Source: Acholoe squamosa
Lineage: Eukaryota > Annelida > Polychaeta > Phyllodocida > Polynoidae
NCBI GenBank assembly: GCA_949317995.1
Contig: OX439035.1
Coordinates: forward strand, 1,256,681 to 1,320,680
Length of the DNA: 64,000 nucleotides
Direction: 5' to 3'
A program made the position numbers and the translations under genes. Below the pieces are notes generated by a model, which saw nothing but the letters and a program-made list of their open reading frames with translations, did no database searches and was not told the DNA's origin. Positions 1 through 64,000 of the stretch are shown in pieces. Within the stretch, counting starts at the first letter, position 1, and the number at the start of each line of letters is the position of its first letter.

Positions 1-3000
1 AGATATCACACATCTACACAGACCTACCATAGGTTAGGCATACCTATTGTATATATACACACCTATAGATAACACACATCTACACAGACCTACCATAGGT
101 TAGGTATACCTATTGTATATATACACACCTATAGATATCACACACGTATACACATCTACACAGACCTACCATAGGTTAGGTATACCTATTGTATATATAC
201 ACACCTATAGATATCACACACGTATACACATCTACACAGACCTACCATAGGTTAGGTATACCTATTGTATATATACATACCTATAGATATCACACATCTA
301 CACAGTCCTACCATAGGTTAGGCATACCTATTATATATATACATACCTATAGATATCACACATCTACACAGTCCTACCATAGGTTAGGTATACCTATTGT
401 ATATATACACACCTATAGATATCACACATCTACACAGTCCTACCATAGGTTAGGTATACGTATTGTATATATACACACCTATAGATATCACACATCTAAC
501 AGTCCTACCATAGGTTAGGTATACCTATTATATATATATACATACCTATAGATATCACACATCTACACAGTCCTACCATAGGTTAGGTATACCTATTGTA
601 TATATACACACCTATAGATATCACACATCTACACAGACTTACCATAGGTTAGGTATACCTATTGTATATATACACACCTATAGATAACACACATCTACAC
701 AGACCTACCATAGGTTAGGTATACCTATTGTATATATACACACCTATAGATAACACACACATATACACATCTACACAGACCTACCATAGGTTAGGTATAC
801 CTATTGTATATATACACACCTATAGATATCACACACGTATACACATCTACACAGACCTACCATAGGTTAGGTATACCTATTGTATATATACACACCTATA
901 GATATCACACATCTACACAGTCCTACCATAGGTTAGGTATACCTATTGTATATATACACACCTATAGATATCACACATCTACACAGTCCTACCATAGGTT
1001 AGGTATACCTATTGTATATATACACACCTATAGATATCACACATCTACACAGTCCTACCATAGGTTAGGTATACCTATTGTATATATACACACCTATAGA
1101 TATCACACATCTACACAGTCCTACCATAGGTTAGGTATACCTATTGTATATATACACACCTATAGATATCACACATCTACACAGTCCTACCATAGGTAAG
1201 GTATACCTATTGTATAAATACACACCTATAGATAACACACACATATACACATGTACACAGACCTACCATAGGTTAGGCATACCTATTGTATATACACACC
1301 TATAGATATCACACATCTACACAGACCTACCATAGGTTAGGTATACCTATTGTATATATACACACCTATAGATAACACACACATATACACATGTACACAG
1401 ACCTACCATAGGTTAGGTATACCTATTGTATATATACACACCTCTAGATAACACACACATATACACATGTACACAAACCTACCATAGGTTAGGTATACCT
1501 ATTGTATATATACACACCTATAGATATCACACATCTACACGGACCTACCATAGGTTAGGTATACCTATTGTATATATACACACCTATAGATAACACACAT
1601 CTACACAGACCTACCATAGGTTAGGTATACCTATTGTATATATACACACCTATAGATAACACACACATATACACATGTACACAGACCTACCATAGGTTAG
1701 GTATACCTATTGTATATTACACACCTATAGATATCACACATGTACACAGACCTACCATAGGTTAGGTATACCTATTGTATATTACACACCTATAGATATC
1801 ACACATCTACACAGACCTACCATAGGTTAGGTATACCTATTGTATATATACACACCTATAGATATCACACATCTACACAGACCTACCATAGGTTAGGCAT
1901 ACCTATTGTATATATACACACCTATAGATAACACACATCTACACAGACCTACCATAGGTTAGGTATACCTATTGTATATATACACACCTATAGATATCAC
2001 ACACGTATACACATCTACACAGACCTACCATAGGTTAGGTATACCTATTGTATATATACACACCTATAGATATCACACACGTATACACATCTACACAGAC
2101 CTACCATAGGTTAGGTATACCTATTGTATATATACATACCTATAGATATCACACATCTACACAGTCCTACCATAGGTTAGGCATACCTATTATATATATA
2201 CATACCTATAGATATCACACATCTACACAGTCCTACCATAGGTTAGGTATACCTATTGTATATATACACACCTATAGATATCACACATCTACACAGTCCT
2301 ACCATAGGTTAGGTATACGTATTGTATATATACACACCTATAGATATCACACATCTAACAGTCCTACCATAGGTTAGGTATACCTATTATATATATATAC
2401 ATACCTATAGATATCACACATCTACACAGTCCTACCATAGGTTAGGTATACCTATTGTATATATACACACCTATAGATATCACACATCTACACAGACTTA
2501 CCATAGGTTAGGTATACCTATTGTATATATACACACCTATAGATAACACACATCTACACAGACCTACCATAGGTTAGGTATACCTATTGTATATATACAC
2601 ACCTATAGATAACACACACATATACACATCTACACAGACCTACCATAGGTTAGGTATACCTATTGTATATATACACACCTATAGATATCACACACGTATA
2701 CACATCTACACAGACCTACCATAGGTTAGGTATACCTATTGTATATATACACACCTATAGATATCACACATCTACACAGTCCTACCATAGGTTAGGTATA
2801 CCTATTGTATATATACACACCTATAGATATCACACATCTACACAGTCCTACCATAGGTTAGGTATACCTATTGTATATATACACACCTATAGATATCACA
2901 CATCTACACAGTCCTACCATAGGTTAGGTATACCTATTGTATATATACACACCTATAGATATCACACATCTACACAGTCCTACCATAGGTTAGGTATACC

Positions 3001-6000
3001 TATTGTATATATACACACCTATAGATATCACACATCTACACAGTCCTACCATAGGTAAGGTATACCTATTGTATAAATACACACCTATAGATAACACACA
3101 CATATACACATGTACAGAGACCTACCATAGGTTAGGCATACCTATTGTATATACACACCTATAGATATCACACATCTACACAGACCTACCATAGGTTAGG
3201 TATACCTATTGTATATATACACACCTATAGATAACACACACATATACACATGTACACAGACCTACCATAGGTTAGGTATACCTATTGTATATATACACAC
3301 CTATAGATATCACACATGTACACAGTCCTACCATAGGTTAGGTATACCTATTGTATATATACACACCTATAGATATCACACATCTACACAGACCTACCAT
3401 AGGTTAGGTATACCTATTGTATATATACACACCTATAGATAACACACACATATACACATGTACACAGACCTACCATAGGTTAGGTATACCTATTGTATAT
3501 ATACACACCTATAGATATCACACATCTACACGGACCTACCATAGGTTAGGTATACCTATTGTATATATACACACCTATAGATAACACACACATATACACA
3601 GACCTACCAAAGGTTAGGTATACCTATTGTATATTACACACCTATAGATATCACACATGTACACAGACCTACCATAGGTTAGGTATACCTATTGTATATT
3701 ACACACCTATAGATATCACACATCTACACAGTCCTACCATAGGTTAGGTATACCTATTGTATATATACACACCTATAGATATCACACATCTAACAGTCCT
3801 ACCATAGGTTAGGTATACCTATTATATATATACATACCTATAGATATCACACATGTACACAGTCCTACCATAGGTTAGGTATACGTATTGTATATATACA
3901 CACCTATAGATATCACACATCTACACAGACTTACCATAGGTTAGGTATACCTATTGTATATATACACACCTATAGATATCACACATCTACACAGTCCTAC
4001 CATAGGTTAGGCATACCTATTATATATATACATACCTATAGATATCACACATCTACACAGTCCTACCATAGGTTAGGTATACCTATTGTATATATACACA
4101 CCTATAGATATCACACATCTACACAGTCCTACCATAGGTTAGGTATACCTATTGTATATATACACACCTATAGATATCACACATCTAACAGTCCTACCAT
4201 AGGTTAGGTATACCTATTATATATATACATACCTATAGATATCACACATCTACACAGTCCTACCATAGGTTAGGTATACCTATTGTATATATACACACCT
4301 ATAGATATCACACATCTACACAGACTTACCATAGGTTAGGTATACCTATTGTATATATACACACCTATAGATATCACACATCTACACAGTCCTACCATAG
4401 GTAAGGTATACCTATTGTATAAATACACACCTATAGATAACACACACATATACACATGTACACAGACCTACCATAGGTTAGGCATACCTATTGTATATAC
4501 ACCTATAGATATCACACATCTACACAGACCTACCATAGGTTAGGCATACCTATTGTATTTATACACACCTATAGATATCACACATCTACACAGACCTACC
4601 ATAGGTTAGGTATACCTATTGTATATATACACACCTCTAGATAACACACACATATACACATGTACACAAAACTACCATAGGTTAGGTATACCTATTGTAT
4701 ATATACACACCTATAGATATCACACATCTACACGGACCTACCATAGGTTAGGTATACCTATTGTATATATACACACCTATAGATAACACACATCTACACA
4801 GACCTACCATAGGTTAGGTATACCTATTGTATATATACACACCTATAGATAACACACACATATACACATGTACACAGACCTACCATAGGTTAGGTATACC
4901 TATTGTATATTACACACCTATAGATATCACACATGTACACAGACCTACCATAGGTTAGGTATACCTATTGTATATTACACACCTATAGATATCACACATC
5001 TACACAGACCTACCATAGGTTAGGTATACCTATTGTATATATACACACCTATAGATATCACACATCTACACAGACCTACCATAGGTTAGGCATACCTATT
5101 GTATATATACACACCTATAGATAACACACATCTACACAGACCTACCATAGGTTAGGTATACCTATTGTATATATACACACCTATAGATATCACACACGTA
5201 TACACATCTACACAGACCTACCATAGGTTAGGTATACCTATTGTATATATACACACCTATAGATATCACACACGTATACACATCTACACAGACCTACCAT
5301 AGGTTAGGTATACCTATTGTATATATACATACCTATAGATATCACACATCTACACAGTCCTACCATAGGTTAGGCATACCTATTATATATATACATACCT
5401 ATAGATATCACACATCTACACAGTCCTACCATAGGTTAGGTATACCTATTGTATATATACACACCTATAGATATCACACATCTACACAGTCCTACCATAG
5501 GTTAGGTATACGTATTGTATATATACACACCTATAGATATCACACATCTAACAGTCCTACCATAGGTTAGGTATACCTATTATATATATATACATACCTA
5601 TAGATATCACACATCTACACAGTCCTACCATAGGTTAGGTATACCTATTGTATATATACACACCTATAGATATCACACATCTACACAGACTTACCATAGG
5701 TTAGGTATACCTATTGTATATATACACACCTATAGATAACACACATCTACACAGACCTACCATAGGTTAGGTATACCTATTGTATATATACACACCTATA
5801 GATAACACACACATATACACATCTACACAGACCTACCATAGGTTAGGTATACCTATTGTATATATACACACCTATAGATATCACACACGTATACACATCT
5901 ACACAGACCTACCATAGGTTAGGTATACCTATTGTATATATACACACCTATAGATATCACACATCTACACAGTCCTACCATAGGTTAGGTATACCTATTG

Positions 6001-9000
6001 TATATATACACACCTATAGATATCACACATCTACACAGTCCTACCATAGGTTAGGTATACCTATTGTATATATACACACCTATAGATATCACACATCTAC
6101 ACAGTCCTACCATAGGTTAGGTATACCTATTGTATATATACACACCTATAGATATCACACATCTACACAGTCCTACCATAGGTTAGGTATACCTATTGTA
6201 TATATACACACCTATAGATATCACACATCTACACAGTCCTACCATAGGTAAGGTATACCTATTGTATAAATACACACCTATAGATAACACACACATATAC
6301 ACATGTACACAGACCTACCATAGGTTAGGCATACCTATTGTATATACACACCTATAGATATCACACATCTACACAGACCTACCATAGGTTAGGTATACCT
6401 ATTGTATATATACACACCTATAGATAACACACACATATACACATGTACACAGACCTACCATAGGTTAGGTATACCTATTGTATATATACACACCTATAGA
6501 TATCACACATGTACACAGTCCTACCATAGGTTAGGTATACCTATTGTATATATACACACCTATAGATATCACACATCTACACAGACCTACCATAGGTTAG
6601 GTATACCTATTGTATATATACACACCTATAGATAACACACACATATACACATGTACACAGACCTACCATAGGTTAGGTATACCTATTGTATATATACACA
6701 CCTATAGATATCACACATCTACACGGACCTACCATAGGTTAGGTATACCTATTGTATATATACACACCTATAGATAACACACACATATACACAGACCTAC
6801 CAAAGGTTAGGTATACCTATTGTATATTACACACCTATAGATATCACACATGTACACAGACCTACCATAGGTTAGGTATACCTATTGTATATTACACACC
6901 TATAGATATCACACATCTACACAGTCCTACCATAGGTTAGGTATACCTATTGTATATATACACACCTATAGATATCACACATCTAATAGTCCTACCATAG
7001 GTTAGGTATACCTATTATATATATACATACCTATAGATATCACACATGTACACAGTCCTACCATAGGTTAGGTATACCTATTGTATATATACACACCTAT
7101 AGATATCACACATCTACACAGACTTACCATAGGTTAGGTATACCTATTGTATATATACACACCTATAGATATCACACATCTACACAGTCCTACCATAGGT
7201 TAGGCATACCTATTATATATATACATACCTATAGATATCACACATCTACACAGTCCTACCATAGGTTAGGTATACCTATTGTATATATACACACCTATAG
7301 ATATCACACATCTACACAGTCCTACCATAGGTTAGGTATACCTATTGTATATATACACACCTATAGATATCACACATCTAACAGTCCTACCATAGGTTAG
7401 GTATACCTATTATATATATACATACCTATAGATATCACACATCTACACAGTCCTACCATAGGTTAGGTATACCTATTGTATATATACACACCTATAGATA
7501 TCACACATCTACACAGACTTACCATAGGTTAGGTATACCTATTGTATATATACACACCTATAGATATCACACATCTACACAGTCCTACCATAGGTAAGGT
7601 ATACCTATTGTATAAATACACACCTATAGATAACACACACATATACACATGTACACAGACCTACCATAGGTTAGGCATACCTATTGTATATACACCTATA
7701 GATATCACACATCTACACAGACCTACCATAGGTTAGGCATACCTATTGTATTTATACACACCTATAGATATCACACATCTACACAGACCTACCATAGGTT
7801 AGGTATACCTATTGTATATATACACACCTCTAGATAACACACACATATACACATGTACACAAACCTACCATAGGTTAGGTATACCTATTGTATATATACA
7901 CACCTATAGATATCACACATCTACACGGACCTACCATAGGTTAGGTATACCTATTGTATATATACACACCTATAGATAACACACATCTACACAGACCTAC
8001 CATAGGTTAGGTATACCTATTGTATATATACACACCTATAGATAACACACACATATACACATGTACACAGACCTACCATAGGTTAGGTATACCTATTGTA
8101 TATTACACACCTATAGATATCACACATGTACACAGACCTACCATAGGTTAGGTATACCTATTGTATATTACACACCTATAGATATCACACACGTATACAC
8201 ATCTACACAGACCTACCATAGGTTAGGTATACCTATTGTATATATACATACCTATAGATATCACACATCTACACAGTCCTACCATAGGTTAGGCATACCT
8301 ATTATATATATACATACCTATAGATATCACACATCTACACAGTCCTACCATAGGTTAGGTATACCTATTGTATATATACACACCTATAGATATCACACAT
8401 CTACACAGTCCTACCATAGGTTAGGTATACGTATTGTATATATACACACCTATAGATATCACACATCTAACAGTCCTACCATAGGTTAGGTATACCTATT
8501 ATATATATACATACCTATAGATATCACACATCTACACAGTCCTACCATAGGTTAGGTATACCTATTGTATATATACACACCTATAGATATCACACATCTA
8601 CACAGACTTACCATAGGTTAGGTATACCTATTGTATATATACACACCTATAGATATCACACATCTACACAGTCCTACCATAGGTAAGGTATACCTATTGT
8701 ATAAATACACACCTATAGATAACACACACATATACACATGTACACAGACCTACCATAGGTTAGGCATACCTATTGTATATACACCTATAGATATCACACA
8801 TCTACACAGACCTACCATAGGTTAGGTATACCTATTGTATATATACACACCTATAGATATCACACACGTATACACATCTACACAGACCTACCATAGGTTA
8901 GGTATACCTATTGTATATTACACACCTATAGATATCACACATCTACACAGACCTACCATAGGTTAGGTATACCTATTGTATATATACACACCTATAGATA

Positions 9001-12000
9001 TCACACATCTACACAGACCTACCATAGGTTAGGCATACCTATTGTATATATACACACCTATAGATAACACACATCTACACAGACCTACCATAGGTTAGGT
9101 ATACCTATTGTATATATACACACCTATAGATATCACACACGTATACACATCTACACAGACCTACCATAGGTTAGGTATACCTATTGTATATATACACACC
9201 TATAGATATCACACACGTATACACATCTACACAGACCTACCATAGGTTAGGTATACCTATTGTATATATACATACCTATAGATATCACACATCTACACAG
9301 TCCTACCATAGGTTAGGCATACCTATTATATATATACATACCTATAGATATCACACATCTACACAGTCCTACCATAGGTTAGGTATACCTATTGTATATA
9401 TACACACCTATAGATATCACACATCTACACAGTCCTACCATAGGTTAGGTATACGTATTGTATATATACACACCTATAGATATCACACATCTAACAGTCC
9501 TACCATAGGTTAGGTATACCTATTATATATATATACATACCTATAGATATCACACATCTACACAGTCCTACCATAGGTTAGGTATACCTATTGTATATAT
9601 ACACACCTATAGATATCACACATCTACACAGACTTACCATAGGTTAGGTATACCTATTGTATATATACACACCTATAGATAACACACATCTACACAGACC
9701 TACCATAGGTTAGGTATACCTATTGTATATATACACACCTATAGATAACACACACATATACACATCTACACAGACCTACCATAGGTTAGGTATACCTATT
9801 GTATATATACACACCTATAGATATCACACACGTATACACATCTACACAGACCTACCATAGGTTAGGTATACCTATTGTATATATACACACCTATAGATAT
9901 CACACATCTACACAGTCCTACCATAGGTTAGGTATACCTATTGTATATATACACACCTATAGATATCACACATCTACACAGTCCTACCATAGGTTAGGTA
10001 TACCTATTGTATATATACACACCTATAGATATCACACATCTACACAGTCCTACCATAGGTTAGGTATACCTATTGTATATATACACACCTATAGATATCA
10101 CACATCTACACAGTCCTACCATAGGTTAGGTATACCTATTGTATATATACACACCTATAGATATCACACATCTACACAGTCCTACCATAGGTAAGGTATA
10201 CCTATTGTATAAATACACACCTATAGATAACACACACATATACACATGTACACAGACCTACCATAGGTTAGGCATACCTATTGTATATACACACCTATAG
10301 ATATCACACATCTACACAGACCTACCATAGGTTAGGTATACCTATTGTATATATACACACCTATAGATAACACACACATATACACATGTACACAGACCTA
10401 CCATAGGTTAGGTATACCTATTGTATATATACACACCTATAGATATCACACATGTACACAGTCCTACCATAGGTTAGGTATACCTATTGTATATATACAC
10501 ACCTATAGATATCACACATCTACACAGACCTACCATAGGTTAGGTATACCTATTGTATATATACACACCTATAGATAACACACACATATACACATGTACA
10601 CAGACCTACCATAGGTTAGGTATACCTATTGTATATATACACACCTATAGATATCACACATCTACACGGACCTACCATAGGTTAGGTATACCTATTGTAT
10701 ATATACACACCTATAGATAACACACACATATACACAGACCTACCAAAGGTTAGGTATACCTATTGTATATTACACACCTATAGATATCACACATGTACAC
10801 AGACCTACCATAGGTTAGGTATACCTATTGTATATTACACACCTATAGATATCACACATCTACACAGTCCTACCATAGGTTAGGTATACCTATTGTATAT
10901 ATACACACCTATAGATATCACACATCTAATAGTCCTACCATAGGTTAGGTATACCTATTATATATATACATACCTATAGATATCACACATGTACACAGTC
11001 CTACCATAGGTTAGGTATACCTATTGTATATATACACACCTATAGATATCACACATCTACACAGACTTACCATAGGTTAGGTATACCTATTGTATATATA
11101 CACACCTATAGATATCACACATCTACACAGTCCTACCATAGGTTAGGCATACCTATTATATATATACATACCTATAGATATCACACATCTACACAGTCCT
11201 ACCATAGGTTAGGTATACCTATTGTATATATACACACCTATAGATATCACACATCTACACAGTCCTACCATAGGTTAGGTATACCTATTGTATATATACA
11301 CACCTATAGATATCACACATCTAACAGTCCTACCATAGGTTAGGTATACCTATTATATATATACATACCTATAGATATCACACATCTACACAGTCCTATC
11401 ATAGGTTAGGTATACCTATTGTATATATACACACCTATAGATATCACACATCTACACAGACTTACCATAGGTTAGGTATACCTATTGTATATATACACAC
11501 CTATAGATATCACACATCTACACAGTCCTACCATAGGTAAGGTATACCTATTGTATAAATACACACCTATAGATAACACACACATATACACATGTACACA
11601 GACCTACCATAGGTTAGGCATACCTATTGTATATACACCTATAGATATCACACATCTACACAGACCTACCATAGGTTAGGCATACCTATTGTATTTATAC
11701 ACACCTATAGATATCACACATCTACACAGACCTACCATAGGTTAGGTATACCTATTGTATATATACACACCTCTAGATAACACACACATATACACATGTA
11801 CACAAACCTACCATAGGTTAGGTATACCTATTGTATATATACACACCTATAGATATCACACATCTACACGGACCTACCATAGGTTAGGTATACCTATTGT
11901 ATATATACACACCTATAGATAACACACATCTACACAGACCTACCATAGGTTAGGTATACCTATTGTATATATACACACCTATAGATAACACACACATATA

Positions 12001-15000
12001 CACATGTACACAGACCTACCATAGGTTAGGTATACCTATTGTATATTACACACCTATAGATATCACACATGTACACAGACCTACCATAGGTTAGGTATAC
12101 CTATTGTATATTACACACCTATAGATATCACACACGTATACACATCTACACAGACCTACCATAGGTTAGGTATACCTATTGTATATATACATACCTATAG
12201 ATATCACACATCTACACAGTCCTACCATAGGTTAGGCATACCTATTATATATATACATACCTATAGATATCACACATCTACACAGTCCTACCATAGGTTA
12301 GGTATACCTATTGTATATATACACACCTATAGATATCACACATCTACACAGTCCTACCATAGGTTAGGTATACGTATTGTATATATACACACCTATAGAT
12401 ATCACACATCTAACAGTCCTACCATAGGTTAGGTATACCTATTATATATATACATACCTATAGATATCACACATCTACACAGTCCTACCATAGGTTAGGT
12501 ATACCTATTGTATATATACACACCTATAGATATCACACATCTACACAGACTTACCATAGGTTAGGTATACCTATTGTATATATACACACCTATAGATATC
12601 ACACATCTACACAGTCCTACCATAGGTAAGGTATACCTATTGTATAAATACACACCTATAGATAACACACACATATACACATGTACACAGACCTACCATA
12701 GGTTAGGCATACCTATTGTATATACACCTATAGATATCACACATCTACACAGACCTACCATAGGTTAGGTATACCTATTGTATATATACACACCTATAGA
12801 TATCACACACGTATACACATCTACACAGACCTACCATAGGTTAGGTATACCTATTGTATATATACATACCTATAGATATCACACATCTACACAGTCCTAC
12901 CATAGGTTAGGTATACCTATTGTATATATACACACCTATAGATATCACACATCTACACAGACTTACCATAGGTTAGGTATACCTATTGTATATATACACA
13001 CCTATAGATATCACACATCTACACAGTCCTACCATAGGTTAGGTATACCTATTGTATATATACACACCTATAGATATCACACATCTACACAGTCCTACCA
13101 TAGGTTAGGTATACCTATTGTATATATACACACCTATAGATATCACACACCTACACAGTCCTACCATAGGTTAGGTATACCTATTGTATATATACACACC
13201 TATAGATATCACACATCTACACAGTCCTACCATAGGTAAGGTATACCTATTGTATAAATACACACCTATAGATAACACACACATATACACATGTACACAG
13301 ACCTACCATAGGTTAGGCATACCTATTGTATATACACACCTATAGATATCACACATCTACACAGACCTACCATAGGTTAGGTATACCTATTGTATATATA
13401 CACACCTATAGATAACACACACATATACACATGTACACAGACCTACCATAGGTTAGGTATACCTATTGTATATATACACACCTATAGATATCACACATGT
13501 ACACAGTCCTACCATAGGTTAGGTATACCTATTGTATATATACACACCTATAGATATCACACATCTACACAGACCTACCATAGGTTAGGTATACCTATTG
13601 TATATATACACACCTATAGATAACACACACATATACACATGTACACAGACCTACCATAGGTTAGGTATACCTATTGTATATATACACACCTATAGATATC
13701 ACACATCTACACGGACCTACCATAGGTTAGGTATACCTATTGTATATATACACACCTATAGATAACACACACATATACACAGACCTACCAAAGGTTAGGT
13801 ATACCTATTGTATATTACACACCTATAGATATCACACATGTACACAGACCTACCATAGGTTAGGTATACCTATTGTATATTACACACCTATAGATATCAC
13901 ACATCTACACAGTCCTACCATAGGTTAGGTATACCTATTGTATATATACACACCTATAGATATCACACATGTACACAGTCCTACCATAGGTTAGGTATTC
14001 CTATTGTATATATACACACCTATAGATAACACACATCTACACAGACCTACCATAGGTTAGGTATACCTATTGTATATATACCCACCTATAGATATCACAC
14101 ATCTACACAGACCTACCATAGGTAAGCTATACCTATTATATATATACACACCTATAGATATCACACATCTACACACTTCTACCATAGGTTAGGTATACCT
14201 ATTGTATATATACACACCTATAGATATCACACATCTACACAGTCCTACCATAGGTTAGGTATACTTATTGTATATATACACACCTATAGATATCACACAT
14301 CTACACAGACCTACCATAGGTTAGCTATACCTATTATATATATACACACCTATAGATATCACACATCTACACACTCCTACCATAGGTTAGGTATACCTAT
14401 TGTATATATACACACCTATAGATATCACACATCTACACAGTTCTACCATAGGTTAGGTATACCTATTGTATATATACACACCTATAGATAACACACGTCT
14501 ACACAGTCCTACCATAGGTTAGGTATACCTATTGTATATATACACACCTATAGATAACACACACATATACACATGTACACAGACCTACCATAGGTTAGGC
14601 ATACCTTTTGTATATACACACCTATAGATATCACACATCTACACAGACCTACCATAGGTTAGGCATACCTATTGTATATATACACACCTATAGATAACAC
14701 ACATCTACACAGACCTACCATAGGTTAGGTATACCTATTGTATATATACACACCTATAGATAACACACACCTACACAGACCTACCATAGGTTAGGTATAC
14801 ATGTTGTATATATACACACCTATAGATAACACACATCTACACAGTCCTACCATAGGTTAGGTATACCTATTGTATATATACACACCTATAGATATCACAC
14901 ATCTACACAGACCTACCATAGGTTAGGTATACATGTTGTATATATACACACCTATAGATAACACACATCTACACAGTCCTACCATAGGTTAGGTATACCT

Positions 15001-16057
15001 ATTGTATATATACACACCTATAGATAACACACATCTACACAGTCCTACCATAGGTTAGGTATACCTATTGTATATATACACACCTATAGATATCACACAT
15101 CTACACAGACCTACCATAGGTTAGCTATACCTATTATATATATACACACCTATAGATATCACACATCTACACACTTCTACCATAGGTTAGGTATACCTAT
15201 TGTATATATACACACCTATAGATATCACACATCTACACAGTCCTACCATAGGTTAGGTATACTTATTGTATATATACACACCTATAGATATCACACATCT
15301 ACACAGACCTACCATAGGTTAGCTATACCTATTATATATATACACACCTATAGATATCACACATCTACACACTCCTACCATAGGTTAGGTATACCTATTG
15401 TATATATACACACCTATAGATATCACCCATCTACACAGTTCTACCATAGGTTAGGTATACCTATTGTATATATACACACCTATAGATAACACACGTCTAC
15501 ACAGTCCTACCATAGGTTAGGTATACCTATTGTATATATACACACCTATAGATATCACACATCTACACAGACCTACCATAGGTTAGGCATACCTATTGTA
15601 TATACACACCTATAGATATCACACATCTACACAGACCTACCATAGGTTAGGTATACCTATTCTATATATACACACCTATAGATAACACACATCTACACAG
15701 ACCTACCATAGGTTAGGTATACCTATTGTATAAATACACACCTATAGATATCACACATGTACACAGTCCTACCATAGGTTAGGTATACCTATTGTATATA
15801 TACACACCTATAGATATCACACATGTACACAGTCCTACCATAGGTTAGGTATTCCTATTGTATATATACACACCTATAGATAACACACATCTACACAGAC
15901 CTACCATAGGTTAGGTATACCTATTGTATATATACACACCTATAGATATCACACATCTACACAGACCTACCATAGGTTAGGTATACCTATTGTATATATA
16001 CACACCTATAGATAACACACATATACACAGTCCTACCATAGGTTAGGTATACCTATT
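1..16057. repeat. 66-bp satellite array, left block
   Basis: Head-to-tail copies of a ~66-bp AT-rich monomer fill the block and run off the left edge. Each unit carries CCTACCATAGGTTAGG, the palindrome TAGGTATACCTA, then GTATATATACACACCTATAG and a CACACATCTACACAG tail. A longer variant (~76 bp) has an extra CACGTATACA-type insert in the tail. Recurring point variants (GGCATACC, GTACACAG, TTAGCTATACC, AATAG) mark higher-order units: one marker variant recurs at about 37, 1896, 5089 and 9032, spacings of 1859, 3193 and 3943 bp. A second higher-order pattern with a 998-bp period occupies roughly 14100-16057. The short open frames on the plus strand mostly begin at TTG and are repeat translation, not genes. 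Confidence 0.97.
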
Positions 16058-16226
16058 ATAAGTTATTTCGCTGACAGGGAATAATAAATACCGGTAATAA
16101 CGATAATAATAATGTTGATATATACAGTAATAATAATATATGATAAGTAGTATAATAAATGATCATATCACAGACACATGAGTTTGGTGGGTTACTGACC
16201 TTGGGGCTATCAGCACCATACATGCC
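16058..16226 (-). repeat. Ngaro element repeat A, outer copy
   Basis: This 169-bp repeat forms the outer 3' end of the minus-strand element. It matches 16553-16721 throughout, starting at ATAAGTTATTTCGCTGAC and ending at CACCATACATGCC. It directly follows a satellite monomer cut after CCTATT. Confidence 0.93.
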
Positions 16227-16339
16227 TTTATTAAAACAACTATAACAATTAGTTGACAAAGCATAGTCAGTAAAATGCACAATATAATAAAAGTAGTATA
16301 GTAATAACAATAGTAATAACAATAGTAATAACAATAGTA
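16227..16339 (-). other. Spacer between outer A repeat and inner B repeat
   Basis: About 113 bp of AT-rich sequence with AATAGTAATAAC-type triplet runs lies between the outer A repeat and the inner B repeat. It makes the split-repeat end longer than a simple A-B block. It shows no coding potential: the minus-strand frame across it is a leucine run from the microsatellite. Confidence 0.8.
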
Positions 16340-16552
16340 AAAATTTAAAAATCAAGGAAACACCCAGCGTGGTGTTACCTGTACAGGTGAAAACGAGCCA
16401 ATTGACCGTTACCTTGAAAATCCCCTCTTATATACTGGAGGGGTGTTGATCATGACGTCATACTATGACATCATAGATACCAATGCGCGCTGCAAGTAGT
16501 CCCTAACCGTTCGCGAATAATTATATAAATATACACGAGTGTATATAGTTCT
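16340..16552 (-). repeat. Ngaro element repeat B, inner copy
   Basis: This 213-bp repeat appears identical to 20758-20970. It contains CAGCGTGGTGTTACCTGTAC and TGATCATGACGTCATACTAT and ends in GTATATAGTTCT. It abuts the inner A copy at 16553, which makes the B|A junction expected of a circularised intermediate. Confidence 0.93.
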
Positions 16553-16721
16553 ATAAGTTATTTCGCTGACAGGGAATAATAAATACCGGTAATAACGATA
16601 ATAATAATGTTGATATATACAGTAATAATAATATATGATAAGTAGTATAATAAATGATCATATCACAGACACATGAGTTTGGTGGGTTACTGACCTTGGG
16701 GCTATCAGCACCATACATGCC
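16553..16721 (-). repeat. Ngaro element repeat A, inner copy
   Basis: This is the second 169-bp A copy, identical by eye to 16058-16226. It lies just downstream of the recombinase frame on the minus strand, 46 bp past its stop codon. Confidence 0.93.
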
Positions 16722-16767
16722 AAAAACACATAAAAACACGCCAAACACATGTGAAAACACATACCAA

Positions 16768-17715
16768 TCAACAATGCAATTGAGATTGGCAAAGTCTATC
16801 TAATTCCAAAAGTTCATTTTTATGATTATGTAAATATGTAAAAACAGAATTAGATTTCCAATTCACCTTCTTTTTAATAGAATCTACACTAAGTCCTGCA
16901 TCCTTTAACATAGTAGCACCACCATGCCTAAGTGAGTGAGTGGAAACTGAACCTTTGATACCAGCACGTATAGATAAAGATTTCAACCTCGAATTAATAT
17001 ATTGGTACTGTAGAGGAACACCATTAATTTTGAATAACAAATCACTCACACCCCTACCTGCGCACAATCTTCCTAAGTCTTTACATGGACATAACAGTGA
17101 GGTATCGTCCCTACATAAGTATATGTTAAAAGAATGGCTACCAAGCTGGTCAGTCTTTGAAGTTTTAATGCGAAGGCTAGCATAACTATTAAAAATCCTA
17201 ACATCACCTACCCTCAGTGTATGAGGAGAAGATACAACATGTCCTACCCTGAGGACACCTCTAAAACATAAGAGAATAGCTAACAAGAACTTCAAGTCAG
17301 CCCTGTTGGAGAGATCCAAATACGATCTAATACATAACATTTCTTTTGGACTCAATGGGTGAGTAACCCTAGAAGGAACAGCATAATTTCTATCAATACC
17401 ATCCAACACCTTTTTTAGCATGAAATTACTGCTATGGTCTAAGCCACCTCTAAGTTTTTGATGATACCAAATGGATGATAAATAATTCCTTACAGAAGAA
17501 GGTTTCATATAACTAGATAAATATACTGCATAAGTAGCAGCTTGTGAGGGAGAACAAGGAAATTTAGGTAAATTAAATTTATCACAAAATTTTTTGTACC
17601 TTTTAAGTTGTTGTTTCCTTGTTCTCCTCGTATTCTCTGACACACCCTTCGCTAAAAGACACTCTTTTCTTTTTTGTAACCTTTTCCATTCTGGAATTAA
17701 AGCAACACATATCAT
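16768..17715 (-). CDS. Tyrosine recombinase of the Ngaro-like element
   Basis: This 315-residue tyrosine recombinase (phage-integrase fold) would integrate the circular DNA intermediate of the element. The first ATG is at 17715; the frame is open slightly further upstream without an ATG. An N-terminal DNA-binding part covers about residues 1-120. The catalytic part shows the first Arg in FRGVLR (R156), a candidate Lys in LRIKTSK (residues 184-187), the HSLR box (H260, R263), a Trp at 286 in place of the second His, and the nucleophile candidate Y294 in VFTYLHN. The frame is complete and overlaps the 3' end of the RT/RNase H frame by about 110 bp in a different phase, so translation probably needs reinitiation, frameshifting or a separate message. 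The function is supported by motif order; integrase activity is inferred. Confidence 0.9.
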   Translation of the reverse strand: MICVALIPEWKRLQKRKECLLAKGVSENTRRTRKQQLKRYKKFCDKFNLPKFPCSPSQAATYAVYLSSYMKPSSVRNYLSSIWYHQKLRGGLDHSSNFMLKKVLDGIDRNYAVPSRVTHPLSPKEMLCIRSYLDLSNRADLKFLLAILLCFRGVLRVGHVVSSPHTLRVGDVRIFNSYASLRIKTSKTDQLGSHSFNIYLCRDDTSLLCPCKDLGRLCAGRGVSDLLFKINGVPLQYQYINSRLKSLSIRAGIKGSVSTHSLRHGGATMLKDAGLSVDSIKKKVNWKSNSVFTYLHNHKNELLELDRLCQSQLHC

Positions 17716-19633
17716 TTTCAAGAAGAGAGTTTACACATTTGTCCAGTATACCCTTATAAGCAAGTCTAGATAGTTGGTCGGCCAGGACATTGTCTTCTGA
17801 CTTAATATAGGTTGCATACACCTCCACATTATTGATGAAACAAAGCCAAAAAATTTCTCTAAGCCATTCCATACAAAGCTTATTTTTTGACCTACCGGTA
17901 TTAATCATAGCTAACACTTGCATATTGTCGGTAACGCAATGTATTCTTTTATTTTTACAGCCAGATATCCAACGTCTAAGACCCATAAGAAGGGGATATA
18001 ACTCGTATACATTTATATTTCTATGGTGGTTTTTTAAAATATCTAGTATTGGTGGTTGAGTAAAATGACCACTACCTAGACTGAATTTATCAAAAGATGT
18101 CCAGTCACCATATAAATAATCTTTACCCATCCAAGCCCCAAAGCCTTTCATGGATGAATCAGAGTACATTGGAGTATTGAAACGATCATTTAGAATCAAA
18201 CTTTTACCATTAAAAGTATTACAGAATCTCAACCACCATTCCATATCATTCCTTGTACACTCAGAAATTTTTATAGTACCTCTAGGCCTTGCTCTGGCAC
18301 AAAGATCAAAAATTCTGCGACTAAAGGTTCTCCCACCCTTAACCACCTGTGAGCAGAACGACATTAAACCACCTATCCTCTCTAAGTTCTTTTTAGAAAT
18401 AAATTTCTTATTAACGTTATCTAATAAGAGATTTTCCATTTTTTCCACCTTTTCAATAGGCAAAGACAGTTCCAACTTAACTGAATCTATGTTAATGCCC
18501 AAGAATTTACAAAATTGAGATGGTTCGGTTACCTTTTCTTTGGATACCACAAAACCCATGTACACCATACACTCCATTAATAAATTCCTCTGTCTAAGAC
18601 ACTCATCATAAGTATCCGCAATTATGATAAAGTCGTCCAGATAATTTACAATTTTTTCTACACCGTAGAATTTTGCTACTTCTACAATAAAATCAGAGAT
18701 TTTATTAAAAATATAAGGGGCACATTTTAGGCCAAAGGTTAATCTGTTGCTTACATAAAAATCCTCTCAATGCCCAAAATTCCATCTGAAACCCTGCATG
18801 GTCGTGTGTGGTGCATACACATTTATAGACCTGTAAGCTGACTTTAAATCCACCACACTCATGAAATCGTTCTTATTCAATTGAGCAGTGACAGTGCTAA
18901 TATTATTATAAGAAAAGGTCGAGCTAGTAGTCTCCATAAAATTATTAATAGATATTTTATCAGGCATACTACAGTCAGTTATGGGTCTTAACTTGCCATT
19001 TGATTTTTCTACACCACCTAAAGCATGGATACAACGGGGTTTATCTACACTTTTAGAGACTAGACCAGCTTCTAGTTCATCTAACAATATACCACAGTAC
19101 TCATTATAGAATTTTCCCTCAAGGATTGACTTATAATTTCTGCAATCATAAGAAGTATTGCAATCAGGATCCACTATCCTGAACCCCTCAACAAAACCTT
19201 GCCATAAGAATAGCGCCTCCTTGTCGTTTACATTAATAATACCTTTCTGAGTTAGGAAAGAGGCAACTCTGCAAGGTAAAATTTGGGAATTTTTTCCATT
19301 GATATAATGAACACAATCGCACACACCATTTATACAGCTATCATACACTTCGATGCTAGGTAAATCATTAATAGCAACCGTAAACAGTGGTTTAACCTTG
19401 CCCTGTACTGGGCCACTATATGATATATCCAAACCAACCGTGTTGGATTTAATATTAATATCATTTTCAACATAACTTTGTAAACTTGATACGCTGATAT
19501 CATTCAGAGAGACCAAATCTACAACTCCAGCATTAACTATACCAACACCCCGAGCTGGAGCAGCGGGTGGAGGCGAACTAGGGTCTACCAAACCTACTAT
19601 ACATGACTTCGACATCGACACACCGTCACACAT
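17603..19633 (-). pseudogene. Reverse transcriptase/RNase H, interrupted by one in-frame TGA
   Basis: This frame runs from an ATG at 19633 to a stop at 17603 and is open except for a single TGA at 18769-18767 (codon 289). Upstream of the stop is RT palm motif A with the catalytic Asp in VVDLKSAYR (D262). Downstream are the GLKCAPYIF region and the catalytic YLDD box at 18643-18632. The C-terminal RNase H domain has the acidic set in order: YSDSS, the Glu of VYELYP, the Asp of VTDNMQ and a late Asp in EDNVLADQLSRL. The stop falls between motif A and YLDD, so a product ending there would lack the active site. The break looks like one point mutation (CGA to TGA at a CpG is plausible), not decay, because the rest of the frame is intact. 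The start lies eight codons past the gag stop, in the same frame. Confidence 0.88.
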
Positions 19634-19657
19634 AGGACCCAGCTCACCTGTAAAATC

Positions 19658-20713
19658 CTAATCAGACCTGTTTACCTGGCAATCCACCTTACTGTGGCCT
19701 GGTTTAGTACATGAACTGCAAACATGCCTATATTTACATGGGTCCCTAGAACAACCTTCCACCCTGTTAAAGGCATAACATGGATTCGTAGATACCCTAA
19801 TCTTACCAGAACTCTTTGGTTTGGTTGAATAGGCCTTCTGGGCTTGTACTGTTCTGTCATAGGACAAATGACGGAGGATATCCGAATTTTCAATCATAGC
19901 AAAGGCATTTAAACCAACAGTATTGGCTCTGTCCCTAACGGACTTGTCATATGCTACTAAGGCTTTTACAGTGAAAATTTTTGTGTTTGACTTCTCAACC
20001 AACATCTGGAGATGCCTGAGCATGCCCTCCACATCGTCCCCATCCTTGTAATAATCTATAATGAATTTGATATTGACCAACACGAGTTTCTCAATGCTAT
20101 CGACTTTGTCACGTTTTTTAACGAATTGTTCATGGTCAAACTCACCAATTTTTTGCTTGGCGTGATGGCGATGAATTGACGAGTCCATTGACGACCCTCT
20201 TGACGAGCTGGGACTCCTGTGACGAGCGGTATAAGACGATTTCGACCTCGTTTGACGACCTCTACGTCCTGCTCTGGTCCACTCGCCGCCATCTTGGTTG
20301 CTATGGACGCTGTCGTTGTCAACGTCCCGCTTAAGACCACGCCCCCGTCGCCTTGGATTCGCGTCTCTCGAATCTTGTTTGTACACAGATGCACGTGCTC
20401 CCGCTGCCCCGCTGTCCGGTCCGCTCAAAAGATTCATCTCGTCCTTACGGGCCCCTTGGCTAGCAATAACGTCTCGCAGCATATTCTTTATATCCAAAAG
20501 GTCTTCCTCCATCAAGTCTAGCCTCGTCTGGTCAACAATCTCACTCTCTTTAGCCTGTGGCGAATTAGGCTGTAAGGGCTCCAGACCCCCACATAGAGAG
20601 GTGAGACTGCTCGAAGATCCCAAATTGGCCGATTCTCGGTCCGTTTTAGCCGATTTAGCCGATTTTTTCGACGAACCCTTCTTCCTCGCACCTGCAGTAG
20701 TTTTTCTTCCCAT
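19658..20713 (-). CDS. Gag-like protein of the Ngaro-like element
   Basis: This is a 351-residue basic, low-complexity protein. I place the start at the ATG at 20713; the open frame extends six codons further to a TTG. The N-terminal third is rich in Lys, Ser and Arg, and residues about 120-190 are Arg/Ser-rich. The C-terminus carries two zinc motifs in a row: a CCCH finger of form C-x8-C-x4-C-x3-H, then a knuckle of form C-x2-C-x4-H-x4-C. This matches a nucleic-acid-binding Gag. The frame ends in TAG at 19660-19658, only 24 bp before the pol ATG and in the same reading frame. Low similarity is normal for Gag, so the call rests on position and zinc motifs. Confidence 0.82.
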   Translation of the reverse strand: MGRKTTAGARKKGSSKKSAKSAKTDRESANLGSSSSLTSLCGGLEPLQPNSPQAKESEIVDQTRLDLMEEDLLDIKNMLRDVIASQGARKDEMNLLSGPDSGAAGARASVYKQDSRDANPRRRGRGLKRDVDNDSVHSNQDGGEWTRAGRRGRQTRSKSSYTARHRSPSSSRGSSMDSSIHRHHAKQKIGEFDHEQFVKKRDKVDSIEKLVLVNIKFIIDYYKDGDDVEGMLRHLQMLVEKSNTKIFTVKALVAYDKSVRDRANTVGLNAFAMIENSDILRHLSYDRTVQAQKAYSTKPKSSGKIRVSTNPCYAFNRVEGCSRDPCKYRHVCSSCTKPGHSKVDCQVNRSD

Positions 20714-20757
20714 GCTTGAGCCGATTTCCAAGCAGTAAAACCGGAAAAAACTTGTTT

Positions 20758-20970
20758 AAAATTTAAAAATCAAGGAAACACCCAGCGTGGTGTTACCTGT
20801 ACAGGTGAAAACGAGCCAATTGACCGTTACCTTGAAAATCCCCTCTTATATACTGGAGGGGTGTTGATCATGACGTCATACTATGACATCATAGATACCA
20901 ATGCGCGCTGCAAGTAGTCCCTAACCGTTCGCGAATAATTATATAAATATACACGAGTGTATATAGTTCT
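20758..20970 (-). repeat. Ngaro element repeat B, outer copy (5' end)
   Basis: This 213-bp repeat is the 5' end of the minus-strand element and matches 16340-16552. The element promoter is presumably here, upstream of gag; no clear TATA box or initiator can be assigned with confidence. It is followed directly by the satellite at GTATATATACACACC. Confidence 0.92.
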
Positions 20971-22460
20971 GTATATATACACACCTATAGATAACACACA
21001 TCTACACAGTCCTACCATAGGTTAGGTATACCTATTGTATATATACACACCTATAGATATCACACATCTACACACTTCTACCATAGGTTAGGTATACCTA
21101 TTGTATATATACACACCTATAGATATCACACATCTACACAGTCCTACCATAGGTTAGGTATACTTATTGTATATATACACACCTATAGATATCACACATC
21201 TACACAGACCTACCATAGGTTAGCTATACCTATTATATATATACACACCTATAGATATCACACATCTACACACTCCTACCATAGGTTAGGTATACCTATT
21301 GTATATATACACACCTATAGATATCACACATCTACACAGTTCTACCATAGGTTAGGTATACCTATTGTATATATACACACCTATAGATAACACACGTCTA
21401 CACAGTTCTACCATAGGTTAGGTATACCTATTGTATATATACACACCTATAGATATCACACATCTACACAGACCTACCATAGGTTAGGTATACCTATTGT
21501 ATATATACACACCTATAGATATCACACACATATACACAGACCTACCATAGGTTAGGTATACCTATTGTATATATACACACCTATAGATATCACACATGTA
21601 CACAGTCCTACCATAGGTTAGGTATTCCTATTGTATATATACACACCTATAGATAACACACATCTACACAGACCTACCATAGGTTAGGTATACCTATTGT
21701 ATAAATACACACCTATAGATATCACACATCTACACGGACCTACCATAGGTTAGGTATACCTATTGTATATATACACACCTATAGATAACACACATCTACA
21801 CAGACCTACCATAGGTTAGGTATACCTATTGTATATATACACACCTATAGATATCACACATCTACACGGACCTACCATAGGTTAGGTATACCTATTGTTT
21901 ATATACACACCTATAGATATCACACATCTACACAGTCCTACCATAGGTTAGCTATACCTATTGTATATATACACACCTATAGATATCACACACGTATACA
22001 CATTTACACAGACCTACCATAGGTTAGGTATACCTATTGTATATATACACACCTATAGATATCACACATGTACACAGTCCTACCATAGTTTAGGTATACC
22101 TATTGTATATATACACACCTATAGATATCACACATCTACACAGACCTACCAGAGGTTAGGTATACCTATTGTATATATACACACCAATAGATATTACACA
22201 TCTACACAGTCCTACCATAGGTTAGGTATACCTATTGTATATATACACACCTATAGATATCACACATCTACACAGACCTACCATAGGTTAGGTATACCTA
22301 TTGTATATATACACACCTATAGATATCACACATCTACACAGTCCTACCATAGGTTAGGTATACCTATTGTATATATACACACCTATAGATATCACACATC
22401 TACACAGACCTACCATAGGTTAGATATACCTATTGTATATATACACACCTATAGATATCA
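20971..22460. repeat. 66-bp satellite array, right block
   Basis: This is the continuation of the same satellite after the retroelement. The first unit completes the monomer cut at 16057. The variants TTAGCTATACC and CACACTTCTACC, which mark the ~1-kb higher-order unit at 14100-15500, recur here at about 21069-21225. The array stops within CTATAGATATCA at 22460. The open frame at 21961-22467 is repeat translation. Confidence 0.96.
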
Positions 22461-22728
22461 TGATTAAACTATCACATATTAAAGTAAATACTTTTACATA
22501 ACTTTAATGATTCTCTTTTGGCATCCAATACAGATAATATTGTACATGGATTTCAAGTACAAATCTAAGAGGAATACATCAATTCTTTTGCACAATATGT
22601 TTTCTCTCCACCATCTTGTCTTCCTTCCTTGTCTCGTTGCTTCCCTGACTGCTTTTATTTGCCATGATGCTTTTTCCAACTCGCCTTGTGTTCTTCATCT
22701 CATCATGTTTTCTTGTATCCCCATCCCT

Positions 22729-22973
22729 GTGGGGTGTTTCAGAAGCAGGTAATGTTTACAACCGGTCATAAGGAGATATGATAGCAGTTTTAATAGTGAT
22801 TGTAGGCGTATACCTGCATGTGTTTCTAAAGCATTACCATTATCTTACTGTGTCTACAACTATATATGACTGGTGAGAGATGATAATGGTTGCAGTTGTA
22901 AGTTTAGAATCTAACAGTTTTAGAAACAGATATTTAATGTTCATTATCATGTCCAGCTTCTGAAACACCCCAC
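22729..22973. mobile_element. Possible MITE with 18-bp terminal inverted repeats
   Basis: GTGGGGTGTTTCAGAAGC at 22729 is matched perfectly by its reverse complement ending at 22973. The interior also has inverted pieces (ACCATTATC/GATAATGGT and TGTTTCTAAA/TTTAGAAACA), so the element could fold on itself. No clear target duplication is visible. It has no coding content, and the family is unknown. Confidence 0.55.
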
Positions 22974-23435
22974 TGAGGTATTAGGAGATTGTACATGTAT
23001 GTATACCCTAGTCCTGCTGTCACGTACACACAGAGGCGTCACCTAGTGACACATACAGACACTACTCCCACACAGAGCTTCTACATCAGGACACCAGGGG
23101 GCAGCAATGTATGGTAAGGATGAGATATTTCCAGCTACTAAACTTGTTGAACCATCCAACCCTGGCCCTACACTCTCACCTAGTGCCATACTATGGCAAT
23201 AGGAAGCCCCGGCATCACCCTGAACTTGTCACTCTGCAAGCACACCTTCCACATTACTAAAAATATAATCTGTGCTTGAAGAGTGAGCAGTATTTCCTGT
23301 TCCCTTTCCTGTTCCTGTTTACTTGAATTGGGATATAGTAGGAGATATATATCGTTTAGGTAAACATTCTGCTTCCTGTATGGTGGCTCCCTGAGGGTTT
23401 ATACCTCAGGGTATCAAAGTGTAAGGTCCAGGGTC

Positions 23436-23640
23436 AGGGTACAAAATTTCAGACCCCTCTAAGGGGGGGACCAAAAAATTACTCCCCTTTTGGGCAAAAA
23501 ACACCTGCAGGTGACTATAGAATAAAAGGGGGCGGACGGAAAAATTTCAGACCCTTCGAAGGGAGGGGACGGAAAATGTTTTGCTGCGCGCTCGTGGAAT
23601 TTCAACAACCCCCCCTGTTGTTAAAAAATGACCACTCCCT
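23436..23640. mobile_element. Truncated relative of the 47303-47618 MITE
   Basis: This stretch shares the AAATTTCAGACCCCTC and G-rich blocks and the right end (CCCCCCTGTTGTTAAAAAAT then GACCACTCCCT) with the complete MITE at 47303-47618. The matching left terminal repeat is missing, so this is a truncated or diverged copy. Confidence 0.6.
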
Positions 23641-24546
23641 GAATGGTACAATTAACCGGAATGAATGAATTACTGTAATGGCCTCAATGAACAACATGTC
23701 TTTTAATGAGCAAAGGTCTTAAATAAGTGTAAGGGTTAATTTCTTTTAAAGTTCAGAATGGCAGTGGTATTCAATAAGTGTTTGTAGGTCAGAAACACGC
23801 TGCTCGTGTAAGTGTAGCACTAAATTTGAGAAAACCATGATCTTGAACTGGTCTTAGATATGGGGATGTAGTCTGAAATCAATGAGCACCTGGGCGCTTA
23901 TAAAACGGCACTCCGGTATAGTCATTAGTATAATTTGTTAATGCATGGTTACTTCTGAAGACTGTATTTACTCCTCTGTGCCACCAGTAATAGCTTCTGT
24001 GTTAACATATGGGACTTGGACACAGTTGTAATTTGTAGAGGATATAGTTTTTATTTTATGTGAATAACTTCTTCCCATAGAGATAGCATTGTGGGACTGA
24101 TCGCCACACCCCCAGTGGCGTAACGTGTGCCGATCCACCACAGCGGCTGATCTGATACCGCAGCCTCGTTCCGGGTGCATGTAAACATTCAAAATGGCGG
24201 ACCGGTGCTCGTACGGGGGAAAAAAAATGGATGTTGTTGATTTTTCCTTATTTAAAGACATAAAATAAATTGAGAACTAAACTCCCCTGGTGTCCTTAGT
24301 CTCCCCCGAGGGGTGGATCGGCCACCTCATACACCACGGTTGTGTAGTTCTCTTTATGTATGAAACCACATGTCAGTATGGACATGGTACTAATTACATA
24401 CAGACACAAGATGATAACTTTCTATGTGTAACTTGTGTGTAAGCCTATACTATACTATAGTGAACCACCAATAACCTGATGATAACATAATGAGACTATA
24501 CAACAACAAAAGCAGTTAGCATCCTACCACCTGTAGATAAGGTGCT

Positions 24547-24598
24547 TGTGAGTCTGCAGGTGAGTCTGCAGGTGAGTCTGCAGGTGAGTCTTCAGGTG
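24547..24598. repeat. Four-copy 12-bp repeat
   Basis: GTGAGTCTGCAG is repeated in tandem, with the last copy reading GTGAGTCTTCAG. It is a short minisatellite with no evident role. Confidence 0.85.
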
Positions 24599-25028
24599 CG
24601 ATGGAGAGATCGTTTTCTTGACACCAGGGGGCTTAACCCTTGCTTACGACATAGCTCATGGCCAGTCTAAGTGTCCTGGACTTTTCCCTCCATATAAGTA
24701 GTAAAAATTCCAGTAGTGGCCTGCTGCTGTGCACAGTGTGGCCAAATGGTTGTTACCTGATTCCATTGCTAATAAAAATACCGGGTCGCCTACCCCAAAA
24801 CAGACTGCTCTTTTTGTCTTTTCTATCTAGAAACTGAACCACTACACAAGTCAGTGTTCCTGTTCTGTTCTATTCAGTTATATGCAGTCTAACACACCTT
24901 AGCATTGCAACACATTGGGTAAGATGCCTCCCAGACGAATGCGTCTCTGTCGGTAAGGAAATATCTTATGGCAGACATCATTTCAGGAATCTTACATATC
25001 TTTTTACATAGAACGATTTTCTGATACC

Positions 25029-26165
25029 TCATGCCTGCCTTACCGACTTAAACGGGACATTTCTTTGTGTAGTTCCGGTTCTGGTTGTAGTAGAACATGG
25101 GGCCATATGTCCACTTGCCAAGGCACAGTCAAGCTCTGTAAATGTAAACTTACCGTGCCAAACCGTTGCCTCAATGATGATTCCTAATGAAGGCCTGGTA
25201 GGCTCACCGCTCATCATCTCTTTGTACACCGAGGTACAGAAGTCACTCACCGATTCCTGAATGTCCTTAAAGTGAGCTACTTCCCCGTTAAAGTCCTCCC
25301 CCTGCACTGCTATCCTGTCTGTTAGAATCTTCTTGAAGTACTCATACACGAAGCAGTCGTACGGCGTCCACTTACACAGGTCCCTGTACACGTCTGAATC
25401 TACCACAGACCTGGTGTACGATTGGACACTCATACAGGAATACAGGACCTCCTGGAACGACCATCCTAAGGTGCGCCTCATCAGGATCAACGACTCGTCG
25501 TACATCTCTGTTATACCCACTATGAAGATGTCAGCGAGCCTAGCGATCTGCTTGGTGATATTCTGCTGACTCGTGTCTAACATGAAGGCCTTGGTGTAAA
25601 CATGGCGGTACTCGATGATGTCCTTACCATATCTCTTGTACCACCCAGTGTCATTCAGTCTCCTCACCAGGCTGGCTGCTATCGCCGTCTGCTCCAACCC
25701 CAAGCTGAACGTAGTCTTGGCATAGTGCAGATTGCTCTCTATCAGTGAGACCGGGTTACGGAGCATGGTGATGTACACTGTCGGCTGTTGTAGGATGTCC
25801 TGGATGGTACCCAGGGAGAAGTAGGACTCCTCGAGGATGATGTTATACCGGTGACTCTTACCGCCCACAAACTCTGGTTTCAGGTACTCCAACATGGCAT
25901 TGGTATTTGTGTCAAATAGCGGCCGTTTCTTAAAATTCGCGACTCGGAAATCGTGCCTCAAAGCGTATCTGTTCAAAATGTTCTGTAAAGTCGTCGAACC
26001 AGTTCTTTTGATTCTCAGATAGAAAATGTTGTAAATTCTTTGCCCACCAAACTGCATGTGTTCAATCTTGTCAAAGTGTTCAGAGTTGAAGTATGACGTC
26101 CACAGCCACACGAGGAATGGAACGAGGGCGAGAAGGGAATAACGGATAACTTGTTTGTTTCTCAT
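25029..26165 (-). CDS. Galactose-3-O-sulfotransferase-like Golgi enzyme
   Basis: This is a 378-residue type II membrane protein of the galactosylceramide/galactose-3-O-sulfotransferase family, which moves sulfate from PAPS to the 3-OH of galactose on glycolipids or glycans in the Golgi. I chose the ATG at 26165; the frame reaches a TTG at 26192, but TTAATTACAG just upstream of the ATG looks like a 3' splice site, so a 5' UTR intron is likely and coding is in one exon. A short cytosolic tail precedes a membrane anchor at about residues 9-25. The 5'-phosphosulfate loop lies at about 51-61 (RIKRTGSTTLQ) and the 3'-phosphate motif at about 133-145 (TMLRNPVSLIESN). The usual Lys of the phosphosulfate loop is Arg here, with a Lys one residue earlier. 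Length is near the family norm of about 400. The acceptor sugar cannot be predicted. Confidence 0.88.
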   Translation of the reverse strand: MRNKQVIRYSLLALVPFLVWLWTSYFNSEHFDKIEHMQFGGQRIYNIFYLRIKRTGSTTLQNILNRYALRHDFRVANFKKRPLFDTNTNAMLEYLKPEFVGGKSHRYNIILEESYFSLGTIQDILQQPTVYITMLRNPVSLIESNLHYAKTTFSLGLEQTAIAASLVRRLNDTGWYKRYGKDIIEYRHVYTKAFMLDTSQQNITKQIARLADIFIVGITEMYDESLILMRRTLGWSFQEVLYSCMSVQSYTRSVVDSDVYRDLCKWTPYDCFVYEYFKKILTDRIAVQGEDFNGEVAHFKDIQESVSDFCTSVYKEMMSGEPTRPSLGIIIEATVWHGKFTFTELDCALASGHMAPCSTTTRTGTTQRNVPFKSVRQA

Positions 26166-26169
26166 TGTG

Positions 26170-26192
26170 ACCAATCTGTAATTAACAAACAA
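26170..26192 (-). promoter_or_regulatory. Probable 3' splice site of a 5' UTR intron
   Basis: On the minus strand the pyrimidine-rich TTTTTGTTTGTTAATTACAG precedes the sulfotransferase ATG by about 11 bases. It fits an acceptor for a leader intron. This explains why the open frame upstream of the ATG has no start codon. No donor was assigned. Confidence 0.55.
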
Positions 26193-28035
26193 AAAGTTAT
26201 CAAATAATCATAGAATGGTGGAATAATTCACAAAGGCTTATGTTCATTATGTGGCCATACTCCAACACTAACTATGATTGAGAGTCTTGGTGCCTGCTCA
26301 GTGACATCTTTCTACCATATCGACCTGTATAAGTGCCCGGGTACTCAACCAAGCTATACCTCCAGCCTTCAGGACCGGTGTCATTCAAGATTGAAATTAC
26401 ACTGTAAATGAATGGTGTCCAAATAATGAACGATTCCTCATCCAAAGGTTGCCAGAGATCCATTGGTATTTTCCGACATGTTGTTATTTTCCCGGGGTTA
26501 TTTTCACAGAGATTCCTTGTACCATCGCACTGCCACCTGGAACTTATTCTGAAAACCACAGTGGCTCCCTGTTACCTAACCCGTGTAAACCCAGCACCTA
26601 TTCAAGACTGCGCTCTTTCAGGACTAGGCGCTTTTACCAGCCAATACGGTATGTTGTATATTTCCGAGCTGACACACCTTAGTAACTGCAAACATCTCAC
26701 CTGGACGTCCTTATGTACCACATGATGCAACAGCAAGGTTAGGAGGAGAGCATATCCTGGTCTCTCTGTGCCATTCTTTGTTCAAGCTTACATCAACACG
26801 CCTCAATCATCTGCCAACCCACACAGCAAGGCCTAAGTTAGTTGGGGACCGTATCCCACACCACCTGTAAATGATATGCACCAATAGGAATACAAGCAGA
26901 CAATATGTTACTGAGGGGGACTTTGCATGTATTTTATGGTTTGGTATGATATTTATACTTTTTCTCAGCTGGCATTGGCTGCTGGTTGCCTGCCCATCCC
27001 GTCTTGTCATATCCAAGGATATTCATCTACATCATGAAATAAATACTTACATATCTGCCAATTATCCTTAGTCAATTATTCTTAGCCTAAGCAGAAGTTT
27101 TCTGCTGAACTCTCTGGAGGTTAATACAAAACATTCTATCATCAGTCCCTCAGCAATGGCAGGAATTTCCAGCTCTATTGATAACTCTGATGGTAGGATG
27201 TGTCTGGCATGCATTCACACAGGCAGCGCTTTTGATTGTTCTGGTGGAAGGCTGAGGGGTTGGGCCCTGCATACACTATCACACGCAAGGCAAACTAGAC
27301 ACAGTGGCAATAGGGCCAAAATAAATCAATAGCTGTGGAAGGACTCCTTTTCACAAAAGGGTATAAACAATCATTCCCCTTTATCCTATGAGCTACTTAT
27401 AGTGTGTACTGGCTGCCCCTCAGGGAGGGAGAATGTATAACTCTGATAGGGCATGTAAAGATGAGTGGTTTATGAGTACAGGAGGAGTAATAGTATGTGC
27501 AGCTAGTACTGTGGCAATCCACTAGCGAATTCTTTTCCTGCCACCAGCACTGTGGAAAATCAATAGTGAATAATCAACAGGACTTGCTGTGCCTGACTGG
27601 GCTACTACCAGTTAGATAGATAGGATCAAATGACTAGGTCTTATAAAATCAACAGGATTTGCCAACACTAACATTGCTGGGGAACTGATAATAGAAAGTT
27701 TTTCACCTTCTGGTGGCCTTTTGCTGTATGAGTATACAGGGAAAATCGATTTGATACTTTGATTCTAACATTTTTAGGTAATATATACGGGACCAAGGTG
27801 AGGGTGTTTGATTCAAGCACCCTGATGACAGCAGGGAGGCATTTCTCAAGATGGTACGACTAGACCCCTCCAAATCAGAGTGCACTGAAAACCTACAGTC
27901 TAACTAATGAAAATTTAAAAATCAAAAAAGCTCCGGGGTCCTAGGACCCCAGGTTGGACCCCCCTGTTATGCTAGGACAGTTGGGAAAATTTGGGTGTGT
28001 GTCAGATCTAACCCCTACATGCCTCCAGCCACCTA
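26193..28035. other. Intergenic region upstream of the sulfotransferase gene
   Basis: No supported gene. The minus-strand leader exon and promoter of the sulfotransferase probably lie here or further upstream but cannot be placed. A perfect 16-bp palindrome GGGGTCCTAGGACCCC occurs at 27933-27948. Open frames at 26272-26559, 26408-26725 and 26807-27016 show no recognisable domain or splice context. Confidence 0.5.
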
Positions 28036-30345
28036 GGTTTGGGTTCTGGTACAAGCTGCAGCGTATATGAGGTTTGGGTTCTGGTACAGGCTGCAGCGTA
28101 TATGAGGTTTGGGTTCTGCTACAAACTGCAGCTTATATCAGGTTTGGGTTCTGGTACAAGCTGCAGCTTATGTGAGGTTTGGGTTCTGGTACACGCTGCA
28201 GCTTATATCAGGTTTGGGTTCTGGTACAAGCTGCAGCTTATATCAGGTTTGGGTTCTGGTACAAACTACAGCTTATATCAGGTTTGGGTTCTGGTACAAG
28301 CTGCAGCTTATGTGAGGTTTGGGTTCTGGTACACGCTGCAGCTTATATCAGGTTTGGGTTCTGGTACAAGCTGCAGCTTATATCAGGTTTGGGTTCTGGT
28401 ACAAACTGCAGCTTATATCAGGTTTGGGTTCTGGTACAAGCTGCAGCTTATGTGAGGTTTGGGTTCTGGTACACGCTGCAGCTTATATCAGGTTTGGGTT
28501 CTGGTACAAGCTGCAGCTTATATCATGTTTGGGTTCTGGTACAAGCTGCAGCTTATATCAGGTTTGGGTTTTGGTACAAGCTGCAGCTTATATCAGGTTT
28601 GGGTTCTGGTACAAGCTGCAGCTTATGTGAGGTTTGGGTTCTGGTACACGCTGCAGCTTATATCAGGTTTGGGTTCTGGTACAAGCTGCAGCTTATATCA
28701 GGTTTGGGTTCTGGTACAAACTACAGCTTATATCAGGTTTAAGTTCTGGTACAAACTGCAGCTTATGTGAGATTTGGGTTCAGGTACAAGCTGCAGCTTA
28801 TATCAGATTGGGTTCTGGTACAAGCTGCACTTTATATGAGGTTTGGGTTCTGGTACAAGCTGCAGCTTATATCATGTTTAGATTTTGGTACAAACTGCAG
28901 CTTATATCAGGTTTGGGTTCTGGTACAAGCTGCAGCTTATATGAGGTTTGGGTTCTGGTACAAACTGCAGCTTATATGAGGTTTGGATTCTGGTACAAGC
29001 TGCAGCTTATATGAGGTTTGGGTTCTGGTACAAACTGCAGCTTATATCAGGTTTGGGTTCTAGTACAAGCTGCAGCTTATATCATGTTTGGATTCTGGTA
29101 CAAGCTGCAGCTTATATGAGGTTTGGGTTCTGGTACAAGCTGCAGCTTATATCAGGTTTGGGTTCCGGTGCAAGCTGCAGCTTATATCATGTTTGGATTC
29201 TGGTACAAACTGCAGCTTATATCAGGTTTGGGTTCTGGTACAAGCTGCAGCTTATATGAGGTTTGGGTTCTGGTACAAGCTGCAGCTTATATGAGGTTTG
29301 GGTTCAGGTACAAGCTGTAGCTTATATCAGGTTTGGGTTCTGGTACAAGCTGCAGCTTATATGAGGTTTGGGTTTTGGTACAAGCTGCAGCTTATATCAG
29401 GTTTGGGTTCTGGTACAAGCTGCAGCTTATATCATGTTTGGGTTCTGGTACAAGCTGCAGCTTATATCAGGTTTGGGTTCTGGTACAAGCTGCAGCTTAT
29501 ATCATGTTTGGGTTCTGGTACAAGCTGCAGCTTATATCAGGTTTGGGTTCTGGTACAAGCTGCAGCTTATATCAGGTTTGGGTTCTGGTACAAACTACAG
29601 CTTATGTGAGATTTGGGTTCAGGTACAAGCTGCAGCTTATATCAGATTGGGTTCTGGTACAAGCTGCACTTTATATGAGGTTTGGGTTCTGGTACAAGCT
29701 GCAGCTTATATCAGGTTTGGGTTCTGGTACAAGCTGCAGCTTATATCATGTTTGGATTCTGGTACAAGCTGCAGCTTATATGAGGTTTGGGTTCAGGTAC
29801 AAGCTGTAGCTTATATCAGGTTTGGGTTCTGGTACAAGCTGCAGCTTATATCAGGTTTGGGTTCTGGTACAAGCTGCAGCTTATATGAGGTTTGGGTTTT
29901 GGTACAAGCTGCAGCTTATATCAGGTTTGGGTTCTGGTACAAACTGCAGCTTATACGAGGTTTGGGTTTTGGTACAAGCTGCAGCTTATATCAGGTTTGG
30001 GTTCTGGTACAAACTGCAGCTTATACGAGGTTGGGGTTCTGGTACAAGCTGCAGCTTATATGAGGTTTGGTTTCTGGTACAAACTGCAGCTTATATCAGG
30101 TTTGGGTTCTGGTGCAAGCTGCAGCTTATATGAGGTTTGGGTTCTGGTACACGCTGCAGCTTATATCAGGTTTGGGTTCTGGTACAAGCTGCAGCTTATA
30201 TCAGGTTTAAGTTCTGGTACAAGCTGCAGCTTATATCGGGTTTGGGTTCTGGTACAAACTGCAGCTTATATGAGGTTTGGGTTCTGGTACAAGCTGTAGC
30301 TTATATCAGTTTTAAGTTCTGGTACAAACTGCAGCTTATACGAGG
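28036..30345. repeat. 35-bp minisatellite, about 66 copies
   Basis: The unit reads GGTTTGGGTTCTGGTACAAG followed by CTGCAGCTTATATCA. Variants swap TATATCA, TATATGA and TATGTGA, ACAAGC, ACACGC and ACAAAC, and GGGTTC and GGGTTT. Nearly every unit has a PstI-type CTGCAG. Since 35 is not a multiple of 3, each forward frame cycles through all three phases and stays open for long stretches, giving many overlapping spurious frames with the same repeated peptide. Confidence 0.97.
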
Positions 30346-30480
30346 GAATTCATGGTACTACATTAAGTTCCTATGATCACACACTCTAGTTTCGAGGCCT
30401 TCAATTTCAAATGGTTTAAAATCATAGTGGCTGCAAGAATAGTATAGGTTCCCTAGGATATGTTACTCCATAGAGTCCTA

Positions 30481-32737
30481 TAGTGCAAGCCACCCCCCCC
30501 TCTACCCCCCCTTAAAAGTAGGCTACCTTTTGTGTTCAGTACTGAGTCCTATGTAAGATAAGGGGGTTTATGGAGATGTCAGGAATCTTTATCAGAGTTA
30601 TATCAAATGGAAACAAGGGGCCACCTATACCAAAAAATCCTGCTGAATCCAAAATTTGTGGTCTTGATTCTCAAAATTTGGCCAAAGGTACCTAAAAATG
30701 AGGTTTGATGATGAGAATATTTTAAAAATGTAAAAAAGTTATATTGAAAATGATTGGAACTTTTTATAGATGCAACATGCTAATCAAAGTCAGTACCTCA
30801 ATCTACATATCCCAATGTTTGCCTATCCCAACCTAACAAGTACTCTGCCTGCGTATGGCTCTACCTCTCCCACATACTGCCTATCCCTTAGTCTCATACT
30901 ACCTATCCCCTGAAACATCTAGAGTTTAATTAGGTTTTCCCTCACATGGCTTAAAGGATTAAAGTTTACCCTTCACCTTTGTACCTAATTCTCTCTGTAC
31001 ATTCTTACCATTAGTCTACCTATCCTCAATCTGCCTACCATTCACTTTACCTATCCCTCATGGTGACTATCCCCCAACTCTTCACATCCCTCATGTTTGA
31101 CTGGCACATCTGTGATATTACCTAGCACCAATGTATCTTTTGAATATGCTCACCTTACAAGGTACCCTCTGTACCTATCTCTTAAACTGTTTATTACCTA
31201 TCCTCCTTGCTACCCATCCTCTTCAATACCTATCCCTCAAGCTCAATTTATAGCTTTCCTGCCTATCACAGCTTGATCTGCTGGGATAGCTCACATCCAA
31301 CCTTTGTTATGATCTCTTAGTCACCTATCCCCTAAAGAACAAATCCAACAGTCTACCTCAAGCATACATCTACTGATCACTCATGCTATATATCCTTGAG
31401 GTTACCTATCCTTCAGGCTGCCTATCCTTCATGGTATATAGCCCTCTGCCTACCTAACCAGCTATTTATGTATCTCTCACCTTGTATGCTATTCCTTCTA
31501 CCTTTATAGTAGCTCTTATAGTCTATGCCTTTTGAAATATACCTATCGCTCATTGTACCTATCCTCAAGTCTGCATATCACTCATGTTTACCTTACATAT
31601 CTCTCAGCCCATTGAATTTTCATGCTTTTCTAAAATGCCTCACCATGGCTATCATTAGACTAGCTAACTTCCTATCCTACATGTATGTTGTTTATTCCCC
31701 TCTTCCTATCCTTCATGCTGCATATCATTCATGCTATCCCACTTGACAAGTTAAAAAACTGAGGGCTATATACCATGAAGGATAGGCAGCCTGAAGGATA
31801 GGTAACCTCAAGGATATATAGCATGAGTGATAGGTAGATGTATGTGTGAGGTAGACTGTTAAATTTGTTCCTTAGGGGATAGGTTGAATAAGAGATCAAA
31901 ATGAAGGTTGGTTGTGAGCTATCCCAGCTAATCAAGCTGTGATAGGTAGGAAGGCTATAAAGTGAGCTTGAGGGATAGGTATTGAAGAGGATGGGTAGCA
32001 AGGAGGATAGGTAATAAACAGTTTAAGAGATAGGTACAGAGGGTACCTTGTAAGGTGAGCATATTCAAAAGATACATTGGTGCTAGGTAATATCACAGAT
32101 GTGCCAGTCAAACATGAGGGATGTGAAGAGTTGGGGGATAGTCACCATGAGGGATAGGTAAAGTGAATGGTAGGCAGATTGAGGATAGGTAGACTAATGG
32201 TAAGAATGTACAGAGAGAATTAGGTACAAAGGTGAAGGGTAAACTTTAATCCTTTAAGCCATTTGAGAGAAAACCTAATTAAACTCTAGATGTTTCAAGG
32301 GATAGGTAGTATGAGTGATAGGTAGACTAAGGGATAGGCAGTATGTGGGAGAGGCAGACCCATACACAGGTAGAGTACTTGTCAGGTTGAGATAGGCACA
32401 CATTAGGATATGTAGATTCAGGTATTGACTTTGATTAGCATGTTGCATCTATAAAAAGTTACAATCATTTTCAATATAACTTTTGTACATTTTTAAAATA
32501 TTCTCATCATCAAACCTCCTTTTTAGGTACTTTTGGTCAAATCTTGAGAATCAATATCACAAATTTTGGATTCAGCAGGATATTTTGGTATAGGTGGCCC
32601 CTTGTTTCCATTTGATATCACTCTGATAAAGATTCCTGACATCTCTATAAACCCCCTTATCCTACATAGGACTCAATACTGAACATAAAAGGGAGCCTAC
32701 TTTGAAGGGGGGGTAGAGGGGGGGGGCTGTTACACTG
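30481..32737. mobile_element. 2.26-kb foldback element (long inverted repeat)
   Basis: The left arm (about 30481-31447) and the right arm (about 31761-32737) are reverse complements over nearly 1 kb, with scattered mismatches and a ~310-bp centre. The outermost bases are TAGTGCAAGCCACCCCC on the left and, read inward on the other strand, CAGTGTAACAGCCCCCC on the right, which resembles a hAT-type CAGTG end. Flanks GAGTCCTA and TGTCCATA could be a decayed 8-bp target duplication but are not a clean match. The inner arms are dense in CCTATCC motifs. There is no transposase frame; the open frames at 31525-31746 and 31729-32001 are shadows of the arms and centre. Confidence 0.82.
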
Positions 32738-34339
32738 TGTCCATAGGTAAAGCTCTGAGTTTCACCTCCTATTTATTGAAGCTTCTTGGTGGCTGTGTCT
32801 AGTCATTCCATGTTGAGAAATGCCTTCCAGGGCATAACTAAATCAATACATGGTACATAGAAGGAGCATATTTTGTATAAGGCAAAGCAATATGCAAAAC
32901 ATAGAAACAGCATGATTTCCATTAAGTAGATAAGTATTGTTACACTATATATAAAAATGGGTTCCTAGGTCGCTGGTTATAAGTCATGGATTTTTTACTG
33001 CTAGAGTACCCTTGGGGTACCAGATGAAGCAAAATTTTCAGGCTGTGAAGCAGTGAGGAATGCGCCAGCTAACTCGAGATGTTGTATACATATTCAAACT
33101 GAAATATGTACAGAATTGTACAATATTTTCCCAACTCAATTCATTCCAATAATTCGTTTTGAGGTGCTTTCTGATTAGAATTTTGGTAAAACATTTTATA
33201 GCCTCAAAAATTGTCAGCTAAGCTGCAATTTTCGCCATCTTGGATCACAATTCAAAGAGATCGGCCCTCCTTCCTTTATTATCGATAGAGATAACTTCTC
33301 AATCTACATTGATCTGGATCGCATGCATCAGGAGCTTCAATTCGATAGGTTTTGCATCAATATCTGATATATAGTTCCAGAGATATTAAAAGAAACTCAA
33401 ACCTCCGAGAGGATCTGCTCGGAGAGTGTAAAAATGTTTGACGTTGCTAAGATAAACGCCGCTAAGGGAAGCGGTTCTATTGTAAGACACTAGGGGGCAA
33501 CACTCTTATGTGATGAATAGTCAGAGATTGCAAGGAGAAATGGCTGGGAGAAATGGCTGCAGATGGTAGTGAAAAATAGGCCTATCGTGGGATATGGCTG
33601 CCCCCCTAGTGCTGAAGGCACTAGTACGTATAGAAGAAGGACATTTGTATAATCATTGTAAATCACTACATGCATGAAAATGTTATAACCTGCTATGTGT
33701 CATCACCGCATTGATGAAAGGTTAAAACGGTTCTATTTTTAGCCTCACTTAGCTTTACTTCTCCTACCTTATATCTCAATGTGCCTTGTCATGCTATATA
33801 CATGTAGTACAAGAATCCCCCAGCATGCTATATACAAGTCAAAATATTTTTCGCCACCCCCTCAGGAGGGGTCCAGATATTTTACGCCACCCCCCCAAAC
33901 TCACCAACTCCCCCCTGTTGTTAAGAAAATGAACACTTCCTAAGATCAATTACACATGTATGCTGCTAAAACACTGCCAGGGTGGGGTGCCTTACCACAA
34001 ACAGTGACCAGGATAAAGATAACACTCAGTTCAGTTCTTTGCTATTCATTCAATATCTGCATCAGATTTATCTTCAAAATCTATGTGTGGCATACTTACG
34101 TTAATGATCAGGATGGGGTATGAGTTGTATCTTAAAGTGTTCTATGGGAGGTGTCTCCCCTTCCCAAACTAAGTTGCTGCATGGGTGTAAACATACACCT
34201 TTATGATAGGAGACATGTAGACAAGAAGAACCAGGTCATGGGTGGTGAGGTTTAGCTGAACACCAACTGTAATAATGTGGCTCTTTATCAAAAAAGTCTC
34301 CCCTAGAGATTTCACACTCTCCTTTTTACTTACAACTGT
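32738..34339. other. Intergenic region
   Basis: No supported gene. It contains a partial MITE (33838-33940), a repeated CATGCTATATACA at about 33793 and 33823, and an inverted pair ACACTAGGGGGCAAC (33487) and GCTGCCCCCCTAGTG (33598) about 95 bp apart. CGCCATCTTGGA at 33233 resembles a YY1 site. Nothing else could be assigned. Confidence 0.5.
33838..33940. mobile_element. Partial MITE related to 47303-47618
   Basis: It contains TTTTTCGCCACCCCCTCAGG and a right end CCCCCCTGTTGTTAAGAAAA then TGAACACTTCC, a diverged match to the right terminal repeat at 47587-47618. The left terminal repeat is absent. Confidence 0.5.
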
Positions 34340-36120
34340 CAGACACATTCACCTTGACAACCAGACACACCTTGACAACCAGACACAACTTGACAACCAC
34401 ACACACCTTGACAACCACACCCACCTTGACAACCATCACACCTTGAAAACTAAACACACCTTGACAACCGCACATCCACCCTGACAACCCCACACACCTT
34501 GACAACTGCACATCCACCCTGACAACCCCACACACCTTGACAACTGCACATCCACCCTGACAACCCCACACACCTTGACAACTGCACATCCACCCTGACA
34601 ACCCCACACACCTTGACAACTGCAGATCCACCCTGACAACCCCACACACCTTGACAACTGCACATCCACCCTGACAACCCCACACACCTTGACAACTGCA
34701 CATCCACCCTAAAACCCCACACACCTTGACAACTGCACATCCACCCTGACAACCCCACACACCTTGACAACTGCAGATCCACCCTGCACATCCACCCTGA
34801 CACCTTGACACACACCTTGACAACCACACATCTTGACAACCACACACACCTTGACAACCACACATCTTGACAACCACACACACCTTGACAACCACACACA
34901 CCTTAACAACCATATTCGCCTTGACAACCACACACACCTTGACGACCAGACACACCTTGACAACCGCACACACCTTGACAACCACACACACCTTGAAAAC
35001 TAAACACATCTTGACAACCACACACAGCTTGTCAAAGATACACCTTGACAACTGGAATCCTTGACAACCCAACCAACCTTGACAACCACACACACTTTAT
35101 CAAAGATACACACATCTTGACAACCCACCTTGTCAAAGATACACCTTGACAACCGGAAATCTTGACAACCGTGCAGAACATGACAACCACACACATCTTG
35201 ACAACCCATCTTGTCAACCCTGACAACTCCACACACCTTGACGACCAGACACACCTTGACAACCACATACACCTTGACAACCAGACACACCTTGACAACC
35301 AGACACACCTTGACAACCAGACACACCTTGACAACCACACACACCTTGACAACCACACACACCTTGACAGCCACACACAACTTGACAACCACACAACGAC
35401 CCTGACAACCCCACACACCTTGACAACCACACAACGACCCTGACAACCCCACACAACTTGACAACCACACACACCTTGTCAAAGATACACCTTGACAACT
35501 GGAAATCTTGACAACCGCTCAGAACTTGACAACCACACACATCTTGACAACCCATCTTGTCAACCCTCACAACCCCACACACCTCGACAACCAGACACAC
35601 CTTGTCAAAGATACATCTTGACAACCAGAAATCTTGACAACCGTGCAGCACTTGACATCCAAACACGTCTTGACAACCCATTTTGTCAACCCAGACAACC
35701 GGAAACCTTGTCAACTATGCACAACTTGACAACCATACACACCTTGATACCGAGATACGCATCTTGACAACCCCACACACCTTGACAAACACACACACCT
35801 TGACAACCACATATACCTTGACAACCAAACACATCTTGACAACCACACACACCTTGACAACAATACACCTTGGCAACCACACAAACCTTGAGAACCAGAC
35901 ACAAACCTTGACAACCACACTCACCATGACAACCACACACACCTTGAAAACCACAAACACCTTGACAACCATACCCACCTCGATACCCTATACACACCTT
36001 GACAACCACATAGACCTTGACGACCCAGATACACCCCTTGACAACCACACACACACCTTATTACCCAGACACACACCTTGACAACCACACACACACCTTA
36101 TTACCCAGACACACACCCTG
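34340..36120. repeat. CTTGACAACC minisatellite with 18-bp and 38-bp units
   Basis: The base unit is about 18 bp (CACACACCTTGACAACCA). Between about 34460 and 34800 it alternates with CATCCACCCTGACAACCC, giving a 38-bp composite unit repeated about eight times. Near 35040-35720 larger composite units include TTGTCAAAGATACACCTTG. The array degrades towards 36120. The long cysteine- and valine-rich minus-strand frames are repeat translation. Confidence 0.94.
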
Positions 36121-37707
36121 AAAAAGGTCCCCATTTCTGACTATTGTCTGTACATACAAAATGAAAACCGCATTAGCCGCACCCTGAATGCTGTCAGCCT
36201 CGTCAAAGGGCTGAAATGGTCTATAAGCCGCCATTTATACACATCGTTTTACAGTATTTACAGTTGAAATTCCCCCTCGACTGCTGGGCTACATTGATAT
36301 CAGGTCGTACATTGTGTAGGTTATGTATTCCAGTTTATAGGACCGATGTGTGCATGCAGAGTTACATAACCCAGGTTTGTGAGATAAGGGTTATGAGGAT
36401 GGGATTTGTCTACACACGGCCACTACCATATCAGGGGACATTCATTTATAGCCGATGGGGAGGGGCACCTCCTAAACAACATATTCTCTCGCAACATTTT
36501 GTCCTCATAAACATCTCTTTATTGACTTGTCACGAGGTATTTCTGGGTGTTTTACCCTAAAACGGTTCCTTTTATGAATTTGTGCTTCTGTTGATGAGAC
36601 TAGATTTGAAATGTAAAATGATCAGGTTTGTACCTCCCCCCGTCCCAGCCCCAGTGATGTACCCTAACTGGTACATCACAACCCTTGGGCCTTATCTAGA
36701 GCTATATGTGCTCACACTGGTTTCCTGCTCTCCTACAGCACATGATAACCTGGTACACACACCGACCACAGGCGGCGCACTCATTAACATTGTACCACAC
36801 TAGGTAAGACAGCTCCTGACAGTAAGTCCAGTTTTGTATATATTTTTCTTTTCCTCAGGTAAATTGAATATCTCATTGATCTTTTCGCCAGGATTCTGGT
36901 TACTTTGAGAAATATAAAATTAAGAGATTTATTTGAGACTGAATGAACATGGGTTAGCTGGCACAGGCCGAGGTGGCCATTCCCTTTATTGCCCTAGAGG
37001 TTAAAAGGTCTTTATTTCTTACCACCGTCATATTTTTAACTATGGATACCAATGTATACGCTCATTCTAAATGCCAATTCTGTTATCAATAATCATTAAT
37101 AGCTTCGCATTCATGTGGATTGCTCATATCAATATCTATTTGAGATGTAATCAACCTGAATGGCAGAGCAAAAATGAAATATACATCAAATTGAGTATAC
37201 CCTTGTTCTGCGTTGTCCTTGTAGTATTAGTTAACGTGGTGGAAAGGTATTGTAAAAGGGTGGAATGGGTATAGGAAGCACCGTGAAACCCCTGTTATAA
37301 GGCATTGTTATAATATGTATTAGTCGATATTCCCCCAGGTTGAGGGTTGAAGTAGAAACTGGCTTTTACCAAATGTAATTGCAAAAATGAGCTAGCAAGA
37401 AGACCCCTTCATCATTAACATGTTGGCACTTTAGTTTTACTTTAAAACCCAATTTTCACGTAGAAATCGAAGGTTAAATTCAATTTATCATAAATATTTC
37501 AAAAGGTTATGAAAAGTCTCTAAATCTTTCCTGACTTTTGATAGTTTAAAGACCAAAAAAGAGGACCTAGGGCCCCCATTATCTCTGAAGTTGGGGGCTT
37601 AACTCACAGGTGGGGTTTGTATATCAGGAATATACAATGGTAACGATTGTCGCTTAGTTACATAAAAATAGCTTTTCAGTTACAAATATCACTGATAACA
37701 CAATATG
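36121..37707. other. Intergenic region
   Basis: No supported gene. A 114-codon plus-strand frame at 36216-36560 starts with ATG but has no recognisable domain, signal peptide, compositional bias or splice context. I see no repeats, RNA genes or convincing promoter elements. Confidence 0.5.
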
Positions 37708-39310
37708 AAAAAATAACAACACCCACTGCTGTCTTGTCTATATAATATAGAACAGGTTAAAAATAACAACACTCACTGCTTCCTTGTCTGTATAATATAG
37801 AACAGGTTAAAAATAACAACACTCACTGCTGTCTTGTCTATATAATATAGAACAGGATAAAAATAACAACAGTCACTGCTACCTTGTCTGTATAATATAG
37901 AACAGGTTAAAAGTAACAACACTCACTGCTTCCTTGTCTGTATAATATAGAACAGGTTAAAAGTAACAACACTCATTGCTTCCTTGTCTGTATAATATAG
38001 AACAGGTTAAAAATAACAACACCCACTGCTGTCTTGTCCATATAATATAGAACAGGATAAAAATAACAACACCCACTGCTGTCTTGTCTATATAATATAG
38101 AACAGGTTAAAAATAACAACACCCACTGCTGTCTTGTCTATATAATAAAGAACAGGTTAAAAATAACAACACCCACTGCTGTCTTGTCCATATAATATAG
38201 AACAGGATAAAAATAACAACACTCACTGCTGTCTTGTCCATATAATATAGAACAGGATAAAAATAACAACACTCACTGCTGCCTTGTCTGTATAATATAG
38301 AACAGGTTAAAAATAACAACACCCACTGCTGTCTTGTCTATATAATATAGAACAGGTTAAAAATAACAACACTCACTGCTGCCTTGTCTGTATAATATAG
38401 AACAGGTTAAAAATAACAACTCTCACTGCTGCCTTGTCCATATAATATAGAACAGGTTAAAAATAACAACACCCACTGCTGTCTTGTCCATATAATATAG
38501 AACAGGATAAAAATAACAACAGTCACTGCTGCCTTGTCTGTATAATATAGAACAGGATAAAAATAACAACACCCACTGCTGTCTTGTCTATATAATATAG
38601 AACAGGTTAAAAATAACAACTCTCACTGCTGTCTTGTCTATATAATATAGAACAGGATAAAAATAACAACACTCACTGCTGTCTTGTCTATATAATATAG
38701 AACAGGATAAAAATAACAACACTCACTGCTGCCTTGTCCATATAATATAGAACAGGATAAAAATAACAACACCCACTGCTGCCTTGTCTGTATAATATAG
38801 AACAGGTTAAAAATAACAACATCCACTGCTGTCTTGTCCATATAATATAGAACAGGTTAAAAATAACAACACTCACTGCTGCCTTGTCTGTATAATATAG
38901 AACAGGTTAAAAATAACAACACTCACTGCTGTCTTGTCTATATAGTATAGAACAGGTTAAAAATAACAACACTCACTGATGCCTTGTCTATATAATATAG
39001 AACAGGATAAAAATAACAACACCCACTGCTGTCTTGTCTATATAATATAGAACAGGTAAAAAACAACAACACTCACTGCTGCCTTGTCTGTATAATATAG
39101 AACAGGTTAAAAATAACAACACTCACTGCTTCCTTGTCTGTATAATATAGAACAGGTTAAAAATAACAACACTCACTGCTGTCTTGTCTATATAATATAG
39201 AACAGGTTAAAAATAACAACACTCACTGCTGCCTTGTCCATATAATATAGAACAGGTTAAAAATAACAACACTCACTGCTGCCTTGTCTGTATAACATAG
39301 AACAGGTTAA
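37708..39310. repeat. 50-bp minisatellite, about 32 copies
   Basis: The unit is AAAATAACAACACTCACTGC followed by TGTCTTGTCTATATAATATAGAACAGGTT split at variable sites. Variable positions are ACTCACT/ACCCACT, TGTCTTG/TGCCTTG/TTCCTTG, CTATATA/CTGTATA/CCATATA and GGTTAA/GGATAA. The last unit ends one base before the ATG of the small gene at 39312, so the array is the immediate upstream sequence of that gene. Confidence 0.96.
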
Positions 39311-39311
39311 G

Positions 39312-39909
39312 ATGTCAGATAACGGAGACGACCATGATGAGGTGTGTGAGGAGGTAGAGGAGGTAGAAGAAGAAGTGGTGGAAGAGGCTGTAGTACAAGA
39401 AGCTGAGGTACATATTCACTTCTATACAGTCAGAGAAGAATTTTGTCTTGTATTGAAAAAGAAATACATGATTTTTCTATAGACTTTTTTGCAAAAATAA
39501 TAAATGTTTTAAGTTACGATCTAAAGTCTGTAGAAAAAAAGAATATGATGGATACTCCACTTCATCAGTTGTGTGCACAACTCACTCACTATTGACTATT
39601 ACAAGCGGAACTAAAGCTCGTTCTGGTAACACACACCGGAACCATCATTTTGGATGTACAATGTTCCTATTACATTTACAGGATGATGACGGAGATGATG
39701 ACAACCGGGACCCACTTAATTTCAATGCCCCGGAGGAAGGTAGCGGGGAGGTAGAACAGACAGATACAGATACAGGTGTTCTGCTACCGCAGGGGTACAA
39801 CATAGACCCGGCTGTGTTAGCCGCTTTGAAAACCATCATGGAGGCTCACGACCCACAACTAGCAACAGACTTTGCAAACCTCAAAATAACATCCTCTGGT
39901 TTCTTCTGA
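39312..39909 (+). CDS. Small two-exon gene for an acidic protein
   Basis: Exon 1 (39312-39407) begins ATGTCAGATAAC and ends at GAG|GTACAT; exon 2 (39682-39909) begins after TTACAG|GAT and ends in TGA. Both junctions are phase 0 and the intron is 274 bp. The product is about 107 residues. The first 32 are strongly acidic (runs of EEVEEVEEEVVEE), exon 2 opens with a DDDGDDD stretch, and the last 40 residues are mixed and possibly helical. No domain is recognised. The acidic MSD-type start loosely resembles the N-terminus of troponin T, but the early stop argues against that. The gene model rests on clean splice signals and codon structure. Exon 1 could also be an internal or alternative exon of a longer gene. 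Confidence 0.5.
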
Positions 39910-40255
39910 TTTATCGAATAACAGATTATATCATTGAAATTCACGAAGAAAAAGGCTGCATGTTTCGTCTGAGCAAGTTCTTAACTGCCAGAAATTTTCT
40001 TAAATATCACGTGTAGGCTTGCCCGAACAAAACGGTAGCAGCGTCATTCTATTTATTCGAGGATTTATCTAATAATGGATTATATCACATTGTATATACA
40101 AAAATAGACAAAATGCTGCATGTTTCCTCTCATCAAAGTTCTTAACTGTAGGAAGATTTCTCAAATATCACGTCTGTAGGCTTACCAGAATAAAATTTCA
40201 AACAAAAAGGTAGCACTATCATTTATTTTTTTTTCATTTATTAAAGGATTTGCTT
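39910..40255. repeat. Diverged tandem duplication after the small gene
   Basis: Two related ~155-bp segments follow the stop codon (about 39909-40062 and 40063-40250). Shared blocks include GATTATATCA, GCTGCATGTTTC, AGTTCTTAACTG, AATATCACGT with GTAGGCTT, and GGTAGCA. They probably form the 3' UTR. AGAATAAAAT near 40190 could be a polyadenylation signal. Confidence 0.6.
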
Positions 40256-40451
40256 ATTAAGTCTTTAGCCTATGTGCAAAAGCCTTCACGGTGAGTTTTA
40301 GGTGACCGTAGTCCACGGTCTATGCCCGGCAATACTGGTGTTTATTCCACGATTTCTGGGTTTCTCAGTGCTTTTTGCTGGATATTCCCATGCACATACC
40401 TGTTGATATTGCACACCCTGTAGGCTGTAACATCAATTTTGTAAGGCGTGT

Positions 40452-40499
40452 GGTTATCCATGGATAACCGCACGGCATGCAGGTTATCCATGGATAACC
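40452..40499. repeat. Two perfect 18-bp palindromes 30 bp apart
   Basis: GGTTATCCATGGATAACC occurs at 40452-40469 and again at 40482-40499. The first extends to an imperfect 26-bp palindrome (GTGT on one side, GCAC on the other). They could form small cruciforms or a paired dimer-binding site; function is unknown. Confidence 0.85.
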
Positions 40500-40568
40500 A
40501 CATGCCTCTCATGTCCTTCCATGTCATATGTTACATGTTACATGTTAAAACCTACGATAATTTTCATT

Positions 40569-40640
40569 GCCAGGGTAGGGGTCGAACCTGCAGTCTCAGA
40601 TCCCTAGTCCAACTCCCTATGCATTGCGCCACAGGGACTG
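40569..40640 (-). pseudogene. tRNA-like sequence, probably SINE head or tRNA pseudogene
   Basis: On the minus strand, TGTGGCGCAATGCATAGGGA resembles a tRNA A box and GGTTCGACCCC is a near-perfect B box at the usual spacing. A T arm with four of five pairs can be drawn. The acceptor ends (GTCCCTG and CCTGGCA) do not pair, so this is not a functional tRNA. A tRNA-derived SINE head or decayed tRNA gene is the best reading. The isotype cannot be assigned. Confidence 0.55.
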
Positions 40641-40675
40641 ACGGGAAATGCTTGGTTAGAACGAATTCTCAATAT

Positions 40676-43600
40676 GGCCACAGTCCACTATAAGGGGAAC
40701 ACATGGTGATATAATTGTACAGTCTTAAGGCCACAGTCCACTATAAGGGGAACACAGGGTGATGTAATAATACAGTCTTATGGCCACAGTCCACTATAAG
40801 GGGAACACATGGTGATATAATTGTACAGTCTTAAGGCCACAGTCCACTATAAGGGGAACACAGGGTGAGGTAATAATACAGTCTTATGGCCACAGTCCAC
40901 TATTAGCGGAACACAGGGTGATGTAATAATACAGTCTTAAGGCCACAGTCCACTATAAGGGGAACACAGGGTGAGGTAATAATACAGTCTTAAGGCCACA
41001 GTCCACTATAAGGGGAACACAGGGTGAGGTAATAATACAGTCTTAAGGCCACAGTCCACTATAAGGGGAACACAGGGTGTTGTAATAATACAGTCTTAAG
41101 GCAACAGTCCACTATAAGGGGAACACAGGGTGAGGTAATAATACAGTCTTAAGGCCACAGTCCACTATTAGCGGAACACAGGGTGAGGTAATAATACAGT
41201 CTTAAGGCCACAGTCAACTATTAGCGGAACACAGGGTGATATAATTGTACAGTCTTAAGGCCACAGTCCACTATAAGGGGAACACATGGTGATGTAATAA
41301 TACAGTCTTATGGCCAAAGTCCACTATAAGGGGAACACAGGGTGATGTAATAATACAGTCTTAAGGCCACAGTCCACTATAAGGGGAACACAGGGTGAGG
41401 TAATAATACAGTCTTAAGGCCACAGTCCACTATTAGCGGAACACAGGGTGATATAATTGTACAGTCTTAAGGCCACAGTCCACTATAAGGGGAACACAGG
41501 GTGAGGTTATAATACAGTCTTAAGGCCACAGTCCACTATAACGGGAACACAGGGTGATGTAATAATACAGTCTTAAGGCCACAGTCCACTATAACGGGAA
41601 CACAGGGTGATGTAATAATACAGTCTTAAGGCCACAGTCCACTATAAGCGGAACACAGGGTGAGGTAATAATACAGTCTTAAGGCCACAGTCCACTATAA
41701 GGGGAACACAGGGTGAGGTAATAATACAGTCTTAAGGCCACAGTCGACTATAAGGGGAACACAGGGTGATGTAATAATACAGTCTTAAGGCCACAGTCCA
41801 CTATAAGGGGAACACAGGGTGATGTAATAATACAGTCTTATGGCCAAAGTCCACTATAAGGGGAACACAGGGTAATGTAATAATACAGTCTTATGGCCAC
41901 AGTCCACTATAAAGGGGAACACAGGGTGAGGTAATAATACAGTCTTAAGGCCACAGTCCATTATAAGGGGAACACATGGTGATATAATTGTACAGTCTTA
42001 AGGCCACAGTCCACTATAAGGGGAACACAGGGTGATGTAATAATACAGTCTTAAGGCCACAGTCCACTATAAGGGGAACACAGGGTGATGTAATAATACA
42101 GTCTTAAGGCCACAGTCCACTATAAGGGGAACACAGGGTGAGGTAATAATACAGTCTTAAGGCCACAGTCCACTATAAGGGGAACACAGGGTGAGGTAAT
42201 AATACAGTCTTAAGGCCACAGTCCACTATAAGGGGAACACAGGGTGAGGTAATAATACAGTCTTAAGGCCACAGTCCACTATAAGGGGAACACAGGGTGA
42301 GGTAATAATACAGTCTTAAGGCCACAGTCCACTATAAGGGGAACACAGGGTGATGTAATAATACAGTCTTAAGGCCACAGTCCACTATTAGCGGAACACA
42401 GGGTGATGTAATAATACAGTCTTAAGGCCACAGTCCACTATAAGGGGAACACAGGGTGAGGTAATAATACAGTCTTAAGGCCACAGTCCACTATTAGCGG
42501 AACACAGGGTGATGTAATAATACAGTCTTAAGGCCACAGTCCACTATAAGGGGAACACAGGGTGTTGTAATAATACAGTCTTAAGGCCACAGTCCACTAT
42601 AAGGGGAACACAGGGTGATGTAATAATACAGTCTTAAGGCCACAGTCCACTATAAGGGGAACACAGGGTGAGGTAATAATACAGTCTTATGGCCACAGTC
42701 CACTATAAGGGGAACACAGGGTGATGTAATTATACAGTCTTAAGGCCACAGTCCACTATAAGGGGAACACAGGGTGATGTAATAATACAGTCTTAAGGCC
42801 ACAGTCCACTATAAGGGGAACACAGGGTGAGGTAATAATACAGTCTTAAGGCCACAGTTCACTATAAGGGGAACACATGGTGATATAATTGTACAGTCTT
42901 AAGGCCACAGTCCACTATAAGGGGAACACAGGGTGATGTAATAATACAGTCTTAAGGCCACAGTCCACTATAAGGGGAACACAGGGTGAGGTAATAATAC
43001 AGTCTTAAGGCCACAGTCCACTATAAGGGGAACACAGGGTGATGTAATAATACAGTCTTAAGGCCACAGTCCACTATAAGGGGAACACAGGGTGAGGTAA
43101 TAATACAGTCTTAAGGCCACAGTCCACTATAAGGGGAACACAGGTTGAGGTAATAATACAGTCTTAAGGCCACAGTCCACTATAAGGGGAACACAGGGTG
43201 ATGTAATAATACAGTCTTAAGGCCACAGTCCACTATTAGCGGAACACAGGGTGATGTAATAATACAGTCTTAAGGCAACAGTCCACTATAAGGGGAACAC
43301 AGGGTGATGTAATAATACAGTCTTAAGGCCACAGTCCACTATAAGGGGAACACATGGTGATATAATTGTACAGTCTTAAGGCCACAGTCCACTATAAGGG
43401 GAACACAGGGTGATGTAATAATACAGTCTTAAGGCCACAGTCCACTATAAGGGGAACACAGGGTGAGGTAATAATACAGTCTTAAGGCCACAGTCCACTA
43501 TTAGCGGAACACAGGGTGAGGTAATAATACAGTCTTAAGGCCACAGTCCACTATTAGCGGAACACAGGGTGAGGTAATAATACAGTCTTAAGGCCACAGT

Positions 43601-43870
43601 CCACTATAAGGGGAACACAGGGTGATGTAATTATACAGTCTTAAGGCCACAGTCCACTATAAGGGGAACACAGGGTGAGGTAATAATACAGTCTTAAGGC
43701 CACAGTCCACTATAAGGGGAACACAGGGTGAGGTAATAATACAGTCTTAAGGCCACAGTCCACTATAAGGGGAACACAGGGTGATGTAATAATACAGTCT
43801 TAAGGCCACAGTCCACTATAAGGGAACACAGGGTGAGGTAATAATACAGTCTTAAGGCCACAGTCCACTA
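40676..43870. repeat. 53-bp minisatellite, about 60 copies
   Basis: The unit starts GGCCACAGTCCACTATAAGG, continues GGAACACAGGGTGATGTAAT and ends AATACAGTCTTAA. Variants include TATTAGCGG for TATAAGGGG, GAGGTAAT for GATGTAAT, and a minority type with ACATGGTGATATAATTGTAC. The types are interspersed, suggesting repeated local duplication or gene conversion. No coding content. Confidence 0.97.
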
Positions 43871-44411
43871 AAACTATCCTCAACAAAGGTCTCTAAAATG
43901 CTCAGCACCTAGTTCAAAGTCCCAGTGGCAGCTTCATAATTCAATATGGGCTGGAGCACAGACCTTTGAGGATTAGTCTAGCATATAAACATGTGAAACT
44001 AATAACAGCTTTCACCCTGTATTTAGGTTAATTACCATGAGGGATTACAACTTAGTAAACATTTCAATATACCTTTAAACACCCTGCCACCTGGTGATGC
44101 TTTAACGCATCATGACGACTCTATAGTGGGGCAGATACACTTCCAGATGTACGTCATGATGCACATATGAAGTGCTGGTGAGCAGACTCCCTGATACTTC
44201 ATTAGTGCATCATGACGACCACTGTATATCATGCACCAGCAGTCCGCACAGGGTTAACATAGGGTAAGGCCATTCAGCATCACAGTCCTCAAAGGGTTAA
44301 CATAGGGTAAGGCCATTCAGCATCACAGTGTGAAGGTTTAAAATGTAATCCCAGAACGCCCTCTTTACACTCTACCTAAACATGGTCATGTGACCCATCC
44401 CCCACCCTACA

Positions 44412-44452
44412 CTGCAGACCTATGGGTGTTCTGTACACCCATAGGTCTACAG
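44412..44452. repeat. Hairpin-forming inverted repeat
   Basis: AGACCTATGGGTGT (44416-44429) and ACACCCATAGGTCT (44435-44448) pair perfectly around a 5-base loop. The stem extends three more pairs after one mismatch. It sits beside long C-tracts. There is no T-run to suggest a transcription terminator. Confidence 0.85.
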
Positions 44453-45883
44453 GTACCCCCCCCCCCCAGTACGACCTACAGGTAAATCCCCCCCCCCGGT
44501 AAACCCCCCCCCCCACCCCCTACATTGTACGTCATAACAGGACATATCCTATATCCTACTGCCCCATGCGGGTATAGCCTCTAGCTTTAACTCCCGTTTA
44601 ATCTCTTTTGATAAAGCTAATTTGATGAGCTCTCCATTAATTATTGTCCCTAGGAATTATTATTAATCAGTTGACGGGTTAAGAGGGTGGTTTAACTTTA
44701 AGCCCCCCCGCCCCCGCCCCCCGTCCCCTGTGCACCCACACAGCTATAGGGGTACAGTTATTCACCCCTTCACCCTGAAAACGTGATTGTTCTTTCTTTT
44801 CTTTTATCCTTGAAAGAATTAAACACTTTTACTTCTCCTCCAGTTCCTTACATAAAACAGAAAGGAAAGAGTAAAAAAGACAAAACAACAACAACAACAG
44901 TTATCTATATGCACCAACTAAAAAACCAACCGCACATGGCCGGACATCAGAACACCTAACAATTATTTACCAGAATAGCTCCTGTATACACCCGTGTATA
45001 AGGCGCACCCCATCTTTAGTTAGACCTACAAGGTGCATGTTGGGTTTGAAATGAGCAGTTTCTGTAAAGTTCTAAATAAATAATCAATTAAACTTGTACC
45101 AAATACGTGCCTGTGGATGGCACCCCAGCTTTAGACTGATGCCGAACCCTGCAGTTTAAATATGAACCAATTTGTGGTAACTTATTTCCTTGCTTAGCAA
45201 AGTGATTTTTCTTTCTATTCTTTATTTCGTTTAATATTCCAATCCTTCAAGCATGGAGGACACACTTTCCATGATGTATATATTTTTTTAAACAGAATAA
45301 TTCAATAAGGGTAGACCTGTTCCCGGGGAAAGACGTTTGGGAGTAATCATGTGTCAAGTTGAGGGCAATATGAGGAGATGTGAAACAGTTTCATGTATTA
45401 ACCTGTGAAGTTTACGTCGAGAATGTCCAAAATCCATCATTTAGAAATAGTGCAGCAAATCTAGTTCTACAATATACGATCACGTGACCTAATTGTAGTT
45501 TATAAGTCATGTGACGACATGCATGACCGGCCATGTGTAATCCGCGCCCCATATTAGGTACAGAGGTGGACTATGGGGGGAGGGGTGAGGGTGGGGGGGG
45601 GTACATAAGAGGGGGGGGGGAGTGGTCTCCCTACATGCCACAGTCTACCTGCTGGATCACACACACACACACACAGACCAGTAGCACTACCAGAAGGTAC
45701 AGGAGGTAGACACAGGAGACAGGTACAGGGGGACCACAGGTACACTGTTATTGTACAGGAGGAGCTCTACTGGAGGATATCACAACTTTAGGTTTGTACC
45801 TGTCTCTATGTTCACTATATGGTGTCTACAAATATAGGTAGATATGTGTAATTAGACATGCATCATTCCCCTCTACTGTGCAG

Positions 45884-46072
45884 AACAGAGATACCCTGTC
45901 CCGAACCTCCTCACGTCGTAGGACCACTACAATTATTTTGATCCGATCTCCTGATCTATCCCAATCTGGCCCCAGCTCGACCACTAGCGTCAGTCGTCTC
46001 TGGCACCTAGCGTTTGTGGCTAAAAGAAGTTTTTTTCTTCTGTTGATTGCTGTAGTGCTTATTTGTAGGCAG
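45884..46072 (+). other. Candidate exon with a transmembrane segment
   Basis: A pyrimidine-rich stretch ending CTACTGTGCAG precedes 45884, and CAG|GTACCT follows 46072. The 189 bases between are open in one frame (63 codons). The translation is Ser/Thr/Arg-rich and then has a hydrophobic run (SFFLLLIAVVLIC) long enough to be a membrane segment. No family is recognised, and neighbouring exons were not found, so this could be chance. Confidence 0.25.
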
Positions 46073-47299
46073 GTACCTTGCGTAGTAATCTTCCCCAGAA
46101 AATGGGGGCCATCATCCCCATACACGAGAGAGGTATTCCCTAGAATCCCGACCGGGCATGACTGGATCTATCCACATGGCGGCAGGTGGACAGGTTCTGA
46201 CCTATGTGTGTCCATGATGTGGGGACTTGTATAACCACCACACAGAGTTTGTCAGAGCAGTCGCAGCAGTGCAAGGATCAGTATATATACTTATACAGAA
46301 TTCTATTCCCGGTGCCTGCACTTTGTATAAACATTGACACGCACGCTCGTTCTCAAAAGACAAGAAAAAGGGGCTCATTTCCACACTCTCTCCATGCCCC
46401 TGGAATCAGGAAAAAAGGGTCCTTTTCCATCATCTTGGCATAAAGGTTTGGGCATCACGTGACGTGGGTTGTAGAGGGTAAGAATCCATTAGTATTTTTG
46501 GGGGGTATTTTTTATACTGCGAGAGTTGTAAAATACAAGGTATTCAAACTTTCCTATTTCTGTTCTCATTTTAGAGAAAACACCTGATACTTTTTTCTTC
46601 TGGCATTTCTACCTCATTCAAAGCCACGGATTGTCAAGCTAAACAGTACAAGGTCACCATAATTTCATTTTTTCCTAAGTAGGGGGTACGGAACACGTTA
46701 TGCTGTACGTGTATGATATACTAAGGCCGAAAAGATATATTGTAATTTTTTTTTTCATTTAAGCCTGACTCAGGCATAAAATTTGTTAAATGGTGATAAA
46801 GATTTGAAAAACGCAAATAAATATAAAAGAATTCTTTAAGAAATATCAAAAAAAATCCTGAGGTCGGTCATATTTGGCTGAAGTCGGTCGGCACCGTGGG
46901 CTGCAGGACCAGTTCACATCTCGGGTTCACAGGGAGGGGGGGCATATCTACCACCTGATTACAGGAGTACATAGATGTGTTATCTGGTCCCCTATCTGGT
47001 ACACATATCAGCTGGTATCGGTATATACTCACACCCGGCCTTATTCCTACTACACCACTGAGGTGAACAGGTATAATAATTTATACCTCTAGGGTAGATT
47101 AACTCAAATACGTCCATACTTTGACACGTCAAATCGTCGATAATCCTTAAAATCCTTGGAATTATTTTCAACAACAAAAATCAGAGACACGGGATTTTGT
47201 TTTCCGACTTCTAGGATTTTGATTGCTAAGATTTATATTTACTTTGATATGATGGTTACTACCTAGGGTTTTCTGACACAAAACTATTTTTAGTTGTGC

Positions 47300-47621
47300 T
47301 TAGGGAGTGGTCATTATTTATCAACAGGGGGGAGGGTGGGTTTGAGGGGGGGGCGTAAAATTTTCAGACCCCTCCCGAGGGGGGGGCTAAAAAAATTTTG
47401 ACCCCTCTTGAGGGGGGGGGCTAAAAAAATTCACCCTGCTTTTAGCAGAAAAGCCAGCGCGCTACTATAGATCAAAGAGGGGCGCGAAAACTCTCCGTGC
47501 CTCCGGCGCGGGGGGGCGCAAAAAATTTTGACTGCCATCGAGGGGGGGGCGTAAAAAATTTTCGCGCGTCCCCGCAAAAACCTACCACCCCCCCTGTTGA
47601 TAAATAATGACCACTCCCTTA
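47300..47621. mobile_element. PIF/Harbinger-like MITE with TTA target duplication
   Basis: The 316-bp element (47303-47618) starts GGGAGTGGTCATTATTTATC and ends in the reverse complement, giving terminal inverted repeats of about 30 bp. TTA flanks it on both sides (47300-47302 and 47619-47621). A 3-bp TTA/TAA duplication and GGG-ended repeats fit the PIF/Harbinger superfamily. The interior is G-rich with repeated AAAAAATTTT blocks and has no transposase, so it is non-autonomous. The minus-strand frame at 47431-47697 crosses it and is not a gene. Confidence 0.78.
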
Positions 47622-48704
47622 TAACGCTGGGCGGAGTATTGTGGTTTATGGCGGGGGGGGGGGGGGGGTTAGGAGGGATGTCGTCAGTAACACACACAGT
47701 GTCAAAGTGTATAGGAATACCTCACGTGTTTAGAAAGTGCACCTTGTACAAAATTCTAAAGGGTGAAACTTGGGCTTGGATTTGTGCAGTTTCTACATAT
47801 GACAAAATCCCCGCAAGTAAATGGTAATTGGGGACTCTTCTAGAGCATTTGTTATTTTGGCCTACATGCGGGAGCTACTGCAGCAATCTTATTTAATTAT
47901 TCTATTCTACTTTTGTTGTTGTTGTTGTTGTTGCTGCTGCTGCTGTTTTAGGATCTATGGCTCTGTCTGTAGTATGTTTTGTATCAGTATGGGTTTAATT
48001 AGATCTATGGGATTAATTGTAGTTCTATGGGATTAATTAGATATATAGGGTAGGTGTTAAAGCCTATAACCCCCCCCCCCTGCCCGCATGTACTACCCTT
48101 AATGTTTAATCCTTAATGTACACGTGATCAGTGCACCATTAAATATTACGTATTACTAATGGAGGGGTGGTTTCCCACCTTTTGTATGCGGGATGAATAT
48201 CCGCCCCCTCCCCCTCCTCTGTCACTGGGGGGGCCTAGACACCCTTGCACCCCATTTTCAACCACCCCTGCCTTTTCTCTCTCTTTTCTATTCTTCCTCT
48301 TAGAATACCTATTCTCATGGCAGAACAATTACACAGTGGGCTAAAAGTAAAGTAAGATCTTATATATTCCTTTATTTGAACAACACCCCTCTGTGTAGTG
48401 TCTAGACGGAGAGTTAGGTGGGTGCAAGGCTACTTCATGGGGTCTGTTTTAAAGTCTCAAGGAGTTAAACGAGTAATATGATATATGTTCACTCGTGTTT
48501 AATTTTTCTACATATCTCTCCTGATAGACATAATCCTAATGCATTCGGTCCTGCCAAAAAAGGGTACCTGCAGAATGAAGAAATAAAACACAACAAGAAT
48601 GAATAAGTGATTAGATGAAAAAAAAAACAAAAAAAAAACAGGATGGGACCAAATTGGGTGTTTGGGTCTGTAGCTATCGGAATGTCCGGCTTAACCATCT
48701 AAAT
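47622..48704. other. Intergenic region with simple repeats
   Basis: No supported gene. It contains a run of about 16 G (47653-47668), a TTG/CTG triplet run at about 47914-47946, a run of C at 48069-48080, and short repeats of a TTAATTAGATCTATGGGA-like phrase at about 47996-48040. Confidence 0.55.
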
Positions 48705-49160
48705 GCCGAGATGATGCACTCCTGCATCATGCCCAATGGTCGTCATGATGCACCAATGAAGTGCTGGTGAGACTGCTCCCCAGCACTTGTCATGATGCAC
48801 CAATGAAGTGCTGGTGAGACTGCTCCCCAGCACTTCATTGATGCATCATGACGACCCTACAGGGTTGAAACATAAACTCCCAGAGGGTCCGCATGATGCT
48901 GCAATGAAGTGGTGGTGAATAATCTCGCCGTGCAGCACTTCATTGGTGCATCATGACGACCAATGGGCATCATGCATTAATGCATCATGACAACCAATGG
49001 GCATGACGCATTAATGCATCATGACGACCAATGGGCATGACGCATTAATGCATCATGACGACCAATGGGCATGACGCATTAATGCATCATGACGACCAAT
49101 GGGCATGACGCATTAATGCATCATGACGACCAATGGGCATGATGCATTAATGCATCACCG
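48705..49160. repeat. Palindromic GTCGTCATGATGCA repeat cluster with 34-bp tandem units
   Basis: The first half holds inverted units: CGTCATGATGCACCAATGAA with GTGCTGGTGAG, then CAGCACTTCATTGATGCATC with ATGACGACC. The second half holds about six 34-bp tandem units containing GCATTAATGCATCATGACGA and CCAATGGGCATGAC. Related sequence occurs at 44096-44225, 49668-49812 and 60721-60993. Confidence 0.88.
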
Positions 49161-49235
49161 GCCCTAAATTACAGGATTTAAGTAGAGCACCACCGATCAG
49201 CAAATTGTGCAATGCAGCATTGGGCCATGTTTGGA

Positions 49236-49475
49236 CCGACATTGGCCCAATATAAGCCGACATTGGCCCAATATAAGCCGACATTGGCCCAATATAAGCC
49301 GACATTGGCCCAATATAAGCCGACAGTGGCCCAATATAAGCCGACATTGGCCCAATATAAGCCGACATTGGCCCAATATAAGCCGACATTGGCCCAATAT
49401 TAGCCGACATTGGCCCAATATTAGCTGACATTGGCCCAATATAAGCCGACATTGGTCGAATATAAGCTGACATTG
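49236..49475. repeat. 21-bp minisatellite, about 11 copies
   Basis: The unit CCGACATTGGCCCAATATAA plus G is repeated with few variants. As 21 is a multiple of three, both strands stay open (a seven-residue repeat), but there is no start, splice or domain context to support coding. Confidence 0.93.
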
Positions 49476-50150
49476 AATAAGGACTGCACAAAAAACGCTA
49501 CTACCTGAAGTAGCTGAAGTTATTGAAGGCTAAGAATAACCAGCAACCTGGTATACCTACCTAACATAATTCACGCTATGAACACTATAAGCATACCTTC
49601 CAACTCAGAACTTCTGAATGGGTGCACCCGGCATCCACCACCCTTATTCCCTGAAGGGGTGCGGATGCATTAATGCATCATACCCATTGGTCGTCATGAT
49701 GCACGAATGCAGCCCTGGTGAGGGCTTCATTGATGCATCATGCCACTTCAGGGTTGATACACTCCTCAAGGTGTTGCATGCAGTGCTGGCAAGCAGACGG
49801 ACCAGCACTGCATTGCTGCAGAATATCAATCGAGGCATTCGAGGAATAGCCGAGGGATCAATGCGGGTTTGTAAGGCCACCCCCCATTGGTCCTCCCCAT
49901 GTAGGTCAATGTTGATCCCTGAGTCAACTAACTACCCTCCCAAGCATAGTTAGGGACTGGTACCTAGCCAGACCAGGCTGGGATGGAAGGGGGTGGAGGG
50001 AACCAGCTGAGGGGGTGTAGTTAGCGTTTGAGGTCACCCCATCCCACAATGCATTGCATATTGTTAGAAAACCGCTACCCGAACGCCTCGAGAGATATAA
50101 AGGTACACATCTATCTTTATGTCTCTGATCATATCAATATCATATCATAT

Positions 50151-50152
<2 letters not shown>

Positions 50153-50223
<71 letters not shown>
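50153..50223. repeat. TA dinucleotide microsatellite
   Basis: About 35 uninterrupted TA units, preceded by CATATCATATCAATATA. Confidence 0.95.
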
Positions 50224-50225
<2 letters not shown>

Positions 50226-50472
50226 TCAGTCAGGCACCTACTGACACGTGTATGACACAATGTGACTAAAGAAATAATGTATGAGGTGAGGAGATCCATA
50301 GACATATATAGAGGTAGAGGGTTCCACATGACCTGCTTACTAAGTTCATCTTGGGGCTGCAGGTAACTACTTAAAGTATTCTATAAATAATAAACAACGA
50401 GAAGTTTCTCCAAATCACTTGGGATCAAATAAGTCTTATGTATCATAAGATAGATGAAGCAATAACCCCCCA

Positions 50473-50505
<33 letters not shown>

Positions 50506-50506
50506 C
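50473..50506. repeat. CAA triplet microsatellite
   Basis: About 11 uninterrupted CAA/AAC triplets. Confidence 0.95.
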
Positions 50507-50933
50507 GGTTAATTGTGCTAGTTTCAGATTTATTGACATCTTAGGATTGGGAATCATCAACTAACCGCTCATGGGAGAAACCCTCATTTTTCAATGTTTT
50601 CTCAAGTATTATAAAATTGAAAAGGGGACATCTTAATGGTGCAAGAAATGGAACAGAAATTGATGAAATTGGCCAGCAGTGAATCTTAGTGCTATGGTAG
50701 AAAAATGTAAATTTTATGTTTACCATCCAATAGTGATGAGTGATGGTGCATATTCAAAAGGGAAACTAGCAAAAATCATGAGATTTGATAGTTTCAATTT
50801 TTGGCCACCAGGTGGCGATAGTGTAGACGGTACTTTCAACCAGAATCATAGATAATTTTAAACACCCGGGCTGACCTAGTTTCTCAACATGAGCCTGTAC
50901 CTAGAGGTATAATGCTGTGTCCACCCAAGTTCT

Positions 50934-51298
50934 CAGGAGGGTGTTGCTCCTATTGTAAAAAGAGCTGTGAGTATGTGCCCTCTTTTCTAAACAAGTCGTG
51001 CACTGCTTCACCTAAGTACTTGCACTTACCACATTAGTCTGAAAAGTCACCTGCCTTGTTTAAAATAGAGAGAGCTCCACTACTAGGTACCTACTCATGT
51101 CACAAGCTCTATAGTTTATTATACTGACTGACTTCTCCCAACTAGGTACCTACTCAAATCCCCTTTTTTAGCACCATACTTGAATGACCACTTGTTAGCA
51201 ACAAAAGGGACAAGTTATAGCTACATGAAAAGAAAGGACTGGGAACAAGGGCATTTTTAGCCAGCTCTTCCTTTTACTATAGGAGCAACACCCTCCAG
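50934..51298. mobile_element. Possible MITE with ~30-bp inverted ends
   Basis: GGAGGGTGTTGCTCCTATTG with TAAAAAGAGCTG at the left matches the reverse complement of the right end (AGCTCTTCCTTTTACTATAG with GAGCAACACCCTCC), with a small gap and mismatches. The element is about 365 bp. No clear target duplication and no coding content. Confidence 0.55.
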
Positions 51299-51328
51299 GT
51301 GACCGCCTTGAGCCTCCCCAAAAATGAC

Positions 51329-54300
51329 TGTGTCCATACATCAATATGACAATAGGTGCCTGTAGCTGCGGCTATATCCATACATCAATATGACAATAGG
51401 TGCCTGTAGCTGCGGCTGTATCCATACATCAATATGACAATAGGTGCCTGTAGCTGCGGCTGTGTCCATACATCAATAGGTGCCTGTAGCTGCGGCTGTA
51501 TCCATACATCAATATGACAATAGGTGCCTGTAGCTGCGGCTGTGTCCATACATCAATATGACAATAGGTGCCTGTAGCTGCGGCTGTATCCATACATCAA
51601 TATGACAATAGGTGCCTGTAGCTGCGGCTGTATCCAAACATCAATAGGTGCCTGTAGCTGCGGCTGTATCCATACATCAATAGCTGCCTGTAGCTGCAGC
51701 TGTATCCATACATCAATATGACAATAGCTGCCTGTAGCTGCGGCTGTGTCCATACATCAATATGACAATAGTTGCCTGTAGCTGCAGCTGTATCCATACA
51801 TCAATAGGTGCCTGTAGCTGCGGCTGTGTCCATACATCAATAGTTGCCTGTAGCTGCAGCTGTATCCATACATCAATAGGTGCGTGTAGCTGCGACTGTG
51901 TCCATACATCAATATGACAATAGGTGCCTGTAGCTGCGGCTGTATCCATACATCAATAGGTGCCTGTAGCTGCGGCTGTGTCCATACATCAATAGGTGCC
52001 TGTAGCTGCGGCTGTATCCATACATCAATATGACAATAGGTGCCTGTAGCTGCGGCTGTGTCCATACATCAATAGGTGCCTGTAGCTGCGGCTGTGTCCA
52101 TACATCAATATGACAATAGGTGCCTGTAGCTGCAGCTGTGTCCATACATCAATATGACAATAGGTGCCTGTAGCTGCGGCTGTATCCATACATCAATATG
52201 ACAATAGGTGCCTGTAGCTGCAGCTGTATCCATACATCAATAGGTGCCTGTAGCTGCGGCTGTATCCATACATCAATAGGTGCCTGTAGCTGCGGCTGTA
52301 TCCATACATCAATATGACAATAGGTGCCTGTAGCTGCGGCTGTATCCATACATCAATAGGTGCCTGTAGCTGCGGCTGTATCCATACATCAATAGGTGCC
52401 TGTAGCTGCGGCTGTGTCCATACATCAATAGGTGCCTGTAGCTGCGGCTGTATCCATACATCAATATGACAATAGGTGCCTGTAGCTGTGGCTGTATCCA
52501 TACATCAATAGGTGCCTGTAGCTGCGGCTCTATCCATACATCAATATGACAATAGGTGCCTGTAGCTGCGGCTGTGTCCATACATCAATAGGTGCCTGTA
52601 GCTGCGGCTGTATCCATACATCAATATGACAATAGGTGCCTGTAGCTGCGGCTGTGTCCATACATCAATAGGTGCCTGTAGCTGCGGCTGTATCCATACA
52701 TCAATAGGTGCCTGTAGCTGCGGCTGTATCCATACATCAATAGGTGCCTGTAGCTGCGGCTGTATCCATACATCAATAGCTGCCTGTAGCTGCGGCTGTG
52801 TCCATACATCAATATGACAATAGGTGCCTGTAGCTGCGGCTGTATCCATACATCAATAGGTGCCTGTAGCTGCGGCTGTGTCCATACATCAATAGGTGCC
52901 TGTAGCTGCGGCTGTGTCCATACATCAATATGACAATAGGTGCCTGTAGCTGCGGCTGTGTCCATACATCAATATGACAATAGGTGCCTGTAGCTGCGGC
53001 TGTGTCCATACATCAATAGGTGCCTGTAGCTGCGGCTGTATCCATACATCAATATGACAATAGGTGCCTGTAGCTGCGGCTGTATCCATACATCAATATG
53101 ACAATAGTTGCCTGTAGCTGCGGCTGTATCCATACATCAATATGACAATAGGTGCCTGTAGCTGCGGCTGTATCCATACATCAATAGGTGCCTGTAGCTG
53201 CGGCTGTATCCATACATCAATAGGTGCCTGTAGCTGTGGCTGTATCCATACATCAATAGGTGCCTGTAGCTGCGGCTCTATCCATACATCAATATGACAA
53301 TAGGTGCCTGTAGCTGCGGCTGTGTCCATACATCAATAGGTGCCTGTAGCTGCGGCTGTATCCATACATCAATATGACAATAGGTGCCTGTAGCTGCGGC
53401 TGTGTCCATACATCAATAGGTGCCTGTAGCTGCGGCTGTATCCATACATCAATAGGTGCCTGTAGCTGCGGCTGTATCCATACATCAATAGGTGCCTGTA
53501 GCTGCGGCTGTATCCATACATCAATAGCTGCCTGTAGCTGCGGCTGTGTCCATACATCAATATGACAATAGGTGCCTGTAGCTGCGGCTGTATCCATACA
53601 TCAATAGGTGCCTGTAGCTGCGGCTGTGTCCATACATCAATAGGTGCCTGTAGCTGCGGCTGTGTCCATACATCAATATGACAATAGGTGCCTGTAGCTG
53701 CGGCTGTGTCCATACATCAATATGACAATAGGTGCCTGTAGCTGCGGCTGTGTCCATACATCAATAGGTGCCTGTAGCTGCGGCTGTATCCATACATCAA
53801 TATGACAATAGGTGCCTGTAGCTGCGGCTGTATCCATACATCAATATGACAATAGTTGCCTGTAGCTGCGGCTGTGTCCATACATCAATATGACAATAGG
53901 TGCCTGTAGCTGCGGCTGTGTCCATACATCAATATGACAATAGGTGCCTGTAGCTGCGGCTGTATCCATACATCAATAGGTGCCTGTAGCTGCGGCTGTG
54001 TCCATACATCAATAGGTGCCTGTAGCTGCGGCTGTGTCCATACATCAATATGACAATAGGTGCCTGTAGCTGCGGCTGTGTCCATACATCAATATGACAA
54101 TAGGTGCCTGTAGCTGCAGCTGTATCCATACATCAATATGACAATAGGTGCCTGTAGCTGCGGCTGTATCCATACATCAATATTACAATAGGTGCCTGTA
54201 GCTGCGGCTGTGTCCATACATCAATACACCAATAGGTGCCTGTAGCTGCGGCTGTGTCCATACATCAATACATCAATAGGTGCCTGTAGCTGCGGCTGTG

Positions 54301-57300
54301 TCCATACATCAATATGACAATAGGTGCCTGTAGCTGCGGCTGTGTCCATACATCAATAGGTGCCTGTAGCTGCGGCTGTATCCATACATCAATACATCAA
54401 TAGCTGCCTGTAGCTGCGGCTGTGTCCATACATCAATACATCAATAGCTGCCTGTAGCTGCGGCTGTATCCATACATCAATACATCAATAGCTGCCTGTA
54501 GCTGCGGCTGTATCCATACATCAATACATCAATAGCTGCCTGTAGCTGCGGCTGTGTCCATACATCAATAGGTGCCTGTAGCTGCGGCTGTATCCATACA
54601 TCAATATGACAATAGGTGCCTGTAGCTGCAGCTGTGTCCATACATCAATAGGTGCCTGTAGCTGCGGCTGAATCCATACATCAATATGACAATAGGTACC
54701 TGTAGCTGCGGCTGTATCCATACATCAATATGACAATAGTTGCCTGTAGCTGCGGCTGTATCCATACATCAATATGACAATAGGTGCCTGTAGCTGCGGC
54801 TGTATCCATACATCAATAGCTGCCTGTAGCTGCGGCTGTGTCCATACATCAATATGACAATAGTTGCCTGTAGCTGCGGCTGTATCCATACATCAATAGG
54901 TGCCTGTAGCTGCGGCTGTGTCCATACATCAATATGACAATAGGTGCCTGTAGCTGCAGCTGTATCCATACATCAATATGACAATAGGTGCCTGTAGCTG
55001 CGGCTGTGTCCATACATCAATATGACAATAGGTGCCTGTAGCTGCGGCTGTGTCCATACATCAATATGACAATAGGTGCCTGTAGCTGCGGCTGTGTCCA
55101 TACATCAATATGACAATAGGTGCCTGTAGCTGCGGCTGTGTCCATACATCAATATGACAATAGGTGCCTGTAGCTGCGGCTGTGTCCATACATCAATAGG
55201 TGCCTGTAGCTGCGGCTGTATCCATACATCAATAGGTGCCTGTCGCTGCGGCTGTGTCCATACATCAATAGGTGCCTGTAGCTGCGGCTGTGTCCATACA
55301 TCAATAGGTGCCTGTAGCTGCGGCTGTATCCATACATCAATATGACAATAGGTGCCTGTAGCTGCGGCTGTATCCATACATCAATATGACAATAGGTGCC
55401 TGTAGCTGCGGCTGTATCCATACATCAATATGACAATAGGTGCCTGTAGCTGCGGCTGTATCCATACATCAATATGACAATAGGTGCCTGTAGCTGCAGC
55501 TGTGTCCATACATCAATATGACAATAGTTGCCTGTAGCTGCGGCTGTATCCATACATCAATAGGTGCCTGTAGCTGCGGCTGTGTCCATACATCAATAGG
55601 TGCCTGTAGCTGCGGCTGTATCCATACATCAATATGACAATAGGTGCCTGTAGCTGCGGCTGTATCCATACATCAATAGGTGCCTGTAGCTGCGGCTGTG
55701 TCCATACATCAATATGACAATAGGTGCCTGTAGCTGCAGCTGTATCCATACATCAATATGACAATAGCTGCCTGTAGCTGCGGCTGTATCCATACATCAA
55801 TATGACAATAGCTGCCTGTAGCTGCGGCTGTATCCATACATCAATATGACTATAGGTGCCTGTAGCTGCGGCTGTGTCCATACATCAATATGACAATAGG
55901 TGCCTGTAGCTGCGGCTGTATCCATACATCAATATGACAATAGCTGCCTGTAGCTGCGGCTGTATCCATACATCAATATGACAATAGGTGCCTGTAGCTG
56001 CGGCTGTGTCCATACATCAATAGGTGCCTGTAGCTGCGGCTGTATCCATACATCAATATGACAATAGGTGCCTGTAGCTGCAGCTGTATCCATACATCAA
56101 TAGGTGCCTGTAGCTGCGGCTGTATCCATACATCAATATGACAATAGGTGCCTGTAGCTGCGGCTGTATCCATACATCAATATGACAATAGGTGCCTGTA
56201 GCTGCGGCTGTGTCCATACATCAATATGACAATAGGTGCCTGTAGCTGCAGCTGTGTCCATACATCAATATGACAATAGGTGCCTGTAGCTGCGGCTGTA
56301 TCCATACATCAATATGACAATAGCTGCCTGTAGCTGCAGCTGTATCCATACATCAATATGACAATAGCTGCCTGTAGCTGCAGCTGTGTCCATACATCAA
56401 TATGACAATAGGTGCCTGTAGCTGTGGCTGTATCCATACATCAATATGACAATAGGTGCCTGTAGCTGCAGCTGTATCCATACATCAATATGACAATAGG
56501 TGCCTGTAGCTGCAGCTGTGTCCATACATCAATATGACAATAGCTGCCTGTAGCTGCGGCTGTATCCATACATCAATATGACAATAGCTGCCTGTAGCTG
56601 CAGCTGTGTCCATACATCAATATGACAATAGGTGCCTGTAGCTGCGGCTGTATCCATACATCAATATGACAATAGCTGCCTGTAGCTGCAGCTGTGTCCA
56701 TACATCAATATGACAATAGCTGCCTGTAGCTGCGGCTGTATTCATACATCAATATGACAATAGGTGCCTGTAGCTGCGGCTATATCCATACATCAATATG
56801 ACAATAGCTGCCTGTAGCTGCGGCTGTATCCATACATCAATATGACAATAGGTGCCTGTAGCTGCGGCTGTATCCATACATCAATATGACAATAGGTGCC
56901 TGTAGCTGCAGCTGTATCCATACATCAATAGGTGCCTGTAGCTGCGGCTGTATCCATACATCAATATGACAATAGTTGCCTGTAGCTGCGGCTGTGTCCA
57001 TACATCAATATGACAATAGGTGCCTGTAGCTGCAGCTGTATCCATACATCAATAGGTGCCTGTAGCTGCGGCTGTGTCCATACATCAATATGACAATAGG
57101 TGCCTGTAGCTGCAGCTGTATCCATACATCAATAGGTGCCTGTAGCTGCGGCTGTATCCATACATCAATAGGTGCCTGTAGCTGCAGCTGTATCCATACA
57201 TCAATATGACAATAGCTGCCTGTAGCTGCGGCTGTATCCATACATCAATATGACAATAGCTGCCTGTAGCTGCGGCTGTATCCATACATCAATATGACTA

Positions 57301-60300
57301 TAGGTGCCTGTAGCTGCGGCTGTGTCCATACATCAATATGACAATAGGTGCCTGTAGCTGCGGCTGTATCCATACATCAATATGACAATAGCTGCCTGTA
57401 GCTGCGGCTGTATCCATACATCAATATGACAATAGGTGCCTGTAGCTGCGGCTTTGTCCATACATCAATAGGTGCCTGTAGCTGCGGCTGTATCCATACA
57501 TCAATATGACAATAGGTGCCTGTAGCTGCAGCTGTATCCATACATCAATAGGTGCCTGTAGCTGCGGCTGTATCCATACATCAATATGACAATAGGTGCC
57601 TGTAGCTGCGGCTGTATCCATACATCAATATGACAATAGGTGCCTGTAGCTGCGGCTGTGTCCATACATCAATATGACAATAGGTGCCTGTAGCTGCAGC
57701 TGTGTCCATACATCAATATGACAATAGGTGCCTGTAGCTGCGGCTGTATCCATACATCAATATGACAATAGCTGCCTGTAGCTGCAGCTGTATCCATACA
57801 TCAATATGACAATAGCTGCCTGTAGCTGCAGCTGTGTCCATACATCAATATGACAATAGGTGCCTGTAGCTGTGGCTGTATCCATACATCAATATGACAA
57901 TAGGTGCCTGTAGCTGCAGCTGTATCCATACATCAATAGGTGCCTGTAGCTGCAGCTGTATCCATACATCAATATGACAATAGCTGCCTGTAGCTGCAGC
58001 TGTGTCCATACATCAATATGACAATAGGTGCCTGTAGCTGCAGCTGTATCCATACATCAATATGACAATAGGTGCCTGTAGCTGCGGCTGTGTCCATACA
58101 TCAATATGACAATAGGTGCCTGTAGCTGTGGCTGTATCTATACATCAATATGACAATAGGTGCCTGTAGCTGCAGCTGTATCCATACATCAATATGACAA
58201 TAGCTGCCTGTAGCTGCAGCTGTATCCATACATCAATATGACAATAGCTGCCTGTAGCTGCAGCTGTGTCCATACATCAATATGACAATAGGTGCCTGTA
58301 GCTGTGGCTGTATCCATACATCAATATGACAATAGGTGCCTGTAGCTGCAGCTGTATCCATACATCAATAGGTGCCTGTAGCTGCAGCTGTATCCATACA
58401 TCAATATGACAATAGCTGCCTGTAGCTGCAGCTGTGTCCATACATCAATATGACAATAGGTGCCTGTAGCTGCAGCTGTATCCATACATCAATATGACAA
58501 TAGGTGCCTGTAGCTGCGGCTGTGTCCATACATCAATATGACAATAGGTGCCTGTAGCTGTGGCTGTATCTATACATCAATATGACAATAGGTGCCTGTA
58601 GCTGCAGCTGTATCCATACATCAATATGACAATAGGTGCCTGTAGCTGCAGCTGTGTCCATACATCAATATGACAATAGCTGCCTGTAGCTGCGGCTGTA
58701 TCCATACATCAATATGACAATAGCTGCCTGTAGCTGCAGCTGTGTCCATACATCAATATGACAATAGGTGCCTGTAGCTGCGGCTGTATCCATACATCAA
58801 TATGACAATAGGTGCCTGTAGCTGCAGCTGTGTCCATACATCAATATGACAATAGCTGCCTGTAGCTGCGGCTGTATTCATACATCAATATGACAATAGG
58901 TGCCTGTAGCTGCGGCTGTATCCATACATCAATATGACAATAGCTGCCTGTAGCTGCGGCTGTATCCATACATCAATATGACAATAGCTGCCTGTAGCTG
59001 CGGCTGTATCCATACATCAATATGACAATAGGTGCCTGTAGCTGCAGCTGTATCCATACATCAATAGGTGCCTGTAGCTGCGGCTGTGTCCATACATCAA
59101 TATGACAATAGTTGCCTGTAGCTGCGGCTGTGTCCATACATCAATATGACAATAGGTGCCTGTAGCTGCAGCTGTATCCATACATCAATAGGTGCCTGTA
59201 GCTGCGGCTGTGTCCATACATCAATATGACAATAGGTGCCTGTAGCTGCAGCTGTATCCATACATCAATAGGTGCCTGTAGCTGCGGCTGTGTCCATACA
59301 TCAATAGGTGCCTGTAGCTGCGGCTGTATCCATACATCAATATGACAATAGGTGCCTGTAGCTGCAGCTGTATCCATACATCAATAGCTGCCTGTAGCTG
59401 CGGCTGTGTCCATACATCAATATGACAATAGGTGCCTGTAGCTGCAGCTGTATCCATACATCAATAGCTGCCTGTAGCTGCGGCTGTGTCCATACATCAA
59501 TAGGTGCCTGTAGCTGCGGCTGTATCCATACATCAATATGACAATAGGTGCCTGTAGCTGCGGCTGTGTCCATACATCAATAGGTGCCTGTAGCTGCGGC
59601 TGTGTCCATACATCAATAGGTGCCTGTAGCTGCGGCTCTATCCATACATCAATAGGTGCCTGTAGCTGCGGCTGTATCCATACATCAATAGGTGCCTGTA
59701 GCTGTGGCTGTATCCATACATCAATAGGTGCCTGTAGCTGCGGCTGTATCCATACATCAATAGGTGCCTGTAGCTGCAGCTGTGTCCATACATCAATATG
59801 ACAATAGGTGCCTGTAGCTGCGGCTGTATCCATACATCAATATGACAATAGGTGCCTGTAGCTGCGGCTGTATCCATACATCAATATGACAATAGGTGCC
59901 TGTAGCTGCAGCTGTGTCCATACATCAATATGACAATAGCTGCCTGTAGCTGCGGCTGTATCCATACATCAATATGACAATAGGTGCCTGTAGCTGCGGC
60001 TGTGTCCATACATCAATATGACAATAGGTGCCTGTAGCTGCAGCTGTATCCATACATCAATATGACAATAGGTGCCTGTAGCTGCGGCTGTATTCATACA
60101 TCAATATGACAATAGGTGCCTGTAGCTGCGGCTGTATTCATACATCAATATGACAATAGGTGCCTGTAGCTGCGACTGTGTCCATACATCAATATGACAA
60201 TAGCTGCCTGTAGCTGCGGCTGTGTCCATACATCAATATGACAATAGGTGCCTGTAGCTGCAGCTGTATCCATACATCAATAGGTGCCTGTAGCTGCGGC

Positions 60301-60388
60301 TGTGTCCATACATCAATATGACAATAGTTGCCTGTAGCTGCGGCTGTGTCCATACATCAATATGACAATAGTTGCCTGTAGCTGCGGC
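51329..60388. repeat. 9-kb minisatellite of mixed 44-bp and 36-bp units
   Basis: The core is GGTGCCTGTAGCTGCGGCTG, then TATCCATACATCAATA; long units add TGACAATA and short units lack these 8 bases. By length there are over 200 copies. Variants are GGTGCC/GCTGCC/GTTGCC, TGCGGC/TGCAGC/TGTGGC and GTATCC/GTGTCC. Higher-order copies exist: 52541-53009 recurs at 53289-53757 (748 bp apart), and a block with the rare ATATGACTATAGG variant at about 55845 recurs at 57293 (1448 bp apart). Open frames on both strands are repeat translation. Confidence 0.97.
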
Positions 60389-60720
60389 CTGATTGAAATC
60401 AGCTGCCTGTGGCCCAAGCAGAGAAGAAAACTGCCATAGTGTTAAGGTCCACATTTCATCAGTGGTGCGAGCTAGAGGCACATGGCTGCTGTCGATATAG
60501 GGCGGCCAAATTGGTGTTTTCCAAAAAAAACAGCTAGAAAAAAATAGTTCCTTGCAAAGGAGCATGCCCCCTCCTTTCTGTTAGTACCGGTACTTAAGAG
60601 TTCATCTGTTTATTTTGGACCTCAAAATGTGCTCAAAGATAGAGGATGTGTCCCCTCCTTTTGAGCCGTGCCCCCTCCTTTTGCAAATTTTGGCTCCACC
60701 ACTTTATGAAGACTGCTCAA

Positions 60721-60993
60721 TCATTGATGCATCATTTCAACCCTATGGGGTTGATACAGTCCCGGAGGGTCAGCATGATGCACCAATGAAGTGCTAGTGA
60801 GCAGTCCAGCACTTCATTGGTGCATGAGACGACCCATGGGCATGATGCACTCCTGCATCAGAGGCCCATGGGCATGATGCACTCCTGCATCAGAGGCCCA
60901 TGGGCATGATGCACTCCTGCATCAGACGACCCATGGGCATGATGCACTCCTGCATCAGACGACCTATGGGCATGATGCACTCCTGCATTAGGG
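60721..60993. repeat. GTCGTCATGATGCA-family cluster, second site
   Basis: It begins with an inverted unit (CAGCATGATGCACCAATGAA with GTGCTAGTGAG, then CAGCACTTCATTGGTGCATG), followed by about five 34-bp tandem units with CATGATGCACTCCTGCATCA. The layout of an inverted unit followed by a 34-bp tandem matches 48705-49160. Confidence 0.85.
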
Positions 60994-61123
60994 GCCCATA
61001 AAGGCTAAGGCAGATCTGTCTAACGGGCTGGGTGCAGCGTGGTGTCCGCAATTGGGACCAAACATAGGTTGTATGTAAATACACCATATATACAGAGTCA
61101 GTGTGGGCATTATGGTACACAGT

Positions 61124-61317
61124 ACCGTATTATCGTGTTCAGGCACCATGGCGCTCTTTGATTTGGCGTGCTCATTTCCCAGGTGCTTATAGAAGACAGG
61201 TGTTTATTCAAACTTCATTTTCAGTGCTTAAGTAATATTTTGTGACCCCTGTACCCCCGGGGCTTATTTGAGACTGGCGCTCATTCGAATCCTGGCGCTT
61301 AAACACAACGATACGGT
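61124..61317. mobile_element. Possible MITE with ACCGTAT ends
   Basis: ACCGTATTATCGTGTT on the left is matched by the reverse complement of AACACAACGATACGGT on the right at 13 of 16 positions. The interior repeats degenerate GGCGCTTATT and GGCGCTCATTCGAA phrases. The target duplication is unclear and there is no coding content. Confidence 0.5.
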
Positions 61318-61605
61318 TTGTGCGTCCATTTTCAAAAGGACTATATATATAGAGTCGGGTTGAGGTGACCGCTGTCTGGGGTCAATGTCCGACCGTACAA
61401 GTACAAGTTTACATATGAACTTAGGTCTGACCAGGAGGCAGGGGGGGGGGAAGGGGTCAGCAGTGGACTAATCCTGGACTGGGTTTTAGCCTGCTGTTTT
61501 CATCTTAAGACTTAGGGACAAGTGAAATAAGGTACTCCAGGACTTGATTGTGTGTCTAGGGGGGGTGTACATGTACATGGAGGAGGCCAAAGGGGAAGGA
61601 GAAAG

Positions 61606-61608
<3 letters not shown>

Positions 61609-61682
<74 letters not shown>

Positions 61683-61704
61683 CAGAGACAGAGACAGAGA
61701 GAGA
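61609..61704. repeat. GA and GACAGA microsatellite
   Basis: A pure GA run of about 50 bases changes into GACAGA hexamers and then back to GAGA. The open frames crossing it are artefacts. Confidence 0.95.
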
Positions 61705-62358
61705 AAGAGGAAGAGGTGGGGTAAAGAGCTCTGGTAAAAATGTTCAATCTTTCCTAGATATCTATGTCTTTAGTGAATACTAATTTCTCTAAGATGTGTA
61801 GCATGTGTCGGAATACCTGATTGGCAGATGTACCTAAAATCATCATCTACTCCTGATAAATCAAACACTCAGAAAATTGGTTTCTTATCTTCCCCAACTC
61901 TCCAAATATTGTAATCTGGCTGTTCCACCAATATATGCCCACCCCCTATTGTCTGGCCGCTGGTCAATTTATGAACCTGTTTCAAACACCATCCCAACCC
62001 TAATGGCTCAAAACTTCAAACACGACTCGCTGTAGGGCAATAAGAATTAACACCTCTATGTTGGTATGGTATAACACATGCTGGAATAACGCAGCCAGCA
62101 GGACTTCAGGTCCACCGTGTCAGGTTGTGGGTGTACTAAAGAAACCTATCAGCCATAACCATTAATACAGTTTAAAACGTTTTAGAAACTTTGAGAAATA
62201 ACTTTCAGGCTATATTAGAAGAACAACATTAACATAAACCTTTCTCAATGACTCATTTTTACATTCTTTTGGCCTAAAACTCATTTTTTCACTGATACAT
62301 CCAATCTTCTCCTTGCAGGCTGTTTTCGCCATCTAGGACAAATATTCCTACGGACACG

Positions 62359-62650
62359 ATGAACCTTATCTCCATACCCCAGCATTACGCCCCCTTCCTC
62401 CTGTTCCTCCTCATGCTACAAACTGCAGCCCGCACTGTACCGGAGAACATTGTGGTGCCATCCTGCCCTCCATCTGCCACTTCCTGTGAGTTCCACTTCC
62501 GGATTGATTATAACATCACCATGATGAGTTGGCTGATGGCGCCCGACACAGGAGAACCTGACGTCATGATGCCAGTTGTGGTCGAGGCTGATGGAAACTT
62601 CTATGCCAAGAGGCGCGACTGCTCCGGGCAGGACATACTTAAGGATGCAG
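62359..62650 (+). CDS. Laccase-like multicopper oxidase, exon 1
   Basis: This is the first coding exon of a secreted multicopper oxidase. The ATG at 62359 is followed by a signal peptide (hydrophobic residues about 11-21, probable cleavage near residues 24-25). A Cys-containing N-terminal segment follows (residues about 36-88, cysteines at 36, 43 and 88), of the type found ahead of the first cupredoxin domain in invertebrate laccases. The exon ends GATGCAG|GTACGT in phase 1 and joins 63258. Enzymes of this family oxidise phenolic or similar substrates with four copper ions and reduce oxygen to water. The substrate cannot be told from this part. The remainder of the gene lies beyond the window. 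Confidence 0.85.
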
Positions 62651-63257
62651 GTACGTTTAAATTGATGTAATGGTATTACCTGAGGAATTACTCCAAGAGG
62701 CAGAAATTGATATACTAAAATCCGAGTGAGTAATAGATGTTTAACGCCATTTCGACAGCTAAGGTCATATTCATGGCGAGAACTACATTACACAATTTCA
62801 CAGGGGAATGTGTCAGTGCCCGCGCATATGTGCACCACACACATCCCGTGGGGATAGGAAAGAGAAGAAATAGACCCTTTTAAGTGGGCTAGAGAAGCCC
62901 AACTAAAATCCGACCAGATCCAGGTAGTTATATGTGATACATGGCTGACAGAAAACAGCTGTGCCTTAGTATTAAAACTCTGTAGAAGATGGTAGTTATG
63001 TTTTAGGGGGAATCCAGGGCTTAGATTTTAATATCATGATGTGTGAATATGGGGAAGGTAGCATGTACTATAACCAGATACATCTTTATATACACTGTTT
63101 TGTATCTTTCCATTTTCAAAACACTTTTCAACATCTTGATTCAGAAATGAAGTCTAGCCATAGAGAATGCCACTCATATTCTATAACCATCTTAGATTTG
63201 AATATCGAATGGCCAAACAGTCTATTGCAGATGTTGTAGTCATTTCTATGTTTTCAG

Positions 63258-63358
63258 ATTTTGAGACATTTCTTGGCGGTGACGGATCATACAAGAAAAT
63301 TCTCTCCATCAACAGCCGGTTCCCAGGGACACCAATTGTGGTCTACAAAGGTCAAACG
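63258..63358 (+). CDS. Laccase-like multicopper oxidase, exon 2
   Basis: This exon follows TTTTCAG and ends ACG|GTAAGT. Joined to exon 1 it keeps the frame (phase 1 in, phase 0 out) and gives residues 98-131. It includes the cupredoxin entry pattern SINSRFPGTPIVVYKGQT, typical of the start of domain 1 of multicopper oxidases. The open frame running through the donor after 63358 is intron translation. Confidence 0.87.
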
Positions 63359-63721
63359 GTAAGTGGTTCAAGGACGATTTGTCATTCAGATTCACAGATA
63401 TATATCACGATAAGTTTATCCAATGTCAAGCTAGGACAGAGTATGACTTATTTTGACCCCGTTACTCAAAGTGCTCACACAGTATTACTGTGAGGCTGCT
63501 CATTGATGTTGGGGTAGGGGAGGGGTGTTGGGGTAGGCTGGTCTCTGAGGTCAGACAAATGGCAAACACTGGAAGAAGCCATAGAAAGTTGATTTGTTTG
63601 GCTTTCCTCGTAGAAGAGTTAAAGTGATAGATGTAGGGGAGAGGTGCAACCTATTGCATCTAGATGATTAGATAAAACTTATTTCATATTAGAATGATAT
63701 AGAACTCAATGTTGATTGTAG

Positions 63722-63867
63722 ATCTCGGTGTTTGTGACCAACGAGATGGAGAATGAGGTGATCACGATACACTGGCACGGACAGGCACAACGTGGTACTC
63801 CGTGGATGGATGGAGGGGGCGGTGTGTCACATTGTCCTATCACACCAAGACAGACCTTCCAATACAA
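63722..63867 (+). CDS. Laccase-like multicopper oxidase, exon 3
   Basis: This exon follows TTGATTGTAG and ends TACAA|GTAAGT in phase 2. It encodes residues 132-179 and contains the first copper-ligand box, TIHWHGQAQRGTPWMDG (H148 and H150), which contributes to the trinuclear copper centre. It is followed by VSHCPI, matching the usual spacing in laccases. The remaining copper boxes would lie in exons to the right of the window. Intron 3 occupies the last 133 bases. Confidence 0.9.
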
Positions 63868-64000
63868 GTAAGTTCTACCACAATGTCCTATGGCACCAGG
63901 AGAAATAAATCTATAAATGCTTTAATCATAGATCTGCTGCTATGGCTACATGACTCTGTCCAGGTTGCAGACTCTGTGTGAATCGGAGGCTTATAATTTT

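What the first reader, a model, noticed from the sequence alone, without database searches (positions are those of the whole stretch)
16051..20985. Ngaro element inserted in satellite with no target duplication; its own circle junction is preserved inside
The left flank ends CCTATT and the right flank begins GTATATA, which together restore a normal satellite monomer. The inner B|A junction (GTTCT|ATAAG, 16552/16553) equals what would form if the two outer ends (20970 and 16058) were joined. This supports the circular-intermediate, recombinase-mediated integration model for this group and gives an exact empty site for comparison.
Basis: partly seen in the sequence, partly recalled or inferred. 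Interest (0 to 1): 0.7.

Follow-up and report, generated by a model that had tools for sequence, protein, structure and literature searches.

The report
Ngaro retrotransposon that targets AT repeats
A mobile element that copies itself through RNA sits in a satellite repeat with no duplicated target bases, and comparing it with its sister copies suggests that this family splices itself mostly into AT-repeat tracts, at an apparently fixed three-letter crossover point.

Summary
A 4,913-bp element (16058-20970, genes on the minus strand) with the Ngaro layout A1-gag-RT/RNaseH-YR-B1-A2-B2 lies in a 66-bp satellite. Its A copies (213 bp) and B copies (169 bp) are identical, so the inner junction equals the joined outer ends. 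Each satellite half, given 500 bp or more, picks adjacent bases of the same array (15069/15070): no base or monomer was gained or lost.

Sister copies show more. Of the 40 best-scoring copies, 38 sit in (AT)n tracts of at least 20 bp; L017 and the window copy do not. One base X between GTTC and ATAAG is C or T. It always matches the right outer end (40 of 40), while the left neighbour is always T (40 of 40), so that T comes from the target. Right flanks start with ATA in 73 of 74 readable cases. This fits a tyrosine-recombinase crossover within a 3-bp ATA core. The window copy (ATA left, GTA right) is a rare mismatched case that argues against a hidden 3-bp duplication. No circle was observed. 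My literature searches showed no report of AT-microsatellite targeting by a Ngaro.

The parts
16058..20970 (-). whole Ngaro element, 4,913 bp, coding strand minus
16058..16226 (-). B2 repeat (outer 3' end on the coding strand); its outermost bases on the + strand are the ATA proposed as crossover core
   Evidence: identical to 16553-16721
16227..16339 (.). spacer between B2 and A2 with a 12-bp tandem repeat at its end (16298-16340)
16340..16552 (-). A2 repeat; base 16552 (T) is the variable base X
   Evidence: identical to 20758-20970
16552..16553 (.). inner A2|B1 junction GTTCT|ATAAG, equal to the joined outer ends
16553..16721 (-). B1 repeat
16768..17730 (-). tyrosine recombinase ORF, 320 aa stop to stop, with R161, H265xxR268, W291, Y299
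   Evidence: Pfam Phage_integrase 2.2e-11; weak Cre alignment; invariant in 18 aligned copies
17603..19657 (-). reverse transcriptase / RNase H frame; in this copy interrupted by one TGA at 18767-18769
   Evidence: RVT_1 7.6e-11 and 0.0085 in the two pieces, searched apart; a stop at that codon in 1 of 40 copies
19658..19660 (-). single in-frame TAG between gag and pol, conserved in sister copies
19661..20713 (-). gag-like ORF, 351 aa, ending in a CX2CX4HX4C zinc knuckle (motif recognised from memory; no Pfam hit)
20758..20970 (-). A1 repeat (outer 5' end on the coding strand)
16052..16057 (+). left flank CCTATT; the final T is target-derived
20971..20980 (+). right flank GTATATATAC; begins GTA instead of the usual ATA
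15069..15070 (.). paralogous empty site in the same array

Best explanation
A Ngaro-type tyrosine-recombinase retrotransposon. Its RNA is reverse-transcribed, with the B1-A2 stretch serving to complete both ends, into DNA whose joined ends carry ...GTTC-X-ATA-AGTT... The recombinase then exchanges this junction with a chromosomal ...T-ATA-T... site within the ATA, usually inside an (AT)n microsatellite. All target bases are kept once. Shown: element anatomy, repeat identity, the paralogous empty site, X staying with the right end, T on the left, ATA on the right, and (AT)n enrichment. Inferred: the circular intermediate, catalysis by the encoded recombinase, the 3-bp width of the exchange, and how the AT preference is achieved (recombinase binding or a host factor). 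The window copy used an imperfect core (GTA) at the edge of a short AT run in the 66-bp satellite.
For: Inner junction identical to joined outer ends. Empty site at 15069/15070 found separately by both flanks of 500 bp or more. 40 best-scoring copies: X inner = X right end in 40 of 40 (25 C, 15 T), left base T in 40 of 40, alternating AT runs of 20 bp or more in total in 38 of 40, and 10 bp or more on both sides in 31 of 40. Genome-wide right-end pattern: 1,217 hits against 3 control hits; of the 75 rows shown with letters, 1 inner-type row dropped, the right flank begins ATA in 73 of 74 and has an AT run of 8 or more in 63 of 74. Of 9 genome-wide hits with a base other than A after X, 5 have X = C or T: window, L049, L052, L053, L056. 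Left-end pattern: 71 hits with T, 1 with another base. Background: about 45,075 AT tracts of 20 bp or more in 1.48 Gb (517 + 21,558); in the window minus the element, 71 of 59,087 bases. R, HxxR, W, Y invariant in 18 aligned copies and aligned with Cre, weakly.
Against: No circle, junction read or activity was observed. In perfect (AT)n any even-length duplication or loss is invisible, so the no-duplication proof rests mainly on the window copy. 26 of 243 ACCTATT units of the array read ATTAT, which would offer an ATA core; if the original target was such a unit and the right flank later changed to G, the window copy would lose its discriminating power (the phase-matched empty unit reads G). 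The 40 copies are the best-scoring of 2,990 first-look candidates, hence a biased sample. Letters could be read for only 75 of 1,217 right ends, all on contig 1. The ATA core is partly confounded with the AT preference: only 11 of the 74 read sites have short right-hand AT runs, 10 starting ATA and 1 (window) GTA. L053 (GTC) and L056 (TTA), both diverged copies, do not fit ATA. The left-end patterns leave out sites with G eleven bases before X, the window included.
Confidence: 0.85

Rival explanations
1. A cut-and-paste type (DDE-like) integration that makes a 3-bp ATA target duplication, hidden inside the AT repeats.
For: In (AT)n copies the element can be written as AG...GTTCX flanked by ATA on both sides. 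A Ginger2-like DDE transposase is reported for (AT/TA)n insertion of sesarmid nimaviruses (PMC10871703, abstract and passages).
Against: The window copy has ATA on the left and GTA on the right, and the phase-matched empty unit reads ATT|GTA, so the left ATA came with the element. The inner junction also carries ATA. The element encodes a tyrosine recombinase; Pfam scans of the four window ORF pieces (E up to 0.1) and of gag and pol frames of one sister copy (E up to 5) listed no DDE integrase.
Confidence: 0.05
2. The AT tracts are not targets: they grow from, or travel with, the element ends after random insertion.
For: Both element ends are AT-rich, and microsatellites expand.
Against: AT-run lengths differ widely on the two sides (2-63 left, 3-51 right among the 39 other copies) although 28 of 40 copies have 0 or 1 difference over about 370 bp of repeat. 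L028 and L046 lie in opposite orientation beside the same repeated flank, 651 bp at 96%. About 45,075 such tracts exist against 1,217 right-end hits. The window copy and L017 lack long tracts.
Confidence: 0.05
3. Insertion is random, and only copies in harmless AT repeats survive selection.
For: Repeat-specific integration is discussed as a way to spare the host (PMC10871703, passage).
Against: Selection would not fix the exact phase: T on the left in 71 of 72 and ATA on the right in 73 of 74. 28 of 40 copies are young by repeat identity.
Confidence: 0.03
4. The window insertion is an assembly artefact joining an element to a satellite.
For: Long satellites are hard to assemble, and no reads could be inspected.
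Against: Both junctions are base-exact, carry the family's ends, and the higher-order phase of the array continues across them.
Confidence: 0.02

Closest known systems
Ngaro retrotransposons (Goodwin and Poulter 2004, not held, recalled; layout as described in passages of PMC8547959 and PMC9210276)
   Same: A1-[gag, RT/RNaseH, YR]-B1-A2-B2 split direct repeats, no methyltransferase
   Different: Strong (AT)n microsatellite targeting with a mapped crossover point; gag and pol in one frame around a conserved UAG; only 46 bp lie between the YR stop and B1, so there is no room for the hydrolase ORF that amphibian Ngaros carry after YR (passage of PMC9210276)
DIRS1-like retrotransposons
   Same: Published model: a 3-bp circle junction recombines with an identical 3-bp genomic sequence without target duplication (PMC3266345, passage)
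   Different: DIRS1-like elements have inverted terminal repeats, internal complementary regions and a methyltransferase; none found here
Endogenous nimaviruses of crustaceans
   Same: Tyrosine recombinase tied to insertion in one microsatellite, (TAACC/GGTTA)n; other nimaviruses use (AT/TA)n (PMC10871703, abstract and passages)
   Different: Large DNA viruses rather than retrotransposons; their (AT)n insertion goes with a Ginger2-like DDE enzyme, not a tyrosine recombinase
Cafeteria Ngaro types
   Same: Ngaro elements with type-dependent integration preference (into virophage elements) and isolated AB repeats (PMC8547959, passages)
   Different: The passages I saw report a preference at the level of the recipient DNA, not of a sequence motif

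Membership tests
Ngaro | split direct repeats A1-ORFs-B1-A2-B2 | tested here: met
   213-bp and 169-bp identical pairs in that order on the minus strand
Ngaro | reverse transcriptase and RNase H | tested here: met
   RVT_1 7.6e-11 in a window piece and 5.3e-19 in a sister copy's pol frame; RVT_3 0.0021 there, below its curated cut-off, so the RNase H part is weak
Ngaro | tyrosine recombinase with catalytic residues | tested here: met
   Phage_integrase 2.2e-11; R, HxxR, W, Y line up with Cre, individual matches weak; invariant in 18 aligned copies; structure prediction failed (mean pLDDT 39.5)
Ngaro | no methyltransferase domain | tested here: met
   none listed in a 687-aa pol frame of a sister copy at E up to 5; 52 aa follow the RNase H match
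Ngaro | no target-site duplication | tested here: met
   window copy against its paralogous empty unit; not decidable in perfect (AT)n copies
Ngaro | RT/YR phylogeny within the Ngaro clade | not tested
   no reference Ngaro sequences were at hand
DIRS1-like | inverted terminal repeats and internal complementary region | tested here: not met
   no inverted repeat pairs of 30 nt or more in 15950-21050
PAT-like | split direct repeats with a methyltransferase in pol | tested here: not met
   repeats present, methyltransferase not found

The most novel reading that the evidence does not exclude
A tyrosine-recombinase retrotransposon lineage that has specialised on (AT)n dinucleotide microsatellites, using a 3-bp ATA crossover core between its circle junction and the repeat, so that dispersed AT repeats act as a genome-wide set of attachment sites.
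Probability: 0.6. Interest if true: 0.65.

Novelty: new variant of a known kind. Interest (0 to 1): 0.58.

Why it matters
To my knowledge (recalled, not searched), how DIRS-order retrotransposons integrate has rested mostly on inference from element ends. Here a natural C/T marker beside the junction, over a thousand right-end matches in one genome and one mismatched-core insertion with its paralogous empty site locate the crossover to a few bases. It also offers a natural example of a recombinase-driven retrotransposon largely confined to a simple repeat, a possible safe-harbour strategy that can be tested biochemically.

Tried and rejected
Inverted repeats around the circle junction as recombinase arm sites: no convincing symmetry by eye, not computed. 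Structure prediction of the recombinase from 18 close copies gave mean pLDDT 39.5 and was not used. A PADLOC scan of the recombinase gave nothing. A search for an empty allele of L017, the only copy fetched with both flanks that lies outside satellite and microsatellite, did not complete. Two count patterns did not complete either: right ends followed by a long AT run and the base before the left T (sent once). Random background regions and the left flanks of L049, L052, L053 and L056 could not be fetched, so the background rests on a whole-genome tract count and on the window. Goodwin and Poulter 2004 is not held. Comparing joined flanks with each other gave one shared-flank case (L028/L046) but no clean empty site.
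Full report
What is there. The window lies at G000:C1:1256681-1320680 of a 1.48-Gb genome in 63 contigs. A 66-bp satellite fills 1-16057 and continues from about 20970 to 22460. Between them sits a 4,913-bp element, coding strand minus. On that strand the order is A1 (20970-20758), a gag-like ORF, RT/RNase H, tyrosine recombinase, B1 (16721-16553), A2 (16552-16340), spacer, B2 (16226-16058). The A copies (213 bp) and B copies (169 bp) are identical, so the inner junction equals the joined outer ends over 382 bp. Pfam finds Phage_integrase (2.2e-11) and RVT_1 (7.6e-11 and 0.0085) in the window's own pieces. In a 687-aa pol frame of a sister copy it finds RVT_1 (5.3e-19) and a sub-threshold RNase H-like match, but no methyltransferase. 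The recombinase aligns weakly with Cre at R, HxxR, W and Y, and these residues are invariant in 18 copies that I chose from the 40. This is the Ngaro layout as described in passages of PMC8547959 and PMC9210276.

The insertion point. Joined flanks read CCTATT|GTATATATAC. The joined 60-mer occurs exactly at two other places in the array. Because a tandem array could hide a gain or loss of whole monomers, I matched each half separately against the left array. With 500, 800 and 998 bp of flank the left half's best match ends at 15069 and the right half's starts at 15070. With 300 bp the right half still picks 15070, while the left half's three best matches are tied and lie elsewhere. The 1,600-bp joint as a whole matches 14260-15865 best, at 96.4%. 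The phase-matched empty unit reads CCTATT|GTATATATAC, so neither bases nor monomers were gained or lost. No empty allele from another haplotype was available.

Sister copies. A 750-bp end query scored 40 copies out of 2,990 first-look candidates; the 39 besides the window copy were fetched with flanks. In 38 of the 40 the element sits inside alternating AT tracts of at least 20 bp in total (31 of 40 with 10 bp or more on both sides); the two exceptions are L017 and the window copy. A single base X between GTTC and ATAAG is C in 25 and T in 15. Inner X and right-end X agree in 40 of 40, while the base left of the element is T in 40 of 40, also where X is C. So X belongs to the right end (the 5' end on the coding strand), the left T belongs to the target, and the crossover lies to the right of X. 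This removes the one-base ambiguity at 16057/20970 in the window copy.

Genome-wide counts. A right-end pattern built so that the canonical inner junction is excluded has 1,217 hits (610 + 607) against 3 for the reversed control; it also misses flanks with G at its last position, and it does not tell full elements from solo units. Letters were shown for the first 75 rows, all on contig 1. One inner-type row was dropped, leaving 74: the right flank begins ATA in 73 and GTA in 1 (the window); AT runs of at least 8 bp in 63, and of the full 13 visible bases in 49. Of the 11 with shorter runs, 10 begin ATA and one (window) GTA. Only 9 hits in the whole genome have a base other than A after X. Four of them have X = A and are chance matches or diverged copies; the other five are the window copy, L049 and L052 (both GTA), L053 (GTC) and L056 (TTA). 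On the left, a 21-base end pattern preceded by T has 71 hits and the same pattern preceded by A, C or G has 1; both leave out sites with G eleven bases before that base, the window included.

Background. Alternating AT tracts of at least 20 bp number about 45,075 in the genome: 23,517 ending in T plus 21,558 ending in A, read from the pattern and its control. The window outside the element holds one such tract, 71 of 59,087 bases. At an assumed 0.2% of the genome, 38 or more of 40 copies in such tracts has a binomial probability near 1e-100, with the caution that the 40 are not a random sample. The element thus targets AT repeats; the satellite copy is an outlier, placed at the edge of the short AT run GTATATATAC.

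Mechanism. The three bases that follow X in the junction, ATA, are also what follows the insertion on the right. In (AT)n this would look like a 3-bp ATA duplication. The window copy speaks against that: its left side has ATA although the empty unit has GTA there, and GTA remains once on the right. So the left ATA came with the element. This is what a conservative exchange within ATA predicts when one core base is mismatched and each side resolves one way. A caution: 26 of 243 ACCTATT units of the array read ATTAT, so a target with ATA and a later change to G on the right cannot be excluded, though the phase-matched unit has G. The picture agrees with the model described for DIRS1-like elements, in which a 3-bp junction recombines with an identical genomic sequence without target duplication (PMC3266345, passage). 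What remains inferred is the circle, the role of the encoded recombinase, the 3-bp width, and whether the AT preference comes from the recombinase or a partner. L053 and L056 do not fit ATA; they are diverged and their left flanks could not be fetched.

Known or new. Ngaro structure, absence of target duplication and circle models are known. My searches of the held library (listings, with passages read in eight papers) showed no report of a Ngaro or DIRS element aimed at AT microsatellites; most subscription papers are missing from it. The nearest case is crustacean nimaviruses, where a tyrosine recombinase goes with telomere-type repeats and a Ginger2-like enzyme with (AT/TA)n (PMC10871703, abstract and passages). 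I therefore rate this a new variant of a known kind.

Side results. Gag and pol share one frame with a single TAG between them. In 37 of 40 copies the RT-bearing ORF is preceded directly by TAG and an in-frame ORF of more than 200 aa; two (L014, L022) are disrupted, and the window copy has the TAG but also a TGA in RT that none of the other 39 has. In 13 aligned sequences, chosen from 26 distinct contexts plus the window, GA-n-TAG-GA is invariant although the surroundings diverge. This suggests UAG readthrough. Copies also share ends that are about 95-99% identical while part of gag drops to about 68% identity in many of them, which suggests exchange of ends between lineages.

Noticed in passing
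19658-19660 (minus strand) and sister copies L009-L047: gag and pol lie in one frame around a single UAG with invariant GA-n-UAG-GA context in 13 aligned sequences; 37 of 40 copies keep gag-UAG-RT, suggesting translational readthrough.
   Followed up: partly
18767-18769 (minus strand): The window copy has one TGA inside the reverse transcriptase frame, a stop seen at that codon in 1 of 40 copies, although its repeats are identical, so it is young but probably non-autonomous.
   Followed up: yes
L013 about 5514-5996 and L041 about 5539-6027 (oriented as the window): Solo B-A units of about 490 bp (78% and 93% identical to the window's) lie in the same AT tract as a full element, in L041 inverted; likely products of recombination between A repeats or separate insertions in a hot tract.
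   Followed up: partly
L010, L014, L016, L018-L020 and others against window 19715-20260: Element ends are about 95-99% identical between copies whose gag is only about 68% identical over this stretch, as if different coding lineages share or swap the same ends.
   Followed up: no
L028 and L046: Two copies in opposite orientation beside the same repeated flank (651 bp, 96% identical) at its AT tract.
   Followed up: partly
28035-30340, 34350-36094, 37709-39310, 40676-43870, 51328-60388: Five further tandem arrays longer than 1.5 kb (35-, 18-, 50-, 53- and 44-bp units) in 64 kb, besides the 66-bp satellite.
   Followed up: no
50153-50223: An unoccupied 71-bp AT tract in the window, the kind of site the family normally uses.
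   Followed up: no
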